The position numbers and the translations under genes were made by a program. This document shows, piece by piece, positions 1 through 64,000 of a stretch of 64,000 bases of DNA (position 1 is the stretch's first letter; the number at the start of each line of letters is the position of its first letter). Source of the stretch: Shinella pollutisoli (GTDB lineage Bacteria; Pseudomonadota; Alphaproteobacteria; Rhizobiales; Rhizobiaceae); NCBI RefSeq assembly GCF_024609765.1, contig NZ_JANFDG010000004.1, forward strand, positions 124,001-188,000. The letters are read 5' to 3'. Below the pieces are notes generated by a model that saw only the letters and a program-made list of their open reading frames with translations, made no database searches and had not been told where the DNA came from.

Positions 1-1
1 C

Positions 2-400
2 GGCGTCGGCCCGGTCGTGACGGCCCTGCGGCGCACGCCGGTCCGCCGCGCGCTGCGCAACCTCATGGAAAACGCCCAGCGCTACGGCCGCGGCACGCGC
101 GTCGGCCTGCACCGCGGCGAGCGGACGGCGGAGATTACGATCGACGACGACGGGCCGGGCATTCCGCCCGGGGAGCTGGAGCGCGTCTTCGACCCGTTCG
201 CCCGGCTGGAAACCTCTCGCTCGCGCGAGACCGGCGGCATCGGGCTGGGGCTTTCCATCGCCCGGGCGATCCTCCGGGCCCACGGCGGCGACGTCGCCCT
301 GTCGAACCGGAGCGAGGGCGGCCTGCGCGCCACGGTGACGCTGCCGCTCGCCGGCGGCCCCGCGGCATCGACCGGGACGCCCGCCACGACCCGGCCCTGA
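2..400 (+). CDS. Sensor histidine kinase, C-terminal ATPase domain (partial at left edge)
   Basis: This is the C-terminal part of a two-component sensor kinase; the 5' end lies outside the window. The visible HATPase_c domain shows the N box (NLMENAQRYG), the G1 box (DDDGPGIP), an F-box region (VFDPFARLE) and the G2 box (GIGLGLSIA). These bind ATP for autophosphorylation of a histidine that is not visible here. The protein ends in a short Pro/Ala/Thr-rich tail. Its sensor input and partner response regulator would lie to the left, so no stimulus can be assigned. The gene is followed 17 bases later by the convergent end of the amidohydrolase gene. Confidence 0.9.
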   Translation, partial: GVGPVVTALRRTPVRRALRNLMENAQRYGRGTRVGLHRGERTAEITIDDDGPGIPPGELERVFDPFARLETSRSRETGGIGLGLSIARAILRAHGGDVALSNRSEGGLRATVTLPLAGGPAASTGTPATTRP

Positions 401-417
401 GCCTGCCCGTCGCCCGC

Positions 418-1152
418 TCACAGCCGGTAGAAGCGCGCCGCATTATCGTGGAACAGCGCCAGGCGCTCGGCGGCGGAGTAGTTTTTCGTGATCTCCCCGA
501 AGGCGTCGAAGATCGCGTCGTAGCCGGAGAACAGCTTGTCCACCGGGAAGTTCGAGGCGAACATCGAGCGCTCCACGCCGAAGGCGGCGGTCGCCTCCTC
601 GACATAGGGCCGGATGTCCTCGGTCGTCCAGGTCCAGTTGCCCATGCCGAGGCCGGAGATCTTGCAGGCGATGTTGGGGGCGGAGGCGAGCCGCCGCATC
701 GCCGCCTTCCATCCCTCGAAATGGGACGGACCGTCCACCTGCATGCCGGTATGGTTGAGGATGATCTGCGTATCGGGAAAGGCCTGCGCGAGCTCGACGA
801 ACTCGTCGGCCTGCCAGTAGTAGAGCTGCAGGTCGAAGCTGAGGTCGCGCCGCGCCAGCTCCCGGAAGCCGCGGCGCCATTCCGGCGTGCGGCTCACCTC
901 GGCCTCGGTCAGGTGGGTCTTGGCCGGGTCGGTGTGGACGTTCATCGACTGGCGGATGCCGCGGAAGTTCGCATATTGCATGTGCCCGTCGAGCAGGTCG
1001 CCGACGTCGGGCTTGCTGAGGTCCGCATAGCCGACGAAACGGGTTTGCGCCCGCGCTCCGAGCCGGCGGACATCGCCGGTGGAGAGGTCTCGCCGCATCG
1101 CCGTCGAGGGATGGATGTGCGCCGACGCGACGGTCCACGGGGCTGCCGTCAC
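418..1152 (-). CDS. Amidohydrolase-2 family protein, apparently N-terminally shortened
   Basis: A 244-residue TIM-barrel hydrolase related to the fuconolactonase/rhamnonolactonase type of amidohydrolase (PF04909). Recognisable blocks are FVGYADLSKPDV, RGIRQ, the ILNHTG strand, the KISGLG strand and the late SNFPVD strand with an Asp. The GTG start overlaps the stop of the upstream ROK gene (GTGA), so translation is probably coupled. Family members normally have about 280-300 residues and begin with a His-x-His metal strand followed by some 60 residues. Here an AHIH sequence near residue 11 leads almost directly into the third conserved block, so an internal N-terminal loss is likely. Expected role is hydrolysis of a sugar lactone made by the neighbouring dehydrogenases. 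Whether it is active is doubtful. Confidence 0.65.
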   Translation of the reverse strand: MTAAPWTVASAHIHPSTAMRRDLSTGDVRRLGARAQTRFVGYADLSKPDVGDLLDGHMQYANFRGIRQSMNVHTDPAKTHLTEAEVSRTPEWRRGFRELARRDLSFDLQLYYWQADEFVELAQAFPDTQIILNHTGMQVDGPSHFEGWKAAMRRLASAPNIACKISGLGMGNWTWTTEDIRPYVEEATAAFGVERSMFASNFPVDKLFSGYDAIFDAFGEITKNYSAAERLALFHDNAARFYRL

Positions 1153-2348
1153 ACCGCGTCGTCTGCGAGCCGCGGGCTTTCGGCGGAGAGATAGCGCCGG
1201 TGCAGCATGCAGGCCGCGCCGAAGGCGGGGCCGACCGTCTCGTCGTCGTTCGCCTCGATCGCCGGGACGGGAAAGCTCGGCTCCTGGATCGCCTGGATAT
1301 GGTGGAGCACGCGCGCCGCCATCAGCGGATAGAGGGCGGCGACCGAGCCGCCGAGCAGGATGCGGTCGGCGTCGATGATCCGGCAGGCCTGGATCAGCCC
1401 GAAGGCGAGCGCGCGCGCCCAGCCCTCGGCGATGGCGACGGCGCCCGGCACGCGGTCGCGGACGTCGGCGAGGAAGCCGGCGAAGGACGGTTCGGCCGCG
1501 GGCGAGACCGTGCGGTAGGCCGTCAGGATGCATTCGAGGCCGAGGACCTCCTCCAGCGTGCGCTCCGGTTCCCCCGTGCCCGGCACGCGCAGGTGGCCGA
1601 TCTCGCCGGCGAGGCCGTGCGCGCCGCGGAAGAGGCTGCCGTCGGCGATGATGCCGCCGCCGACGCCGCTTTCCATCACGAGATGCAGCGTGACGCCGGA
1701 CTGCGGCTCGCTGCGGCCGTGGCTGGCGCCGATGGCGAAGGCGTTCGCGTCGTTCTCCGCCAGCACCGGCATGGGCACCGGCAGGGCGGCGCGGACGAGA
1801 TCGGCGAGCGGCACGTTCTCCCAGCCGAGCAGCGGCGCGATGCGGACGAAGCCGCGGCGGTCCATCTGCGCGGGGACCGCCACGCCGATCCCCTCGCAGC
1901 GGGCAAGACGCGCGGGCGCGAGGCCGTCGAAGGCCATGCCGACCGCCTGCCGCACGGCCGTCTCGACGTCGCTCTCGCGTCCGGCGAAGGGAAAGACCTT
2001 TCTGGCGACGATCCGCGAGGCGAGGTCGATCTCGACGACGGTGATGTGCTCGACGCCGATCTCGACGCCGAGGAAGGCGGCCGCCTCGGGCACGAGCTCG
2101 ATCATGATGCCGGGCCGGCCGGCATGGGCGGGGGACGTGCGCGCCTGCTCGACGGCGCCGACCTCGCGCACGAGCCCGTCCCCGGCGAGGCCGGCGATGA
2201 TGTGGCCGGAGGACGAGCGGTTGAGCCCGAGGATGCGGGCGAGCTCGGCGCGGCTCAGCCGCCCGAACCGGTGCAGCGCCCGCATGGCCGCCAGCTCGTT
2301 GCGCTGGCGGATGCCGCGCGGCGCGCCGATCGCCCCCGCTTCGCTCAC
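1149..2348 (-). CDS. ROK-family transcriptional regulator
   Basis: A 399-residue regulator with an N-terminal winged helix-turn-helix (about residues 12-65, containing LSRAELARILGLNRSS) followed by a ROK sugar-kinase-like domain. Visible ROK elements are FLGVEIGVEH, the ENDANAFAIG block, SGVGGGIIADGSLFRG, the AGEIGHLRV motif and RILLGGSVAAL. The cysteine zinc site (CxCGxxGCLE) usual in ROK proteins is absent; GEPERTLEEVLGLECIL stands in its place. The start is GTG with a strong AAGGAGGA ribosome site 6 bases away. It lies between the epimerase gene (18 bases upstream) and the amidohydrolase (4-base overlap). It probably represses this group, and perhaps the polyol operon, until a sugar ligand binds. 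The ligand is unknown. Confidence 0.88.
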   Translation of the reverse strand: MSEAGAIGAPRGIRQRNELAAMRALHRFGRLSRAELARILGLNRSSSGHIIAGLAGDGLVREVGAVEQARTSPAHAGRPGIMIELVPEAAAFLGVEIGVEHITVVEIDLASRIVARKVFPFAGRESDVETAVRQAVGMAFDGLAPARLARCEGIGVAVPAQMDRRGFVRIAPLLGWENVPLADLVRAALPVPMPVLAENDANAFAIGASHGRSEPQSGVTLHLVMESGVGGGIIADGSLFRGAHGLAGEIGHLRVPGTGEPERTLEEVLGLECILTAYRTVSPAAEPSFAGFLADVRDRVPGAVAIAEGWARALAFGLIQACRIIDADRILLGGSVAALYPLMAARVLHHIQAIQEPSFPVPAIEANDDETVGPAFGAACMLHRRYLSAESPRLADDAV

Positions 2349-2366
2349 GGACAGTCCTCCTTGCCC

Positions 2367-3251
2367 TCAGGGCCGGGCGTTGGTCGCGCGGCGGCGCCCG
2401 GCCTCGTCCATCTTGAGCTCGATGAAGCGCCTCGCATGCTCGGCGAGCGGCACGTTGTCGGTCCAGGTGTCCCGCCAGATCGCGCAGGCGAGCGATAGGC
2501 CCTCGTCGACCACCGTGCTCGAGAAGGATTCGAAGGTTATGTCGCGGCCGTAGCCGATGTCGAGGAGCGCGTCGAAGATGCGGTCGAAATCGACGACGCC
2601 GTCGCCGAGATAGCCGCGGTTGCTCTCGCCGATGTGGAAATAGCCGATCCTGTCGCCGGCGAGCCGGATGGCGGCGGCGGGATCGGCCTCCTCGATGTTC
2701 ATGTGGAACGTGTCGAGGTGCAGGCGGACGTGGTCTGACCCCGTCTCCTTGATGAAGGCGAGGCCCTGGGCGGTGGTGTTGAGGAGGTTGGTCTCGAAGC
2801 GGTTGACGATCTCCAGCACGAGGCCGACGCCGGCGGCCTTCGCCGCGTCCGCCGTCCGGGCGATGGCGGCGACGCTGTTGTCCCGGCCCTTCCGGGTGGG
2901 CATGCGGGCGTATTTCCCGTGGGCGGAATAGAGGATGCCGCCCAGCGTGCGGCCGCCGATGTCGCGCACGGCCCGCACCGCGTCGGCGAGCATGCGCTCG
3001 CCGGCCTTCACCGTTTCCGCGTCCTCGCTCGACACGTCGTGGCTGAAGGGCAGGCCCATCGTCACGGCGACCGCGAGGTCGAGCGCTGCGGCGCGGCGCG
3101 CGAGCGCGTCGAGGTCGAAATTTTCCGGGCGAAGATATGCGAATTCAATGAGTTTGTAGCCGCAGGCGGCGGATTTCTCCATCGCCTTCTCCAGCATGGC
3201 CTGCGTCTGCCCGCCCGTCCACACAAAGGAATGAATGCCGAGCCGGTCCAT
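2367..3251 (-). CDS. Ketose 3-epimerase-like TIM-barrel protein (tagatose/allulose 3-epimerase family)
   Basis: A 294-residue sugar isomerase/epimerase (AP endonuclease 2-like barrel). The four residues that bind metal in D-allulose/D-tagatose 3-epimerases can be placed: Glu in EIVNRFETN, Asp in HLDTFHMNIEE, His in IGYFHIGESNRG and Glu in ITFESFSS. It should interconvert ketoses at C3, for example psicose and tagatose or L-ribulose and L-xylulose. The start was set at MDRLGIHSF because GGGAGGAAG lies 6 bases upstream; a longer in-frame extension has no signal and runs through the promoter region. It is the first gene of the leftward group with ROK and amidohydrolase, and diverges from the AraC gene. 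Substrate is inferred only from the polyol enzymes to its right. Confidence 0.85.
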   Translation of the reverse strand: MDRLGIHSFVWTGGQTQAMLEKAMEKSAACGYKLIEFAYLRPENFDLDALARRAAALDLAVAVTMGLPFSHDVSSEDAETVKAGERMLADAVRAVRDIGGRTLGGILYSAHGKYARMPTRKGRDNSVAAIARTADAAKAAGVGLVLEIVNRFETNLLNTTAQGLAFIKETGSDHVRLHLDTFHMNIEEADPAAAIRLAGDRIGYFHIGESNRGYLGDGVVDFDRIFDALLDIGYGRDITFESFSSTVVDEGLSLACAIWRDTWTDNVPLAEHARRFIELKMDEAGRRRATNARP

Positions 3252-3274
3252 GCCCTTCCTCCCGCAAAAGACTA

Positions 3275-3291
3275 TGTTGCGTCTTGCAACA
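3275..3291. promoter_or_regulatory. Inverted repeat upstream of the epimerase gene (candidate ROK operator)
   Basis: TGTTGC-GTCTT-GCAACA is a perfect 6-bp inverted repeat with a 5-base spacer, 24 bases before the epimerase start. On the minus strand it follows a TTGACA box (3311-3316) and an AT-rich TATATT block (3292-3297), so it would sit near the transcription start. Its position suits repressor control by ROK or AraC. No binding site for this regulator is known to me. Confidence 0.4.
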
Positions 3292-3452
3292 AATATATTT
3301 GCGCGTGCCCTGTCAAGGACTATTCGCGCGGGCGCTGCCGCGGGCATCCGATCGCTGCCGGAGCAATTGTCTTCCGCTGCGCCGCAAACGGAACGGTTTT
3401 GCACCTGCGAACGACGCTTCCGCCTCCTTCCATCGCCCGTTTCAGATTCCGG

Positions 3453-3491
3453 TTGACAGGCAGTCTGCATGAATTAATTTGTCTTGACAAA
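3453..3491 (+). promoter_or_regulatory. Putative promoter and overlapping dyad upstream of the AraC gene
   Basis: TTGACA (3453-3458), a 16-base spacer and TAATTT (3475-3480) resemble a sigma70-type promoter reading right. It is overlapped by TTTGTC-TT-GACAAA (3478-3491), a perfect 14-bp inverted repeat. The 187-base leader before the AraC start has no other obvious feature. Confidence 0.4.
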
Positions 3492-3677
3492 CAACATATA
3501 GATTGCGGCCGTCGTGCCAAATTGAGGAGGAGATGCAGGGCCGGACCCGCCTTGCCGCGACTTTCCGCCGGGATGCGGAAATGGCGTGCGGCGCCGGGAG
3601 ACGGCCTGTCCCGCTGGCATGAAGGCATTGGTCCATCGGGCAGGCGCGGCCTGCCCGCCGGGAGGAGGATGCAGTCC

Positions 3678-4634
3678 ATGAGAGCCGATTTGCGGATCGT
3701 ACCCGATTTCGAGATGATCATCTGCCCGCCGGCGGAATCCTTCCGATGGAACATGCACGACTATCCCTATTTCGGGGCGAAGTGGCACTACCATCCCGAA
3801 TACGAGCTGCACCTGACCCGCTCGACCTCCGGCGTGATGATGGTCGGCGACTATATCGGCGAGTTCGAGCCGGGTTGCCTGGTGCTGACCGGCCCCAACG
3901 TGCCGCACAACTGGGTGAGCGACATCGAGCCCGGCAAGCTCGTGCGCAACCGCGACATGCTCATCCAGTTCACCGCGGAATGGGCCGACCGGGTCGCCGG
4001 CTTCTGCCCCGAGCTCGGCGGCATCCGCGCGCTGTTCGAGGATGCCGTCTACGGCGTCGAGTTCCTCGGCGCGACGGCGGCGGCCGGCCGGCGGCTGCTC
4101 GCGCAGATGGGCGCGGCGAACGGGGCCGAGCGCGTGCTGATGTTCCTGCAATTGATGATCGCGCTGTCGCGCGATCCGTCCGAGCGGCGCAAGCTGTCGC
4201 GGCTCGCGCCCGCCTCCACCGAGGTGGAATTGCCGGCCGAGCTCGACGCGGCGATGCGCTACGTGCTCGACAACTACAGCGAGGACATCGACCTCGCCTC
4301 GGTCGCGCGCCATTGCGGGCTCGAGCCGCAGGCCTTCTCGCGCCTCTTCAAGCGCCAGACGGGCCACACCTTCGCCCGCTACGTCATCCTCGCGCGCATC
4401 TATGCCGCCTGCTCGCTGCTCACCCAGACCTACCGGCCGATCACCGACATCTGCTTCGATGTCGGCTTCAACAACATCGCCAACTTCAACAGGCAGTTCT
4501 TCAAGATCTGCGGGCGCACGCCCTCCGACTATAGGCGCAACGCCCACAAGATCGGCACGGACGCCCGGCCGGACCCGTTCCGCGAGATCCGCGCCTATTC
4601 GGCCGGCATGGCCGCGGCCGGCGGAAAAGTATAG
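3678..4634 (+). CDS. AraC-family transcriptional regulator
   Basis: A 318-residue regulator. An N-terminal cupin-like sensor (WHYHPEYELHL with metal-type histidines, then GPNVPHNW) is followed by a two-helix-turn-helix AraC domain at about residues 190-285 (IDLASVARHCGLEPQAFSR and PITDICFDVGFNNIANFNR, then GRTPSDYR). Two ATGs lie 9 bases apart. The second (MRADLRIV) was taken because GGAGGAGG is about 9 bases upstream of it but abuts the first. The gene precedes the polyol ABC operon by 232 bases in the same direction and diverges from the epimerase gene. It is therefore the likely activator of the polyol operon, with a sugar or polyol bound by the cupin. That role is inferred from position. 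Confidence 0.88.
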   Translation: MRADLRIVPDFEMIICPPAESFRWNMHDYPYFGAKWHYHPEYELHLTRSTSGVMMVGDYIGEFEPGCLVLTGPNVPHNWVSDIEPGKLVRNRDMLIQFTAEWADRVAGFCPELGGIRALFEDAVYGVEFLGATAAAGRRLLAQMGAANGAERVLMFLQLMIALSRDPSERRKLSRLAPASTEVELPAELDAAMRYVLDNYSEDIDLASVARHCGLEPQAFSRLFKRQTGHTFARYVILARIYAACSLLTQTYRPITDICFDVGFNNIANFNRQFFKICGRTPSDYRRNAHKIGTDARPDPFREIRAYSAGMAAAGGKV

Positions 4635-4866
4635 GTCGGCCCGAAAACGCGCGTGGCGGGCTCTCGCGACCCGCATTAGTCTTCGGACACGCTCATGGAA
4701 CTGGCTCCCGAAGAGAGCCTGAGCCGAAATTCCAAGTCGCAACGGCAGGCCTGAAACACGGGGGAGGAGCCCGCGTGGCCGGCATTCGTGCGGCATTGCG
4801 GAACGACGGGCGTGGACGGTCCGCCGGACGGCGGCCCGCAAGCGAAGATCATTCAAGGAGGAGTGT

Positions 4867-6300
4867 ATGATCAGGAAATCTGGAATTGGACTGGCGGCCA
4901 TCGCGCTCGGCCTGATGGCGGGCACCATGTCCGCGAAAGCCGACTTCTGGTCGGATGCCGGCGCGAAGTACCAGGGTGTCGTGCTGCACGGCGTCACCGA
5001 GAGCACGCCGCCCTCGAACTACGTCAAGGACGTGCTCGCCCCGGAATTCGAGAAGAGGACCGGCATCAAGGTCGAGATCGAGACGACCTCCTGGGACCAG
5101 ATGTACGACAAGGCCATCAAGGACATGGAAGCCAAGACCGGCATCTATGACATGGTCTATATCGAGCAGGACATCATCTACGCCTATCTGGCGCGCAACT
5201 TCCTCGTCGACATCTCCAAGTCGCTCAAGGACGATCCGTCGCTGAAGTCGCCGGACTTCGACGAGGCGAACTTCACCACCTTCGCCAACTACTTCAAGAA
5301 TGCCGAGGGCAACCTCTTCGGCATCCCGATGGAAGCCTTCATCAAGGTCTATCTCTACCGCACCGACCTCTTCGGCGACGCGAAGATCCAGGAGGCCTTC
5401 AAGGCGGCCACGGGCAAGGACCTGAAGCCCGCGACCACGCATGAGGAATACACCCAGATCGCCGAGTTCTTCACCCAGTACGGCAAGGACAACGGCCTGG
5501 AGCTCTGGGGCACGACGGCGCAGGCCCACACCGGCCACCCGGCCTCCTGGTACGAGTTCTTCGAGTCGATCGCGCCGACCTTCGGCGTCTACAACTGGGG
5601 CATCGACGCGAACAACAACTACGCCGCATCGGTCGCCAACGGCGGCCAGATGAACAGCGACAAGTCGAAGACGGCGCTGAAATACTGGCTGCACCTGCGC
5701 GACATCGCCCCGCCGGAATCGGCCGCCTCGACCTGGACGGAAGTCGGCACGACGTTCGCTGCCGGCCGCGTCGCCCAGGGCCTCGTCTACGGCGAGAACG
5801 CCGCCTGGATCGCCTCCGACGCCGAGAAGTCCAAGGTCGTCGGCAATGTCGGCGTGGCGCTGCCGCCGACCGACCCGGCGGTGCTGGAAGAGGTGAAGTC
5901 CGGCACCGGCTACCTCGGCTACTACGACGGCGGCGCCTTCGGCCTGCCGATCACCTCGAAGAACAAGGAGGCGGCGCTGCTCTTCCTGCAGTTCATCGGC
6001 CAGGATTCGGTCCAGGCCGACTGGGCGGTCGCCGCACCGCGCATCACCAACACGGCGACCTACGACGATCCCAAGGTCATCGACATGGACAAGAAGCTGA
6101 ACGGCTACTACTCCATGCTCAAGAACGAGGGCAAGCTCTTCGCCGGTGCGCCGCCCTTCCCGTTCCACGCCCAGGTGCGCGAGGCGACGGCGCCGATCTT
6201 CTACCGCATCCTGCTCGGCGAGATCGGGCCGGACGAGGGGCTCGACCAGATGGCGGAGGCCGCCGAGGCGGAACTGACGAACCTCGGCTACCGCAAGTAA
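4867..6300 (+). CDS. Sugar/polyol ABC transporter substrate-binding protein
   Basis: A 477-residue periplasmic family-1 extracellular solute-binding protein. The N-terminus is a signal peptide ([19 protein letters not shown], cleavage after SAKA). The mature protein has typical landmarks such as [22 protein letters not shown] and [17 protein letters not shown] lies just before the ATG. It is larger than MalE-type proteins (about 400 residues), as in the group that takes polyols or oligosaccharides. It opens an operon with two permeases, a small membrane protein, dehydrogenases and the ATPase. A strong hairpin follows 9 bases after its stop codon, which should keep its transcript level above that of the permeases. 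Ligand is inferred to be a hexitol or pentitol from the enzyme set. Confidence 0.92.
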
Positions 6301-6309
6301 CCTGAAGCC

Positions 6310-6350
6310 TGCGCCCGGGCGGCCTCTCCCAGGACCGCCGCCCGGGTGCA
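6310..6350 (+). terminator. Intercistronic GC hairpin after the binding-protein gene
   Basis: CCCGGGCGGC (6314-6323) pairs with GCCGCCCGGG (6337-6346) around a 13-base loop. TGCG and TGCA extend the stem to 14 pairs with one G-U. There is no T-run, so it is more likely a 3'-end stabiliser or partial attenuator within the operon than a full terminator. Confidence 0.7.
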
Positions 6351-6377
6351 GCGCACGACCCTCGGGAGACCGCCTTC

Positions 6378-7262
6378 ATGCGCTCGAACACTGTGGGCTG
6401 GCTGATGCTCGCCCCGACGATTGCGATCCTCGGCATCTTCGGCATCCTGCCGTTCATCTACGTGCTCTACGTCGCCTTCCACCAGTGGAACCCGTTCGGG
6501 GCCAACCCGGACATGGTCTACAACGGCGCCAACAACTTCCGCCGGCTGGTGTTCGACGGCGAGTTCCTCTTCTCGATCGGCGTGACGATCAAGTTCGCCT
6601 TCTTCGCGGTTCTGAGCGAGATCGCGCTCGGCTACCTGCTCGCCCAGCTCTTCATGCGTGAATTCCCCGGCCGTGGCCTGTTCCGCACGATCCACACCCT
6701 GCCGCTCATCGTCGCGCCCATCGTCGTCGGCTCCGTCTGGCGGCTGATGACGACGCCGTCGATCGGCATCATCCCCTATTTCCTCAAGTCCTGGTTCGGC
6801 TACGACCTCAACATCGGCCGCGATGCGGGCGCGGCCTTCACGCTGACCGTGCTGATGGACATCTGGCACTGGACGCCGCTCGTGACGCTGACGCTGCTCG
6901 CGGCCCTCCTGTCGCTGCCCAAGGAGCCGTTCGAGCAGGCGCAGATCGACGGCGCCAACCGCTGGCAGATCTTCTGGCACATCACCCTGCCGATGATCCG
7001 CCCGGCGATCCTCGCCACCGTCTTCATCCGCCTGATGGACGCGCTGCGCACCGTCGACGAGGTGTGGATGCTGACCTCCGGCGGACCGGGCGCGGCCACC
7101 CGCTACGTCGGCCTGCACATCTGGAAGATCGTCTTCCCGAAGACCGACTACGGCTACGGCGCCGCGATCTCCGTCATCGTGCTCTATCTCACGCTGGTCA
7201 TGTGCTGGCTGCTCTACGTCGCGCTCGTCGCGCCGCGCCAGAAGAAGCAGGAGGCAGAATGA
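6378..7262 (+). CDS. ABC transporter permease, MalF/UgpA type
   Basis: A 294-residue inner-membrane permease with six hydrophobic segments, the first being WLMLAPTIAILGIFGILPF. The EAA loop that docks on the ATPase is seen as EQAQIDGANRWQIFWHITLPM. It forms the channel with the next permease for the ligand delivered by the upstream binding protein. GGGAG lies about 9 bases before the ATG. The stop overlaps the next start by 4 bases (ATGA), so the two subunits are translationally coupled. Confidence 0.93.
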   Translation: MRSNTVGWLMLAPTIAILGIFGILPFIYVLYVAFHQWNPFGANPDMVYNGANNFRRLVFDGEFLFSIGVTIKFAFFAVLSEIALGYLLAQLFMREFPGRGLFRTIHTLPLIVAPIVVGSVWRLMTTPSIGIIPYFLKSWFGYDLNIGRDAGAAFTLTVLMDIWHWTPLVTLTLLAALLSLPKEPFEQAQIDGANRWQIFWHITLPMIRPAILATVFIRLMDALRTVDEVWMLTSGGPGAATRYVGLHIWKIVFPKTDYGYGAAISVIVLYLTLVMCWLLYVALVAPRQKKQEAE

Positions 7263-8098
7263 TGCGCCAGTCGAGCCCCCTCCTCCACGTCCTGCTCTGG
7301 GTCCTGCTCAGCCTGGCGACGCTGTTTCCCATCTACTGGCTGTTCGTGATCTCGGTGAAGCCGGCGGTCGACCTCTTCACCACGCCGAGCCTGATCCTCG
7401 ACACGTTCTACTGGAAGAACTACGTCAACGTCGTCGGCAACGCGACGCTGCGCGGCTACATGTACAACTCGCTGATCATCTCGACCAGCAACGCCGCCCT
7501 CGTCACCATGCTCGCCTTCCTCTCCTGCTATGCGCTGTCGCGCTACGACCTCGCCGGCAAGGAGAACATCTTCTTCTGGACGATCACCAACCGCATGGCG
7601 CCGGCGGCGGTCTTCCTCTTGCCGTTCTTCCTGCTCTTCACCCAGGTCTTCGTCATCGGCGAGTGGCGCCTCTACGATTCCAAGGTCGGCATGGTGCTGC
7701 TCTACTGCACCTTCAATCTGCCCTTCGCGATCTGGACCCTGCGTCCGACGATGGACGGCATCCCGCGCGAGCTCGACGAGGCGGCGACCGTCGACGGCGC
7801 CACCACCTGGCAGGTGATCCACGAGGTGGTGCTGCCGCTGGCGCGGCCGGGCCTCGCCGTCACCTTCATCCTGACCTGGGTCTTTGCCTGGAACGAGTTC
7901 CTGCTCGCCGCGACGCTGACGAGCTTCAACGCCCGCACCATCACCACCGGCCTGTCGGAATACGTGACGACGACCGGCACCGAATGGGGCACCATGGCGT
8001 CGATCGCGGTCATCACCCTCATCCCGGCGCTCATCATCTTCTCGATGGTCCAGCGCCACATCGTCGCCGGCCTCACCTTCGGCGCGGTCAAGGAGTGA
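7259..8098 (+). CDS. ABC transporter permease, MalG/UgpE type
   Basis: A 279-residue second permease of the same importer, with six membrane segments and the EAA loop ELDEAATVDGATTWQVIHEV near the C-terminal third. Two adjacent ATG codons (7259 and 7262) are in frame. The first overlaps the previous stop as ATGA and was chosen. The ending TFGAVKE is typical of MalG-like proteins (GLTFGAVKG). The small membrane-protein gene follows after 4 bases. Confidence 0.93.
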   Translation: MMRQSSPLLHVLLWVLLSLATLFPIYWLFVISVKPAVDLFTTPSLILDTFYWKNYVNVVGNATLRGYMYNSLIISTSNAALVTMLAFLSCYALSRYDLAGKENIFFWTITNRMAPAAVFLLPFFLLFTQVFVIGEWRLYDSKVGMVLLYCTFNLPFAIWTLRPTMDGIPRELDEAATVDGATTWQVIHEVVLPLARPGLAVTFILTWVFAWNEFLLAATLTSFNARTITTGLSEYVTTTGTEWGTMASIAVITLIPALIIFSMVQRHIVAGLTFGAVKE

Positions 8099-8102
8099 CG
8101 CC

Positions 8103-8336
8103 ATGGAACACCGCAGCGACCTCGACGAGGACGTCCCGGGTACCGGCCCGGCGCCGCAGGAGCGCAGGGGCTTCCTGCCGATCCGCACCAACTGGTTCGA
8201 CCGCCTCTTCGTCGGCATCTACCTGTTCGTCGCGCTCGAACTGTTCTGGATGCGCTTCCTGGAGCAGTCGATCCCGCTTACCGTCTGCCACGTGCTGGCG
8301 ATCGCGCTCACGGCGCTGATCGTCTGGCGCGGCTGA
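8103..8336 (+). CDS. Small two-helix membrane protein in the ABC operon
   Basis: A 77-residue protein not recognised as a named family with confidence. It has an acidic, Pro-rich N-terminus (about 20 residues), a basic-aromatic stretch RTNWFDRLF, and two hydrophobic helices (about residues 37-55 and 58-75) with few charges and a short turn. The operon position is between the second permease (4 bases away) and the dehydrogenase, with AAGGAG in the permease tail serving as its ribosome site. Small integral membrane proteins occur in the same slot in other sugar/glycerol ABC operons of this group (DUF2160-type is one example). It may therefore be an accessory transporter subunit. No function can be read from the sequence. 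Confidence 0.75.
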   Translation: MEHRSDLDEDVPGTGPAPQERRGFLPIRTNWFDRLFVGIYLFVALELFWMRFLEQSIPLTVCHVLAIALTALIVWRG

Positions 8337-8363
8337 GGTCTTTTCCCGGAACGGAACGAAACG

Positions 8364-9407
8364 ATGAAGTCACTTGTCCTCGAAGAAAGAATGAAGCTGT
8401 CGCTCCGGGATTTCCCGATCGAGCGCGAGGAGACGCTGGGGCCGCGCGACGTGCGCATCAAGCTGCACACCGTCGGTATCTGCGGCTCGGACGTGCACTA
8501 CTACACCCACGGCGGCACCGGCGTCTTCCAGGTGAAGGCGCCGATGATCCTCGGCCACGAGGCCTCCGGCACGGTCATCGAGACGGGCGCCGAGGTCACG
8601 GGCCTGAAGGTCGGCGACCGCGTCTGCATGGAGCCCGGCATTCCCGATCCCAACAGCCGCGCCACCCGCCTCGGCCTCTACAACATCGACCCGGCGGTGC
8701 GCTTTTGGGCGACGCCGCCGGTGCACGGCGTGCTGCGCCCGACCGTCGTGCATCCGGCCGACTTCACCTTCAAGCTGCCCGACAACGTCTCCTTCGCCGA
8801 GGCCGCCATGGTCGAGCCGCTCGCCGTCGGCGTGCATGCGGCGACCAAGGCGCAGGTGAAGCCTGGCGACGTCGCGCTCGTCATCGGCGCCGGCCCGATC
8901 GGCCTCGTTACCGCGCTTTCCGCGCTCGCCGCCGGCTGCGCCCGGGTCTTCGTCAGCGACGTCGACGACGCCAAGCTGGAGATCGCCGCAAGGCTTGGCG
9001 CCATCGTGCCGGTCAACGTCAGGCGGCAGGACCTCGCGGCGGAAATCCTGAAAGCCACCGACGGCTGGGGCGTGGAGATCGTCTTCGAATGCTCCGGCCA
9101 CCCGAGCGGCGGCGAGGCGGTGTTCGATCCGCTGTGCCCGGGCGGGCGCGTGGTCTTCATCGGCTCGCAGGTGGCGCCGATCCAGTACGACGTCGGCAAG
9201 GCGATGGTGCGCGAGGCCCGCGTCGAGCATGTCTTCCGCTACGCGCACGTCTTCCCGCGCTGCGTCGCCATGCTCTCGTCCGGCGCGATCGACGTCAAGC
9301 CGCTGATCACCCGCACCTTCGGCTTCGACGAGAGCGTCGAGGCCTTCGAGATCGCCGCTTCCGCGCCCAAGGGCGAAGTGAAGATGCAGATCCTTCTGCC
9401 TGAGTGA
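8364..9407 (+). CDS. Zinc-dependent polyol dehydrogenase (sorbitol/xylitol dehydrogenase family)
   Basis: A 347-residue medium-chain dehydrogenase that oxidises a polyol to a ketose with NAD(P). Catalytic zinc ligands are visible as Cys in GICGSD, His-Glu in GHEASG and Glu in VEPLAVG. The nucleotide fold has GAGPIG. The four-cysteine structural zinc loop of alcohol dehydrogenases is missing; the segment [16 protein letters not shown] resembles that of animal sorbitol dehydrogenase (CKIGRYNLTP). Together with the two SDR polyol dehydrogenases in the operon it points to hexitol or pentitol use. A medium-chain member of this family is the published D-altritol 5-dehydrogenase of Agrobacterium, one plausible assignment. 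Xylitol or sorbitol are others. Confidence 0.88.
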
Positions 9408-9416
9408 GGAGAACCC

Positions 9417-10478
9417 ATGGCTGAAGTCGCCGTCAGGAACGTCATCAAGAAATACGGTCACCTCCAGGTCATCCACGGCGTGAACATCGAGATCGCCGAC
9501 GGCGAGTTCGTCGTCCTCGTCGGCCCGTCCGGCTGCGGCAAGTCGACCCTGCTCCGGATGATCGCCGGGCTGGAGAGCATCTCCGGCGGCGAGGTGCTGA
9601 TCGGCGGGCGCGTCGTCAACGACGTCCTGCCGAAGGACCGCGACATCGCGATGGTGTTCCAGAACTACGCGCTCTACCCGCACAAGACCGTCGCCGAGAA
9701 CATGGGCTTCCCGCTGAAGCTGAAGGGCCGGCCGAAGGAGGAGATCGCCGCCAAGGTGCGGAAGGCCGCCGAGATCCTGGCGCTGGAGAAGCTGCTCGAC
9801 CGCTACCCCAAGCAGCTCTCCGGCGGCCAGCGCCAGCGGGTCGCCATGGGCCGCGCCATCGTGCGCGACCCTCAGGTGTTCCTGTTCGACGAGCCGCTGT
9901 CGAACCTCGACGCCAAGCTGCGCGTGACCATGCGCGTCGAGATCAAGGAGCTGCACCAGCGCCTCAAGACCACCACCGTCTACGTCACGCACGACCAGAT
10001 CGAGGCGATGACCATGGCCGACAAGATCGTCGTGATGCGCGACGGCCATGTCGAGCAGATCGGCGCGCCGCTGGAGCTCTACGACCGGCCGGCCAACGTC
10101 TTCGTCGCCGGCTTCATCGGCTCGCCGGCGATGAACTTCGTCCGCGGCAGGATCGAGGCGCGCGACGGCGGCGCGGCCTTCGTCAGCGACCACGGCACGG
10201 TGCTGCCGGTTCCCGCCGGCACCGCGCCACGCGCCGAACCCGTCGCCTACGGCATCCGGCCGGAGCATATCGACGTGCGCGACGGCGGGATTTCCGCGAC
10301 GATCTCGGTGCTGGAGCCGACCGGCTCGGAGACGCAGATCTTCGCCCATCTCGGCGGCGACGCGATCAACGCCGCCGTGCGCGAGCGCATCTCCGCGCGG
10401 CCGGGCGAGACCGTCCCGTTGCTGATCGATCCCGCCCGCGTCCATCTTTTCGACGACAAGAGCGGCGCGCGGATCTGA
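9417..10478 (+). CDS. ABC transporter ATPase, MalK/UgpC type
   Basis: A 353-residue ATPase of the polyol importer. Seen in order are Walker A (GPSGCGKST), the Q-loop (MVFQNYALYP), the signature (LSGGQRQR), Walker B (FLFDEPLSN) and the switch histidine (YVTHDQIEAM). A C-terminal OB-type regulatory domain follows (about residues 240-353). It serves the permeases encoded about 1.3 kb upstream, with the dehydrogenase and small protein genes between, an order usual in rhizobial polyol operons. The C-terminal domain may also take sugar-linked regulation, as in MalK. Confidence 0.94.
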   Translation: MAEVAVRNVIKKYGHLQVIHGVNIEIADGEFVVLVGPSGCGKSTLLRMIAGLESISGGEVLIGGRVVNDVLPKDRDIAMVFQNYALYPHKTVAENMGFPLKLKGRPKEEIAAKVRKAAEILALEKLLDRYPKQLSGGQRQRVAMGRAIVRDPQVFLFDEPLSNLDAKLRVTMRVEIKELHQRLKTTTVYVTHDQIEAMTMADKIVVMRDGHVEQIGAPLELYDRPANVFVAGFIGSPAMNFVRGRIEARDGGAAFVSDHGTVLPVPAGTAPRAEPVAYGIRPEHIDVRDGGISATISVLEPTGSETQIFAHLGGDAINAAVRERISARPGETVPLLIDPARVHLFDDKSGARI

Positions 10479-10492
10479 GCGGGGAAGAGACC

Positions 10493-11263
10493 ATGTTCTT
10501 CGAGAAATTCCGGATGGACGGACGGGTCGCGGTGGTAACCGGCGGCGGGCGCGGCATCGGCCTCGCCTGCTGCGAGGCGCTCGCCGAGGCCGGCGCCACG
10601 GTCGTCATCGTCGACCGCGAGGCGGCGATCGCCGAGGCCGGCAGGGCGACGCTCGCCGGCAAGGGCCACGCGGCCGAGACCCATGTGCTCGACGTGACGG
10701 ATTCGGCCGCCGTCGACCGCCTCGCCGAGGCCGTCGTCGCCCGGCACGGCCGCGTCGACGCGCTGGTTGCCAATGCCGGCATCGCCCGGACGGGCACGGC
10801 CGCCGAGGAGGTGGCGGACGAGCTCTGGCTCGACGTCAACAACGTCAACTACAACGCCGTCTTCTGGTGCAACCGCGCCTTCGGGCGGCACATGCTGAAG
10901 GCGCGGCGGGGAGCGATCGTCAACATCGGCTCGATGTCCGGCTATATCGTCAACCGCCCGCAGCTGCAGACCTACTACAACGCCTCGAAGGCGGCGGTGC
11001 ACCATCTCACCGCCTCGCTCGCCGCCGAGTGGGCCGACCGCGGCGTGCGCGTCAACGCGGTGGCGCCCACCTATATCGAGACCGAGATGACCCGGACCGC
11101 CGTCGACCCGTCGGCCGTGGAGGTCTGGCTGCGCGACACGCCGATGGGCCGCATGGGCCAGCCGCACGAAATCGCCTCGGTCGTGCATTTCCTTGCCTGC
11201 GACGCCTCCAGCCTGATGACGGGCGCGACGGTCAAGGCGGATGCCGGCTTCACCTGCTGGTAG
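10493..11263 (+). CDS. Short-chain polyol dehydrogenase, galactitol dehydrogenase-like
   Basis: A 256-residue SDR oxidoreductase. The cofactor motif is TGGGRGIG, followed by NAG (ANAGIA), the catalytic Ser in NIGSMSG and YxxxK as YYNASKA. The block GSMSGYIVNRPQ closely matches that of Rhodobacter galactitol dehydrogenase (GSMSGTIVNRPQ), and the ending DAGFTCW parallels its DGGYTVW. It therefore probably oxidises a hexitol or related polyol at C2 to a ketose using NAD. The gene sits 14 bases after the ATPase gene in the operon. The exact polyol is uncertain. Confidence 0.87.
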   Translation: MFFEKFRMDGRVAVVTGGGRGIGLACCEALAEAGATVVIVDREAAIAEAGRATLAGKGHAAETHVLDVTDSAAVDRLAEAVVARHGRVDALVANAGIARTGTAAEEVADELWLDVNNVNYNAVFWCNRAFGRHMLKARRGAIVNIGSMSGYIVNRPQLQTYYNASKAAVHHLTASLAAEWADRGVRVNAVAPTYIETEMTRTAVDPSAVEVWLRDTPMGRMGQPHEIASVVHFLACDASSLMTGATVKADAGFTCW

Positions 11264-11274
11264 GGAGTTTTGCC

Positions 11275-12000
11275 ATGGATTTCACCGACAAGCGCGTCAT
11301 CGTCACCGGGGCCGGCAAGGGCATCGGCCGGGCCACCGCACTGATGCTCGCCCGGCGCGGCGCGAAGGTCGTCGCCCTCACCCGCTCGCCCGCCGACCTC
11401 GAAAGCCTGGAGCGCGAGACCGGCTGCGTGTCGATCCTCGTCGACCTCGCCGATGCGGAGGCGACGCGGGCGGCGGCGCGCAACGCGCTGCCGGCCGACT
11501 ACCTGATCAACTGCGCCGGCACGACCGAGCTCGAATCCTTCCTCGACGTCTCGGTCGAGAACTTCGACCTCCTCCATGCCGTCAACACCCGCGCGCCGAT
11601 GATCGTCGCGCAGGAATATGCCCGCGACGTGATCGGCCGCGGCGCGAAGGGGGCGATCGTCAACGTCTCCAGCGTCGCCGCCTTCGTCGGCATTCCCGAC
11701 CATGCCGCCTATTGCGCCTCCAAGGCCGGCCTCGACGGGCTGACGCGGGTGATGGCGAAGGAGCTCGCGCCCAAGGGCATCCGCGTCAACGGCGTGCACC
11801 CGACCGTGACGCTGACGCCGATGGCGGTCAAGGCCTGGAGCGACCCGGACAAGGCGGCCGGCATGCTCGCCCGCATCCCCGTCGGCCGCTTCGCCGATCC
11901 CGACGACGTGGCCGAGGTCATCCTGTTCCTGCTGTCGGACGAGGCGGCCATGGTCAACGGCCTGTCGATGCCCGTCGACGGGGGCTACACGATCGCCTGA
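11275..12000 (+). CDS. L-xylulose reductase-like SDR oxidoreductase (DCXR type)
   Basis: A 241-residue SDR. TGAGKGIG opens the cofactor fold, the catalytic Ser is in VNVSSVA and YxxxK is YCASKAG. The remainder follows dicarbonyl/L-xylulose reductase over its length: a GCVSILVDLAD stretch, NTRAPMIVAQ, VNGVHPTVTLTPM, WSDPDKAAGMLARIP and a PVDGGY ending. In animals this enzyme interconverts L-xylulose and xylitol. Here it would link a ketose and a polyol or reduce a dicarbonyl intermediate. It is translated 11 bases after the previous gene. Confidence 0.85.
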   Translation: MDFTDKRVIVTGAGKGIGRATALMLARRGAKVVALTRSPADLESLERETGCVSILVDLADAEATRAAARNALPADYLINCAGTTELESFLDVSVENFDLLHAVNTRAPMIVAQEYARDVIGRGAKGAIVNVSSVAAFVGIPDHAAYCASKAGLDGLTRVMAKELAPKGIRVNGVHPTVTLTPMAVKAWSDPDKAAGMLARIPVGRFADPDDVAEVILFLLSDEAAMVNGLSMPVDGGYTIA

Positions 12001-12024
12001 TCCCCGCATTCGAGAGGTAGAGAC

Positions 12025-13008
12025 ATGACCCGCTACGACGCCAAGCTCGCCCGGATCAAGGCCGGCGCCTACCGGCGCGGCGACTTCATCATCGCCGACG
12101 CCAAGGACGGCGACATGGGGCCGAGCATCCCCTCCTGCGGGCCGAAGCTCGAACGGGACGGCACCCATGCGCGGCTTCGCACCCGCGCCGAGTTCCTCGA
12201 CCAGATCCGCGCGGTGATCGCCGACGACGTCGTCGACATCATGCTGACCTCGGCCTCCAACCTCGAGATCCTCAAGGAGACCGGCGCCTTCGACGGCAGC
12301 CGCGTCAAGCCGGCGATCCGCGCCAACGACGCGACCGACATCTGGATCGGCCGCGGCGCCACCTACAGCGGCAGGCCGTCGCGGCCCTACCGGACCGCCT
12401 CGATTTCCGCCCGCCACCGCCACACCGACCTCGGCCTCTACTCGATCACCTTCAACAACGACCTCGACGCCGACCACGCCTCGCTCACCGCCTTCCTCGA
12501 CTTCGCGCGGGAGGCGGAGGAGAACGGCTTCGACTACTTCCTCGAAGTGTTCAACCCGAACGTCGACACCGGCATCGCCCCGGAGCTGGTGCCGCACTAC
12601 GTCAACGACTGCATCTGCCGGGCGCTCGCCGGCCTCACCCGCGCGCACCGGCCGCAGTTCCTCAAGATCGCCTATAACGGGCCGAAGGCGCTGGAGGAAC
12701 TCGCCTCCCACGATCCGGGCCTCGTGGTCGGCGTGCTCGGCGGCGGGGCGGGCACGGCGCGCGACGCCTTCGAGCTCATCCACCAGGCGGAGAAATACGG
12801 CGCGCGCGTCGCCCTCTTCGGCCGCAAGATCAACCTTGCCGAGGACCCGCTGGCGATGGTGCGCCACATGCGCGCCGTCGCCGACGGCGACCTGTCGCCG
12901 GCCGAGGCGGTCAGGGCCTATCACGGCGACCTCGAGGCGCAGGGCCAGAAGCCCTATCGCGCCCTCGACGACGACATGGCGATCACCGAACAGGTTCTGA
13001 AGGCGTGA
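12025..13008 (+). CDS. Aldolase-like TIM-barrel protein of unknown reaction
   Basis: A 327-residue cytoplasmic protein. Its shape suggests a class I aldolase barrel: alternating strands, an acidic strand DYFLEVFNPN, a lysine on a late strand (FLKIAYNGPKAL) placed where Schiff-base lysines of FbaB/LacD/DeoC-like aldolases lie, then VVGVLGGGAGTARDAFEL, a glycine-rich phosphate-binding-type turn. It lies directly before a PfkB kinase gene. A kinase-aldolase pair would phosphorylate a ketose and cleave it. It does not resemble the GatZ-type protein (PF08013) that acts as tagatose-6-phosphate epimerase in the Agrobacterium altritol pathway, so the lower half of the pathway may differ. The function is inferred and not established. 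Confidence 0.6.
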   Translation: MTRYDAKLARIKAGAYRRGDFIIADAKDGDMGPSIPSCGPKLERDGTHARLRTRAEFLDQIRAVIADDVVDIMLTSASNLEILKETGAFDGSRVKPAIRANDATDIWIGRGATYSGRPSRPYRTASISARHRHTDLGLYSITFNNDLDADHASLTAFLDFAREAEENGFDYFLEVFNPNVDTGIAPELVPHYVNDCICRALAGLTRAHRPQFLKIAYNGPKALEELASHDPGLVVGVLGGGAGTARDAFELIHQAEKYGARVALFGRKINLAEDPLAMVRHMRAVADGDLSPAEAVRAYHGDLEAQGQKPYRALDDDMAITEQVLKA

Positions 13009-13018
13009 GGGAACGACG

Positions 13019-14059
13019 ATGGCCGGAAGCGGGCGGCGCGGCTTCATAGCGGGCGGAACCTGGTGCCTCGACCGCAACCGCAGGATCGACGCCTGGCCGC
13101 GCGAGGACAGCGTCGGCATCGCCTGGGGGCTGGAGGAGCGCGGCGGCGGCCCGGCCTGCAACCTCGCGATCGACATCAAGCGCCTCGACCCGTCGATGCC
13201 GGTCGAGACGATCGGGCTCGTCGGCAGCGACGCGGCCGGCCGCAAGCTGATCGCGGAAGCCGCGCGCGCCGGCCTCGACCGCCGGCAGCTGCAGGTGAGC
13301 CGGCGGGCGCCGACCCACACGACCGAGGCCTTCGTCTCCGAGGCGAGCGGCCTGCGCACGCATATCTCCGACCTCGGCGTCGCCGCGCTGCTCACGCCCG
13401 ACCATTTCGATTTCTCCCGCACGTCGGCCCGCGTCCTGCATCTCGGCCTGCCCGGCATCCATCCGAAGATGGACGCGCCCTGGCGCGGCGAGCCCAACGG
13501 CTGGGCGAGCGTGCTCGCGGCCGCCCGCGCCGCGGGGCTCCAGACCAATCTCGAACTCTGCACGGTCACGCCGGAGCGGCTGCGCGGGCTGATCCTGCCC
13601 TGCCTGCCGCATCTCGACACGCTGATCGTCAACGACAGCGAGATCGGCGCGCTGGCCGGCAGGGCGGCCTCGCCCGGCGGCAGGGCGGACGCGGCGGCCT
13701 GCAAGGCAGCGGCCGCCGCCGTCCTCGAACGCGGCGCCATGCGGCTCGTCGCCGTCCATTTCCCCGAAGGCGCGGTCGCGGTCACGCGGCGGGGCGACAC
13801 GGTCTTCGTGCCGTCGGTGAGGGTGCCGGCGGAGGCGATCGTCGGCCCGAACGGCGCCGGCGACGCCTTCGCGGCGGGCTTCCTCTACGGCCTGCACGAG
13901 GCCTGGACGCTCGAGGACAGCCTGTGGCTCGGCCATGCGGCCGCCGCCTGCTCGCTGCGCACCGCCGGGACGACGGACGGCGTGCCCTCCTGGCGGCAGT
14001 GCCTGGAGACGGCGGCGGCCTGGGGCCGGCGGGACGCGGAATTGACGACATCGATCTGA
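13019..14059 (+). CDS. PfkB-family carbohydrate kinase
   Basis: A 346-residue ribokinase-type kinase. The C-terminal PfkB motif is clear: GPNGAGDAFAAGFLYG with the catalytic Asp. Earlier blocks include a GGGPACNLAIDIKRL substrate-binding region, a GLVGSDAAGR turn and LIVNDSEIGAL, the conserved N-x-x-E. It should phosphorylate a ketose formed by the dehydrogenases of this operon, as the PfkB D-tagatose kinase does in the Agrobacterium altritol/galactitol route. It lies 10 bases after the aldolase-like gene and 19 bases before the ribitol dehydrogenase-like gene. Substrate is not determined. Confidence 0.88.
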   Translation: MAGSGRRGFIAGGTWCLDRNRRIDAWPREDSVGIAWGLEERGGGPACNLAIDIKRLDPSMPVETIGLVGSDAAGRKLIAEAARAGLDRRQLQVSRRAPTHTTEAFVSEASGLRTHISDLGVAALLTPDHFDFSRTSARVLHLGLPGIHPKMDAPWRGEPNGWASVLAAARAAGLQTNLELCTVTPERLRGLILPCLPHLDTLIVNDSEIGALAGRAASPGGRADAAACKAAAAAVLERGAMRLVAVHFPEGAVAVTRRGDTVFVPSVRVPAEAIVGPNGAGDAFAAGFLYGLHEAWTLEDSLWLGHAAAACSLRTAGTTDGVPSWRQCLETAAAWGRRDAELTTSI

Positions 14060-14078
14060 CACGGGAGGAGAGACCGGC

Positions 14079-14807
14079 ATGGGAAGGCAACTGGAAGGCA
14101 AGGTCGCGGCGGTCACGGGCGCGGCCTCGGGAATAGGCCTCGCGAGCACGCGGGCGCTGATCGGCGAGGGCGCGCGCGTGGTGCTGGTCGACCGCGACCG
14201 GACGGCGCTCGACGCCGTCTGCGCGGAGCTGGGCGAGGCGGCGCTGCCGCTGGTGATCGACCTCCTCGACCCGGCGGACTGCGCGACGCTGATGCCGTCC
14301 GTCCTGGCGCTCGCCGGCCGGCTCGACATCCTGCACGCCAATGCCGGCACCTATATCGGCGGCGACCTCGTGGAGGCGGACACGGCGGTGATCGACCGCA
14401 TGCTCAACCTCAACGTCAACGTCGTGATGAAGAACGTCCACGACGCGCTGCCGCACATGATCGAGCGCGGCTCGGGCGACATCGTCGTGACGAGCTCGGT
14501 GGCAGGGCACTATCCGATCCCTTGGGAACCGGTCTATTCGGCGTCGAAATGGGCGATGACCTGCTTCGTCCAGACGGTGCGCCGGCAGGTCAACAAGAAG
14601 GGCGTGCGCGTCGGTTCGGTCTCGCCCGGCCCGGTGATCAGCGCGCTTCTCGCCGACTGGCCGGAGGAGAACCTGCGCAAGGCCAAGGAATCGGGAAGCC
14701 TGATCGAGCCGGCCGAGGTGGCCGATGCGATCCTCTTCATGCTGACGCGCCCGCGCAACGTCACCATCCGCGACATCGTCGTCCTGCCGACCAATTTCGA
14801 CATCTGA
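14079..14807 (+). CDS. rbtD: Ribitol 2-dehydrogenase-like SDR
   Basis: A 242-residue SDR with TGAASGIG, the NAG block (HANAGTYIGGDL), a Ser in TSSVAGHYPI and YxxxK as YSASKWA. It parallels Klebsiella ribitol dehydrogenase in unusual places: RLDILHANAGTYIGG, PWEPVYSASK, RRQVNKKGVRVGSV, PGPVISALLADWP and the tail VTIRDIVVLPTNFDI (VTVRDIVILPNSVDL there). Reaction: ribitol to D-ribulose with NAD, or a related polyol. GGGAGGAG precedes the ATG. It is the last gene of the operon and is followed by a hairpin shared with the convergent operon. Confidence 0.85.
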   Translation: MGRQLEGKVAAVTGAASGIGLASTRALIGEGARVVLVDRDRTALDAVCAELGEAALPLVIDLLDPADCATLMPSVLALAGRLDILHANAGTYIGGDLVEADTAVIDRMLNLNVNVVMKNVHDALPHMIERGSGDIVVTSSVAGHYPIPWEPVYSASKWAMTCFVQTVRRQVNKKGVRVGSVSPGPVISALLADWPEENLRKAKESGSLIEPAEVADAILFMLTRPRNVTIRDIVVLPTNFDI

Positions 14808-14814
14808 GCGGGCG

Positions 14815-14836
14815 GACGGCGGGCGCCCTCGCCGTC
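14815..14836. terminator. Hairpin between convergent operons
   Basis: GACGGCG (14815-14821) pairs perfectly with CGCCGTC (14830-14836) around an 8-base loop. It lies between the end of the polyol operon and the stop codon of the convergent oxidoreductase gene, which it overlaps. No T-run is present on either side. It is a plausible two-way terminator. Confidence 0.5.
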
Positions 14837-15830
14837 ACAGTGCGAGCGCGCGCCGCAGGGTCTCCAGCCTGTCCATGGCGACCACGCCGTCGCGGATCGT
14901 CGGCGCGGGCGTCTCCCTGCCGGCGAGCGCCGGGACGACGTCGGACAAAAGCGCGTGGTATCCCTTGGGGTCCTCGTTGGCGGCGGCCGTGAAGTTGGGC
15001 TTCCAGGTCAGCGTGTCGACCGCATCGTTAAGCGTGGCGGCCGGGTCGTCCACCTTGAAGGGCGGATTGCGGTGCCAGCGCACCTCGATGACGTTGTCGA
15101 CCTCGATGCGCTGGTGGTCGCCCATGATCTCCAGCCGCTCGACCGGTGCGCCGCGCGACTGCGCCGTGCCCATGGCGATCGTGCCGATCGCGCCGCATTC
15201 GAAATCGAAATGCACGTGGAACAGCACCTTGCCGCGGTCCTTCTCGACCTTGCGGGCCGTCAGCCCGGCGACCGGCGAGACGAGGAAGGAGACGAGGTCC
15301 ATGTAGTGCACGCAATGGTGCAGGAAGAAGCCGGTATAGTCGACGTTGCCGGCGAAATAGCCGGGCGCCGTCATGTAGTAGCCGGTCAGGCCGTAGACAT
15401 CGCCGAAGCGCCCGGAACGCAGGATGTTGGCCGCGATCCTGTTGCCGGCGGAATAGCGCTTCATGAAGCCGACGAGCAGCGGCTTGCCGGACTTCTCGGA
15501 GGCCGCGAGCAGTTCGCGCGCGCCGGCGGCGCTGCCGGACGGCGGCTTCTCCATGAAGACGGGAAGCCCCCGCTCCAGCGCCATCCTGCCGAACATGAGG
15601 TGCTGGTCCGGCCCGACGGCCATGCCGACCGCGTCTATGTCCGGGCGGCGGACGAGCTCTTCCGCGTCGTCCGTCAGGCTGGCAACGCCGAACTGCCGCC
15701 CCGCGGCGGCAAGCCGGGCGCCGTCGATGTCGCAGAGCGCGGCGATCCGGACGTCGTGGCGAACGAGCTGCGGAAGCAGCATCTGGGTGGCGTGGACGCC
15801 GCAGCCGATCCAACCGATCTTGAGTGTCAT
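14835..15830 (-). CDS. Gfo/Idh/MocA-family oxidoreductase
   Basis: A 331-residue NAD(P)-dependent sugar oxidoreductase. The Rossmann motif is IGWIGCGVHATQML near the N-terminus, followed by the EKP motif (FMEKPPSG) and a C-terminal half with catalytic-type HHCVHYMDL (Asp/His region). Enzymes of this family oxidise or epimerise cyclic sugars. The start MTLKIGW overlaps the upstream stop as ATGA, so it is coupled to the epimerase gene. It is the last gene of the leftward sugar operon. Substrate unknown. Confidence 0.87.
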   Translation of the reverse strand: MTLKIGWIGCGVHATQMLLPQLVRHDVRIAALCDIDGARLAAAGRQFGVASLTDDAEELVRRPDIDAVGMAVGPDQHLMFGRMALERGLPVFMEKPPSGSAAGARELLAASEKSGKPLLVGFMKRYSAGNRIAANILRSGRFGDVYGLTGYYMTAPGYFAGNVDYTGFFLHHCVHYMDLVSFLVSPVAGLTARKVEKDRGKVLFHVHFDFECGAIGTIAMGTAQSRGAPVERLEIMGDHQRIEVDNVIEVRWHRNPPFKVDDPAATLNDAVDTLTWKPNFTAAANEDPKGYHALLSDVVPALAGRETPAPTIRDGVVAMDRLETLRRALAL

Positions 15831-16708
15831 CGACGATATTCCGTAAGCAGGATGTGGGACTTGATGAATTCGGCGCTGGCGGCGAGGCGGCCGCTCTCGT
15901 CCTCGTGCGGCGGGCGCCACTGGGCGAAGGGCACGCCGAAGCGATCGTCGTCGCGGCGGAAGGGTTCGAGCGAGACGGGGCCCTCGTAGCCGATCTCGTG
16001 CAGCGCCCGGAACACCTCGACCCAGTCCGTCGCGCCGGTGCCGGGGAAGCCGCGATGGTTCTCATTGGCCTGGAAATGCACCACCCGCTTGCCGCCGAGC
16101 CGGATCGCCTCGGCGATCGAGGCCTCCTCCATGTGCATGTGGAAGGTGTCGAGCATGAGCTGGACGGCGGGGTGGTCGACGGCGTCGAGCAGTTCCACCG
16201 CCTGCTGCGTGGTGCACAGGACGTCGCTCTCGAAGCGGTTGAGCGGTTCGACGGCGAGCATGACGCCGCGGCCGGCCGCATGGTCGCCGGCTTCCTTCAG
16301 CCCCGCCACGCAACGCGCCTTTCGGGCGAGGCGCTCCGCCTCCGGCACCGGCTGCGGCGGCCGGCCGGCGAAGACGAGCGGGTTGCCGGTCAGCGGGCCG
16401 CCGACGACGGGCGCGCCGAGCGCGGCCGCGCAGTCGGCCGCGTATTTGAGATAGTCGATGCCGGCGCGGTGGGCGGCGGGATCGTCGGAGGAGAGGTTGC
16501 GCTGCAGGTTGACGCGGGCGGCGAGCAGGACGCCGAGGCCGGCGGCCTCCAGGGCGCGGCGCGTCTCCGCCAGGTCGAGTTCGCCCGGTTCCGGCACGAG
16601 AAGCTCGACGAAGTCGTAGCCGAGCCTCCGCATCTCGGAGAAGAGCGGGAAATGCTCCGCCGTGAACGGCCGCGCATATTGCATGGAGATCAACCCGACG
16701 GGGTTCAT
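15827..16708 (-). CDS. Sugar isomerase/epimerase (TIM barrel)
   Basis: A 293-residue AP-endonuclease-2-like barrel related to the first epimerase in this window. Metal ligands can be placed: Glu in LAVEPLNRFESD, Asp in LMLDTFHMHMEEAS, His in VVHFQANENHRG and Glu in VSLEPFRRDD. It probably epimerises or isomerises the imported sugar or its keto form, next to the Gfo/Idh/MocA enzyme. The start MNPVGLISM was preferred to an ATG 18 bases upstream because AGAGGGA lies at a fitting distance. Confidence 0.83.
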   Translation of the reverse strand: MNPVGLISMQYARPFTAEHFPLFSEMRRLGYDFVELLVPEPGELDLAETRRALEAAGLGVLLAARVNLQRNLSSDDPAAHRAGIDYLKYAADCAAALGAPVVGGPLTGNPLVFAGRPPQPVPEAERLARKARCVAGLKEAGDHAAGRGVMLAVEPLNRFESDVLCTTQQAVELLDAVDHPAVQLMLDTFHMHMEEASIAEAIRLGGKRVVHFQANENHRGFPGTGATDWVEVFRALHEIGYEGPVSLEPFRRDDDRFGVPFAQWRPPHEDESGRLAASAEFIKSHILLTEYRR

Positions 16709-16732
16709 GGTCTGTCCCTCTTTCATTCGCAG

Positions 16733-17566
16733 TCAGCCCTTCACCGCGCCCTGGGTCAGCCCGCCGATCAGGCGCCGCTGCACGAGAAGGAAAAGGATGG
16801 TCGCCGGCATGGCGCCCACGACGGCGCCGGCGGCGAGCAGGCCCCATTCGATCTGGTATTCGCCGATCAGCGTCTGGATCGCGACGGTGACGGGCCGCAC
16901 GTTCTTGCCGCCGAGCGTCAGCGCGTAGAGATATTCGTTCCAGGCTGTGATGAAGATGTAGATGCCGGTGGAGATGATGCCCGGCATGGTGAGCGGCAGC
17001 ACGACCCGGCGCAGCGCCGCCAGCCGCGAGCAGCCGTCGATCATCGCCGCTTCGTCGAGACTCTTCGGGATCGCGCCGACATAGCTTGTCAGCATCCAGA
17101 CTGCGAAGGGGATGGCGACCGTCGCATTGGCGAGGATCAGGCCGAAATGGGTGTCGAGGATGCCCGCCTTCCGCATCAGCACGAAGAGCGGCAGGATCAG
17201 CAGCACGATCGGGAACATGTTGATCAGCAGGAACTGCAGCATCAGCAGCCTGCGGCCGGCAAAGCGGAAGCGCGAGAAGGCATAGGCCGCCGTCACCGCG
17301 ACGGCGAGGCCGAGCACCACCGTGCCGCAGGCGATGACGAGGCTGTCGAGCATGTTGCCGAGGAACGAGGTCTGGCGCAGCAGCCGCACGTAGTTGTCGA
17401 GGCTCCAGCCGGCGGGCGAGACGGAGACGCCGGTGGCGTTCAGCGTGTCGGTCGGCGTCAGCGAGGTCAGCACCATCCAGGCGAAGGGCCCCATGGCGAA
17501 GAGCACGATCACGAGGACCGGCAGGTCGGTGGTGAGGATGCGGCGGAGCGTGGACGGCTTGCTCAT
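16733..17566 (-). CDS. ABC transporter permease, MalG type
   Basis: A 277-residue inner-membrane permease with six hydrophobic segments and the EAA loop SLDEAAMIDGCSRLAALRRV. The ending GLTQGAVKG is the classic MalG terminus. The ATG overlaps the stop of the partner permease (ATGA). It completes the channel of the second sugar importer, whose ATPase is encoded divergently at 21573. Confidence 0.93.
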   Translation of the reverse strand: MSKPSTLRRILTTDLPVLVIVLFAMGPFAWMVLTSLTPTDTLNATGVSVSPAGWSLDNYVRLLRQTSFLGNMLDSLVIACGTVVLGLAVAVTAAYAFSRFRFAGRRLLMLQFLLINMFPIVLLILPLFVLMRKAGILDTHFGLILANATVAIPFAVWMLTSYVGAIPKSLDEAAMIDGCSRLAALRRVVLPLTMPGIISTGIYIFITAWNEYLYALTLGGKNVRPVTVAIQTLIGEYQIEWGLLAAGAVVGAMPATILFLLVQRRLIGGLTQGAVKG

Positions 17567-18486
17567 CGTTCGACCTCCCGCATGGTCCGGGCGAGATAGA
17601 CGGCGACGATCGCGCCGAGCAGGATGGTGAAGGTCACGGCGATCGTCGTGCCGTAGCCGAAGTCGAGGTTCTGGCGGGCGCGCACGAAGGCGTAGAGCGG
17701 CAGGGTATGCGTCGCATAGCCCGGTCCGCCGCCGGTCATGACGAAGATGACGTCCATGGAATTGGCGACCCAGATGACGCGCAGCAGCCCCGCCGTCGCC
17801 AGGACCGGCGCGATGCCCGGCAGGGTGATGTGCACGAACTGCCGGAAGGCCGAGGCGCCGTCGATGGAGGCGGCCTCGTAATGGCTCCTCGGGATGCCCT
17901 GGAGGCCGGCGAGGATCATGACGGCGAAGAAGGGAAAGCCCTGCCAGGTCAGCGTCGCGATGATCGCATAGAGTGCCAGGTCCGGGTCGGCGAGCCACGG
18001 CACGGCCGACTGCACGACGGAAAGATAGACGAGGATGTCGTTCAGCACGCCGGTGTTGGGATCGTAGATCCAGCGCCACATCAGCGCGATCACCACGCTC
18101 GGCAGCGCCCAGGGGATAATGATGAGCGCGCGGGCGAGGCCTCGCCAGGGGAAGTCGCGGTTGAGCAGCAGCGCCGTGACGAGGCCGAGCCCCATCTGCA
18201 GCGGCACCGTCAGGCCGATCCAGATCGCCGTGTTGCCGAGCGCCGTCCAGAAGACCGGGTCGGCGAAGAGCCTCGCGTAGTTGCCGAAGCCGACGAAGCG
18301 GCTGGCGTTCGGCTTCCAGAGGATGAGGTCGTAGAGGCTGGTGACGACCGCCTGCACCATCGGGAAGAAGACGATGAACAGCGTGACGAGCACCGCCGGC
18401 GCCAGCAGCATGTAGGGCATCAGCCGGACGCTCCAGGGCGTCGGGATGGCGATGTCGGTCGGGGACGGGGCGGTTGTCGCGGTCAT
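17563..18486 (-). CDS. ABC transporter permease, MalF type
   Basis: A 307-residue permease with six membrane segments and the EAA loop HYEAASIDGASAFRQFVHI. The polar N-terminus (MTATTAPSPTDIAIPTPW) precedes the first helix YMLLAPAVLVTLFIVFF. It forms a heterodimer with the downstream MalG-type protein. It follows the binding-protein gene by 95 bases containing a strong hairpin. Confidence 0.93.
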   Translation of the reverse strand: MTATTAPSPTDIAIPTPWSVRLMPYMLLAPAVLVTLFIVFFPMVQAVVTSLYDLILWKPNASRFVGFGNYARLFADPVFWTALGNTAIWIGLTVPLQMGLGLVTALLLNRDFPWRGLARALIIIPWALPSVVIALMWRWIYDPNTGVLNDILVYLSVVQSAVPWLADPDLALYAIIATLTWQGFPFFAVMILAGLQGIPRSHYEAASIDGASAFRQFVHITLPGIAPVLATAGLLRVIWVANSMDVIFVMTGGGPGYATHTLPLYAFVRARQNLDFGYGTTIAVTFTILLGAIVAVYLARTMREVER

Positions 18487-18549
18487 GCGGTCGTTTCCGG
18501 CAATCGAAAGGTCCCCATCCGCCGCCGCTCGGGCAGCGGACGGGAGATC

Positions 18550-18574
18550 GGAGCGGGCGCGGAACGCCCGCTCC
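18550..18574 (-). terminator. Intercistronic GC hairpin after the second sugar-binding-protein gene
   Basis: GGAGCGGGCG (18550-18559) and CGCCCGCTCC (18565-18574) form a perfect 10-bp stem with a 5-base loop, starting 8 bases after the stop of the binding-protein gene on the minus strand. No T-run follows. It is probably a transcript stabiliser or attenuator ahead of the permease genes. Confidence 0.7.
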
Positions 18575-18581
18575 CGGGAGG

Positions 18582-19784
18582 TTACTGCTGCGCGAAGAGC
18601 GCCTCGAGCTGCTGCATCATCTGCTCGGAGGTGATCTGGCCGGTCAGCGCCTGCTGCATCGCGGTCTGCCAGGCCGTGTTGACGAACTCCGACGTCGCGG
18701 TGTTCTGCGGCAGCACGTGCGCGAAGGGCAGCGACTGCACGGTGGCGTCGACGAAGCGGCGCTCGTGCAGCGTCCAGTTCTCCGAGCCGCTCTTGGTGAC
18801 GGTCATCTGGCCGGTCGCCTTGTTGAAGGCGACGTTGTTCTCGCCCTCGGCGAGGAACGAGATCCACTTCCAGGCGGCGTCCTTCACCTCGGAGGAGGAG
18901 AAGACCGCCAGCGACTCGTCGCCGTAGGAGGTCCAGCGGCCGCCGCCGCATTCCGGCACCGGCACGGCCGAGACCTTGTCGCCGAGCGCCTTCACCATGT
19001 CGTTCGACGAGCCGATATGGTGGATCGTCATGGCGGTGATGCCGTTCTTGAAGGCGGCGGTGATCTCCTGGAAGCCGTCGTTCGGCGCCGATGCCGGGAT
19101 GACCTTGTCCTTCTGGAAGAGGTCGATCAGCCACTGGTTGGCCGCGATCGCCTCCGGCGTCGTCAGGCCGCCCGGCTCGAGCTTGGCGCCCTGCGAAAGC
19201 ACGAAGGCGCCCCACTGGTCCCAGCCGCCCTTGCCGCCGCGCAGGCCGAAGCCGTAGGTCGCCGGCGCCTTGGTGAGCTTGATCGCCGCGTCGCGGAACT
19301 CGTCGCAGGTGGTCGGCGGCTTCAGGCCGGCCTGCTCGAAGAGATCGGCGCGGTAGTAGAGATAGAGCACGACGTACTGGATCGGCAGATAGTACTGCTG
19401 GCCGTCCGGCCCCTTGTTGAGCTCCAGCAGGTTGTCGAGCAGGTCCGCCTTGCCGGGCCAGGCGTCGATGCGCTCGCCGAGCGGCTCCAGCGCGCCCATC
19501 TCGATCAGGCGCGGCTGGGCGAACAGCTTGACCATCGCGGCGTCCGGCGCGTTGCCGCCGACGAGCGCGGTATAGAGATTGTCGTAGTAGCTGTTCCACG
19601 GGACGTTCTCGGCCTCGATCTCGATGCCCGGATTGGCCGCCTCGAACTTGGCGACCAGATCGTCCATGGGATTCTCCGGGTTGTCGAAATGGTACCAGAA
19701 GCGGACGGTTTCCGCCGATGCGGTGCCCGCGAGAAGCGACGTCGCGAGCGCGGCGCCGATTGCCAGTTTCTTCCAGATTCTCAT
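18582..19784 (-). CDS. Sugar ABC transporter substrate-binding protein (MalE/UgpB type)
   Basis: A 400-residue family-1 periplasmic binding protein. The signal peptide MRIWKKLAIGAALATSLLAG is cut after ASA. Conserved blocks are VRFWYHFDNPENPMDDL, FEAANPGIEIEAENVPW and PDAAMVKLFAQP. GGAGGAGA lies just before the ATG. It is preceded by the esterase gene (24 bases) and followed by a hairpin and the permeases. The nature of the sugar is unknown; the neighbouring esterase suggests an acylated or ester-linked sugar. Confidence 0.92.
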   Translation of the reverse strand: MRIWKKLAIGAALATSLLAGTASAETVRFWYHFDNPENPMDDLVAKFEAANPGIEIEAENVPWNSYYDNLYTALVGGNAPDAAMVKLFAQPRLIEMGALEPLGERIDAWPGKADLLDNLLELNKGPDGQQYYLPIQYVVLYLYYRADLFEQAGLKPPTTCDEFRDAAIKLTKAPATYGFGLRGGKGGWDQWGAFVLSQGAKLEPGGLTTPEAIAANQWLIDLFQKDKVIPASAPNDGFQEITAAFKNGITAMTIHHIGSSNDMVKALGDKVSAVPVPECGGGRWTSYGDESLAVFSSSEVKDAAWKWISFLAEGENNVAFNKATGQMTVTKSGSENWTLHERRFVDATVQSLPFAHVLPQNTATSEFVNTAWQTAMQQALTGQITSEQMMQQLEALFAQQ

Positions 19785-19808
19785 TGTCTCCTCCTGTGAA
19801 AACCGAAG

Positions 19809-20789
19809 TCAGTTGCCGGCGGCCATCCGTTTCGCCGCCGCCCCCGCGGCCGCCAGCGCCTCCCGCGCGGCGGCAAGGTCGAGCGTGTTCTGCAGGAAGC
19901 CGTGCGTGACGCCGGGCACGACCACCGCCTCCTCCGCGCGCCCGAGCCGTCTCAGGCGTTCGTGCAATGCGAGCGTGTCGGACAGCAGCGGGTCGACGCC
20001 CGCGGCCATCAGATGAAGCGGCGGCAGGGCCGCAAGGGCGGCGTCGGCCGCCAGAAGCGGACAGGCGAGCGGATCGGACGAGACGTCGCGGTCGCCGACA
20101 TACCATTGCCAATAGCGCCGCATCTTCGCCGTCGTCAGGCCCGGGCCGTTCTCGAAGTCCCGGTAGGACTCCGTACGGAAGTCGCCGGCATAGGTTCCGT
20201 AGAAAAGCAGGGCGCCGGCCGCCGGCGGCCGCCCGGCCGACTGTTCGTGAAGCATCGCCGCGAGCGCGATGTTCGCGCCGGCCGAATCGCCGGAAAGCAC
20301 GAGCGGGCCCTTCTCCACGCCGAAAGGCCGGGCGATGCCGACGGCGCGGCGGACCGTCGCGACGACATCCGTCAGGCCGGCGGGATAGGGATGCTCGGGC
20401 GCCAGGCGGTAGTCCGGCAACAGCACCGGCAGGCCGCACTCCAAGGCGAGGACGCGCGCGCAGCGCTCATGCGTCTCCGGGCTGCAGAAGGCGAAGCCGC
20501 CGCCGTGCACGAAGACGACCGCGCCCGGACCGTGGCCCGGCGGCACGAGCACCTTGACGCGCACCCTTGCCGAGCCGAGCGCGGGATCCGCGTCGACCCA
20601 GGCCTCGCCCGCGGCGGCCATCGCCGGCAGGTCCACGTTCCAGCGCCGGTTGCCTTCCTCCGAGAGGGCCCGGCCCTCGGCCGGCGGCAGCGTCGTCGGA
20701 TCGACCTGCGGCCCGGTCTCGGCGGCGACGCGCGCGAGCAACGCCGCCATTTCCGGCGAGAGCCGGGACATGTCGGACATCGCGCTCAT
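19809..20789 (-). CDS. Alpha/beta hydrolase, hormone-sensitive-lipase family esterase
   Basis: A 326-residue esterase. The oxyanion motif HGGGFAF, the nucleophile elbow GDSAGAN, a late Asp (GVDPLLSD) and His (GVTHGFL) give the full catalytic set of family IV acetyl-esterases. There is no signal peptide, so it acts in the cytosol. Three in-frame ATGs cluster at the start; the first overlaps the GntR stop as ATGA and was chosen. Inside a sugar-uptake operon it most likely removes acyl groups from the imported substrate. That is inference. Confidence 0.87.
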   Translation of the reverse strand: MSAMSDMSRLSPEMAALLARVAAETGPQVDPTTLPPAEGRALSEEGNRRWNVDLPAMAAAGEAWVDADPALGSARVRVKVLVPPGHGPGAVVFVHGGGFAFCSPETHERCARVLALECGLPVLLPDYRLAPEHPYPAGLTDVVATVRRAVGIARPFGVEKGPLVLSGDSAGANIALAAMLHEQSAGRPPAAGALLFYGTYAGDFRTESYRDFENGPGLTTAKMRRYWQWYVGDRDVSSDPLACPLLAADAALAALPPLHLMAAGVDPLLSDTLALHERLRRLGRAEEAVVVPGVTHGFLQNTLDLAAAREALAAAGAAAKRMAAGN

Positions 20790-21472
20790 TGCGTCGCATC
20801 CGGAAAGACGTCGGGACCGAGGTCGACGATGGTCGCGATATGATGGCGAAGCGCCTCGCCGGCCCTCGCCACGTCGCCGCTCTCGACCGCCTCGATGATC
20901 GTGCCGTGCCGCTGGGCGGTCGCCACGAGGTCGCGCGGCGTGGTGCTGCGCGAGATCTTGAAGCGGTGGTTGTGCACGAGGCAGCGGTGCAGGATCGGGT
21001 CGAGGGCGGGGAGCTGCGCGTCCTGGAAGATGCGGCGGTGGAAGTCCCGGTCGAAGGCGGCGAGCTCCAGCTCGTCCTCCGCCCGCGCCGCCTCGAGCAT
21101 GTCGGCGAACAGGGCCTTCAGGTCGGCGACGAGGGTGCGGCTCGGCGCCTGCAAGGCCCGCACGATGCCGTTGCACTCGATCTGCTGGCGCACGCGGAAC
21201 ATCTCCACGGCCTCCGCCTCGGTGCATTCGGAGACCTGCGTGCCGCGATGCCCCTGGCGGCGCACCAGCCCCTCCTCCTGCAGCTGCAGGAGCGCCTCGC
21301 GCACCGTCCCCTGGCTGCAGGCGAAATGCGCGGCGAGGTCGAGCTCCGTCAGCGCCGCGCCGGCGGGCAGCACGCCGAGCATGATGTCCCGCTTCAGCGC
21401 GTTGAAGGCGGCGGCCGACTTCGCCAGCCGGGCCGCGCCTCGCGCATTCGACGGTGCAGAAAAGTAGGTCAT
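20786..21472 (-). CDS. GntR-family transcriptional regulator (FCD subfamily)
   Basis: A 228-residue regulator. It has an N-terminal winged helix (about residues 18-80: [40 protein letters not shown]) and a C-terminal all-helical FCD domain with metal-type residues ([32 protein letters not shown] and a later HH). Start MTYFSAPS was preferred; an upstream ATG at 21511 would place codons inside the large palindrome and has no ribosome site. It heads the leftward sugar operon and faces the ATPase gene. It very likely binds the 28-bp palindrome between them. Confidence 0.86.
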
Positions 21473-21507
21473 CGACGGGCCCGCGGAGTTGCCATTCCTT
21501 GCTAGTA

Positions 21508-21535
21508 TCATTATTGATATTGATATCGATAATGA
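21508..21535. promoter_or_regulatory. 28-bp near-perfect palindrome in the GntR/ATPase divergent promoter
   Basis: TCATTAT-T-GATAT at 21508-21520 mirrors ATATC-G-ATAATGA at 21523-21535; 12 of 14 base pairs match. It stands out as strongly AT-rich against a high-GC background. Its position 36 bases from the regulator start and 38 bases from the ATPase start fits one operator controlling both directions, most simply by the adjacent GntR protein. Confidence 0.7.
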
Positions 21536-21572
21536 AGGTCAAGGCCCGATCGGGCTGCTGGAGGAGAAAACC

Positions 21573-22652
21573 GTGACCGCAATCGCATTGAGGCAGATCC
21601 GGAAAACCTATGGTTCGCTGCAGGTCATCCACGATGTCGACATCGAGATTGCGAGCGGCGAATTCCTGGTGCTGGTCGGCCCCTCCGGCTGCGGCAAGTC
21701 CACGCTCCTGCGCATGATCGCCGGGCTGGAGGAGATTTCCGGCGGCATCCTCGATATCGGCGGCAAGGTCGTGAACGCCCTGCCGCCCTCCGACCGCGAC
21801 ATCGCCATGGTGTTCCAGGACTATGCCCTCTATCCGCACATGAGCGTGCGCGAGAACATGGCCTTCGGCCTCAGGATGCGCGGAACCGATGCGGCGACGA
21901 TCGACCGCCGCGTCGCCCGGGCCGCCGGGATCCTCAGGATCGAGCCCTACCTCGACCGCCGCCCGGCGCAGCTCTCCGGCGGCCAGCGCCAGCGCGTCGC
22001 CATGGGCCGCGCCATCGTGCGCGAGCCGTCCGCCTTCCTCTTCGACGAGCCGCTGTCCAACCTCGATGCCGCGCTGCGCGTCGAGATGCGGCTGGAGATC
22101 GCCAAGCTGCACAACCGCATGAAGGCGACGACCGTCTACGTCACGCACGACCAGGTGGAGGCGATGACGCTCGCCGACCGCATCGTCGTGCTGAATGCAG
22201 GGCGGATCGAGCAGGTGGGCCCGCCGCTCGACCTCTACCACCGCCCGGCGAGCCTCTTCGTCGCCCGCTTCATCGGCAGCCCGACGATGAACACGATGCC
22301 GGCCGAGGTCACCTCGGACGGCGGCGCCGCCGCGCTGCGGCTCGGCGGACGCGCGCTGCCCCTGCCCGCCGGCGCCGCACCGCCCCTGCCCGCCGGTCCC
22401 GCGACCTTCGGCATCCGGCCGGAGGACCTCCTGCCCTGTCCGCCGGAGGAGGCCTGGTTCAGCGGGGAGCTCGCGGTGGCCGAACGGCTCGGCAGCCAGA
22501 CCTACGGTTACGTCGAGATCGGCGAGGCCCGCATGCTGACGGTCGAGTTCCCGCGCGACGCGCCGATCCGCGTCGGCGAGACGATCCATGTCCGCCCGAA
22601 CACCGAGGCGATCCATCTTTTCGACGCGGCTTCCGGCCGCCGGATGAACTGA
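21573..22652 (+). CDS. ABC transporter ATPase, MalK/UgpC type
   Basis: A 359-residue ATPase with Walker A (GPSGCGKST), Q-loop ([12 protein letters not shown]), signature (LSGGQRQR), Walker B (FLFDEPLSN) and switch His ([10 protein letters not shown]), then a MalK-like regulatory domain. The start is GTG with GGAGGA 7 bases upstream; the longer in-frame extension lies in the operator region. The rest of its transporter is encoded on the other strand from 19784 leftward. The ATPase is thus split off but shares the divergent control region. Two such ATPases of the same class occur in this window. Confidence 0.92.
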
Positions 22653-22696
22653 ACGGAACGTCCCCGCGGCGAGAGCCGTCTCGGCCTGATGCGAAC

Positions 22697-22714
22697 GCCG
22701 GCTGCGCTGCCGGC
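22697..22714 (+). terminator. Weak hairpin after the ATPase gene
   Basis: GCCGGC (22697-22702) and GCCGGC (22709-22714) can pair around TGCGCT. It is the only stem seen shortly after the ATPase stop. No T-run, so termination is uncertain. Confidence 0.3.
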
Positions 22715-22802
22715 TTCATGGCAGCCCGCGGTCAAATCCGCAGCAAGGCACGGTCACATCTTCGTTTCGGAACCATTCCGGATCGCCATGGTTCAGACCC
22801 TT

Positions 22803-23269
22803 GGCCGAGGAGAGGTTTGCCCGACGGGGCGCAACGCCCACAGCGCCTCATGTCCGGGGTCGTCGCCTGCACGACGCAGCATACGGAGAAAACGGACCTG
22901 ACGGCGATAGCCATCGATCTCAAGGACGGCGACGGCGAGGAACGCGTCGTGCCGGAAAAGCCGGCCGATGCCGTGACGATGTCCGGCGCAGCGATCCGTT
23001 CCGACAATTGTGGCACCTGCCGCGTCCCGCCGCCTGCGGGCTCCGGCAAGGCGGGCAATCCCGCCGCCATCATCCGCGTGCTCCTTGAAGGCGCGCGCCG
23101 TGCCGGCGAAGACGCATCCCCCGCCGTCCACCATGCCCGCGTTCGGCCGGACGCACGACGACGATGGAATCGCGGCGGTCGCGACCTATGTCAGATCGAG
23201 CCGGGGCGATTCCGGCGGCGCGGCGGAGGCGGACGGGGTCCGTGCCCGCGCGCCGAAGGTCCGCCCTGA
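22803..23269 (+). pseudogene. Decayed c-type cytochrome (multi-heme dehydrogenase-type subunit), C-terminal part
   Basis: Fragments of a membrane-bound-dehydrogenase type cytochrome c can be followed through three frames. GEVCPTGRNAHSAS (from 22803) matches the usual LRTGRNAHSAA block. A shift near 22850 leads to MSGVVACTTQHTEKTDLTAIAIDLK. The last heme site then reads DNCGTCR at 23009-23023, where CxxCH has lost its His. The loop after it is shortened. After ARRAGED a second shift continues as MPAFGRTHDDDGIAAVATYVR to the stop. The upstream heme sites are missing. The gene cannot give a working cytochrome. It lies directly before the oxidase cluster, so an electron donor may have been lost. 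Confidence 0.75.
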
Positions 23270-23281
23270 CCGGAGCCCCGA

Positions 23282-24028
23282 ATGGAGACGACGATGCCGC
23301 AGGCCCTCTACGACATCTATTGCGGTCCCGCGCCCGACGCGGCGTCCCTGCCGTGGCGCTGGAACCTTGATCCCGTGCTGCTCGCGGCGCTGGCGGTGCT
23401 CGCGGTCGCGCTCTTGCGCAACAGGGACGGGCGCGCCTTCGCGGCGCTCGGGCTTGCGGTCCTTGTCGTCGCCTTCGTCTCGCCGCTCTGCGCGCTGGCC
23501 TCGGCGCTGTTTTCCGCGCGGGTGCTGCATCACGTGCTGCTGGTCGCCGTCGCCGCACCCTTCCTCGCCCTGGCGCTCGGCCGCATGCCCCGGCTCGCCC
23601 GCGCGTCGCAGCTCGCTTTCGCCGTGCATACGCTGCTGTTCTGGCTCTGGCACGCGCCGGCCGCCTACGGCTTCGCGCTTTCCTCCCATGCCGCCTACTG
23701 GCTGATGCAGCTCTCCCTGCTGGGTTCCGCGGTCTGGCTCTGGGCGGCGGCGCTCGGTCCCCGCACCCCGGCGGGCAACGCCTGCGCCCTCCTGTTCGGC
23801 ACCGTGCTCCAGATGGGCATGCTCGCGGCCCTCCTCACCTTCTCCCGCCAGCCCCTCTACGACGCGCATCTCGCGACGACCGCGGCGTTCGGCCTGACGC
23901 CGCTCGAGGACCAGCAGCTTGCCGGCGTGCTGATGTGGGTACCGGCGGCCGGGCCCTATCTGCTGGCGGTGCTGTGGCGCATCCGTGCCGTCCTCGCGCA
24001 GGCGCCCCTCGATCGGCGGGCTCCATGA
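23282..24028 (+). CDS. Cytochrome oxidase assembly-type membrane protein (caa3 CtaG family)
   Basis: A 248-residue integral membrane protein with about seven hydrophobic helices. The pattern LSALFSARVLHHVLLV-like (SARVLHHVLLVAVAAPF), FWLWHAPAAYGFAL and DQQLAGVLMWVPAAGPYL is typical of the caa3_CtaG family (PF09678). The histidine-rich points may bind copper on the way to the oxidase. Start at METTMPQ has GGAG 7 bases upstream; a second ATG is four codons in. It overlaps the next gene by 4 bases (ATGA) and lies in the oxidase region. This family is unrelated to the CtaG/Cox11 chaperone. Confidence 0.82.
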   Translation: METTMPQALYDIYCGPAPDAASLPWRWNLDPVLLAALAVLAVALLRNRDGRAFAALGLAVLVVAFVSPLCALASALFSARVLHHVLLVAVAAPFLALALGRMPRLARASQLAFAVHTLLFWLWHAPAAYGFALSSHAAYWLMQLSLLGSAVWLWAAALGPRTPAGNACALLFGTVLQMGMLAALLTFSRQPLYDAHLATTAAFGLTPLEDQQLAGVLMWVPAAGPYLLAVLWRIRAVLAQAPLDRRAP

Positions 24029-24525
24029 TCGCGCTCGCCAAGTTCGTGCACATCGCCGCCATCGCCGTCTGGGCCGCGGGCGTGGTCAGCCTGCCGGGGC
24101 TCTACGTGCAGCGGGCGCACGTGGAGGACCGCGACGCGCTCCTGCGCCTGCAGCGCCTCGTGCGGTTCGCCTATATCGCCGTCATCTCGCCCGCCGCCTT
24201 CCTCGCCGTCATGACGGGCACGGCGCTGATCTTCCTGCGCCAGACGTTCGAGCCGTGGTTCGCGATGAAGCTCGCCTTCGTCGGCGTCCTCGCCGTTCTC
24301 CACGTCCTCACCGGGCTCGTCGTCATCCGGCTCTTCCGCGAGGGCGAGATCTATCCGGTCTGGCGCTTCGTCACGGCGACGGTGCTGAGCGGCGGGGTGG
24401 TGATGGCGATCTTCTTCGTCGTCCTCGCCAAGCCGGCAATGGACCTCGCCGTCGTCGACGTCCTCGCCGAGCCCGGCGGCCTCGGGCGCCTCTACGGCGA
24501 GTTCAGTCCCTGGAGGAAACCATGA
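24025..24525 (+). CDS. CopD/HemJ-like membrane protein
   Basis: A 166-residue protein with four hydrophobic helices. It starts MIALAKFVHIAAIAVWAAG with the His-x(7)-W pattern seen in CopD and HemJ families, then LPGLYVQRA. CopD proteins help copper import and HemJ is a heme-synthesis oxidase; both share this fold. Placement between a CtaG-like protein and oxidase subunits favours a copper or heme role in oxidase maturation. The start overlaps the upstream stop (ATGA). Its last 23 bases overlap the convergent DUF2231 gene. Confidence 0.75.
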   Translation: MIALAKFVHIAAIAVWAAGVVSLPGLYVQRAHVEDRDALLRLQRLVRFAYIAVISPAAFLAVMTGTALIFLRQTFEPWFAMKLAFVGVLAVLHVLTGLVVIRLFREGEIYPVWRFVTATVLSGGVVMAIFFVVLAKPAMDLAVVDVLAEPGGLGRLYGEFSPWRKP

Positions 24526-25000
24526 GGCCGACGCCGTGATCGAAGATCAGCTTGCCGCCGTGCCAGCCGGCGATTCCCGTCAGAACGGCGGACAGCCCCG
24601 ACAGGAGCAGCCCCTGCGGCAGCACGTCGAAAAGGTCCGTCGCGCGCGTGCCCCAGTTGGCGCCCATCACGGCGATGAGGGTCATGGCGGCGATCGCATG
24701 CGCCCAGCTCGCCACGCGCGCGCGGATGCCCGGCACGAGCAGCAGCTCCGCCGTCCCGACGGCGCCGGCCGCCATGCCGAGGAAGAACGCGCCGCCGGAG
24801 GACCAGAGCCCGACGCGCAGCCAGAACGGATCGCCCGTCCACCAGTAGAGCACGTCCACGCCGAGGGTGGCGAAGACGAAGGCGATCGGAAAGTGCACGC
24901 TCATGGCATGCAGCGGGTGGCCGCTGATCGCGACCAGCGAGCTCGCGTCCTTCTCCTCCACCTTCTGGATGACCGGATTTCCCTCGTCCTGCGTTTCCAT
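24503..25000 (-). CDS. DUF2231 membrane protein
   Basis: A 165-residue membrane protein with a charged N-terminus and four hydrophobic helices. The signature ISGHPLHAMSVHFPIAFVF (His-Pro-x-His) is typical of DUF2231 proteins, which are predicted to bind heme or metal through these histidines and often sit beside oxidases or cytochromes. It is the only leftward gene in the oxidase block. Only 27 bases separate its start from the divergent subunit II start, so its promoter must lie inside the oxidase gene. GGAAGGGAG precedes the ATG. Confidence 0.8.
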   Translation of the reverse strand: METQDEGNPVIQKVEEKDASSLVAISGHPLHAMSVHFPIAFVFATLGVDVLYWWTGDPFWLRVGLWSSGGAFFLGMAAGAVGTAELLLVPGIRARVASWAHAIAAMTLIAVMGANWGTRATDLFDVLPQGLLLSGLSAVLTGIAGWHGGKLIFDHGVGLMVSSRD

Positions 25001-25027
25001 GCCCGTTCTCCCTTCCGGCCGATAACC

Positions 25028-25732
25028 GTGCGGCGCGCCTGCGGGTTCCGCGGCGCGCTCGCCTTTTCCGCGGCCCTGCCGCTTTCCGGCTGCACGGGCG
25101 ACCTCTCCGCGCTCGACCCGGCCGGACCCTTCGCCGCCGCCGTCGCCGACCTCTGGTGGCTGATGCTGGCGGGTGCGGCGGCGATCTTCCTGCTCGTCCT
25201 CGGGCTTTTCCTCCTTCTCCTGTTCCGGCCCGGATCGGGGCGGCGCGTCTCGCCCGCCGGCTGGATCTGGATCGGCGGCGTCGCCTTTCCGCTCGCCACG
25301 CTGGTCGCACTCGTCGGCCACGGGCTGATGCGCGGCGAGTACATCCTCGGCCTTGCGGCCGGCGGCGATCCCGTCGAAGTCGAGGCGCGCGGCAGCATGT
25401 GGCACTGGGACTTCCGCTATTCGGGCGGCGCGCGGGCGAGCCGCGGCGTGCTTCATATCCCGGTCGGAAGGACGGTCGTGGTGACGGCGACGAGCGGAGA
25501 CGTGATCCACAGCTTCTGGGCGCCGAGGCTCGGCGGCAAGATCGACGCGATCCCCGGCCACGCCGCCACGGTGCGCATCCTCGCCGACCGTCCCGGCGTC
25601 TACGGCGGCGTCTGCTCGGAATATTGCGGCGCGGGTCACGAGGGCATGGTCTTCGAGGTCCACGCCCATCCGCCGGAGGCGTTCGAGGCGGTCCTCGCCG
25701 GCCTTCCGGACGAAGGGGAGGCCGCGCGATGA
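25028..25732 (+). CDS. Cytochrome c oxidase subunit II (lipoprotein, CuA site)
   Basis: A 234-residue subunit II. A lipoprotein signal (ALAFSAALPLSGC) anchors it and two helices follow (WWLMLAGAAAIFLLVLGLF; WIGGVAFPLATLVALVG). The periplasmic cupredoxin domain carries the electron-entry CuA centre: C196-S-E-Y-C200-G-A-G-H204-E-G-M207, with the partner His in DVIHSFWAP and the aromatic motif WHWDF. No cytochrome c domain is fused, so an external cytochrome is needed. The GTG start was chosen because it gives the basic n-region of the signal. The stop overlaps the subunit I start (ATGA). Confidence 0.9.
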   Translation: MRRACGFRGALAFSAALPLSGCTGDLSALDPAGPFAAAVADLWWLMLAGAAAIFLLVLGLFLLLLFRPGSGRRVSPAGWIWIGGVAFPLATLVALVGHGLMRGEYILGLAAGGDPVEVEARGSMWHWDFRYSGGARASRGVLHIPVGRTVVVTATSGDVIHSFWAPRLGGKIDAIPGHAATVRILADRPGVYGGVCSEYCGAGHEGMVFEVHAHPPEAFEAVLAGLPDEGEAAR

Positions 25733-28227
25733 CACGGCGATCCCCCAGCTCGGCGCTCCGCCTCCACCGGGAGCTCACGGCCATCTGGGCCACGCCACCC
25801 GGATGGGGCCGCCTCAAGGCGGTCAACCACACGACCATCGGCAAGCGCTTCATGCTGACGGCGCTCGTCTTCTTCGCCATCGGCGGCGTGCTGGCGATGC
25901 TGATCCGCACGCAGCTCGCGACCACGCAAAGCGCCTTCCTCGACGCCGCCGCCTATGCGCAGGTCTTCACCATGCACGGCGTGGTGATGATGTTCCTCTT
26001 CGCCATCCCCTTCTTCGAGGGCCTGGCGATGTATCTGCTGCCGAAGATGCTCGGCAGCCGCGACCTCGCCTTCCCCCGCATGTCCGCCTATGGCTACTGG
26101 TGCTATCTCTTCGGCGGGACCTTCCTCGTCGGCGCGCTCCTCGCCGGCGTCGCACCGGCCGGCGGCTGGTTCATGTACACGCCGCTCTCCTCGGCGACCC
26201 ATGCGCCGGGCATCAACGCCGACGTCTGGCTGCTCGGCATCACCTTCGTCGAGATCTCGGCGCTGTCCGCCGCGGTGGAGGTCCTCGTCAGCATCCTGAA
26301 GCTGCGTGCGCCCGGCATGTCGCTGACGCGCATGCCCGTCTTCGCCTGGTACATGCTGATCGTGGCCGGCATGATGCTGATCGGCTTCCCCCCGCTCATC
26401 CTCGGCTCCATCCTGCTGGAGGCCGAGCGCGCCTTCGGCCTGCCCTTCTTCGATCCCGTCCGCGGCGGCGATCCGCTGCTCTGGCAGCATCTCTTCTGGC
26501 TGTTCGGCCATCCGGAGGTCTACATCATCTTCCTCCCGGCCGCGGGCGTGCTCTCGACCGTCATCCCGACGCTCGCCCGCCGCCCGCTCGAAGGCTACGA
26601 GATCGTCGTGGCGGCGGTCATCGCCGTCGCCTTCCTCTCCTTCGGCCTCTGGGTGCATCACATGTACACGGTCGGCATCCCGCACGTCGCCCTGTCCTTC
26701 TTCTCGGCGGCGAGCGGGCTGGTCGCGGTGCCGACCGGCGTGCAGGTCTTCGCGTGGCTCGCGACGCTCGCCCACGGCAGGCCGCGCTTCTCCGTGCCCA
26801 TGCTGCACGTCTTCGGCTTCCTGTTCGTCTTCGTGCTGGGCGGGCTGACCGGCGTGATGCTCGCCATGGTGCCCTTCGACTGGCAGGCGCACGACACCCA
26901 TTTCGTCGTCGCCCATCTCCACTACGTGCTGGTGGGCGGGTTCGTCTTCCCCATGCTCGCCGCGGCCTATTACTGGCTTCCCCACATCTTCGGCCGCCAG
27001 CCCGTGCAGCACCTCTCCCATGCCGCCTTCTGGACGATCTTCATCGGCTTCAACCTGACCTTCTTCGCCATGCACCTGACCGGGCTCCGCGGCATGCCCC
27101 GGCGGATCTCCACCTATCCGCCGGAGGCCGGCTGGGAGACGCTCAACCTCGTCTCCTCGATGGGCGGCTTCGTCATGACCACGGGCTTCGCCCTCGTCGC
27201 GCTGGACCTGCTGCTGCTCGCGGTCTTCGGCAAGCCCTTCCGGCGCAACCCGTGGCGGGCCGGAACGCTGGAATGGGCGATGCCGACCCCGCCGCCCGCC
27301 TATGCCTTCGCCTCGCTTCCGGAGGTCCCGGCCCGCGCCGACCGGCTCGACCCGGACCGGCTCGGCCCGGCGCTCGCGGCGGGGAAGGGCTATCTCGGCG
27401 CCACGCGCCACGGCTGGATGGAGGTGCTCGGCGTCGACATGGTGAGCGGAAGGCCGGAGCAGCTCGTCGTCCTGCCGAGAAGGACCAGCCTTCCCCTGTG
27501 GACGGCGCTTGCGACCGGGAGCGTCTTCGCTCTCCTGCTCTTCAAGCTCTATTGGCTCGCCCTGCCCGCGCTCCTCGTCGTGACCGCCCTCTTTCTCCTC
27601 TGGACGCGCGATTGCGGCCTGAGGACCGATCTTGCCGACCTGCCCGTCGGGCACGGCCCGGACCTGCCGCATCACTACCAGAGCGAACGGCCGCCGTCCT
27701 ACTGGGCGATGATCTTCACCCTCGCCGCCGACGCGACCCTCTACGCGTCGCTCCTGTTCGGGGCGCTCTTCCTGTGGCTGTCCGCCCCCGGCTGGCCGCC
27801 CGGCCTCGCCATCCCCCTCGGCGCCTTCACCGCCGCCGCGGTCGCCGCCGCGCTCGCCGTCGCGGCCGTGTCCGTCCGCAGCGCCGACGGCGGGACGGCG
27901 GGACGCCTGTGCGTCGCCGCGCTCGCCTACGCCGCAGCGCTGGTCGTCCTCGTCGCCTTCCTCGCGGACATTCGCGGCGCGGCGGTGCGACACGCCGCCG
28001 TGGCCAGCGTCTTCGCCGTCACGAGCTACGCCGTCCTTCACGTCGCGGTCGGTCTCGTCCTGTCGCTGTTCTGCGTCTGGCGCGTCGGAAGCGGACATGT
28101 CTCCGCCCGCCGGGATCTCGACCTGCGCCTCGCGCGGCTCTGGCACATGTTCACGCTGGTCACCGGCCTTGCCGCGACGGCCTTCCCGTTCGTCCTGAAC
28201 GTTCTGACCGGCGGAGCGGGCCCATGA
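25729..28227 (+). CDS. Cytochrome c oxidase subunit I fused to subunit III
   Basis: An 832-residue fusion. Residues about 1-560 are subunit I with twelve helices: low-spin heme His83 (MHGVV), the HPEVY active-site motif (H261, E263, Y265), the CuB pair H310-H311 (WVHHMYT) and heme ligands H396/H398 (VAHLHYV). Residues about 640-832 are a shortened subunit III (SYWAMIFTLAADATLYASLLFG, then further helices). The active site therefore looks complete. At the K-channel lysine position (TG-V-K-V-F in most A-type oxidases) this protein has Q339 (PTGVQVFAWLATL). Proton pumping or uptake could differ. It is an alternative aa3/caa3-like terminal oxidase translated with subunit II. Confidence 0.9.
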   Translation: MTRRSPSSALRLHRELTAIWATPPGWGRLKAVNHTTIGKRFMLTALVFFAIGGVLAMLIRTQLATTQSAFLDAAAYAQVFTMHGVVMMFLFAIPFFEGLAMYLLPKMLGSRDLAFPRMSAYGYWCYLFGGTFLVGALLAGVAPAGGWFMYTPLSSATHAPGINADVWLLGITFVEISALSAAVEVLVSILKLRAPGMSLTRMPVFAWYMLIVAGMMLIGFPPLILGSILLEAERAFGLPFFDPVRGGDPLLWQHLFWLFGHPEVYIIFLPAAGVLSTVIPTLARRPLEGYEIVVAAVIAVAFLSFGLWVHHMYTVGIPHVALSFFSAASGLVAVPTGVQVFAWLATLAHGRPRFSVPMLHVFGFLFVFVLGGLTGVMLAMVPFDWQAHDTHFVVAHLHYVLVGGFVFPMLAAAYYWLPHIFGRQPVQHLSHAAFWTIFIGFNLTFFAMHLTGLRGMPRRISTYPPEAGWETLNLVSSMGGFVMTTGFALVALDLLLLAVFGKPFRRNPWRAGTLEWAMPTPPPAYAFASLPEVPARADRLDPDRLGPALAAGKGYLGATRHGWMEVLGVDMVSGRPEQLVVLPRRTSLPLWTALATGSVFALLLFKLYWLALPALLVVTALFLLWTRDCGLRTDLADLPVGHGPDLPHHYQSERPPSYWAMIFTLAADATLYASLLFGALFLWLSAPGWPPGLAIPLGAFTAAAVAAALAVAAVSVRSADGGTAGRLCVAALAYAAALVVLVAFLADIRGAAVRHAAVASVFAVTSYAVLHVAVGLVLSLFCVWRVGSGHVSARRDLDLRLARLWHMFTLVTGLAATAFPFVLNVLTGGAGP

Positions 28228-28541
28228 ACGCGAACCCCTTCTTCGGCCTCTTCGCGGTCTGGATCGGCTGGGCCGGCGGCTTTCTCCTGCTCTACGGACT
28301 TCAGGCGACCGGTTGCCGGGCGGGCTGGGACGGCGACATGATAGGCCCGATCTCCGTCCTCCGCCTGCTGCTGGTCGCGGCGACCGCGGGCGTCGTCCTC
28401 GTGCTCCTCGCGCTCTGGCGGAAGGCGGGGCGGGAGGGGCCGGCGTCGTCGCTGGCGCGGATCGCCGGCCTGGCGAACGGCGCGGCGATCCTCGCCACGC
28501 TGTGCTTCGCCGGCGTCCTGTGGCTGCGCATGTGCACATGA
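28224..28541 (+). CDS. Small membrane protein of the oxidase cluster
   Basis: A 105-residue protein with three hydrophobic helices (FGLFAVWIGWAGGFLLLYGL; VLRLLLVAATAGVVLVLLAL; ANGAAILATLCFAGVLWL). It has no recognisable domain. It starts inside the subunit I/III stop (ATGA) and ends at the methyltransferase, so it is an operon member, possibly a small oxidase subunit or assembly factor such as the last gene in CoxMNOP-type clusters. This cannot be decided from sequence. Confidence 0.75.
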   Translation: MNANPFFGLFAVWIGWAGGFLLLYGLQATGCRAGWDGDMIGPISVLRLLLVAATAGVVLVLLALWRKAGREGPASSLARIAGLANGAAILATLCFAGVLWLRMCT

Positions 28542-28561
28542 TGAAAACAGCGAGAGGTGAA

Positions 28562-29236
28562 ATGTCAGGAGCGGAAAGACAACGCCGGATCTATCGCCGG
28601 TGGGCCCCGATCTACGATCCCATCTATTCGAGGATCCTGCAGCGGGCGCACCGGCGCCTGGCGGAGGTGGCGGGCCGGCACGGCGGCGACGTGCTCGAGA
28701 TCGGCGTGGGGACGGGGCTCGGCCTGCCCTACTATCCGCCCGCGTGCCGGATCACCGGGATCGACGTCTCGCACGACATGCTCGCGCGGGCGAAGGCGCG
28801 GGCCGCGCGCGAACCCCTGCCGAACGTCGTCGGCCTCCGGGTCATGGACGCGCACCGACTCGATTTCCCGGCGGATGCGTTCGACGTCGTCACCCTCCCC
28901 TTCGTCCTGACGCTCGTCGAGACGCCCGAGGCGGTCCTGCGCGAATGCATGCGGGTCGTCCGGCCGGAAGGCCTCGTCCTGGTCGCCAGCCGCATCAGCC
29001 GCGGCGGCCCGCTGCAGGGCGGGGTCGAGAGAGCCCTGGAGCCGCTCGCGCGCCGCTGCGGCCTGAGCACGGCGTTCCATCTCTCCCGCATCGAGCGCTG
29101 GTGTGCGGCGGAGGGGCTCGCCCGCCTCGACGCGGTCGAGACCCTCGATCCCGTCGGCTTCTTCAAGCTCGTGGCCTTGCGGCGCGCGCCGCCGCGGCGT
29201 GCGCAGGCAGAGCCTTCGCGCGATCCCCGGGGATGA
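28562..29236 (+). CDS. Class I SAM-dependent methyltransferase, PmtA-like
   Basis: A 224-residue cytosolic methyltransferase. The opening RIYRRWAPIYDPIYSRIL resembles rhizobial phosphatidylethanolamine N-methyltransferase PmtA and UbiE-type enzymes. SAM motif I is VLEIGVGTGLGLPYYP, the acidic ribose-binding end is GIDVSHDM, then DAHRLDFPADAFDVV and the motif RVVRPEGLVLV. ATGs at 28538/28541 overlap the upstream stop; the one at 28562 was chosen because GAGAGGTGA is well placed. It might methylate a phospholipid or a quinone serving the oxidase. The product is not determined. Confidence 0.78.
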   Translation: MSGAERQRRIYRRWAPIYDPIYSRILQRAHRRLAEVAGRHGGDVLEIGVGTGLGLPYYPPACRITGIDVSHDMLARAKARAAREPLPNVVGLRVMDAHRLDFPADAFDVVTLPFVLTLVETPEAVLRECMRVVRPEGLVLVASRISRGGPLQGGVERALEPLARRCGLSTAFHLSRIERWCAAEGLARLDAVETLDPVGFFKLVALRRAPPRRAQAEPSRDPRG

Positions 29237-29244
29237 TGCCGGGT

Positions 29245-30117
29245 TCACGCCGCCTGCCGGCGCAGCGCCGTCAGGAAATCCTGCACCGGCGCGCGCAGGG
29301 GCTCGTTGCGGCGGTGGAAGGCGATGATGGAGACGTCGGGCATGTCGGCGATGGGGCGGGAGACCAGGCCCTGCATGGCATAGTCGCGCGAGGTCATCGC
29401 ATCGACGATGCCGACGCCGCCGCAGGCGCGCACCATGCTGCAGACATTGGCGCAGAACGGCACCACGCAGACGGGATCGTAGCTCAGCCCCTTCGCCGCG
29501 AAGGCCGCGCGGATGGTGCCGCCCATCGGCGACCAGTCGGCATTGTAGCAGACCAGCGGGACCGCCGCGACGGCGGCGCAGGTCAGCGTCTCCGACTGCG
29601 CCAGCGGATGGTCGGTCCTCAGGACCGCGACGAGCTGCGTCTGCCCCACCTTGTAGGCCTGGAACTCGGCCTTCGGCGGCAGCGCCATCTGCAGGCCGAT
29701 GTCCGCCTCCCCCTTGCGCAGGTCGTCCTCCGGCGAATGGACGCGCAGCACGATGCGCTTCTTCCAGTTGCGGTATCCGGCGCGCACGAGGATCGGGCCG
29801 ATGAAGCTCTCGACGAGGGCGGGCGTCGCCGAGACCGCGACCGGCCGGGAGGCGAGGTTGCGCAGCGTCGGCAGCTTGGAGCGGACGAGCGCATGGGTGT
29901 TGAAGATCGTCAGCGACAGCGCGAAGAGCTCGTTCGCCTCGTGGGTCGGCTCCAGCCGGTTTCCCGTCCGATGGAAGAGCGAGAAGCCGAGCTGCCTTTC
30001 CAGCCGCTTCAGCCGGCCGCTGACGCTGGGCTGGGAGATCCCCAGCAGCCGCGCGGTCTCCGTGGTGGTCCCCACGCGCATCAGCGTGCCGAACAGTTCG
30101 AGCTCCCGGAGGTCCAT
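29245..30117 (-). CDS. LysR-family transcriptional regulator
   Basis: A 290-residue regulator with an N-terminal winged helix (TETARLLGISQPSVSGRLKRLERQLG) and a two-lobe effector domain (VSATPALVESFIG; GEADIGLQMALPP). The ATG at 30117 was preferred over one at 30123 because AAGGA is 7 bases upstream. It faces the peptide-type ABC operon across 148 bases and is its probable activator. A dyad directly before its start (30118-30133) may be its own site. The effector is unknown. Confidence 0.88.
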   Translation of the reverse strand: MDLRELELFGTLMRVGTTTETARLLGISQPSVSGRLKRLERQLGFSLFHRTGNRLEPTHEANELFALSLTIFNTHALVRSKLPTLRNLASRPVAVSATPALVESFIGPILVRAGYRNWKKRIVLRVHSPEDDLRKGEADIGLQMALPPKAEFQAYKVGQTQLVAVLRTDHPLAQSETLTCAAVAAVPLVCYNADWSPMGGTIRAAFAAKGLSYDPVCVVPFCANVCSMVRACGGVGIVDAMTSRDYAMQGLVSRPIADMPDVSIIAFHRRNEPLRAPVQDFLTALRRQAA

Positions 30118-30133
30118 TATCATCCTTGTGATA
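30118..30133. promoter_or_regulatory. Dyad at the LysR start (candidate LysR box)
   Basis: TATCA-TCCTTG-TGATA is a perfect inverted repeat touching the LysR start codon. It has the ATC/GAT arms common in LysR-type sites. Binding here would block the regulator's own expression and could also position it for the divergent operon. Confidence 0.45.
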
Positions 30134-30159
30134 GTAGCTAGCGTATTTATTATTATTCC

Positions 30160-30171
30160 GGGGCATGCCCC
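30160..30171. promoter_or_regulatory. 12-bp perfect palindrome in the LysR/ABC intergenic region
   Basis: GGGGCATGCCCC lies in an otherwise AT-rich divergent promoter, 94 bases before the binding-protein start. It could be a second regulator site or a short stem. No further support. Confidence 0.3.
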
Positions 30172-30265
30172 TTGTCTAATGTGAAATCGTCACCAATACG
30201 GCCGCGCGATCCCGCGGCGGCGGTTCGAGACGGGTTTTCACGAAAGGTTACAGGAGGGCCTCTTC

Positions 30266-31774
30266 ATGCTTCGCCGACTCAATTTGAAATGTCTGCTTCT
30301 GGCTTCGGCGTTTTCGCTCGCAGCCGCGGCCGCGCATGCGCAGACGCTGCGCGTGGCGATGGGCTACGATCCGGTGAGCCTCGATCCGATCGCCACCAGC
30401 GACAACGGCTCGATCTGGACGCAGCTCCTGATCTTCGACACGCTCATCCGCCCGGACAAGACCGGCGAGGGGCTGGAGCCGGGGCTCGCCGAGAGCTGGA
30501 CCGTCTCCGACGACGGGCTGACGCTGAACTTCAAGCTGCGCGACGCGAAATTCTCCGACGGAACGCCGGTCACCGCCGAGGACGTCAGGTTCTCGATCGA
30601 GCGGGCGGCCTCGGAAGCCTCGGGCTGGGGCCGCTTCTACCGGCCGATCACCAGCTTCGAGATCGTCGGCGAGCGCGAGATCACCATGAAGCTCGCCGAG
30701 CCCTTCACGCCGGCCTTCAACAATCTCGCGCTCTTCGCCGCCGCGATCCTGCCGAAGGCGCAGGTGGAGGCCAAGGGCGACGCCTTCTTCGACGCGCCGG
30801 TCGGCTCCGGCCCGTTCGTGCTGAAGTCCCGCGTCCGCGGCTCGCGCGTGGAGCTTGCGAAGAACCCGCACTACTGGCAGGAGGGCAAGCCCTTCGTGGA
30901 CGAGGCGGTGCTGGAGGTCGTCACCGAGCCGTCGGCCCGCGTCATCAAGCTGGAGGCCGGCGAGGTGGACGTGGCGCTCGACCCGCCGCTCAACCAGCTC
31001 AAGGAGCTGGACTCCAAGGACGGCATCAGCGTCGGCCAGACCATTCCCTACCGCGCCGATTTCGTGCAGCTCAACACCACCCGCAAGCCCTTCGACGACG
31101 AGCGCGTGCGCCAGGCGCTGAACTATGCGGTGGACAAGAACGCGCTGGTGCAGGGCGTTCTCTACGGCGCGGGTAAGCCCGCCGCGTCCGCCATGCCGGT
31201 CATGGCCTATGCCGATCCGGACCTCCAGCCCTATGCCTACGATCCGGCGAAGGCCAAGCAGCTGCTGGCCGATGCCGGCTACGGCGACGGCTTCGAGGCG
31301 CAGCTCGTGGTCGATTCCGGCGCGGCGACCAGCCGCAATGCCGCGATCGCCCTGCAGGCGATGCTGCAGCAGGTCGGCGTGAAGCTGAAGGTGCAGATGC
31401 TGGAGGGCGGCACCCAGTGGGAAACCACCAAGGCCGGCAACTACGACATGTCGGTCTCCTACACCACCTCCGACACCATCGACCCGGACCAGATCATCGG
31501 CTTCGTGGCGGTCAACCCGGAGCGGGCGAACGCCTATCACACGCAGTGGAAGAGCGACCGCCTCAACGAGCTCTATGCCGAGGAGCGCAAGACCGTGAAC
31601 GGCGAGGCGCGCGGCGCCATGTTCAAGGAGATGATCCAGATCCTGCATGACGGCGCGCCCTACATCTTCCTCTACCATCCGGCCTCCGCCTGGGCGGTGC
31701 AGGACAAGGTGAAGGGCTTCGAGATCCTGCCGACGTCGAACTTCCGCCTCGAGGACGTCAAGCTCGAGAACTGA
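30266..31774 (+). CDS. Peptide-type ABC transporter substrate-binding protein (family 5)
   Basis: A 502-residue periplasmic protein of the DppA/OppA family. The signal peptide LKCLLLASAFSLAAAAAHA precedes mature QTLRVAMGYDPVSLDPIAT. Family marks include EPGLAESWTVSDDGLTLNFKL and FSDGTPVTAEDVRFSIERA. It opens an operon with two permeases, two ATPases, a beta-lactamase-like hydrolase and a D-amino-acid aminotransferase. The ligand may therefore be a peptide holding D-amino acids, such as cell-wall fragments. Two hairpins follow its stop codon. Confidence 0.92.
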   Translation: MLRRLNLKCLLLASAFSLAAAAAHAQTLRVAMGYDPVSLDPIATSDNGSIWTQLLIFDTLIRPDKTGEGLEPGLAESWTVSDDGLTLNFKLRDAKFSDGTPVTAEDVRFSIERAASEASGWGRFYRPITSFEIVGEREITMKLAEPFTPAFNNLALFAAAILPKAQVEAKGDAFFDAPVGSGPFVLKSRVRGSRVELAKNPHYWQEGKPFVDEAVLEVVTEPSARVIKLEAGEVDVALDPPLNQLKELDSKDGISVGQTIPYRADFVQLNTTRKPFDDERVRQALNYAVDKNALVQGVLYGAGKPAASAMPVMAYADPDLQPYAYDPAKAKQLLADAGYGDGFEAQLVVDSGAATSRNAAIALQAMLQQVGVKLKVQMLEGGTQWETTKAGNYDMSVSYTTSDTIDPDQIIGFVAVNPERANAYHTQWKSDRLNELYAEERKTVNGEARGAMFKEMIQILHDGAPYIFLYHPASAWAVQDKVKGFEILPTSNFRLEDVKLEN

Positions 31775-31781
31775 TGCCGCC

Positions 31782-31823
31782 GCCTCCGCCCTCCGGGCGG
31801 AGGCCCCTCCGGCCGTAGGCCGG
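31782..31823 (+). terminator. Two tandem GC hairpins after the peptide-binding-protein gene
   Basis: GCCTCCGCCC (31782-31791) and GGGCGGAGGC (31795-31804) form a perfect 10-bp stem with a 3-base loop. A second stem CCGGCC (31809-31814)/GGCCGG (31818-31823) follows. They fill the gap between the binding-protein stop and the permease start. No T-run; likely a stabiliser or attenuator. Confidence 0.7.
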
Positions 31824-31839
31824 CCGCCGGTGACCGCTG

Positions 31840-32775
31840 ATGATACTTGCCATTCTCAAACGACTGCTGATGCTGGTGCCGGTGCTGATCGGGATCACCG
31901 TGATCAGCTTCCTGCTCCTGCAGATCATGCCGGGCGATCCCGCCTCCCGTGCCATGGGCACCCGCGCCAGCGCCGAGGAGCTGCAGGCCATGCGGGAGCT
32001 CTGGGGCCTCGACAAGCCCATCTGGGTCCAGTACCTCTATTTCCTGCGCGACTGTCTGACCGGCAGCTTCGGCGTCTCGATCTTCCACAAGAAGCCGATC
32101 ATCGACCTGGTGGCCGAGCGACTGCCGTTCACGCTCGCCATCGTCGGCTACTCGACGGTCATCGCGCTCGTCATCGCCCTGCCCTTCGCGATCCTCGCCG
32201 CGGCCAATCGCGGGCGCATGCTCGACAATCTCATCCGCCAGATCTTCGTGGTCGTCATCGCCATGCCGCCCTTCTGGCTCTGTTACGTGCTGATCATCTG
32301 GCTGGCGCTGCGCATGGGCTGGTTCTCGACCGGCGGCATCGGCGACGGCTTCGTCGCCAATCTCGGCCGCCTGTTCCTGCCGTCGCTCGTCGTCGGCCTG
32401 TCCACGGCCGCCCTCGTCCAGCAGAGCCTGCGGGCGGCGCTGATCGACACGATGAAGGCCGACTACATCGACACCGCCCGCGCCAAGGGCCTGCGCGGCC
32501 ACGAGGTCTTCCTGCGCCACGTGCTGCCCAACAGCCTGATCTCGACGATCTCGATCATCGGCGTGCGGGTGAGCTGGATCATCGGCGGGACGGTGGTGGT
32601 GGAGAAGATCTTCTCCGTGCCCGGCCTCGGCAGCCTGCTGATCGACGCCATCGTGTCGCGCGACCTGCCGGTCATCCGCGGGCTGACCGTGTTCTTCGCC
32701 ATCATGGTCGTGATCGTCAACCTGATCACGGACATCTGCTACGCGCTCGCCGATCCGCGCGTCCGGCTGGAGTGA
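31840..32775 (+). CDS. Peptide ABC transporter permease, DppB type
   Basis: A 311-residue permease with the usual N-terminus (MILAILKRLLMLVPVLIGITV), six membrane segments and the DppB EAA-type loop YIDTARAKGLRGHEVFLRHV. It ends with DPRVRLE, also typical. It pairs with the next permease to carry the ligand of the upstream binding protein. Only a weak ribosome site is seen, in keeping with lower expression than the binding protein. Confidence 0.93.
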   Translation: MILAILKRLLMLVPVLIGITVISFLLLQIMPGDPASRAMGTRASAEELQAMRELWGLDKPIWVQYLYFLRDCLTGSFGVSIFHKKPIIDLVAERLPFTLAIVGYSTVIALVIALPFAILAAANRGRMLDNLIRQIFVVVIAMPPFWLCYVLIIWLALRMGWFSTGGIGDGFVANLGRLFLPSLVVGLSTAALVQQSLRAALIDTMKADYIDTARAKGLRGHEVFLRHVLPNSLISTISIIGVRVSWIIGGTVVVEKIFSVPGLGSLLIDAIVSRDLPVIRGLTVFFAIMVVIVNLITDICYALADPRVRLE

Positions 32776-32778
32776 ACG

Positions 32779-33600
32779 ATGGGCATTCTCCGCAAACTGC
32801 TGCGCACTCCCGCCGGCGCCGTCGGCCTGCTCATGCTGGCCGTCACGCTCGCCGCGACGATCCTGACGCCGGTGCTGTCGCCCTACGATCCCTTCGCGCT
32901 GGATTTCGGCGGCGCCATGCAGCCGCCGTCGGCCGCGCACTGGTTCGGCACAGACAATTTCGGCCGCGACATCTTCACCCGCGTTCTCGCGGGCGCGGTG
33001 TTCGACCTGCGGCTGGCGCTGATCTGCGTCTTCGGGCCGATGATCATGGGCGTCATGATCGGCCTCGTCGCCGGCTTCTTCGGCGGCATCGTCGACGCGG
33101 CGCTGATGCGCCTCACCGACATCGTCTGGGCCTTTCCCTTCTACGTGTTGATCCTTGCGATCGTCGGCGTCCTCGGGGCGAGCGAGACCAACCTCTACAT
33201 CGCCTTCTTCATCGTCAACTGGATCGGCTACGCGCGCATCGTGCGCGGCGAGACGCTGCTGGTGTCGCGGCTGGAATTCATCGAGGCGACGCGCGTGCTG
33301 CGCTTCGGCAGGCTCCGGGTGATGCTGCGCCACATCCTGCCGAACGTCGTGACGCCGGCGCTCGTCTATTCCATGTCGGACGTGGTGCTGACGGTGCAGG
33401 CGGTGGCGGCCATGTCCTTCTTCGGCCTCGGCGTGCAGCCGCCCGCGCCGGAATGGGGCCTCTTGATCGTCGAGAGCATCGACTACATGCGCGAGGCTCC
33501 CTGGATGACCATTTTCCCCGGCCTCGCCATCGTCTGGATCGGCATCGCCTTCTCGCTTCTCGGCGAGGGGCTTGCGACGGCGCTGAAGCCGAAAGGATGA
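32779..33600 (+). CDS. Peptide ABC transporter permease, DppC type
   Basis: A 273-residue permease. Family marks are the first helix after LLRTPAGAVGL, the HWFGTDNFGRDIFTRVL block found in DppC/OppC, and the cytoplasmic loop FIEATRVLRFGRLRVMLRHI. It begins 3 bases after the DppB-like gene and ends 4 bases before the first ATPase. Confidence 0.93.
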   Translation: MGILRKLLRTPAGAVGLLMLAVTLAATILTPVLSPYDPFALDFGGAMQPPSAAHWFGTDNFGRDIFTRVLAGAVFDLRLALICVFGPMIMGVMIGLVAGFFGGIVDAALMRLTDIVWAFPFYVLILAIVGVLGASETNLYIAFFIVNWIGYARIVRGETLLVSRLEFIEATRVLRFGRLRVMLRHILPNVVTPALVYSMSDVVLTVQAVAAMSFFGLGVQPPAPEWGLLIVESIDYMREAPWMTIFPGLAIVWIGIAFSLLGEGLATALKPKG

Positions 33601-33604
33601 CGCC

Positions 33605-34586
33605 ATGAGCCTCCTGTCCATCCGCGACCTGGTGACCGAGTTCGAAAGCCCGTCCGGCACGGCAAGGGCTGTGGACGGCGTCAGCTTCGACGTCGCCCCC
33701 GGCGAGATCTTCGGCATCGTCGGGGAATCCGGCTGCGGCAAATCCGCGACCTGCCGCTCCATCCTGCGCCTGTTCGGCGGCGCCCCCGCCAGGATCGCCG
33801 GCGGCCGGATCCTGCTCGACGGCGCCGGCGATCTCGCCGCCATGCGCGAGCGCGAGCTGGCGCAGGTGCGCGGCCGCGACGTCGCCTTCATCTTCCAGGA
33901 TCCGCTGACCGCGCTCAACCCGACCATGCGGATCGGCAGGCAGATCGGCGAGGTGATCCGCCGCCACCGCGACGTTACCCGTGCCGAGGCGCGCGACGCC
34001 GCCCTGCAGCTCCTGCGCGACGTGCACGTCACCTCGCCGGAACGCAGGCTGGACGCCTATCCGCACGAGCTGTCCGGCGGTCTGCGCCAGCGCGTCGTCA
34101 TCGCCATGGCGCTGGCGCTGCGTCCGCGCCTCATCATCGCCGACGAGCCGACCACCGCGCTCGACGTCACGGTGCAGGACCAGATCCTGCGCCTCCTGAA
34201 GGAGCGCTGCGACAGCCTCGGCACCTCGATCATCCTGATCACCCACGATCTCGGCGTGGTCTCGCAGATCTGCGACCGCATGGCGGTCATGTATGCGGGC
34301 CGCGTGGTGGAGACCGGCGCGGTGCGCGAGGTGCTGGACGCCCCGTCGCATCCCTATACCCGCGCCCTGCTGGCGGCCCTGCCGGGACAGGTCGGCCGCG
34401 ACAGCGAGCTGGTGCCGATCGGCGGCGCGCCGCCGAGCCTGATCGATCCGCCGCCGGGCTGTCGCTTCGCGCCGCGCTGCGTCTTCGCGCAGCCGCAATG
34501 CAGGATCGGCGCCCCGCCGGCGCTGCGCGCCCGCGCCGGGGCCGGCGAAGGCCATCTCGACGCCTGCATCCTGAACGAGGTCTGCC

Positions 34587-34600
<14 letters not shown>
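33605..34600 (+). CDS. Peptide ABC transporter ATPase, DppD type
   Basis: A 331-residue ATPase with Walker A (GESGCGKSA), signature (LSGGLRQR), Walker B (LIIADEPTTAL) and switch His (LITHDLGVV). The C-terminal oligopeptide-transporter extension has a four-cysteine pattern (GCRFAPRCVFAQPQC and a later Cys) known in DppD to hold an iron-sulphur cluster. The last 14 bases overlap the next ATPase gene, so the two are coupled. Confidence 0.93.
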
Positions 34601-35552
<952 letters not shown>

Positions 35553-35578
35553 CCCATACCCCACAGAGAGATTTTCCG

Positions 35579-36496
35579 ATGTTCTACCAATCCGATGCCG
35601 ACTGGACCGGCCGCTGCGAAGACCTTCCCGCCCTTTTTCTCGACCGGTTCGGCGCACACGGCCTGACGCCCGACAATTTCGGCTTCGTCGCCCTGCGCGA
35701 GAACGGCCGCGGGCGGACGCCGGACGGCTTCGGCTATCGCGGCGACTGGCGGTGCTACCCCTGCAGCCTGGTCAAGGTCTTCCATCTCGTCCACGTGCTG
35801 AGCGCGATCGATGCCGGCCGCATCGAGGACCACGCGGAACTGTCGCGCGCCATGCGCGACATGATCCTCTGGTCGTCCAACACCGGCACCAACTACGTGA
35901 TCGACATCCTCACCGGCACGACCGGCAACACGCTGCTCGACGGCGCCGCCTTCGAGGCCTGGCGCGGGAAGCGCGAGAGGCTGAACGGTTTCTTCCGCGA
36001 ACTCGGATGGCCGGAATTTGCCACCTGCAACATCACCCAGAAGCTGATGGACGACATCCGCTACGGCCGCGAGGCGCAATATGCCGGCCGCTCCGGCGAG
36101 AACCTCAACGCGCTGACGCCGGTCGCCGCCGCGCGGCTCTTCCACGAGATCTTCGCCGGCGACGTCCCGCTGACCGAGGCGTCGCGCAAAAGGGCGCAGG
36201 ACATCCTGCTGCGCGACCGCGCCAGCGCGGAGGCGGCGCAGCCGCACTTCCAGGTGGCCGGCTTCCTCGGCGGCGGCGTTCCCGCCGCGGCGCGCATCTG
36301 GAGCAAGGCCGGCAAGAACTCCTGGACCGGCGATCCGCGCGCGTCCTATTACAAGCACGACCTGATCCGCATCGCCGCGCCGGGCAAGGCGCCCGTCATC
36401 GTCTGCCTGATGACGCAGGGCAAGGGGATCTGCGAGGACTGCCCCGACGCCATGGCGGACATGGGCCGGATTTTCTATGAAACGCTGCTGGGCTGA
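35579..36496 (+). CDS. Cytosolic serine hydrolase, class A beta-lactamase-like
   Basis: A 305-residue penicillin-binding/beta-lactamase fold protein (Beta-lactamase2 type). The motif S63-L-V-K66 gives the nucleophile and base, WSSNTGTN is the SDN-like element and WSKAGKNSWTG the KTG-like element. There is no signal peptide, unlike secreted beta-lactamases, so it should act on imported substrate. With a peptide-type transporter and D-amino-acid aminotransferase, a D-peptidase or amide/ester hydrolase role is more likely than drug resistance. Start: ATG at 35579 has AGAGAG nearby; a GTG at 35549 overlapping the ATPase stop is an alternative adding ten residues. Confidence 0.78.
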   Translation: MFYQSDADWTGRCEDLPALFLDRFGAHGLTPDNFGFVALRENGRGRTPDGFGYRGDWRCYPCSLVKVFHLVHVLSAIDAGRIEDHAELSRAMRDMILWSSNTGTNYVIDILTGTTGNTLLDGAAFEAWRGKRERLNGFFRELGWPEFATCNITQKLMDDIRYGREAQYAGRSGENLNALTPVAAARLFHEIFAGDVPLTEASRKRAQDILLRDRASAEAAQPHFQVAGFLGGGVPAAARIWSKAGKNSWTGDPRASYYKHDLIRIAAPGKAPVIVCLMTQGKGICEDCPDAMADMGRIFYETLLG

Positions 36497-36532
36497 GAGC
36501 CAGCGGCCGCGAAACACGTTGGAACGGATGCG

Positions 36533-37399
36533 ATGCAAGAGAAGCGGATTGTCTACCTGAACGGCGAATACCTCCCCGAGGACCAGGCGAAGGTCTCGGT
36601 CTTCGATCGCGGCTTCGTCTTCGCCGACGCGGTCTACGAGGTCACCTCCGTCGTCGACGGCAGGCTCCTGGATTTCGACGGGCATGTCGCGCGGCTGGAG
36701 CGCTCGCTCGGCGAGCTCGACATCCGCAGGCCGCTGACGCGCGACGCGCTCCTGGCCGTCCACCGGGAGCTGGTGTCGCGCAACGGCCTGACGGAAGGGC
36801 TCGTCTATCTGCAGGTCTCGCGCGGGAACGCGGGCGACCGCGACTTCCTGTTCCCGCCGGACGAGGTCGAGCCGACGGTCGTCCTCTTCACCCAGGCGGT
36901 GCCGAACCTGGTGGATTCGCCGAAGGCGCGGACCGGCATCAAGGTGATCTCCGTCCCGGACCTCCGCTGGGGCCGCCGCGACATCAAGACGGTGCAGCTG
37001 CTCTATCCTTCCATGGCGAAGATGATGGCGAAGGCCGCCGGCGCCGACGACGGCTGGTTCGTCGAGGACGGCTTCGTCACCGAGGGCACGGCCAACAACG
37101 CCTATATCGTCAAGGACGGCCGGATCGTCACCCGCGCGCTCTCCAACGCCATCCTGCACGGCATCACCCGCGCCGCACTGCTGCACTATGCGCGGGAAGC
37201 GCGGATGGAGGTGATCGAGCGCTCCTTCACGATCGAGGAGGCGCAGGCGGCGGACGAGGCCTTCGTCACCGGCGCCTCGACCTTCGTCATGCCGGTGGTG
37301 GAGATCGACGGCGCGCGGATCGGCGGCGGCCAGCCCGGCCCGGTCGCCCGCCGCCTGCGCGAGCTCTACATCGACAAGGCGCGCGAAGCGGGCGTTTGA
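36533..37399 (+). CDS. dat: D-amino-acid aminotransferase (class IV)
   Basis: A 288-residue PLP enzyme of the D-alanine aminotransferase family. Landmarks are YLNGEYLPEDQAKVSVFDRGF, the PLP lysine in RRDIKTVQLLYP, EGTANNAYIV with the conserved Glu/Asn, and HGITRAALL. It moves the amino group of a D-amino acid to 2-oxoglutarate. Class IV branched-chain aminotransferases and aminodeoxychorismate lyases are relatives, but the length and the VFDRGFVFADAVYE block favour the D-specific type. It ends the operon, 36 bases after the serine hydrolase gene, and supports D-peptide breakdown as its job. Confidence 0.87.
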   Translation: MQEKRIVYLNGEYLPEDQAKVSVFDRGFVFADAVYEVTSVVDGRLLDFDGHVARLERSLGELDIRRPLTRDALLAVHRELVSRNGLTEGLVYLQVSRGNAGDRDFLFPPDEVEPTVVLFTQAVPNLVDSPKARTGIKVISVPDLRWGRRDIKTVQLLYPSMAKMMAKAAGADDGWFVEDGFVTEGTANNAYIVKDGRIVTRALSNAILHGITRAALLHYAREARMEVIERSFTIEEAQAADEAFVTGASTFVMPVVEIDGARIGGGQPGPVARRLRELYIDKAREAGV

Positions 37400-37621
37400 G
37401 CGGGGGGAACCCGCCGCAGGCCGGCGGACGACCATCAGGATACGCTCGCCCGGGCCGTCAGGTTCGCGCCGGGCGGCTTCGGCTGCTATCAGCCGTCGAC
37501 GGGATCGGCGCGCTCGCCTTCGCCCGGCTGGCTACGATGGCGGCGCCCGTCGTCCTCGTCCGCCAGGCGGCCTGGACCTCCCCGCCGGCAACGGTTCCGC
37601 CGGGCTCGCGGTGGAACCGTC

Positions 37622-38551
37622 CTATGCCCGCGGCGTCAGGTGGATGCCGGCCAGCGTGCAGCGGACCGAGCCGCCCGCGCGCTCCACGGTCGGGATGTCG
37701 AGCGGGACGATCGCCGCGGTCTCCTCGATCGCCGCCCGCTGGTCCGCGTCGAGCGCGGCAAGCGCCGTCACCGACAGCGCGAGCACCCGACCCTGCCTGC
37801 CCTGCAGTTCCAGCGCATTGCCGGCGAAGCTTTCGATCTGCCGGTTCGTCAGCCGGACGATGCTGCGGCCCGACCGTTCCAGCCGGGCGATCACCTCGTC
37901 GCGCCGGCGCGGATCGGTCATCATGTCGGCGCCGATCATGGCGAAGCCGGTCGCGATGCACATCAGGACGTTCGTGTGGTAGATCGGCACGCCGTTGCCG
38001 TCGCAGGCGTCGAACACCATCGGCTCGAAGTTGAAATGCGTGCAGAAGCGCTCGAGCGCGATCGGATCGGTGCGGTCGGAGCGCACCGCATAGGCGACGC
38101 GGTCGATATGGTCGAGCACCATGGCGCCGGTGCCTTCCAGGAACAGGCCGTCGGGCTCCAGTCCCGAATAGTCGATCACGTCCTGCACGCGGTAGCGCGC
38201 CTTCAGCATCTCGACCACGTCGCTCCGCCGCTCCCGCCGGCGGCTTTCCGCCTTCATCGGATAGAGGGCGACATGGCCGCCCGCATGCGTGGAGAACCAG
38301 TTGTTCGGGAAGACGGAGTCCGGGGTCTGCGTGCCCTCGTCATCGAAGAGATGCACCGTTACGCCGTGGTCCTCGAGCGTCCGCGCCGCCCGGGTGATCT
38401 CGTCGTAGGCGGCCGCGGCCAGGTCCTCGCCGGTCGCCGCGAGCACCTGGAAGCGGTTGTCGGCGGCGGTCTCCGTGTTGACGGTGAAATGATGGGGCCG
38501 GACCATGACGACGGCGGACGGGGCCTGGACCGAGTAGGGAGCCTGCTTCAT
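37622..38551 (-). CDS. ctlX: CtlX-like citrulline/arginine-type hydrolase (amidinotransferase fold)
   Basis: A 309-residue guanidino-group modifying enzyme. The opening SAVVMVRPHHFTVNTETAADNRFQ-type start, FPNNWFSTH, LEGTGAMVLDH, the catalytic His in IYHTNVLM and the catalytic Cys in GGSVRCTLAG match the CtlX family known for citrulline utilisation. It would split citrulline or a related ureido/guanidino compound to ornithine. It is transcribed with the ornithine cyclodeaminase gene located 10 bases upstream, which would turn ornithine into proline. The pair thus forms a short route from citrulline to proline. Confidence 0.85.
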   Translation of the reverse strand: MKQAPYSVQAPSAVVMVRPHHFTVNTETAADNRFQVLAATGEDLAAAAYDEITRAARTLEDHGVTVHLFDDEGTQTPDSVFPNNWFSTHAGGHVALYPMKAESRRRERRSDVVEMLKARYRVQDVIDYSGLEPDGLFLEGTGAMVLDHIDRVAYAVRSDRTDPIALERFCTHFNFEPMVFDACDGNGVPIYHTNVLMCIATGFAMIGADMMTDPRRRDEVIARLERSGRSIVRLTNRQIESFAGNALELQGRQGRVLALSVTALAALDADQRAAIEETAAIVPLDIPTVERAGGSVRCTLAGIHLTPRA

Positions 38552-38561
38552 CCCGCCTGCC

Positions 38562-39611
38562 TCATCGTGCCCGTTGCAGCATGCCGAAGAGATCGCGGGG
38601 ATCGTCGGGATCGGCGATGACGTCGAGCTCCTGGTAGAAGCGCGTGCCCTCCAGCCTGTCGCGCACGTAGCGGAGCGCGGAGAAGTCCTCGATGGCGAAG
38701 CCGACGCTGTCGAACAGCGTGATCCGGCCTGCGTCCCGGCGGCCCTCGGCCTCGCCCGAGACGACCTTCCAGAGCTCCGTGACGGGGTAGTCCGCATCCA
38801 TCTGCTGGATCTCGCCCTCGATCCGGGTCTGCGGCGGATATTCGACGAAGGTGTCGGCGCGCAGCAGAATGTCGCGGTGCAGCTCGGTCTTGCCCGGGCA
38901 GTCGCCGCCGATCGCGTTGATATGGATGCCGGCACCCACCATGTTGTCCGTCAGGATCGTCGCATATTGCTTGTCGGCGGTGCAGGTGGTGATGATCTGC
39001 GCGCCTTCGATGGCGGCCTGCGAGGAGGGGCAGGCGGTCACCGTCAGCCCGAGGCCGGACAGGTTGCGGGCGACTTTCTCGGTGGCCAGCGGATCGATGT
39101 CGTAGAGGCGGACATGGTCCGTGCCGACGACGCCCTTCATGGCGAGCGCCTGGAACTCCGCCTGCGCGCCGTTGCCGATGATCGCCATGGTGCGGGCGCC
39201 CTTCGGCGCCAGGTGACGGGCGGCCATGGCCGAGGTCGCCGCCGTGCGCAGCGCCGTCAGCAGCGTCATTTCGGTCAGGAGCACGGGATAGCCGGTGGAG
39301 ACCTCCGCGAGCAGGCCGAGGGCGGTGACGGTCTGCAGGCCCTGCCCCGAGTTCTTCGGATGACCGTTCACATATTTGAAGCTGTAGATCTCGCCGTCCG
39401 AGGTGGGCATCAGCTCGATCACGCCCTCGCGGGAGTGCGAGGCCACGCGCGGCGTCTTGTCGAACAGCTCCCAGCGCCTGAAGTCGGCCTCGATGACGTC
39501 GGCCAATTCGACCAGCATGGTCTCGATGCCGATGTGATGGACGAGCCGCATCATGTTCTCGACGCTGACGAAGGGAACGAGGGCTTTCTCCGACGGGAGC
39601 GGTGCGGGCAT
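38562..39611 (-). CDS. ocd: Ornithine cyclodeaminase
   Basis: A 349-residue mu-crystallin-family enzyme converting L-ornithine to L-proline and ammonia with bound NAD. Seen are the substrate lysine region SFKYVNGHPKNSGQGLQTV, the long conserved LTEMTLLTALRTAATSAMAARHLA helix region, the NAD motif IGNGAQAEFQALA, AIGGDCPGKTELHRDIL and the catalytic Asp in LFDSVGFAIED. The length fits bacterial ornithine cyclodeaminases. It diverges from an Lrp-family regulator, its probable controller, and precedes the CtlX-like gene. Confidence 0.9.
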   Translation of the reverse strand: MPAPLPSEKALVPFVSVENMMRLVHHIGIETMLVELADVIEADFRRWELFDKTPRVASHSREGVIELMPTSDGEIYSFKYVNGHPKNSGQGLQTVTALGLLAEVSTGYPVLLTEMTLLTALRTAATSAMAARHLAPKGARTMAIIGNGAQAEFQALAMKGVVGTDHVRLYDIDPLATEKVARNLSGLGLTVTACPSSQAAIEGAQIITTCTADKQYATILTDNMVGAGIHINAIGGDCPGKTELHRDILLRADTFVEYPPQTRIEGEIQQMDADYPVTELWKVVSGEAEGRRDAGRITLFDSVGFAIEDFSALRYVRDRLEGTRFYQELDVIADPDDPRDLFGMLQRAR

Positions 39612-39683
39612 GGCTGCCTCCTTTGCGAACTGACTGCCGGAAGGCTAGCGACCGGTAATGTTGACCGAAAGGACAGTCTTGTG

Positions 39684-39701
39684 ACATTTTCGGCAGAATG
39701 T
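39684..39701. promoter_or_regulatory. Inverted repeat in the ocd/Lrp divergent region
   Basis: ACATT-N8-AATGT lies within the 127-base gap between the ornithine cyclodeaminase gene and the Lrp regulator, in an AT-richer stretch. Lrp-type proteins bind loosely conserved dyads of this size. Candidate only. Confidence 0.35.
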
Positions 39702-39738
39702 TGGACAATATGCCCAGCCCTAATGTGAATTCGGACAG

Positions 39739-40179
39739 ATGCAGACGATCGCGAAATATATCCCGGACGAACTCGACCGCCGGATCATCGCGCACCTTCG
39801 CGCCGACGGCCGCGCCTCGCTCGCCAAGCTGGCCGATGCGCTCGGCGTGGCGCGCGGGACGGTCCAGAGTCGCCTGGACCGCCTCATGGAGACAGGTACT
39901 CTGCTCGGCTTCACGGTACGCGTACGCGACGATTACGACGCGCAGAGCGTCCATGCCGTGATGATGATAGAAGTATCGGGAAAGTCGACCACGCAGGTCA
40001 TCCGCAAGCTGCGGGGCTTTCCCGAGATACAGGCCTTGCATACGACGAACGGAAACTGGGATCTCGTCGCCAATATCCGGGCAACCAGCCTTTCGGACTT
40101 CGACCGGGTGCTTCGCGAGGTGAGGCTGGTCGACGGCGTTGCAAACAGCGAGACGAGCCTGCTGTTGAGCAGCGTCTGA
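39739..40179 (+). CDS. Lrp/AsnC-family transcriptional regulator
   Basis: A 146-residue regulator. The N-terminal helix-turn-helix (LDRRIIAHLRADGRASLAKL, GVARGTVQSRLDRLMETG) is followed by a RAM effector-binding domain (AVMMIEVSGKSTTQVIRKL, ALHTTNGNWDLVANIRA). It diverges from the ornithine cyclodeaminase gene and probably responds to an amino acid such as ornithine, citrulline or arginine. A second Lrp protein at 44186 serves a similar place by the other amidinotransferase-type gene. Confidence 0.9.
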   Translation: MQTIAKYIPDELDRRIIAHLRADGRASLAKLADALGVARGTVQSRLDRLMETGTLLGFTVRVRDDYDAQSVHAVMMIEVSGKSTTQVIRKLRGFPEIQALHTTNGNWDLVANIRATSLSDFDRVLREVRLVDGVANSETSLLLSSV

Positions 40180-40369
40180 TCGGTTCACGCACGCCGACGC
40201 GCCATTGGGCCTCGCCATGTGAGGCGATGCCGGCGGTTCACGCGTGCGAAGAGGGATGCGGAATGCTTCCGCGCGGGCTGTGGGCTCGCACAGCGCCCCG
40301 CCGCGCAAGGCTGCCGCGGCGATCTTCAGGATCGCGTTCGGCACGGACGAAGCTCATCCTGCCCGGCCT

Positions 40370-40399
40370 CAGGCCCTGCCGCTGCAAAAACAGGGCCTG
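40370..40399. terminator. Hairpin between convergent Lrp and ABC ATPase genes
   Basis: CAGGCCCTG (40370-40378) and CAGGGCCTG (40391-40399) form a perfect 9-bp stem with a 12-base loop (AAAAA within). It lies in the 262-base gap between two gene ends facing each other. It may stop transcription from either side. The rest of this gap shows nothing recognisable. Confidence 0.5.
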
Positions 40400-40441
40400 G
40401 TTTCCGGATCGGGCATCGCCGCCGCCGGCCCCCGCCACATA

Positions 40442-41200
40442 TCAGTGATGGCTGAGGATCTGCGACAGGAACTGCTTCGTCCTTGCGTTCCGGGGAGACG
40501 TGAAAAACGTCTCCGGCGGCGCTCGTTCCACGATCTCACCCTTGTCCATGAAGACGATCTCGTCGGCGACCGATCGCGCAAAACCCATCTCGTGGGTCAC
40601 GCAGATCATGGTCATGCCGGTCCTGGCGAGCGAAACCATCGTGTCCAGGACCTCGGCGACCATCTCCGGATCGAGCGCGGACGTGGGTTCGTCGAACAGC
40701 ATGATCTCGGGACGCATGCAGAGGGCGCGGGCGATGGCGACCCGCTGCTGCTGGCCGCCCGACAGCTGCCCCGGATATTTCGCAGCCTGCTCCGCGATGT
40801 TCACGCGTGCCAGCAATTCCTCCGCGCGCTTGCCGGCGGACGCGCGATCCTCGCCCATCGCATAGACGGGAGCGGCGATGACGTTTTCCAGCACCGTCAT
40901 GTGCGGGAACAGATTGAAGTTCTGGAAGACCATTCCGACTTTGCGCCGGACCTGCTCGATTCCGCGCATCTTCGAGTGCAGCTCGATGCCGTCGACCAGG
41001 ATCCTCCCCTCCTGATGGGCTTCCAGGCGGTTGAGGCAGCGGATCAGCGTCGACTTGCCGGAGCCCGAGGGACCGCAGACGACGATCTTGCGCCCGCGCT
41101 CGACCTGGAGGGAGATGTCGCTCAGCACCTTGTGGGTGCCATACCACTTGCAAACCGATTGCAGCTCGACGATCGGCGGCCGTCCGTCCTGCTCAGCCAT
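40442..41200 (-). CDS. Polar amino-acid ABC transporter ATPase
   Basis: A 252-residue GlnQ/HisP-type ATPase. Walker A is GPSGSGKST, the Q-loop [17 protein letters not shown], the signature LSGGQQQR, Walker [13 protein letters not shown], and the switch His CVTHEMGFA. The start shares one base with the permease stop (TGATG). It powers the importer formed with the two genes to its right. Neighbouring enzymes suggest arginine, citrulline, ornithine or a guanidino compound as substrate. Confidence 0.94.
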
Positions 41201-42150
41201 CAACGGGTTTCCTTTCGAAAATAGCGCTCGAGGCGGGACTGGGCGATTTCGAGGACGATGGTCAGAACCCAGTATATGACGGCCGCCGTGATCAGCATCT
41301 CCATGTGCTGGAACGTCTGGTTCCCGAGGGTGCGCGAGAGATACATCAGGTCCCATACCCCGATGATCGACACCAGCGAGGAGTCCTTGAGCATGGCGAT
41401 GAACTGGTTGCCGATCGGCGGCGTGACGATCGGGACGGCCTGCGGCAGGATGATCCGGCGAAGGATGGTGGCGGGCTTGAAGCCCAGGGCGCGGGATGCC
41501 TCCCACTGGCCGCGCGGTATGGACTGGATGCCGGCACGGAAGATCTCGGTCATGTAGGCGCCGTAGCACAGGGACAGGGCCGCGATGCCGGCGGGCACGG
41601 CATCGACGTTGTAGCCCAGCTGGGGCAGCCCGACATAGATGAGATAAACCTGCATCAGAAGCGGAAGGCCGCGAAAGACGGAGGTGTAGAAGCTGGCGAT
41701 CCCGTAGGCCACGCCGGACCGGGACAGTTTGGCGATGGCGCCAGCCAGTGCCAGGAGGGTGGCGATGACGATCGAAACCGCCGAAACGTAGAGCGTCGTC
41801 GTCACGCCCTGGAAGAGCAGGAAGCCGAGCTTGCTCACGATGAACGCGAAGGAGAGATCGAACAGATAGAAGAATGCGAAGAAGAGGACGGTAAGCTCGG
41901 CCCAAATGATGCCGACTTGAGCGTTCCGCGGCAGCGATGCGATCGCGAAGATGTTTGCGACGACGATCAACGCGACGAGCACCGCACAGACGGCCCGCAG
42001 CACGGCCGGAGGCAGTTCCAAGCCGAGCTCGCTTGCGAATCGGGGTGTCACATCGAGATAGAAGGCGGCGAGCGCGATCAGCACCAGCAGCGAAGCCAGG
42101 AACCATCCGTTCCTGGTTAGTTTCATGCCGTCGACCGTATCGGCGTACAT
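41200..42150 (-). CDS. Polar amino-acid ABC transporter permease
   Basis: A 316-residue permease with an extended N-terminal part: two or three extra helices before the HisM-like core, which begins near [21 protein letters not shown]. The core has [14 protein letters not shown], the EAA-type loop [20 protein letters not shown] and [19 protein letters not shown]. Only one permease gene is present, so it must form a homodimer, unlike HisQ/HisM pairs. A small hairpin lies just upstream, after the binding-protein gene. Confidence 0.92.
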
Positions 42151-42170
42151 AGCAAGTTCCTCCGCGAAGA

Positions 42171-42194
42171 GAGGCCCGGCAACGGCCAGGCCTC
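42171..42194 (-). terminator. Intercistronic hairpin after the amino-acid-binding-protein gene
   Basis: GAGGCC-C-GGC (42171-42180) pairs with GCC-A-GGCCTC (42185-42194) around AACG, with a single mismatch. It follows the binding-protein stop by 16 bases on the minus strand and precedes the permease start. It is weaker than the other four such hairpins in the window. Confidence 0.5.
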
Positions 42195-42210
42195 ATGACG
42201 CCGAATTCGG

Positions 42211-43053
42211 TTATTTCGGAGCGGCCTTCGAATAGTCGACGCCGAACCATTTCATGGAGATCCTGGTCAGCGTGCCGTCTTCATGCATCGCCTCGATGGC
42301 TGCAGCAATCTGGTCGTTGAACTCCTTGTCGCCCTTTTCGATGGCAATCGCGAGCGGCTCGTAGAAGACGGGATCGCCGACGACGCGGAACGGATAACCC
42401 TTCTTGATCGCCTCGTTAAGCGTGGGCAGCGCGTTGATCACCGCATCGAGGCGCTTTCCCGGGCCGAGGCGAAGGTCGTCGAGCAGAGCGCTCGTCGCGT
42501 TCAGCGTGTTGATCGTGCCGGGCGTCACCTGATATTCGAACGCGGGCGCGCCAATGGCGTCGAGGACGAGGTCGTGGCGGACATACTTCTCGTAAACCGT
42601 CGCACTTGGCGCGCCGACGACCTTTCCGTTGATGTCGGCCAGCGTCTTGATGTCCGAATCGTTGTGAACGACGAACGCGGCAGGCGAGTAGTAGTAGATG
42701 GCGGGAAAGTCGAAGACCTTGGCGCGCTCCTGGGTCGGGGTCATCGATCCGATGGAAATATCCCAGCGCCGGTTCCAGTGACCGGCGGCGATCATGGTCC
42801 ATTCCGGCGTCGTGATCTCAAGCTCGACGCCGAGGCGCTTGGCAAGCTCCTTGCCGACGTCGACGTCGAACCCGTCCATCTCGTTCTCCTGATTGATGAA
42901 CGAGAGCGGCGGATAGTTCGAGTCGGTCGCCATGGTCAGCTTCTTGGCGCTTGCGACGCGATCGGCGACGTCCCCTGCGAACGCATTGCCTGCGAGCGCG
43001 ATACCAGCGGCCAGGAGTGTTGCGACACCGAGGCGGTTCAGAAAAGATTTCAT
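42211..43053 (-). CDS. Polar amino-acid ABC transporter substrate-binding protein (family 3)
   Basis: A 280-residue periplasmic protein. Signal peptide [20 protein letters not shown] is cut after AFA. The domain shows [35 protein letters not shown] and [19 protein letters not shown], all typical of lysine/arginine/ornithine-type binding proteins. An ATG 33 bases earlier is in frame, but the later one starts a normal signal peptide and was chosen. A perfect 20-bp palindrome precedes it. It probably binds arginine, citrulline or a related basic compound. Confidence 0.92.
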
Positions 43054-43085
43054 CCTTAATTCCCCATTATCTGGTTGAGCATTCA

Positions 43086-43105
43086 TCCAGCTCCGCGGAG
43101 CTGGA
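43086..43105. promoter_or_regulatory. Perfect 20-bp palindrome before the amino-acid-binding-protein gene
   Basis: TCCAGCTCCG followed by CGGAGCTGGA, with no spacer. It lies in the 61-base gap between the amidinotransferase-fold gene (stop 10 bases away) and the binding-protein gene. As RNA it folds to an 8-bp stem with a CGCG loop. As DNA it is a full two-fold operator shape. It could be an Lrp-type site, an mRNA processing/attenuation stem, or both. Confidence 0.5.
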
Positions 43106-43114
43106 CAACGAGCC

Positions 43115-44092
43115 TCACGGAGCCACGTCTCGCGCGAGGACGCCTGTCAGGCAGCCGACACTTCCGGCGGCCTTCGAGAGTTCGTCTGTCACGACCGGGA
43201 CACACTCGATCTGGTGTTCTTCGAGGAAGTCCTGATACTTCGCGAGTCCTGCGACCATCAGGATTTTTCGCGGGCCGAGCGTGACGAAATTCATGGCACG
43301 GTAGCTGGCCGAATCGTCTTCATAAGGCGGGAAGATCACGTTGTAACCACGGTCCTGAAGCGCTCGGACCGTCGCGAGAGGCGTGCGGCGCGGCCAGCAG
43401 ACCGCGAGGTTCCTGTCCAGGGTCCTGAGCATCCCCATGAAGTGCATCGTGCCGAACGGCATATCGACGGGGATGGTCTCGCAGCCGATCTCCGCCAGGA
43501 CGGTCGTGATCTGATCGATGGCTTCCTGATTGGTCCGATGTCCCCGGCCGATCATGGCGGTGTGCTCGTCAAGCCACATGAGATCGGCGCCCTCGAAGGT
43601 CGCCGTCCCGGTAAGGGTCTTCAGGATCGGAACGCCGAGATCGGCCAGGCGTCGCGCCATCATGCGCTCTTCCCCGGCACGGACCTGGCCCGCGGGTCTT
43701 GCGATGATCGCTCCCTGCGGCGTCATGACGAACAGGTCCGCGCAGAACATCTGGTTCGGCGTGGCCCGGCCCTCGGGGCGGACATGGTGGACATCGATGC
43801 CGGCGGAGCGGTAGGCCTCGCACATCGCGGCGTGCTCCTCGCGGGCCTTCCCGCCGTCGAGCGGTTCGAGCATCAGGCTCTTTTCGAGATCGAGGTCGTC
43901 GTCGAGCTCGGGCCCCGGAGAATGGACGATGACGGCTCTGAGCGTTCTCCACTCGGAATCGATGCGATAGGAGGCCCACAGTTTGCCCAGCTCCTGGGCG
44001 TGTGACATCTGCCGCGGGACCCACCCGGCGCCGCCGTATGCGGCGGTTCCAAAGGAGCTTTTCGTGTGGGCCTCGGTCGTCATCTCCGTCAC
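43115..44092 (-). CDS. Amidinotransferase-fold hydrolase (arginine deiminase/DDAH-like)
   Basis: A 325-residue pentein-fold enzyme acting on a guanidino or ureido group. Seen are NQMFCADLFVMTPQG, TFEGADLMWLDEH (acidic pair), the catalytic His in PFGTMHFMGML and the catalytic Cys in GSVGCLTGVLARD. It is distinct from the CtlX-like protein in the same region and closer to arginine deiminase/dimethylargininase relatives. Transcription with the amino-acid importer suggests the imported compound is its substrate. It faces the second Lrp regulator. No signal peptide, so it is cytosolic. Confidence 0.82.
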   Translation of the reverse strand: MTEMTTEAHTKSSFGTAAYGGAGWVPRQMSHAQELGKLWASYRIDSEWRTLRAVIVHSPGPELDDDLDLEKSLMLEPLDGGKAREEHAAMCEAYRSAGIDVHHVRPEGRATPNQMFCADLFVMTPQGAIIARPAGQVRAGEERMMARRLADLGVPILKTLTGTATFEGADLMWLDEHTAMIGRGHRTNQEAIDQITTVLAEIGCETIPVDMPFGTMHFMGMLRTLDRNLAVCWPRRTPLATVRALQDRGYNVIFPPYEDDSASYRAMNFVTLGPRKILMVAGLAKYQDFLEEHQIECVPVVTDELSKAAGSVGCLTGVLARDVAP

Positions 44093-44185
44093 CTTTCGTT
44101 TTCATGCGGGGAAGCGCGCGTCTTCCGCCTTAGGTGTCCGAGAGTGCCCGGTTTTTGCGGTTGTACCCAGTTTGATATGTGACTA

Positions 44186-44656
44186 ATGTCCCGGCCGTTC
44201 TGTCCGAAGTGGAGCGCCGAATTGGTCGAACTGGATACCATCGATCGCCAGATGATCGCCCTTTTGCGCCACAATGCGCGGGAGCCCATCGCGACGCTCG
44301 CGCAGAAGCTGGACATCTCGCGCACGACGGCGCGCGCGCGCTTGAAGCGCCTCTTGGACGGCGGCGTCATAGAGGGGTTCACGATCAAGGGCGACGTCAA
44401 CCGGGCGAATCTCGTGAAGGCCATCATGCTGGTGAAGATCGAAGGGACGAAGTCGGAGTCGGTGGTCAGGGAGCTGAACCGCATCCCGGAGGTCGTCGAC
44501 CTTTATTCCACGAGCGGGCAATGGGATTCGATAGCCATGCTGGAAACGGACTCGCTGCAGAATTTCGACGCGCTGCTTCGCCGGATAGCCGGGCTTACCG
44601 GGGTGAAAGTGACCGAGACCAGCCTGATGCTGACGTCGAGGCGCACCATCCGATAG
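44186..44656 (+). CDS. Lrp/AsnC-family transcriptional regulator
   Basis: A 156-residue regulator with helix-turn-helix (LDTIDRQMIALLRHNAREPI, DISRTTARARLKRLLDGG) and a RAM domain (AIMLVKIEGTKSESVVREL, DLYSTSGQWDSIAMLE). The ATG at 44186 has no clear ribosome site; a TTG at about 44224 near LVELDTIDRQ would be a more typical Lrp start. It diverges from the amidinotransferase-fold gene and should control that gene and the amino-acid importer. Confidence 0.87.
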   Translation: MSRPFCPKWSAELVELDTIDRQMIALLRHNAREPIATLAQKLDISRTTARARLKRLLDGGVIEGFTIKGDVNRANLVKAIMLVKIEGTKSESVVRELNRIPEVVDLYSTSGQWDSIAMLETDSLQNFDALLRRIAGLTGVKVTETSLMLTSRRTIR

Positions 44657-44760
44657 GCCCCCGGCGAATGGCTGACTGTCTCCGCCGATCCGGGGACCGT
44701 CCGGCCCATCCGGAACCGGTGTTTGACGAGCGCGCGAGAATAGTGGTCTGATCCCGCCCC

Positions 44761-45495
44761 ATGAAAACGGACGCTTCAAATCACACTGGATACGATCTCC
44801 TGCTGACCGGATTTCCCGCCCGCACGGAGCGTGGCTTCCTTGGATGGAGCACGACGGTTCTTTTGCGGACGACAGCCGGATATGCGCTCTTCGATACCGG
44901 GACCGCCGGGGACCGTCCCGGGCTTCTCAGGGCGCTGGCGGCGAGAGGCATTCGCAACGGCGATATCAGGACGATCATTCTCTCGCATCTGCATTTCGAC
45001 CATGTGGCGAATGCCGAATGCTTCCCGCAGGCCGAGTTTCTGCTCCATGAGACGGAACGGAACTATTTTGACGATCATGGCGCGGCCGATGCCGCCGTTC
45101 CCCTGTTTCTCGCGGAAACCCTGTTGCGAAAGCCCCGGCTCCGTCTGATATCCGGGGAGCCGGAAATCTTGCCGGGGATCCGCGTTCTTCGCACCCCCGG
45201 CCATACCGGCGGCCATATTTCGCTTTCATTGACCGTCGACGGTAAGCAGGTCGTGCTCGCGCAGGATGCGCTCAAGCATCGCGGCGAGACCGTCTCGGAA
45301 ACCTTGGCCGGGGCCTTCGACGCCGAAGCCGCGCGCAAAAGCGTCGACCGCATCCTGACGATGGCCGACGTGATCGTTCCCGGGCATGACGTACCGCTGG
45401 AACGCGTCGACGGCGGCTTCATGCCCGTGTCCGCCAGCCATGAAAGGATCGAGATCCTGCCGGACGGCCGATCCTATGCCCTGACGGTCCAGTAA
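44761..45495 (+). CDS. Metallo-beta-lactamase-fold hydrolase, lactonase-like
   Basis: A 244-residue cytosolic metallohydrolase. The zinc motif HLHFDHV and later His in TPGHTGGH, Asp in AQDALKHRG and His in VPGHDVP complete a two-metal site. The general pattern is that of N-acyl homoserine lactonases (AiiA/AttM) and related enzymes. It may open a lactone or hydrolyse an ester in the amino-acid route. A role in quenching quorum signals is possible, though not shown. Its last 22 bases overlap the convergent LysR gene. Confidence 0.82.
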   Translation: MKTDASNHTGYDLLLTGFPARTERGFLGWSTTVLLRTTAGYALFDTGTAGDRPGLLRALAARGIRNGDIRTIILSHLHFDHVANAECFPQAEFLLHETERNYFDDHGAADAAVPLFLAETLLRKPRLRLISGEPEILPGIRVLRTPGHTGGHISLSLTVDGKQVVLAQDALKHRGETVSETLAGAFDAEAARKSVDRILTMADVIVPGHDVPLERVDGGFMPVSASHERIEILPDGRSYALTVQ

Positions 45496-46382
45496 CCCGG
45501 CTGCGAATAGGCGCTCTTCAGCGTCTCGGCGAAAAGCCTTGCCGACTTCAGCGGCCTGTCCCGGGGATAGACGGCGGTGATGTCGAAGCTCGGCAGCGCG
45601 TAGTCGTCGAGGACGGTCACCAGGCGGCCGTCGGCGATTTCGGCGCCGATTTCCCAGGTCGACCGCCAGGCGAGCCCCAGCCCGTCGCGGGCCCAGCGGA
45701 TCAACGAGTCGGCATCGTTGCAATCGATCGTGCCTTCCACCTTCACGGAGACGGGCTTGCCGTTCTCCTGGAAAAGCCATTCGCGGTGCAGGCCGGCCCG
45801 CAGATTGACGCCGAGGCAATTGTGCCGCGCCAGGTCCTCCAGGGTCCGGGGCGTGCCGAACCGCTCGAAATAGGCCGGCGTCGCACAGACCACACGCTTG
45901 TTGCTCAGAAGCTTGGTCGTCACGAAACGCGGATCGATGACGTTGCCGATGCGGATGCAGAGATCGTATTCGGCGGTCGTCGGATCGGCATAGTCGTTGG
46001 AGAGATTGAAGGAGAGCTGCACGTTCGGATGGGCGGCAAGGAAGGCCCCGGCATGCACGGCGACGTGGTGCCTCCCGAAATGCGGCGGCGCGAGAACGGT
46101 CAGACGTCCCGTCACCTGCATGATGTCGGGGAACATCTCCGCCTCGCGGACGTCGATCTCGGTGACGAGTTCCTGGCAATGCTTCAGGAAGAAGACGCCC
46201 TGCTCCGTCAGGGACAGATGCCGGGTGGTGCGGTGAAGCAGCCGGATGCCGAGCCGCCGTTCCAGGCTGTCAATATGCCTGCCGATCATGGAGGCGGTGA
46301 TGCCCTCCTTGATGCCCGCCGCCGTCAGAGACCCTTCCTTGACGACGGCGAGGAAGGCCCGCATTTCCTTGTAACGGTTCAC
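45474..46382 (-). CDS. LysR-family transcriptional regulator (tandem copy 1)
   Basis: A 302-residue LysR protein. The helix-turn-helix is MRAFLAVVKEGSLTAAGIKE with ASMIGRHIDSLERRLGIRLL, and the effector domain starts at RLTVLAPPHFGRHHVAVH. The GTG start overlaps the stop of the next LysR gene (GTGA). Both proteins have 302 residues and parallel blocks such as HNCLGVNLRAG/HNCLAFNEYGG and LVTVLDDYALPSFDITAVYP/LVTVLDDYMPPVYDVTAVYP. They are therefore tandem duplicates that may work as a mixed dimer or control different promoters. Confidence 0.88.
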   Translation of the reverse strand: MNRYKEMRAFLAVVKEGSLTAAGIKEGITASMIGRHIDSLERRLGIRLLHRTTRHLSLTEQGVFFLKHCQELVTEIDVREAEMFPDIMQVTGRLTVLAPPHFGRHHVAVHAGAFLAAHPNVQLSFNLSNDYADPTTAEYDLCIRIGNVIDPRFVTTKLLSNKRVVCATPAYFERFGTPRTLEDLARHNCLGVNLRAGLHREWLFQENGKPVSVKVEGTIDCNDADSLIRWARDGLGLAWRSTWEIGAEIADGRLVTVLDDYALPSFDITAVYPRDRPLKSARLFAETLKSAYSQPGYWTVRA

Positions 46383-47287
46383 GACGCCTCCCAGTAGCCC
46401 GGCCGGGCATAGACGGTTCGCAGCCATTCGAGGAGCAGGCCGATCTTTGCGGGAAGGTGCGGCTGCACCGGATAGACCGCGGTCACGTCGTAGACCGGCG
46501 GCATGTAATCGTCGAGGACGGTCACGAGCGTTCCGGCCGCCAATTCGGCGGCGACCTCCCACCGCGAACGCCAGCCGATTCCCAGGCCTTCGCGCAGCCA
46601 CTGCGCCAGGACCTCCCCGTCGTTGCACGACAACACCCCCGCCGCCCGGACGGTGATCGGCCGGTCCTCGACCAGGAAATGCCAACCGCGCGGCTGGCCG
46701 CCGTATTCGTTGAACGCCAGGCAATTGTGATGCGCGAGATCGGCCGGAACGAGCGGAACGCCACGCTCGCCGAGATAGCCGGGCGTCGCGCACAGGACGG
46801 CCTGATTGGTCGCAAGCCGGACCTGGACGAGGCTCGTGTCGATCACCGGGCCGAGCCGGATCGCCACCTCGTAGCCCTCGCGAACCAGATCCGTGATGTG
46901 ATCGCTGAGATTGAGGGAGACGCGCACGTCGGGGTTCTCGCGCATGAAGGGCGGAAGATGGGGCGCGACATGGCGCCGCCCGAACCCTGCCGGCGCGGAT
47001 ACGATCAGATGGCCGGTCGCATACTCCCTTCCGTCCGACACCAGCCGCTCGGCGGTTTCGAGGCGCTGCAGGATCCCCGTGCAATGCCTGTGGAATTCCT
47101 CGCCCTGCGGCGTGAGGCCGAGCTTGCGGGTGGACCGCACCAGCAGGATCCCGCCCAGCCGCTCCTCGATCTGGCTGATGCGCCGGCCGATGATGGCGGG
47201 CGTCAATCCGAGTTTCCGCGCGGCGCCGGCAAAGCTCCGCTCGGCGACGACGGCCACGAAGGTTTCGATCTCGCGAAGCTTGTCCAC
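46379..47287 (-). CDS. LysR-family transcriptional regulator (tandem copy 2)
   Basis: A 302-residue LysR protein: IETFVAVVAERSFAGAARKL and TPAIIGRRISQIEERLGGIL make the helix-turn-helix, and HLIVSAPAGFGRRHVAPHLP opens the effector domain. The GTG at 47287 was taken as start because AGGAT is 7 bases before it; the longer in-frame extension is AT-rich promoter DNA. It faces the peptide-type ABC operon at 47452 and is its likely regulator together with copy 1. A 17-bp dyad lies 18 bases upstream. Confidence 0.88.
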   Translation of the reverse strand: MDKLREIETFVAVVAERSFAGAARKLGLTPAIIGRRISQIEERLGGILLVRSTRKLGLTPQGEEFHRHCTGILQRLETAERLVSDGREYATGHLIVSAPAGFGRRHVAPHLPPFMRENPDVRVSLNLSDHITDLVREGYEVAIRLGPVIDTSLVQVRLATNQAVLCATPGYLGERGVPLVPADLAHHNCLAFNEYGGQPRGWHFLVEDRPITVRAAGVLSCNDGEVLAQWLREGLGIGWRSRWEVAAELAAGTLVTVLDDYMPPVYDVTAVYPVQPHLPAKIGLLLEWLRTVYARPGYWEAS

Positions 47288-47304
47288 GGCTGATCCTATA
47301 CTCT

Positions 47305-47321
47305 CAGTACAGAATGAACTG
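47305..47321. promoter_or_regulatory. Dyad upstream of the tandem LysR genes
   Basis: CAGTACA-GAA-TGAACTG matches in 6 of 7 arm positions. It lies 18 bases before the LysR start in an AT-rich divergent region. It is a plausible LysR-type site controlling both the regulators and the binding-protein operon. Confidence 0.45.
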
Positions 47322-47451
47322 CATTTTTTGCTTCTTATCAACCAGAAAGTTTAGGTCTAGCTTTCCTTGCGAAAGTGACGACGGCCCGATGCGGCGCCGC
47401 CGGAACTTTGCGGGTGGGAGGCACCCGCTCGCCAACAACGGGAGGAATGTT

Positions 47452-48963
47452 GTGAAGATCCACAGATTGATTATGGGGCTGGGCGTGGCCGGCATGCTTG
47501 CAAGCCCGTCCCATGCCCAGGACAAGTCCGGCGATATCACCATCGTGCTGTCATCCGCCGTCGACGTCGTCGAACCGTGCCATATGAACTCGACGGGCTA
47601 CATAGGCCAGGTTCTCAAGGCCAACGTGGTCGAGACGCTGACCCGCATGGATCCCGCCACCAGCGAGATCAAGCCCAACCTCGCCACGGAATGGAAGCAG
47701 ATCGATCCGCAGACCTGGCAGATCAAGCTGCGCGAGGGCGTGAAATTTCAGGACGGCACCGATTTCAATGCCGACGCGGTGGTCGCGGCGCTCGACCGGC
47801 AGTTCAGCCCCGAGCTCCAGTGCCGCGACACCATCCGCCTGTTCGCCAAGACGACCATCGAGGCGAAGGCTCTCGACCCGCACACCGTCGAGATCAAGAC
47901 CAGCGCGCCCATGCCGCTGATGCCGACTACGCTGTCGCAGATCGGCATGACGGCGCCGGGCACCAGCACCACGGAAGCCACGAAATCGCCCGTCGGCACG
48001 GGTCCGTACACCTTCACGAGCTGGGATCCGGCCAGCAATCTGGTCCTGACCCGCTTCGACGGCTATTGGGGCGACAAGCCGCAAGTCCGCCAGGCGACCT
48101 ATGTGTGGCGTGAGGAACCGGCGCTGCGTGCCTCCATGGTCAAGGTCGGCGAGGCCGATCTCGGGCTCCAGATCGCGCCCCAGGACGTCGATCCGCAGAT
48201 GGACGTCGGCTATCTCAATGCCGATACGAGCCGCATCCGCATCTTCATGGACAAGGCGCCGCTCGACGACGTCCGCATCCGCAAGGCGCTCAACTTGGCT
48301 TTCGACCGCAGCGCCTTCGTCGGCACCATCATGAGCCCCGACGCCCTGCCCGCCAGCCAATACATGCTGCCGAGCGTCAGCGGCTACGACGACAGCCTGA
48401 AGCCGTGGCCCTACGATCCGGAACAGGCGAAGGCCCTTGTCGAGGAGGCCAGGGCCGACGGCGTTGCGGTCGACACGCCGATCGACCTCTTCGGCAGCCA
48501 GTTCATGCAGGCCAACCTCGACGAAATGCTCCAGACGCTCGTGCAGGGCTGGCAGGAGGCGGGCCTCAACGTGCAGATCCGGATGGTCGACAAGATCCAG
48601 CATTCCGCCATGCGCCGTAAGCCCTATCCGACGGATCGCGGCCCGACCATGGTGCACGAGCTGCACGACAACACGGCCGGTGACGCGTTCTTCACGATGA
48701 TGGTCTACTACACCTCGGAAGGCGCGCTCTCCAACATTTCCGATCCGAAGCTCGATGCCGTCCTCGAGGAGGCCAGCGTCTCGACCGGCGACAAGCGCCG
48801 TTCGCTCTTCCAGCAGGCCAACCGGACGATCCAGCAGGACGTCGTTCCCGATATCATGCTGTTCCACATGGTCAGCTACATGCGCATCGGGCCGCGCGTC
48901 AGCTTCAAGCCGGATTTCACCACCGGCGGCCAGCTCGAGCTTGCGGCGATCAGCCTGAAGTGA
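47452..48963 (+). CDS. Peptide-type ABC transporter substrate-binding protein (family 5)
   Basis: A 503-residue DppA-family periplasmic protein. A GTG start with GGGAGG 7 bases upstream gives a normal signal peptide (HRLIMGLGVAGMLASPSHA). Marks are IKPNLATEWKQIDPQTWQIKL and FQDGTDFNADAVVAALDRQF. Family-5 proteins also carry sugars and oligosaccharides in rhizobia, and the enzymes in this operon are sugar-type. The ligand is therefore more likely a glycoside or acidic oligosaccharide than a peptide. A strong hairpin follows 15 bases after the stop. Confidence 0.91.
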   Translation: MKIHRLIMGLGVAGMLASPSHAQDKSGDITIVLSSAVDVVEPCHMNSTGYIGQVLKANVVETLTRMDPATSEIKPNLATEWKQIDPQTWQIKLREGVKFQDGTDFNADAVVAALDRQFSPELQCRDTIRLFAKTTIEAKALDPHTVEIKTSAPMPLMPTTLSQIGMTAPGTSTTEATKSPVGTGPYTFTSWDPASNLVLTRFDGYWGDKPQVRQATYVWREEPALRASMVKVGEADLGLQIAPQDVDPQMDVGYLNADTSRIRIFMDKAPLDDVRIRKALNLAFDRSAFVGTIMSPDALPASQYMLPSVSGYDDSLKPWPYDPEQAKALVEEARADGVAVDTPIDLFGSQFMQANLDEMLQTLVQGWQEAGLNVQIRMVDKIQHSAMRRKPYPTDRGPTMVHELHDNTAGDAFFTMMVYYTSEGALSNISDPKLDAVLEEASVSTGDKRRSLFQQANRTIQQDVVPDIMLFHMVSYMRIGPRVSFKPDFTTGGQLELAAISLK

Positions 48964-48978
48964 TCCCCGACCCGAACG

Positions 48979-49002
48979 GCGGAGGCGGCATCCCGCCTCC
49001 GC
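48979..49002 (+). terminator. Intercistronic GC hairpin after the family-5 binding-protein gene
   Basis: GCGGAGGCGG (48979-48988) and CCGCCTCCGC (48993-49002) form a perfect 10-bp stem around CATC. It lies between the binding-protein stop and the propeller gene. No T-run, so stabiliser or attenuator rather than full stop. Confidence 0.7.
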
Positions 49003-49044
49003 GATCCCTGACCGATGCGATCCGCTCAAACGGAAGGTTCAAGC

Positions 49045-50130
49045 ATGCCTATCTACAAGTGGGACAACAAGCCCTATGAAGGTCCTCACGTCCTGGACAA
49101 CCCGCCGCCATTCCATGAGAAGCTCTGCGACTACGGCGCGCGTCCCTACTGGTCGCCGGACGGCAAGCGCATCGCCTTCGTCGAAAAGGCCTATGGCGAC
49201 GTCCACGAGATCGACCTCGAAACGCGGCGGATCCGCAACCTGACGGGCGATCTCGGCGAACACCACTCGTTCCTCCGGGTGCTTTTCCTGCCGAACGGCG
49301 ATTACCTCCTGATCGGGCCGAAGGAATTCAAGGACCACCACACCAGCCGCTACGTGGAGTCGGAGCTCTGGTTCATGGACCGCGAGGCGAAGACCCCGCC
49401 CCGGCCCTTCGGGCTGACGATCTTCGAGGGCATCGGCGTTTCGGCGATCGCCAACCGGATCACCTATTCCCGGCACGGCGAACACGATCCCCGTCTCGGA
49501 AAGTTCGAGGACTTCGAGTGCTACGTGTCGGAGATCGAGTACGGGGCGGACGGCCCGAAGATCGGCGCGACACGCCCGATCTATCGAAACGTCACGGGAT
49601 TGCGCCGTCCCGAACCGCAGGATTTCCGCCACGACGACACGGAGGTCATCATGGCGGAATATATCGGCCCGCGCGATCGCAGCACCACCTGGAAGACCCA
49701 GACCCGGGGCATCGACCTGAAGACCCTCGACGTCCGCACCTATATCGACGAGCCGCTCACCCACAACGAATGCGAGGGCATCTTCCCCGACCAGGAGCAT
49801 ATCTGCCTGGAATCCTCCTGCGACTTCGTCGACCAGTTCCCGCCGATCGATCTCTGGAAGCTCAAGCTCGACGGTTCCGGGCGCCGCGTGCGCATGACGC
49901 GGTTCTTCGACCGCGCCCCCTGGCGCGCGAGCAATTCGAACGTCAGCCCGGACGGCAGGTGGCTCGCCTTCATGGTCAACACCTATACGAGCGAGCCGGG
50001 CTTCGGCATGGGCATCGGCCTCATGGATCTCGAGGCCTGGGAAAAGAGCGAATACGCCGCGGAATGGGAGACGCCGGAGGACCGCGCCGCGATAAGGAAA
50101 CGGGACGGCACCTTTGCGGAGATCAAGTAG
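49045..50130 (+). CDS. TolB-like beta-propeller protein of unknown function
   Basis: A 361-residue protein without a signal peptide. Two PD40-type repeats are clear: PYWSPDGKRIAFV near residue 35 and SNVSPDGRWLAFM near 305, with weaker blades between, so a six- or seven-bladed propeller is likely. It has many His, Asp and Arg residues in turns (LGEHHSFLRV, HEDPRLGKFEDFEC-like region, ECEGIFPDQEHICLESSCD). Intracellular propellers of this kind include oligogalacturonide lyases (PL22), and the gene sits in an operon with a glycosidase-like protein and an acid-sugar dehydratase. A lyase or sugar-binding role is therefore worth testing. GGAAGG precedes the chosen ATG. Confidence 0.7.
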   Translation: MPIYKWDNKPYEGPHVLDNPPPFHEKLCDYGARPYWSPDGKRIAFVEKAYGDVHEIDLETRRIRNLTGDLGEHHSFLRVLFLPNGDYLLIGPKEFKDHHTSRYVESELWFMDREAKTPPRPFGLTIFEGIGVSAIANRITYSRHGEHDPRLGKFEDFECYVSEIEYGADGPKIGATRPIYRNVTGLRRPEPQDFRHDDTEVIMAEYIGPRDRSTTWKTQTRGIDLKTLDVRTYIDEPLTHNECEGIFPDQEHICLESSCDFVDQFPPIDLWKLKLDGSGRRVRMTRFFDRAPWRASNSNVSPDGRWLAFMVNTYTSEPGFGMGIGLMDLEAWEKSEYAAEWETPEDRAAIRKRDGTFAEIK

Positions 50131-50143
50131 GCCCTAGATCCGG

Positions 50144-50180
50144 GGGACGTCCTTCGGCCCGGGAGGCCGGCGGACGTCCC
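50144..50180 (+). terminator. Compound hairpin between propeller and permease genes
   Basis: GGGACGTCC (50144-50152) pairs with GGACGTCCC (50172-50180). Inside, CGGCC and GGCCG pair around CGGGA. It lies 13 bases after the propeller stop and ahead of the permease genes. It would separate high expression of the first two genes from the transporter membrane genes. Confidence 0.65.
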
Positions 50181-50218
50181 TGCAGGAATGAACGGACGAA
50201 GGGAAAGGGAGGAGCGCC

Positions 50219-51136
50219 TTGCGCGGCTATATCGGATCCAGAATGGCGCACAGCGCCATTTCCATGGTGGGACTTGTCGTCCTCGTCTTCTTTCTGGCGC
50301 GGCTGACCGGCAATCCGGTGGACATCTACCTGCCGATCGAAGCCTCGGCCGAGGCCAGGACCGCCTTCTCCGAGGCGCACGGCTTCGACGATCCGTTGAT
50401 CGTGCAGTTCTGGCATTTCGTGCGGGATCTCGCCCGTCTCGATTTCGGCATGTCGCTGCGCCAGGACCGGCCGGTCCTCGATCTCGTGCTGGCAGCCTTC
50501 CCGACGACCCTGCTGCTGGCCTTGTGCGCCATGTTCATCGCCCTCGTCGTCGCGATCGTCTCGGGCGCGCTCGCGGCCCAGAGGCCGAACGGCGTTCTCG
50601 ACCGTTTCGTCAACGTCATCTCGCTTGCCGGCGCAAGCCTGCCGAATTTCTGGCTGGCGATCGTCGCCGTGCTCGTCTTCGCCGTCGGGCTGCGATGGCT
50701 GCCAACGTCGGGCACGGGCGGCTTCGTCCACTGGATCCTGCCGGTCATGGTTCTCTCCGTTCGTCCCTGCGGCCTGATCGCCCAGGTCGTGCGCGGCTCG
50801 ATGATCAGCGCCATGTCGTCCGCTTACGTGAAGACGGCGCGGGCCAAGGGCGTGCGCCGCACGACGATCATCTTCGTCCATGCCCTGCGCAACGCGATGC
50901 TTCCGGTCATCACCGTCGCCGGCGACCAGGCGACGGGAATGATCAACGGCGCCGTGGTCGTCGAGGTCATCTTCGGGCTGCCGGGGATCGGCAAGCTGAT
51001 GATCGACTCGATCCAGTATCGCGATTTCGCCATGGTGCAGGGCGGCGTCATCATCACCGCCGTCGCCATCTTCGCCCTCAACATCGCGATCGACCTTTCC
51101 TATGCGCTGCTCGATCCGCGCATCCGCTACAGCTGA
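50219..51136 (+). CDS. Peptide-type ABC transporter permease, DppB type
   Basis: A 305-residue permease with the DppB layout: short basic N-terminus, first helix SMVGLVVLVFFLARL, an EAA-type loop YVKTARAKGVRRTTIIFVHAL and the ending DPRIRYS. The start is TTG, supported by AAAGGGAGGAG just upstream and by the length of the N-terminus in the family. A later ATG would cut into it. The rare start codon and upstream hairpin both suggest modest expression. Confidence 0.9.
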   Translation: MRGYIGSRMAHSAISMVGLVVLVFFLARLTGNPVDIYLPIEASAEARTAFSEAHGFDDPLIVQFWHFVRDLARLDFGMSLRQDRPVLDLVLAAFPTTLLLALCAMFIALVVAIVSGALAAQRPNGVLDRFVNVISLAGASLPNFWLAIVAVLVFAVGLRWLPTSGTGGFVHWILPVMVLSVRPCGLIAQVVRGSMISAMSSAYVKTARAKGVRRTTIIFVHALRNAMLPVITVAGDQATGMINGAVVVEVIFGLPGIGKLMIDSIQYRDFAMVQGGVIITAVAIFALNIAIDLSYALLDPRIRYS

Positions 51137-51145
51137 GGCCGCGAC

Positions 51146-52063
51146 ATGAGCACCATCGTCACCCCCGGCAGCCGGCCGAACCGATCCGCCGTCCACCGCT
51201 ACCTGCTGCTCCTGTGGCACGACAAGTTCGCGACGGCGGCGGTCATGTTCCTGCTGCTGGTGTTCTTCGCCGCCCTGTTCGGGCCTGCTCTCTTCGAGAG
51301 TGCTTCCAACAGGATCAATCTGCTTGCCCGAAACGCCCCGCCGCTGTCGTTCCAGCACGGCTGGACCTTCATCCTCGGGGCCGATTCGCTCGGGCGGTCG
51401 ATCCTTCTGCGCCTGATCGTCGGGGCGCAGAACACGATGCTGCTGGCGGCATCCGCGGTCGTCTGCTCGCTTCTCGTCGGATCGTTTCTCGGCTTCATCG
51501 CCGGATACCGCAACGACTGGACAAGCGCGGTGATCATGCGGGTCGCCGACGTGGTGATGAGCTTTCCCTCGCTCCTCCTGGCGCTGATCGTCCTCTACGT
51601 CCTGACGCCCGGCATCGCCAACGTCATCCTCGTGCTGGCGATCACCCGCATTCCGATCTATCTGCGCACGACCCGGGCCGAGGTGCTGGAGGTGCGCGAA
51701 CGGACGTTCGTGACGGCGGCGCGGATCATGGGAGCCTCGCCCCGCCGGCTGATCTGGCGGCATATCCGGCCGACCGTCACGCCGACCCTGATCACCATCG
51801 CGACGCTCGAATTCGCCTTCGTGATGCTGTCGGAATCGAGCCTGAGCTTCCTCGGTCTCGGCATCCAGCCGCCGGCCTTCACCTGGGGAGCCATGGTCGC
51901 GCAGGGCCAGAGCTACCTCAGCACCGCCTGGTGGGTCGCCTTCTGGCCCGGCGTCGCGATCACGCTCACGGCGATGTCGCTCAATCTCTTCGCGAACTGG
52001 CTGCGGATCGTCGGCGATCCGGTGCAGCGCTGGCGGCTGGAATCCAGAAAGAAGACCTCATGA
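51146..52063 (+). CDS. Peptide-type ABC transporter permease, DppC type
   Basis: A 305-residue permease with the family block GADSLGRSILLRLIVGAQNT, six membrane segments and the loop FVTAARIMGASPRRLIWRHI. It pairs with the DppB-like protein encoded 9 bases upstream. Its stop overlaps the ATPase start (ATGA). Confidence 0.92.
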   Translation: MSTIVTPGSRPNRSAVHRYLLLLWHDKFATAAVMFLLLVFFAALFGPALFESASNRINLLARNAPPLSFQHGWTFILGADSLGRSILLRLIVGAQNTMLLAASAVVCSLLVGSFLGFIAGYRNDWTSAVIMRVADVVMSFPSLLLALIVLYVLTPGIANVILVLAITRIPIYLRTTRAEVLEVRERTFVTAARIMGASPRRLIWRHIRPTVTPTLITIATLEFAFVMLSESSLSFLGLGIQPPAFTWGAMVAQGQSYLSTAWWVAFWPGVAITLTAMSLNLFANWLRIVGDPVQRWRLESRKKTS

Positions 52064-53682
52064 CCGGGAATAACAGGCATCTCGTCGAGGTACGAAACCT
52101 CTCCGTCGAATTCCACACCCAGGACGGCACGGTCCAGGCCGTGCGCAATGTCAGCTGGCATATCGATCGCGGCGAGACGCTCGCCATCCTGGGCGAGAGC
52201 GGTTCGGGCAAGAGCGTCAGCTCGTCGGCGCTGATGGGCCTGATCGACATTCCTCCCGGCCGCATCACATCCGGCGAGGTCCTCTATCGCGGCGAGGATC
52301 TGCTCAAGGCCTCCTATGAACGGCAGCGGGAGCTGAACGGCTCGAAGATCGCGATGATCTTCCAGGACACCCTCGCCGCCCTCAATCCCGTCTATCCGGT
52401 GGGCTGGCAGGTGGCGGAGACGTTTCGCGCCCACGGTGTCGGTCACAAGGAGGCGGATTCCAGGGCGCTGGAGCTCCTGGAGCGGGTCGAGCTGCCCAAT
52501 GCGCGGGCGCGCTTCAACGACTATCCGCACCAGTTCTCCGGCGGCCAGCGGCAGCGCATCATGATCGCGATGGCGATCGCGCTCGACCCGGACCTCCTGA
52601 TCGCCGACGAGCCGACGACGGCGCTCGACGTCTCCGTCCAGGCCCGGATCCTGCGCCTCCTGAAGGACCTCCAGCGCGAGCGGGGCATGGGCCTGCTGAT
52701 GATCACCCACGACCTCGGCATCGTCGAGGGGCTTGCCGACCGCGTCGCCGTTATGAACGGCGGGGAGATCGTCGAGACCGGACCGGTGGGCCAGGTCTTC
52801 AACGCGCCGGAACATGCCTATACCCGCAACCTCCTGAATGCGGTTCCGGGCAGGCAGGGTTTCCCGGCATCCGCCCCGTCGGACGAACGCAGGGACACGC
52901 TGATCGCCGTCAGGGAACTGTCGAAAGGCTATCCGAGCTCTTCGCGCTCACCGGTCGTCATGGCCCTGGACAGGGTGTCCTTCACCCTCGCGCGCGGGGA
53001 GACGCTCGGCGTCGTCGGCGAATCCGGCTCCGGCAAGTCGACGCTCGCCCGCACGCTGCTCGGCCTCGAAAAGGCATCGAACGGCACGGCATCCTACAAG
53101 GACCGCGACATGCTGCAGCCGACATCGTCCGACCGGACGGTCCTCCAGCGCCAGATCCAGATGGTCTTCCAGGACCCGACCGCATCGTTGAACCCCCGCA
53201 TGACCGTCGAGGAGATCATTTCGGAACCCTGGGCCATCCACCGGGAGATCCTGCCGAAGAAGGATTGGAAGGGACGGGTCGGCGATCTCCTCGAACAGGT
53301 CGGCCTGTCGAGGGAGCATGCCCAGCGCTACCCGCATCAGTTCTCCGGCGGCCAGCGGCAGCGCATCGCCATCGCGCGGGCACTCGCCCTGCAACCGGAG
53401 GTCATCATCTGCGACGAGGCGGTCTCCTCGCTGGACGTGTCGGTCCAGGCGCAGATCATCGCGCTCCTGAAGAGCCTCAAGGACGAGCACGGCCTTTCCT
53501 ACATCTTCATCGCCCACGACCTGCCCGTGGTCCGCAGCTTCGCCGACCGGGTGCTCGTCATGCGGAAAGGCCAGATCGTCGAGCAGGGCAGGACCGAAGA
53601 CCTCTTCACCAATCCGCAGCACCCCTACACCCGCGAACTCCTGCAATCCGACCCCGTGCTCGGCGGCCCTGTGGCCGCCTAG
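52060..53682 (+). CDS. Fused dipeptide-type ABC ATPase (two ATPase domains)
   Basis: A 540-residue protein joining DppD-like and DppF-like ATPases in one chain. Domain 1 (about residues 5-260) has Walker A GESGSGKSV, signature FSGGQRQR, Walker B LLIADEPTTAL and switch His MITHDLGIV. Domain 2 (about 285-535) has [28 protein letters not shown] and FIAHDLPVV. In domain 2 the usual DEP of Walker B reads DEA. Such fusions (YliA/GsiA type) serve glutathione or sugar transporters. The single gene contrasts with the two separate ATPases of the 30-37 kb operon. Confidence 0.92.
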   Translation: MTGNNRHLVEVRNLSVEFHTQDGTVQAVRNVSWHIDRGETLAILGESGSGKSVSSSALMGLIDIPPGRITSGEVLYRGEDLLKASYERQRELNGSKIAMIFQDTLAALNPVYPVGWQVAETFRAHGVGHKEADSRALELLERVELPNARARFNDYPHQFSGGQRQRIMIAMAIALDPDLLIADEPTTALDVSVQARILRLLKDLQRERGMGLLMITHDLGIVEGLADRVAVMNGGEIVETGPVGQVFNAPEHAYTRNLLNAVPGRQGFPASAPSDERRDTLIAVRELSKGYPSSSRSPVVMALDRVSFTLARGETLGVVGESGSGKSTLARTLLGLEKASNGTASYKDRDMLQPTSSDRTVLQRQIQMVFQDPTASLNPRMTVEEIISEPWAIHREILPKKDWKGRVGDLLEQVGLSREHAQRYPHQFSGGQRQRIAIARALALQPEVIICDEAVSSLDVSVQAQIIALLKSLKDEHGLSYIFIAHDLPVVRSFADRVLVMRKGQIVEQGRTEDLFTNPQHPYTRELLQSDPVLGGPVAA

Positions 53683-53730
53683 CCGCCCCGCCGTCCGATC
53701 ATCCAGCATGCCGCTCCAACGGAGAATTCA

Positions 53731-55863
53731 ATGATGCCGCATTCCGATCACAGTTGGCTCCGGTCCTCGCTGGTGATGATCATGACGCTTCGCGAGAGCG
53801 ATGCGGCGAGCTGGGACACCGAGGAGATGGCCGATTTCGCCAAATCCTTCTCGCTCGATGCGCTGGGGTTCTCGGTGGGCGGGATCATGGCCTTCTACCC
53901 GACCGACATTCCGCTCCACCCGCGCGCGGCGGCGCTCGGCGAGCGGGACCTGGCGGCGGAGATGATCGCTTCGCTTGCGAGGCGCGGCATCAGGCCGATT
54001 GCCCGGATCGACCCCAGCATGGCCTCGCGCGCGCTTTATGCCGAGCGGCCGGAATGGTTCGTTCAGGACAAGGCGGGAGCGCCAGTGGAAGTCCACGGCC
54101 ACTTCGTCACCTGCCCGAACGGGGGTTATTACAACGACTTCATGATCCGGGTCGTCGAGGAAATCCTGGCGCGTTATCCCTTCGACGGCCTGTGGGCGAA
54201 TGCCGCGCAATTCTCCCCCTGGCACACGCCGCAATGCCATTGCGGCGTGTGCCAGCAGAAGTTCCGGGCCAGGACCGGCAGGCCCATTCCCGACGAGGAC
54301 TGGGACAGCGACGTCTGGCGCCGGTACAACGAGTGGCGCTACGAATGCATCGCCGAATGGAATGCCCGCGTCCAGGCGGCGAAGACGCGCGTGCGGCCGT
54401 CCTGCGCCTGGATGCCGCTGAGCCAGGTGGCGGAATCGTGGGATCATTCCCGCGTCGGCGGCTGGGACCTCGACTATACCGAGCCGCATCAGGACGGCAT
54501 CGTCCTCGAGGCGCAGCGGCGCTACGCCAACATGTTCTGGCCGGGACTCGAGGCGCGCTACATGCGCAGCCTCGCGCCGGAAAAGGGCGGCGGGATCACG
54601 ACGAGCTACTTCCTGCCCTGGTGGCGGTTCTACCGCGTGCCGATCGCCGAGAACCGGATGTGGGCCGGCCAGATCATGGCGCAGGGCGTGATGCCCTGGA
54701 TCCACGTGACCGGCTATCAGCAGGAGCAGTTCGACCATCGCGGGCTCGATGGCCTTCGCGCGCTCTTCGCACGGTTCGACCGCAACCGCCCGACCTATAT
54801 GGAAGCGGCGTCCGCCGCGCAGGTCGCGCTCGTCTATTCCCGCCACAGCCTCGACAATTTCGGCCACAAGGACCCGGCGGCCCGCTACCTCGATCATTTC
54901 CGCGGCGCCTACAACGCCATGATGGACCAGCGGCTCCCCTTCGACATCCTCAGCGGCAACCGGCTCACGGCGGAGACGCTGGCGAACTACAAGGCCGTGG
55001 TGCTTCCGAACGCCGCCTGCCTGTCGGATGCCGCCTGCGCGGCGCTCGAAACCTATGTCCGCAACGGCGGCCATCTCGTCTCGACCTATCGCAGCGGCGA
55101 CTTCGACGAGACGGGCGCCCCCCGCGAAACGACGCTTCTCGGCCGGCTGACCGGCGCGAAGGCGACCGGCGTCACGTGGAAGAACCTGCGGGCGGCCTAT
55201 GCCGCGATCCGCGATCCGTCGTCGCCGCTGCTGGCCGGGTTCGACGGGACGGACCTGCTGCCGGTGGCCGGCGACATCACCTTCGTACGCACCGGCGACC
55301 AGCCGGCGATCGCGGCGCCCCTGACCCTCGTGCCGCCGGTGGAAGGGGAGGTCGGGAGCGGGATTTCGGTGCCGGAATTCAACCGGATCGATCACGTCAC
55401 CGATTATCCGATGATCCTGGACCGCCGCGTCGGGGAGGGCCGCATCGTCCACTTCCCCTGGCAGCCGGACCTGATCGGCTTCCGCTACGGCTTCAGGGAT
55501 CTCTTCCGGCTCCTCGCCAACGCGATAAAGCAGGCGGAGGGCTGGCGCGACATCGTGACCGTCGAGGGACCGGGCCTGATCGACCTCTCCGTCATGGAAA
55601 AGAGCGACCGGCTCGTCGTCTCGCTCGTGAACTTCTCCGCTCCGGGCAGCTTCAACACCGGGCAGCGACGCATCATCGAGGAACTGATCCCCCTCCACGA
55701 CCTCGAAATCACCGTCGACGTGCCGTCATCCTTCACAAGGGAGCGCGTCCGGCTCGTCTTCGCGGAGCGCGAAATCCCCGTGACACGTCTGGACGGCAGC
55801 CGCATCCGCTTCACCCTGCCGCGTCTGGAGGCCATGGAAACCATCGAAATGCTCTTCGGATAG
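53731..55863 (+). CDS. GHL6-like glycoside hydrolase with beta-galactosidase trimerisation-type domain
   Basis: A 710-residue cytosolic protein. Residues about 1-350 look like a TIM barrel of the hypothetical glycosyl hydrolase 6 type: RPIARIDPSMAS, FDGLWANAAQF, then a CHCGVCQQKF cysteine cluster usual in that group, and GWDLDYTEPHQDG with acidic residues suited to catalysis. Residues about 370-560 resemble the beta-galactosidase trimerisation domain (YKAVVLPNAACLSDAACAAL, YVRNGGHLVSTYRSG). The last 150 residues are beta-rich. No signal peptide, so it should cut an imported glycoside. No member of this group with a known substrate comes to mind. Confidence 0.75.
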   Translation: MMPHSDHSWLRSSLVMIMTLRESDAASWDTEEMADFAKSFSLDALGFSVGGIMAFYPTDIPLHPRAAALGERDLAAEMIASLARRGIRPIARIDPSMASRALYAERPEWFVQDKAGAPVEVHGHFVTCPNGGYYNDFMIRVVEEILARYPFDGLWANAAQFSPWHTPQCHCGVCQQKFRARTGRPIPDEDWDSDVWRRYNEWRYECIAEWNARVQAAKTRVRPSCAWMPLSQVAESWDHSRVGGWDLDYTEPHQDGIVLEAQRRYANMFWPGLEARYMRSLAPEKGGGITTSYFLPWWRFYRVPIAENRMWAGQIMAQGVMPWIHVTGYQQEQFDHRGLDGLRALFARFDRNRPTYMEAASAAQVALVYSRHSLDNFGHKDPAARYLDHFRGAYNAMMDQRLPFDILSGNRLTAETLANYKAVVLPNAACLSDAACAALETYVRNGGHLVSTYRSGDFDETGAPRETTLLGRLTGAKATGVTWKNLRAAYAAIRDPSSPLLAGFDGTDLLPVAGDITFVRTGDQPAIAAPLTLVPPVEGEVGSGISVPEFNRIDHVTDYPMILDRRVGEGRIVHFPWQPDLIGFRYGFRDLFRLLANAIKQAEGWRDIVTVEGPGLIDLSVMEKSDRLVVSLVNFSAPGSFNTGQRRIIEELIPLHDLEITVDVPSSFTRERVRLVFAEREIPVTRLDGSRIRFTLPRLEAMETIEMLFG

Positions 55864-55919
55864 CCGCGCCAAGGCTCGGAACGACCGGCGCATCCGATCA
55901 CGGACAGGAAGGAATCAAA

Positions 55920-57026
55920 GTGGGCACCATCATCAGATCGGTCGAGGCCTTTCAGGTCACCTGGGTCGAGAACGAGCCGCCGGGACGCAGGACGGCGATC
56001 GTGCGCGTGACGACGGAGGACGGGCTGGTCGGCTACGGCGAGGCCTCCCCGATGCTGGGCGGCGAGCATTCGCTCGGCATCGTGCGGGATTTCGCGGCTT
56101 CGCTGACCGGTCTGGACGCGCTGGACCAGGCCGTCATCCACGACAGGCTGCTGCACAAATACGTAAAGCTCGGCCCGGAAGGCGCGGTGACGGGGGCGCT
56201 TGCCGCGCTGGACATCGCGCTCTGGGACATCAAGGGCAAGTATTTCGGCCTGCCGGTCTACAAGCTCCTCGGCGGGGCATGGCGCACCGAGCTGCCGTTC
56301 TATTCGTCGGTCGGAAGAAATGCCGGGCGCACCGTGGACGAGACCGTGCGGGCGGTCGAGGAGCGGCTGAGATCCGAGCGTCCCGCCGCCGTCAAGATCC
56401 GCTGGGACGGCGACCGCACGCGGCAGGACTACGATATTCCAGGCGACATCGCGAAGGCGAAGGCGGTGCGCAAGCTGGTCGGAGACGACTTCCCCCTCGC
56501 CTTCGACGCCAACAACCAGTATTCCGTCGGCGGCGCCATCCGTGTCGGCCGCGCGCTGGAAGAGCTCGGCTATATCTGGTTCGAGGAGCCGGTCCAGCAC
56601 TACAACGTCCGGGCGATGGGCGAGGTCGCGCAGCGTCTCGACATCACCGTCTCGGCCGCCGAGCAGTCCTATACCACGCAGGCGGTCGTCGACATGATCA
56701 ATGCCGGCGTGCGCATGGTGCAGCCCGACATCGTCAAGATGGGCGGCATCACCGGCCTGATGCAGTGCGCCGCCATCTGCTTCGCCCACGGCGTCGAACT
56801 CGTCCCGCACCAGACCCAGCCGACGATCGCCCATGCGGCGAACCTGCACCTGCTCGCGACCCTGATGCACAATACCAAGCCCGCGGAATTCTCCGATCCG
56901 TCGACGCGCATGCACGTCGCCTTCGCCAATCCCCCGATCCCGGAGAACGGGATGTTCAAGGTGCCGTCGGGACCGGGTCTCGGGCTGATCGTCCACGATG
57001 CCGAACTGGATAAAAGGCGGAGCTGA
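55920..57026 (+). CDS. Enolase-superfamily dehydratase (mandelate racemase/muconate-lactonising group)
   Basis: A 368-residue enzyme that abstracts a proton next to a carboxylate. Catalytic positions can be read: VKIRW with K159 and R161, metal ligands D196 (FDANNQY), E222/E223 (WFEEP) and E248 (AAEQS), then PDIVKMGGITG and the His of VPHQTQP (H297). This set is usual for acid-sugar dehydratases and cycloisomerases. Start is GTG with AGGAAGGA 6 bases upstream. Being last in the operon after a glycosidase, it probably dehydrates or isomerises the acidic sugar released. Exact substrate unknown. Confidence 0.87.
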   Translation: MGTIIRSVEAFQVTWVENEPPGRRTAIVRVTTEDGLVGYGEASPMLGGEHSLGIVRDFAASLTGLDALDQAVIHDRLLHKYVKLGPEGAVTGALAALDIALWDIKGKYFGLPVYKLLGGAWRTELPFYSSVGRNAGRTVDETVRAVEERLRSERPAAVKIRWDGDRTRQDYDIPGDIAKAKAVRKLVGDDFPLAFDANNQYSVGGAIRVGRALEELGYIWFEEPVQHYNVRAMGEVAQRLDITVSAAEQSYTTQAVVDMINAGVRMVQPDIVKMGGITGLMQCAAICFAHGVELVPHQTQPTIAHAANLHLLATLMHNTKPAEFSDPSTRMHVAFANPPIPENGMFKVPSGPGLGLIVHDAELDKRRS

Positions 57027-57080
57027 CGGAAAGACGGTTCATCGATCCGGAAGCTTCGGAATGTCGGACGCGCGGCGCAT

Positions 57081-57650
57081 TCACGCCTCCGTCCGTGCCG
57101 GCCGTCGCCGGATTGCGGCAAACGCGGCGACGTGCAGCAAGGCAAGGCCGGCGATGACCGCGGTCGCGACGCCGTAGCCGCCCGCAAGGGCATGCAGGGA
57201 GCCGGCGATGACCGGCCCCGCAGCCATGCCTGCACCGGAGGCGAGCCGGCAGACGCCGAGAGGGCGGAGAGGGCGAGGAGGCGGACGCGGTTGGCGACAG
57301 GACCTGCTGGCCGCCGAAAGCGACGCCGAGCACGAGGGATAGAAGAAGAGCGCCGCGACGTTCGCCGTGACGAGGATCGCCACCAGCGTGGCGAAGGTCA
57401 GGAGGCCTGCCGGCGCGGCCAGCCACATGACCGGCCCGGAGCCCCGGAGGTCGCAGAGCCAGCCGGACAGCAGGCGCCAGACGAAGACGACCAGTCCGGC
57501 GACGGCCGCGATCCAGACCGCCGTCTCCCCGTCGACGCTGTTGTCCTCGAAGAGTGCGATCTGCCGGGTCGTCAGGCCGTGATAGGCCGCCGAGCCGTAG
57601 AGATGGCTGATGACGAGCGCCGGCACGGTGAGCCAGCCGAGGCCCGCCAT
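57081..57650 (-). pseudogene. MFS transporter remnant (C-terminal half, frameshifted)
   Basis: Pieces of a major facilitator can be read in two frames. GMAGLGWLTVPALVISHLYG to ATLVAILVTANVAALFFYP is one block. A shift near 57343 gives SLVLGVAFGGQQVLSPTAS, and a shift back near 57250 gives LASGAGMAAGPVIAGSLHAL to the end. The N-terminal six helices are absent and no start is evident. It cannot make a transporter. Bases 57651-57894, between it and the next gene, show nothing recognisable. Confidence 0.7.
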
Positions 57651-57894
57651 GCCGTATCGGCCGCCCGCGCCGGAAGCGGACTTCACCCGGTCGATCGCAT
57701 CACGTCGTCCTCGTGACCGGACAGCAACGCCCCCTGAGCCGGGCAAGCCGCGAGGTCGCGGCGCGCCTGACAGGCATCCTGCGGGCACTGTCCGGAAACC
57801 ACGATACGGCCAGCTGGCCCTTTGCCGCGCGCGGTCGCGGCGAAGGAGATCGGACGCACGAAAGAGCGCTCAGGCCGCGGCTTTCGTTGCCGGG

Positions 57895-58314
57895 TCAGAC
57901 CTCGTCGGCTCCGAGCGCCTTCAGCGCGGCGCGCGCGACGTCGAAGTCCTGCTCGCCCGTGCCGGACCCCACGCCGATCGCTCCCGCGATGACGCCGTCG
58001 AAGCGGATGGGAAGCCCGCCCGGCAGGTGGGTCACCCCGCCCTGTGAGGCGATGCCGGCGGCGAGGCCGAATTCGGCCGTCATGGCGCCGGTCGCGCCGT
58101 TGATGGAGGCGGCGGTCCGCGCCTTTGCGCGCGCGGTGTGCATGCTGAGGTATTTCGCGCCGTCCATCCGGATGCTCGCGATGGTCTCGCCGCTGGTATC
58201 GACGATGAAGATGCATTGCGGGACCTGGATCGCCTTCGCCCGTTCCACGGCGGCGGACAGTGCGTCCAGCGCCGCGTCGGCGGTCAGCGAAATGGTGTTC
58301 CGGAATCTGGGCAT
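57895..58314 (-). CDS. GlcG/HbpS-family heme-degrading-like domain protein
   Basis: A 139-residue single-domain protein (PF03928). Seen are LDALSAAVERAKAIQVPQCI, VDTSGETIASIRMDGAKYLS, the AFTA-like HTARAKARTAASIN and the GGLPIRFDGVIAGAIGVGSGTGEQD end. Members bind heme or small ligands or are found with glycolate and diol metabolism; the function is not fixed. GAGGAG 7 bases upstream sets the start MPRFRNT. It lies between the MFS remnant and the transposon and appears intact. The 182 bases between its start and the transposon end hold no gene. Confidence 0.8.
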   Translation of the reverse strand: MPRFRNTISLTADAALDALSAAVERAKAIQVPQCIFIVDTSGETIASIRMDGAKYLSMHTARAKARTAASINGATGAMTAEFGLAAGIASQGGVTHLPGGLPIRFDGVIAGAIGVGSGTGEQDFDVARAALKALGADEV

Positions 58315-58496
58315 GGGAGGGCTCCTCTTGACTATCGCCACTTTAGGCAACAGGCCTCTCGCCGCGTATCGGTCAAACCGGCAAAAGACCTGATCGATGC
58401 CGGAACAAGTTCGCGGCCCGCCTCCACGCCCACGCAACGGGGATCGGCGTCAAGCCGGACGTCCGCCTGCCGGGACCAGTGTGACCGGGCCTTTTT

Positions 58497-58534
58497 GGGG
58501 TCGGAACAAGTTCTGTTCAAAATCCTGCGCTAAG
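58497..58534 (+). repeat. Tn3 left terminal inverted repeat (38 bp)
   Basis: It begins GGGGTCGGAACAAG and ends CCTGCGCTAAG. It agrees with the right end at 36 of 38 positions; the differences lie at bases 15 and 17. The resolvase stop codon falls inside it. Confidence 0.92.
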
Positions 58535-59122
58535 GTCGAACGGACCGTGAACTCTCGTCGCGAACCCGCATAATGGTCTGCCGGCTCGTCGCAAATTTTC
58601 TCGCGATCGCCGAAACGCTCATGCCCGTCGCGAGATTGTTGCGGACACCCTGCTTCTGTTCATTGCTGAGCGTGAAGGGCCGGCCGAGGGTCTTGCCTTC
58701 CGACTTGGCGCGCTTGAGACCGGATTGCGTCCGCTCGATCAGCAAATCCCGCTCGAATTGGGCGACGGCATTGAGCACATTCATGGTCATGATGCCGGCC
58801 GAGCTGGTGAGGTCGGCGCCGCCGAGCGCTAGGCAATAAACGCGCAAGCCATTTTGGCCAGCGTTCTGACGGTGGAGCTGACGTCGATTGCATCACGCTC
58901 GAGGCGATCGAGCTTTGTCACTATCAGAATGTCGCCGGCCTCCAGCTTGTCCATAAGTCGGGAAAAGCCGCGGCGCTGCGCGATGGCCGTGCTGCCGGAA
59001 ACCGTCTCGGTGACGATCCGGCGCGGTTCGACCTGGAAGCCGGCGGCTTCGATTTCCTGAATCTGGTTCTCGGTCGTCTGGCCGGTCGTGGAGACGCGGA
59101 CATAGGCGAAGGTGCGCGGCAT
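58530..59122 (-). pseudogene. tnpR: Serine resolvase tnpR, frameshifted
   Basis: The N-terminal part (AYVRVSTTGQT with the catalytic Ser, then LIVTKLDRLERDA) ends at a stop after RTLAKMACAFIA. The remainder continues in another frame as RVYCLALGGADLTSSAG, MNVLNAVAQFERDLLIERTQ and a helix-turn-helix tail (SVSAIARKFATSRQTIMRV). One shift near 58850 joins the two into a normal-length resolvase. As it stands it cannot make the full protein, unless the ribosome shifts frame, which nothing here supports. Confidence 0.85.
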
Positions 59123-59277
59123 GAGGGCAATTTTGCCCGAATAGGCTATCCAAAATAGCGCCTCTGTTCATAAATATGTCAAGATAATTTGTGGACAGGG
59201 AGTTTCGCCCCTGTACGCAATCGTCCGTTTCCGGACAGAGGTTTGGCCACCAGCGCATATTGTAAGGAGTAAGAACG
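59123..59277. other. Putative res site between resolvase and transposase genes
   Basis: This AT-rich 155-base gap holds several dyads: GGGCAA-TT-TTGCCC (59125-59138), TGTTCATAA matched later by TTGTGGACA, and GTCCG-TTTC-CGGAC. Tn3 resolvases act on three such dyads in this position, and both genes would be promoted from here. AAGGAG lies before the transposase start. Confidence 0.55.
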
Positions 59278-62015
59278 GTGGCCCGGCGGACGCTTCTCAA
59301 GCCTCATGATCGACAAGAGCTTTTCGGTATTCCAACTGACGAAGACAGTCTGATCCGTTATTATTCCCTGTCCCCGGCAGATCGACTCGAAATCGAGGTT
59401 CGCCGTCGCGAGCATAACCGGCTCGGATTTGCGTTGCAGCTCTGCCTGATGCGTTATCCTGGCCGCGCGCTTATTGCCAACGAAGCCCTTCCCATGCCGA
59501 TGCTCAGCCATGTTGCGGAGCAAGTCGGAGCCGACCGGGCGTCATTCGAATTGTATGCTCGCCGCGAAGAAACACGCATGAACCACGTCGCGCGCCTGTT
59601 GGGCTATCTTGAAATGAGAAGCCCGACAGGCGAGGATCGACGCGCGGCGCTCCTAGCAGCTATCGAAACAGCTTCAACGACCGACAAAGGAGCGGTGATC
59701 GCAAACGCAATCATCGTCACGTATCGGGAGCGCCGGGTTCTGCTGCCGGTGGCGACCATGATCGAGCGCATGGGGTTGGCAGCGCGCGCAATCGCCGCCG
59801 CCGTGCCGAGGCCGCGCTGATCTCGGATCTCGATCTGGACAAGCTCAAAGCCCTCGATGCCCTGTTGGCTGTTGATCCAGCAATCGGGCAGACGCGCTTC
59901 CATTGGCTTCGTTCCGCTCCCAATGACCATGTTCATCAAACTGATGAGCCGGCTGTTCTCCCAAGGCGAACAACCGGAAAAAGCAGCGTCACATGAACGC
60001 CCGTATGGAAACGTCCAAGGCGCTGCGGCTGTTCCTCGATACGATCGTTGCCTTGCAGGCCGCCAATGATGCCGATGAAGATGCGATCGAGACGGTAAAC
60101 CGGCAAATTGGCTGGCATCGGCTGCTGCAGATCAAGCCCGGTCTCGAGGCGATGGTGGAGAGCGCCAACGCTTCGCCGTTGGTGCTGGCGGCCGAGCAAC
60201 ATGGAAACATCCGCAAGTTCGCCGGCGCGTTCCTTCAGGCATTCACGTTCCGCTCGCGCCGCCGGCACGATCCGCTGCTTGCGGCGGTCGCGACCCTGAA
60301 AATGCTTTATGTGGAGGGACGCCGTGTTCTGCCGGATCGCGTGCCGGTCGGCCATCTAGGTGCGAACGAAAGGAAACTGGTCTTCGAGGATGGCAAGCCG
60401 GATCGGCGGCTTTATGAAATCGCCACCTTCGCTCATTTACGGGACCGGCTGCATTCGCGCGATGTGTGGGTCGAGGGCAGCCGGTCATTCCGACCGATAG
60501 ACGAAGATCTCATGCCGAAGCCGACCTTTGTCGCCCTGAAGGGCAAAGATCAGCTTGGCCTCGGCGTCCAGACCGACTGCGGTGCCTGGCTCGCGGACAT
60601 CCGGGAGATGATGGACGTCAACCTCAAACGGCTGGCCTGGCGCGCCCGTTTCGGCAAGCTCGATGGCGTCAGGATGGAAAACGGCACGTTGATCGTGACG
60701 CCGCATACCAGCGATGTTCCCGCCGCGGCGGAAGCCATCAATGCCGAAATCACGGAGATGTATCCTCTGGTCGAGGTGCCCGATCTCCTGCGGGAAGTGC
60801 ATGAATGGACTGGGTTTGCCGACCAGTTCACCCATGTCCGGACGGGAGATGCGCCTCAGAACATCGCCGCCATGCTGGCCGGCGTGCTTGCCGATGGCAC
60901 GAATCTTGGCCCGAAACGCATGGCGGGGGCGTCGAAGGGGATCAGCGCCCACCAGATCGGCTGGATGCGCAGCTTCCATGCCCGCTCCGAAACCTATCGG
61001 GCCGCGCAGGCCTGCGTTACTGATGCCCATTCCCGTCATCCGCATTCGCAAATCTGGGGTGCCGGCACGACGGCCTCATCCGATGGGCAGTTCTTCCGCG
61101 CCAGCGACCGCGCCGCCAGGCGCAGCAACATCAACCTGCACTATGGCAGCGAGCCGGGCTCGAAGTTCTACAGCGGGCTTTCCGACCAATACGGCTATTA
61201 CAGCATCCTGCCGATCAGCCCGACCGAAAGCGAGGCCGTCTATGTGCTCGACGGCCTGTTCGACCACGACACGATTCTGGAGATCGAGGAGCTGTTCACC
61301 GATACCGGCGGCGCCAGCGATCATGTCTTTGCGCTGTTCTGCCTGATCGGCAAGCGCTTCGCGCCCCGGCTTCGCAATATCAAGGACCGGAAATTCCACA
61401 CCTTCGAGAAGGCCGATAGCTATCCGGCGCTGGCAAATCATATCGGCATGCCGATCAACACCGCTCTCATCATGGAACATTGGGACGAACTCCTGCGTCT
61501 TGCCGCCCCGATCACGGCGCGCACCGTCGCGCCGTCGGCGATCCTCAAGAAGTTCTCCGCGTCGTCGAAATCCAGCGATCTGGCCAAAGCCTTGCGCGAA
61601 CTCGGCCGCATCGAGCGCACCCTGTTCATGATCGAGTGGTATTCCAGCCCAGCTCTACGCCGGCGTTGTCAAGCCGGGCTCAACAAGGGTGAGGCCGCTC
61701 ACAAGCTCAAACACGCCGTCTTTTTCCACGCGGCGAGATCCGTGATCGCTCCTTCGACAGTCAGGCCTTCCGAGCTTCAGGTCTCAACCTGGTGGTCAGC
61801 GCCATCGTCCATTGGAACACCGTCTACCTCAGCCGGGCAACGGCTCATCTGCGCCAGCAAGGCCGAATTATTCCCGATGGGTTGCTAAAACACGTCTCGC
61901 CCCTCAGTTGGGAGCACATAATCTCACCGGCATCTATTCCTGGGACACCGAGCAGCAGATGTCCGAGGGCTTCAGGCCCTTGCGGCTTCCTGGAAAAATC
62001 CTCGGCGCCGCGTGA
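59278..62015 (+). pseudogene. tnpA: Tn3-family transposase tnpA, multiply disrupted
   Basis: A Tn3 transposase can be followed in pieces. The N-terminal domain (RRTLLKPHDRQELFGIPTD) is intact to a shift near 59805, then EAALISDLDLDKLKALDALL is found. About 70 residues seem deleted near 59925, where RFHWLRSAP jumps to TMFIKLM. The catalytic part is good (SSDGQFF, YVLDGLFDHD and the Glu in NKGEAAHKL). Shifts near 61729 and 61916 break the C-terminus ([29 protein letters not shown]). With at least four lesions it is inactive. The start is GTG. Confidence 0.9.
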
Positions 62016-62034
62016 TGTTCAGGGTTCGTTCGAG

Positions 62035-62072
62035 CTTAGCGCAGGATTTTGAACACATCTTGTTCCGACCCC
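62035..62072 (-). repeat. Tn3 right terminal inverted repeat (38 bp)
   Basis: It reads CTTAGCGCAGGATTTTGAAC inward to outward and ends TTCCGACCCC. It is the inverted copy of 58497-58534 with two mismatches and lies 19 bases after the transposase stop. Confidence 0.92.
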
Positions 62073-62257
62073 CATATGCTTAAAATTCCTCGTTTGTCAA
62101 AAGGCCTCGGTCCTGCCAGTTTCGAGGCAACGACATCATCGAAAAGCTTTGAAACGGAGTGGCGCGGCCAGGAACCCGGGTTAGCGCGTCCCTTCAGGGT
62201 TAGGAATTTTTGTCCATGGCCCGATCAATAACGAATGTCCCAACTCGAGGAGCCCTT

Positions 62258-62789
62258 ATGACCGAGCTACGTGCCCCCAGCGCTCGCGCCTGGCGTTTTG
62301 CGCTGATCCAAGGCCCCCAACATGTCCGCGCTGAGCAAACGCAATCCTGAGCTGTTCGGCTTAATCCGGTCGCTCGACGATCTTAACCGCACCGTGGACG
62401 AATTCGCGGCAAAAATTGGTGTGCGCGTGCGACACTTCACCTCGAACATCGAAGGGGAGATACTGGATTACGTTCACAAGACTGCCAACGAAGTCGATGC
62501 TTTTCTCATCAACCCGGCAGGCTTGACTCAGTTCGGCATGGCCACCCGCGACGCCCTCATGGAGCCTGGCCGCCCCTATCTCGAAGTCCACTTCGCCAAC
62601 CTTGCCCGCTGGTTTCATAGCACCGGCACCTACGACGACTCGTCGATCTTCAGCTTCGGCGCAACGGGCGTTATGGAAGGATTGCGCCATCACGGTTACC
62701 TGGGCGGGTTGCTCGCGCTCACTCTCGCGCTCGACGACACGGCGTTTCTGGGAGCCGGCGCACCGCCGGTACCACCGGGTGATGCCTGA
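62258..62789 (+). pseudogene. Type II 3-dehydroquinate dehydratase-like gene with a one-base frameshift
   Basis: The first frame (ATG 62258, GAGGAG upstream) reads to FALIQGP and then hits a stop. The second frame continues the family sequence NMSALSKRNPELFG, DEFAAKIGVRVRHFTSNIEG, NPAGLTQFGMATRDAL, LEVHFANLARW and RHHGYL. One extra C in the run at 62314-62318 explains the break. Even when repaired, the catalytic Tyr of the KREPEIYG motif is Phe (62355-62357), while the Asn and His sites remain. It is either a pseudogene, a sequencing error, or a dehydroquinase-like protein with changed function. Confidence 0.72.
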
Positions 62790-63045
62790 CCCCATGTCCT
62801 GCGGGATGAGGCACGGCAGGATGCGGCAGGCGTTTCGATACGCCCGCGGCTCCATCAGCGTCGTACTCTGTCGTAAACTCTCATCTATGTCCTGCTGTCG
62901 ACCCTTTCAACGCATATGGTGATAGATCAGCGGCCCGATCGCCAGTCCATAGATGACCGCGCTCAGCATGATGCCGATTTCGCTCACGAGAATCGGATCG
63001 CCCGCTTGTACAGGAAGCCGCGCGCCGCTGGAACCGCGCCCGAGC
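62790..63045. other. Intergenic region with a possible short remnant on the minus strand
   Basis: No gene is evident on the plus strand. On the minus strand 62907-62987 encodes a 26-residue hydrophobic peptide (VSEIGIMLSAVIYGLAIGPL and six more), resembling the last helix of a membrane protein. It has no ribosome site. It may be the end of a deleted gene in this decay zone. Confidence 0.3.
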
Positions 63046-64000
63046 CTATCCCTCGATCAGGGCGTTGAACGCGTCGATCGCGGTCTTCGCATAGGCGTCG
63101 GCGGCGAAGGGCCGGGCCTCGTAGCGGCCCTCCAGGAAGGCCAGCATGCCCCCGGCGAGCCCGGCGGCCGAATTCTCGACCAGCATCCCCTCGCCGTTCT
63201 CCAGAACGCTGCGGCAGCCGACGACGTCGGTCGAGATCACCGGCTTTGCGAGCACCAGCGCCTCCAAGAGGACGATGCCCTGCCCTTCGTGGTTGGAGCT
63301 CAGGACGAAGCAGTCCATCCGCGCGAAGACGGGCATGGGATTGTGCATCATGCCGGCGAGCAGGACCGCGTCCTGCAGGCCGAGCTCGCCGATCTGCCGC
63401 TGCAGCGCCTCGCGCATCGGCCCGTCGCCGACGATGACCAGCCGCGCCTGCGGCCAGGCGCGATGGACGTCGGCGAAGGCGAAGATCAGCTTCCTGTGAT
63501 CCTTCTCGAGCGAAAGCCGTCCGACCGTGGCGAAAAGCGTTCGTCCCTCCGCCCATTCGGCGATGTCCTCGCGCAGCGGTTCCCCGGCCCGCTCCCGCAG
63601 CGAGGCGGGCAGGATGACGTTTCCGACGATCCGGAACCTGTCGGGCGGCAGGCCGTAGGCCTGCGAGAGATTGGCCCTGTTCAGCGCATAGACGCTGGGT
63701 GACGGCGAGACCAGCTTGGCATAGTCGCGATAGAACTCGAAAACGCCGGCCAGGGCGGGAACGCGGGTCTTGCTTTCGCTGACCATGTCGTTGTGGAGAT
63801 AGATGATTCTGTCGGCCGGCGCCGGCGCCGCCGCGAACATCGCCGCCCAGAAGCGGGTGAACCCCTCGAAGTTCACCACCGCCTTCCAGCGCGCCGAGCC
63901 GAAGGTGCGCTCGAATTCCCCGCGCATCGCGGCCGTCAGCACGGCGCGCATCTCCTCCGACGGAATGACGCCCATCGCGTGAAAGCTCTCGTAGGCCCAG
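63046..64000 (-). CDS. Glycosyltransferase family 4-type protein (partial at right edge)
   Basis: The C-terminal 317 or so residues of a GT-B glycosyltransferase; the start lies beyond the window. The second Rossmann domain is clear: LFATVGRLSLEKDHRKLI, ARLVIVGDGPMREALQ, the FVLSSNHEGQGIVLLEALV block with the E-x7-E type donor-sugar motif, and PVISTDVVGCRSVL. Such enzymes add a sugar from a nucleotide donor to a polysaccharide or lipid acceptor at the inner membrane. The acceptor cannot be told. It may belong to a polysaccharide cluster to the right. Confidence 0.88.
   Translation of the reverse strand, partial: WAYESFHAMGVIPSEEMRAVLTAAMRGEFERTFGSARWKAVVNFEGFTRFWAAMFAAAPAPADRIIYLHNDMVSESKTRVPALAGVFEFYRDYAKLVSPSPSVYALNRANLSQAYGLPPDRFRIVGNVILPASLRERAGEPLREDIAEWAEGRTLFATVGRLSLEKDHRKLIFAFADVHRAWPQARLVIVGDGPMREALQRQIGELGLQDAVLLAGMMHNPMPVFARMDCFVLSSNHEGQGIVLLEALVLAKPVISTDVVGCRSVLENGEGMLVENSAAGLAGGMLAFLEGRYEARPFAADAYAKTAIDAFNALIEG

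Follow-up and report, generated by a model that had tools for sequence, protein, structure and literature searches.

A conserved gene block linking a family-5 ABC importer, a PD40 beta-propeller protein and a GHL6 protein in Shinella pollutisoli and other bacteria: a putative catabolic module

Analysis of a 64,000-nucleotide stretch of the Shinella pollutisoli genome (referred to here as the window) revealed a gene block in which an Opp-type importer is accompanied by a beta-propeller protein (PROP), a protein with GHL6 and GH42M domains (GHL6), and an enolase-superfamily protein (ENO) (Table 1). All genes named in the original prediction were confirmed by domain matches at their positions, as were the two LysR regulator genes beside the importer. 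The latter are located on the minus strand and diverge from the gene of the solute-binding protein (SBP), from which they are separated by 110 bases of likely regulatory DNA. Neighboring genes on the plus strand are spaced by -4 to 88 bases in an operon-like manner. A metallo-hydrolase gene (MBL) was missing from the gene set first described.

Table 1. Features of the locus (positions counted from the first nucleotide of the window)
Feature	Position	Strand	Match or remark
MBL-fold metallo-hydrolase (MBL)	44761..45495	+	PF00753, E 4.8e-20
LysR regulator 2 (LysR2)	45474..46400	-	63-94% identity in 5 other loci
LysR regulator 1 (LysR1)	46379..47341	-	56-91% identity in 5 other loci
Divergent intergenic region LysR1/SBP	47342..47451	no strand	110-base gap
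Family-5 periplasmic solute-binding protein, SBP_bac_5 (SBP)	47452..48963	+	PF00496, E 4.7e-67
PD40 beta-propeller (PROP)	49045..50130	+	PD40, E 9.7e-08
Permease B, Opp/Nik type (PermB)	50219..51136	+	PF00528
Permease C (PermC)	51146..52063	+	PF00528
Fused double ABC ATPase (ABC2)	52060..53682	+	Two PF00005 stretches and oligo_HPY
GHL6 + Glyco_hydro_42M (GH42M) protein (GHL6)	53731..55863	+	GHL6, E 7.1e-17; Glyco_hydro_42M, E 2.1e-15
Enolase-superfamily protein (ENO)	55920..57026	+	MR_MLE N and C domains; GTG start

The importer has the composition of family-5 ABC peptide/nickel importers, with an SBP_bac_5 binding protein, two BPD_transp_1 permeases, and ABC domains with oligo_HPY tails. In this respect it corresponds to the Opp, Dpp, Nik, and Gsi systems, but it differs from them in that the ATPases are fused and in that the binding protein and both permeases scored below the cutoffs of the equivalogs listed for them (all 11 in the case of the SBP). 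The SBP carries a Sec-like signal, as judged by eye, and its nearest solved relatives are 5u4o, GsiB (1uqw), the nickel binder 3t66, DppA, and AccA. Family-5 importers can carry oligosaccharides; according to names among the SBP relatives, family-5 binding proteins also carry peptides, nickel, and opines.

Comparison of six loci, from the window genome, Shinella granuli, Shinella HZN7, Rhizobium, Ancylobacter, and Skermanella, revealed that the core order LysR2-LysR1<>SBP-PROP-PermB-PermC-ABC2-GHL6 was kept in all of them. A scan of species genomes seeded with GHL6 gave 18 pattern matches and four confirmed loci (L002 to L005), each with the core order, which was also present on the Shinella HZN7 plasmid pShin-03. 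Because all five loci besides the window were retrieved via GHL6, the conservation of the core is conditional on this gene. LysR1 was detected in L003 by tblastn. In the HZN7 record no gene is listed for the ATPase, whose sequence is spread over two pieces that differ in reading frame, so that this copy looks frameshifted. Of the genes that flank the block in the window (10 upstream and 9 downstream), none had a match at the other loci, except for one ABC ATPase that matched by paralogy; downstream flanks were compared at five loci and upstream flanks over 9 to 11 kb at L002, L005, and L031, with just ~0.4 to 0.6 kb upstream of the block available at L003 and L004. The upstream flanks of L002 and L005 were checked as a weak point, and the result favors a discrete module, which has probably spread horizontally. 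Since flanks are common to both, the loci of Shinella granuli and Shinella HZN7 were counted as one event.

Of the original interpretation, a conserved module of importer and enzymes was upheld, whereas the four-gene set is not supported as the conserved unit. GHL6 and PROP occur together, with the family-5 importer, in six of six loci, whereas ENO is exchangeable: it is orthologous in three of the loci, replaced by another subgroup in two, and absent beside GHL6 in one (L005). ENO is thus accessory to the module and not part of its core. MBL, probably a lactonase or esterase, is exchanged as well. It is present in four of the six core loci (81 to 82% identity in L002 and L031 and 55% in L005), and a PcaD-type enol-lactonase scoring above the cutoff takes its place, beside GHL6, in the other two (L003 and L004). 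The Ancylobacter and Skermanella genomes, which carry the PcaD-type gene, were checked for MBL as a further weak point; no match was found anywhere in them at an E value of ≤1e-20, which favors an exchange.

ENO has the MR_MLE N and C domains of the MR-subgroup enolases, together with an Asp/Glu/Glu triad and an Asp-His pair, which we take to be the metal ligands and the catalytic dyad, respectively. Its closest solved relatives are 3n4e and 4dwd (E 1.2e-152, residues 7 to 366), and ENO and 3n4e have in common a KIRWDGDRTR stretch and the FDANN, WFEEP, QPDIVK, and PHQ motifs. A search of open-license papers by PDB code found no function for 3n4e or 4dwd. ENO scored far below the cutoffs of the talarate/galactarate, gluconate, arabinonate, galactonate, rhamnonate, and mannonate dehydratase equivalogs (best score, 154.8 bits versus 500). 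Orthologues with 66 to 82% identity were found in 9 of 397 genomes of the order (own genome included). The predicted association of a sugar-acid-dehydratase-like enolase with a family-5 importer recurs: an Opp-type importer was present in all nine ENO neighborhoods fetched, GHL6 in two of them, and PROP among the open reading frames of none. ENO orthologues adjoin genes for a CoA-transferase III (L055 to L059) and for MaoC and thioesterase proteins (L056, L057, and L059), these families having been read on the L057 proteins and carried to the other loci by clustering. At L061, an Fe-ADH encoded beside the ENO orthologue scored with lactaldehyde reductase, among others, below the cutoff.

GHL6 was originally regarded as belonging to a group without a known substrate. 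This view is not supported, as GHL6 is a domain of the known GH151 alpha-L-fucosidases, such as Mfuc3. The window protein shows no export signal by eye, and its alphaproteobacterial relatives are named alpha-amylase family, family 10 glycosylhydrolase, or beta-galactosidase in the records seen. Thirty-one distinct alphaproteobacterial GHL6 proteins, all retrieved by their similarity to that of the window or to neighbors of the latter, were compared, and a profile of 17 of them (A3) retrieved 6tvk with an E value of 1.1e-32 over three stretches. The architecture is that of GH151 (ALfuk2 [6TVK], Blon_0346, and Mfuc3): GHL6 and GH42M were found by domain search, and the GHL6 part, the GH42M-like middle, and the C-terminal part all align to 6tvk. 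The alphaproteobacterial proteins differ from GH151 in the catalytic nucleophile. No fucose genes were seen near the window protein. The nucleophile Asp of GH151 (ALfuk2 D154, end of beta-4) corresponds to Asn157 in 31 of 31 proteins, the residue being paired with 6tvk chain position 183 with an inferred tag offset of 29. Position 260 is acidic in all 31 proteins; 6tvk, in which the acid/base residue is ALfuk2 E235 (beta-6), is unaligned through that stretch. The loss of the nucleophile indicates that the window protein is no ordinary GH151 enzyme and points to an activity or mechanism unlike that of GH151; a GHL6 protein of this kind may be a non-glycosidase or inactive. Identity between the window protein and the other alphaproteobacterial clades compared was only 25 to 29%. 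AlphaFold models of GHL6 and PROP, each built with five close orthologues, were too poor for use (mean pLDDT, 41.5 and 47.4, respectively).

PROP carries no export signal, has PD40 as its only Pfam match at an E value of ≤0.001, and is probably six-bladed, as judged by eye. It was the best-conserved core protein, with identities of 95, 85, 85, and 92% in L002, L003, L004, and L005, respectively. A suggested relationship to PL22 oligogalacturonate lyases was considered, since these are likewise PD40-type beta-propellers and are located in the cytosol. However, PF14583 was absent at an E value of ≤10 in four PROP proteins, a PROP profile retrieved TolB and peptidase propellers and no PL22 protein among its 25 structures at an E value of ≤1, and the overlap found by hhalign comprised one PD40 blade (probability, 20.8; 39 columns). 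The channel histidines of PL22 enzymes are metal ligands. The PL22 protein L064, against which alone the channel register was set by eye, has His at one register in three blades, whereas the residues there in the six blades of PROP are Arg, Arg, Gly, Pro, Cys, and Asn; PROP is therefore not regarded as a PL22-like lyase. The six-bladed lactonases, which include SMP-30/gluconolactonase, paraoxonase, and DFPase, offer an analogy only: acidic residues of PROP at one register of blades 3 to 5 could line a metal site, but no sequence match to these enzymes was found and blades 1 and 2 carry Arg. PROP is rare. It was found in 2 of 385 genomes of the class (own genome included), in 1 of 398 genomes of the phylum (the own one, with up to five candidates scored per genome), and in 2 of the same 10 genomes that represent both the small family and the order of G435. 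GHL6 was found in none of the 10 genomes of that order, including the PROP carriers G435 and G777, in a search run without a positive control.

On the Sphingobium plasmid pTomTYG73a, relatives of PROP and GHL6 are convergent neighbors with a gap of 48 bases. All 10 Sphingobium records matching PROP also match GHL6, adjacency having been seen in the one record fetched; these records come from close strains and were counted as one event. Both Sphingobium proteins have N-terminal export signals (by eye, Sec-like and twin-arginine-like), in contrast to the window pair, so the two proteins seem to switch compartment jointly. Distant GHL6 genes were detected in 23 of 397 genomes of the order (own genome included), and 17 of 24 such loci, viewed with a flank of ~1.5 kb, contained a relative of the importer permease or ATPase. 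In L033, a GHL6 cluster of N. galegae, an MBL protein with 58% identity is again found with a family-5 importer and a relative of GHL6, accompanied by two amidohydrolases and a phosphorylase-superfamily gene, a gene company that hints at a nucleoside-like substrate. Another GHL6 clade is adjoined by genes for the sugar-acid enzymes 2-oxo-tetronate isomerase and tartronate-semialdehyde reductase. Apiose, mannosyl- and glucosylglycerate, and tomatine were weighed as substrates and set aside; the available part of the Sphingobium tomatine paper PMC10653915 does not mention GH151, TomTYG73, or TonB. No paper whose title describes the module was found in the open-license literature, which is weak evidence of absence.

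With moderate confidence, we regard the block as a discrete catabolic module by which a small glycoconjugate would be taken up and cleaved in the cytosol, with lactone or ester opening and acid dehydration to follow. The divergent LysR regulators would control the family-5 binding protein and the Opp-type ABC importer, which would take the glycoconjugate into the cytosol. There, the fixed partners GHL6 and PROP would process the glycoconjugate itself or the first product formed from it: GHL6 might split the glycosidic bond, and PROP might serve as a second hydrolase, a lactonase, or an isomerase via its Arg/Glu-lined propeller channel. A lactone or ester in the product would be opened by MBL, or by the PcaD-type lactonase in other hosts, and the resulting hydroxy acid would be dehydrated or isomerized by an enolase-superfamily enzyme that varies with the host. 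More tentatively, GHL6 and PROP may constitute a unit of two enzymes whose chemistry is new, in which a GH151 fold devoid of the Asp nucleophile is combined with a catalytic propeller family (Arg/Arg/Glu/Glu/Glu/Asn channel) and which is redeployed in the periplasm (Sphingobium) or the cytosol (Rhizobiaceae and others) along with the uptake route.

The PROP genes of G435 and G777, found without GHL6, the missing enolase beside GHL6 in L005, and the gene company in L033 speak against the glycoconjugate module. So do the range of cargoes of family-5 binding proteins, the Asn at the nucleophile position of GHL6, the absence of PROP from the open reading frames of the nine ENO neighborhoods, and the retrieval of the other core loci via GHL6. 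In a rival reading, the compound taken up and salvaged would be a non-carbohydrate conjugate (an aromatic ester, or a nucleoside-like or opine-like compound), and GHL6 would be a noncanonical hydrolase or binding scaffold. This reading would agree with the amidohydrolase and phosphorylase-superfamily genes beside GHL6, the importer, and MBL in L033, with the enol-lactonase of L003 and L004, with the CoA-transferase III, MaoC, and thioesterase genes around ENO orthologues, and with SBP relatives that bind opines or peptides, such as AccA. We consider it less likely, since the GHL6 and GH42M architecture is of the glycosidase type and sugar-acid enzymes adjoin another GHL6 clade. A fucose-type pathway, in which GHL6 would be a GH151-like alpha-L-fucosidase, MBL or PcaD would open fuconolactone, and ENO would be an L-fuconate-type dehydratase, appears more doubtful still. 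The GHL6 domain, the retrieval of 6tvk, and the Fe-ADH of L061 would fit, as would the oxidative L-fucose route itself, whose next steps are a lactonase and an enolase-type dehydratase; against it stand the Asn in place of D154, the absence of a fuconate model among the NCBIfam matches of ENO and its low dehydratase scores, and the lack of a recognizable fucose dehydrogenase in the module, and PROP would be left without a role. The import of a uronic-acid oligosaccharide with PROP as a PL22-like lyase, as first proposed, is highly improbable, for despite the oligosaccharide transport known for family-5 importers and the single PD40 blade in common, the PL22 profile and channel histidines are missing and no uronate-pathway gene was recognized in the module. 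A chance assembly of a peptide importer and unrelated enzymes would explain the differing enolases but is equally improbable: the core block recurs in six of six loci, in the window genome as well as in four genera (Shinella, Rhizobium, Ancylobacter, and Skermanella), and shared flanks do not account for this as far as tested.

The binding protein offers a direct handle on the substrate of the module. Study of the module would give a rare propeller family its first function and perhaps also provide functions for two structurally characterized enolase subgroups.

ORF listing and Pfam analysis recovered all genes that the original prediction had named between positions 47452 and 57026. The genes on the plus strand are spaced by -4 to 88 bases. 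An MBL-fold hydrolase gene (MBL) that the prediction had overlooked was added to the list. The GHL6 match is the only one in this genome and lies above the family cut-off. On the minus strand, positions 37622 to 44092 encode two dimethylargininase/arginine-deiminase-like proteins, an ornithine cyclodeaminase family protein, a family-3 binding protein, and an ABC ATPase; this cluster is probably involved in methylarginine/arginine-type catabolism and separate from the module.

Genes of the import-and-catabolism locus in the window
Feature	Position	Strand	Basis
Family-5 binding protein (SBP)	47452-48963	+	GTG start, Pfam; Sec-like signal by eye
PD40 propeller protein without export signal (PROP)	49045-50130	+	ORF listing and Pfam
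Two permeases (PermB, PermC)	between PROP and fused ATPase	+	ORF listing and Pfam
Fused double ATPase (ABC2)	52060-53682	+	ORF listing and Pfam
GHL6 + GH42M protein (GHL6)	53731-55863	+	ORF listing and Pfam
MR_MLE protein (ENO)	55920-57026	+	ORF listing and Pfam
Two LysR genes	divergent from the SBP operon	-	ORF listing and Pfam
MBL-fold hydrolase (MBL)	44761-45495		presence in the window, both other Shinella loci, and L005

A GHL6-seeded scan of the species genome collection, whose patterns pick up close relatives only, gave 18 pattern hits and four confirmed loci. These belong to Shinella granuli (L002; GHL6 identity to the window, 91%), Ancylobacter mangrovi (L003; 76%), Skermanella stibiiresistens (L004; 75%), and Rhizobium sp. 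P32RR-XVIII (L005; about 85 to 86%). A plasmid search with GHL6 added Shinella sp. HZN7 (L031; 91%), whose PROP was also retrieved independently with PROP as the query. The gene order LysR2-LysR1<>SBP-PROP-PermB-PermC-ABC2-GHL6 was identical in all six loci, the window included. The general idea of an import and breakdown module was borne out. These conservation counts are conditional on GHL6 because the five other loci came from GHL6 queries. PROP was the most conserved core protein in L002 to L005 (95, 85, 85, and 92%), ahead of GHL6 (91, 76, 75, and 86%). The ATPase of HZN7 (L031, 16298 to 17916) looks frameshifted, since two pieces in different frames cover it and no gene is listed.

Of the window's nine genes downstream of ENO, compared in the five loci, and its 10 genes upstream of MBL, compared over 9 to 11 kb in L002, L005, and L031, just one had a match, an ABC ATPase related by paralogy (L003 and L004 have too little upstream DNA for the latter comparison). 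The two other Shinella loci have flanks in common with each other. In HZN7 the block is carried by a repABC plasmid, and in the window a Tn3-type transposase lies about 2 kb away. With no other match among the flanking genes tested, the block is a discrete unit in differing surroundings, and we infer that it spread horizontally. The transposase, downstream of ENO on the plus strand (59278 to 61888), consists of two separate open frames, a DUF4158 part and a DDE part (59278 to 59820 and 59993 to 61888), and is probably interrupted.

PROP is rare; it was found in two of 385 genomes of the class, that of the window included, and in one of 398 in the phylum sample, again that of the window. Plasmid matches to PROP came from HZN7 and 10 Sphingobium Tom records, and the same 10 records carry GHL6 relatives. 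In TomTYG73, the one record fetched, the two genes are convergent neighbors separated by 48 bases. Genes around them are annotated as L-lactate permease, hydroxypyruvate isomerase, 2-hydroxy-3-oxopropionate reductase, and hydroxypyruvate reductase; the last is glycerate-2-kinase-like, with a score below cut-off. Export signals, judged by eye, are present on both proteins in TomTYG73 and on neither in the window, where PROP and GHL6 accompany an ABC importer. This joint change of compartment, seen in one Sphingobium lineage, is good evidence that PROP and GHL6 act on a shared substrate. Counting against this reading, PROP occurs without a detected GHL6 in G435 and G777; a search run without a positive control did not find GHL6 in 10 genomes of the order of these two.

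The proposal that PROP is a PL22-like lyase was rejected. PF14583 (PL22) gave no match at an E value of ≤10 in four PROP proteins, hhalign against one PL22 protein yielded a probability of 20.8 over 39 columns, and PL22 was absent among the 25 structures listed for the PROP profile, which include TolB (1.8e-7). Alignment by eye of the six SPDG-type repeats placed R33, R78, and N297 in one register (blades 1, 2, and 6) and E128, E190, and E242 at a neighboring register (blades 3 to 5). The PL22 protein, aligned in the same way, carries His in three blades at the register of R33; these are missing in PROP. R33, R78, E190, D193, and E242 are invariant in eight of eight PROP sequences, and E128 and N297 are kept in seven. 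This pattern gives PROP the framework of a propeller enzyme of the channel type, with chemistry that would differ from that of PL22. Six-bladed lactonases bind metal through carboxylates, a likeness to PROP by analogy only.

GHL6 had been regarded as a group without a known substrate, but pfam14871 was reported in the fucosidase Mfuc3 (Lezyk et al. 2016, PMC4723247). Mfuc3, Blon_0346, and ALfuk2 are assigned to GH151, with D154 described as nucleophile, E235 as acid/base, and H503 contributed by the neighboring subunit (PMC10154630); whether members of GH151 are true fucosidases has been questioned (PMC8395109). A profile built from 17 GHL6 proteins of alphaproteobacteria matched ALfuk2 (6tvk) with an E value of 1.1e-32, ahead of beta-galactosidases. 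Among 31 distinct GHL6 proteins, all from the window's order or named alphaproteobacteria, D24, D94, and E549 are kept in all, D335 is kept in 30, and position 260 is always acidic. GHL6 thus retains fold-level likeness to ALfuk2 and an active-site-like pattern of acidic residues. However, in both profile alignments Asn157, invariant in all 31, faces the Asp that occupies chain position 183 of ALfuk2; this Asp corresponds to native residue 154, provided that the 29 additional residues represent a tag. A defining residue of GH151, the nucleophile, is therefore replaced in these GHL6 proteins.

Analysis of other GHL6 loci revealed Opp-type importer genes beside GHL6 in 17 of 24 (flanks of about 1.5 kb). 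On Agrobacterium pAt1D1460, GHL6 adjoins a 2-oxo-tetronate isomerase and a tartronate-semialdehyde reductase, both above cut-off, which suggests short acid sugars. A second GHL6 pathway recurs in L034 (8679 to 19610), L038 (2425 to 13515), and L039 (1295 to 14344), in the order LacI, large binding protein, GHL6, permeases, ATPase, 2-oxo-tetronate/hydroxypyruvate isomerase, and tartronate-semialdehyde reductase. The Neorhizobium galegae cluster (L033, 10826 to 20355) combines GHL6, a binding protein, and permeases with an MBL (58% identical to that of the window), two amidohydrolases (the one tested is TRZ/ATZ-like but scores below cut-off), and a phosphorylase-superfamily protein, suggesting a nucleoside-like substrate.

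The dehydratase did not prove to be a fixed member; the enolase lies outside the conserved core. ENO is 95% identical in the two other Shinella loci. L003 and L004 carry another enolase (34 and 32% identical to ENO) between LysR1 and SBP, and no enolase adjoins GHL6 in L005, where the only relative (28%) lies 6.5 kb further in a second importer cluster. This cluster (13229 to 19786), after the module and behind a third LysR gene, contains both a family-5 importer and an enolase-superfamily protein of its own. ENO groups with the solved structures 3n4e/4dwd (E value, 1.2e-152) and the L004 enolase with 3t8q, 3u4f, 3tcs, and 3t9p; both score well below cut-off in named dehydratase models. ENO orthologues occur in nine of 397 genomes of the order, its own included. 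All nine fetched neighborhoods contain an Opp-type importer, two contain GHL6, and PROP was detected in none. As companion families, read on representatives and extended by clustering, some loci have CoA-transferase, MaoC, and thioesterase, and others have aldehyde and Fe-alcohol dehydrogenases. An HbpS-like protein is encoded near ENO (57895 to 58437, minus strand), and in L057, L059, and L062 genes of this type (42 to 45% identical to the window's) are found no more than about 8 kb from the ENO orthologue; this recurrence may be coincidence.

MBL is present in four of the six loci: the window, both other Shinella loci, and L005. In L003 and L004, a PcaD-type enol-lactonase directly follows GHL6 (304.6 and 307.3 bits; cut-off, 255.85). 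MBL, checked genome-wide at an E value of ≤1e-20, matched in neither genome of L003/L004 but in both of L002/L005; PcaD presence was read at the loci. The complementary distribution of these unrelated proteins suggests one common hydrolytic step, which either would perform on a lactone or ester. The locus is a genuine, conserved, self-contained module predicted for import and catabolism, in which GHL6 and PROP are fixed partners and the genes for the enolase and the putative lactone hydrolase are exchangeable.
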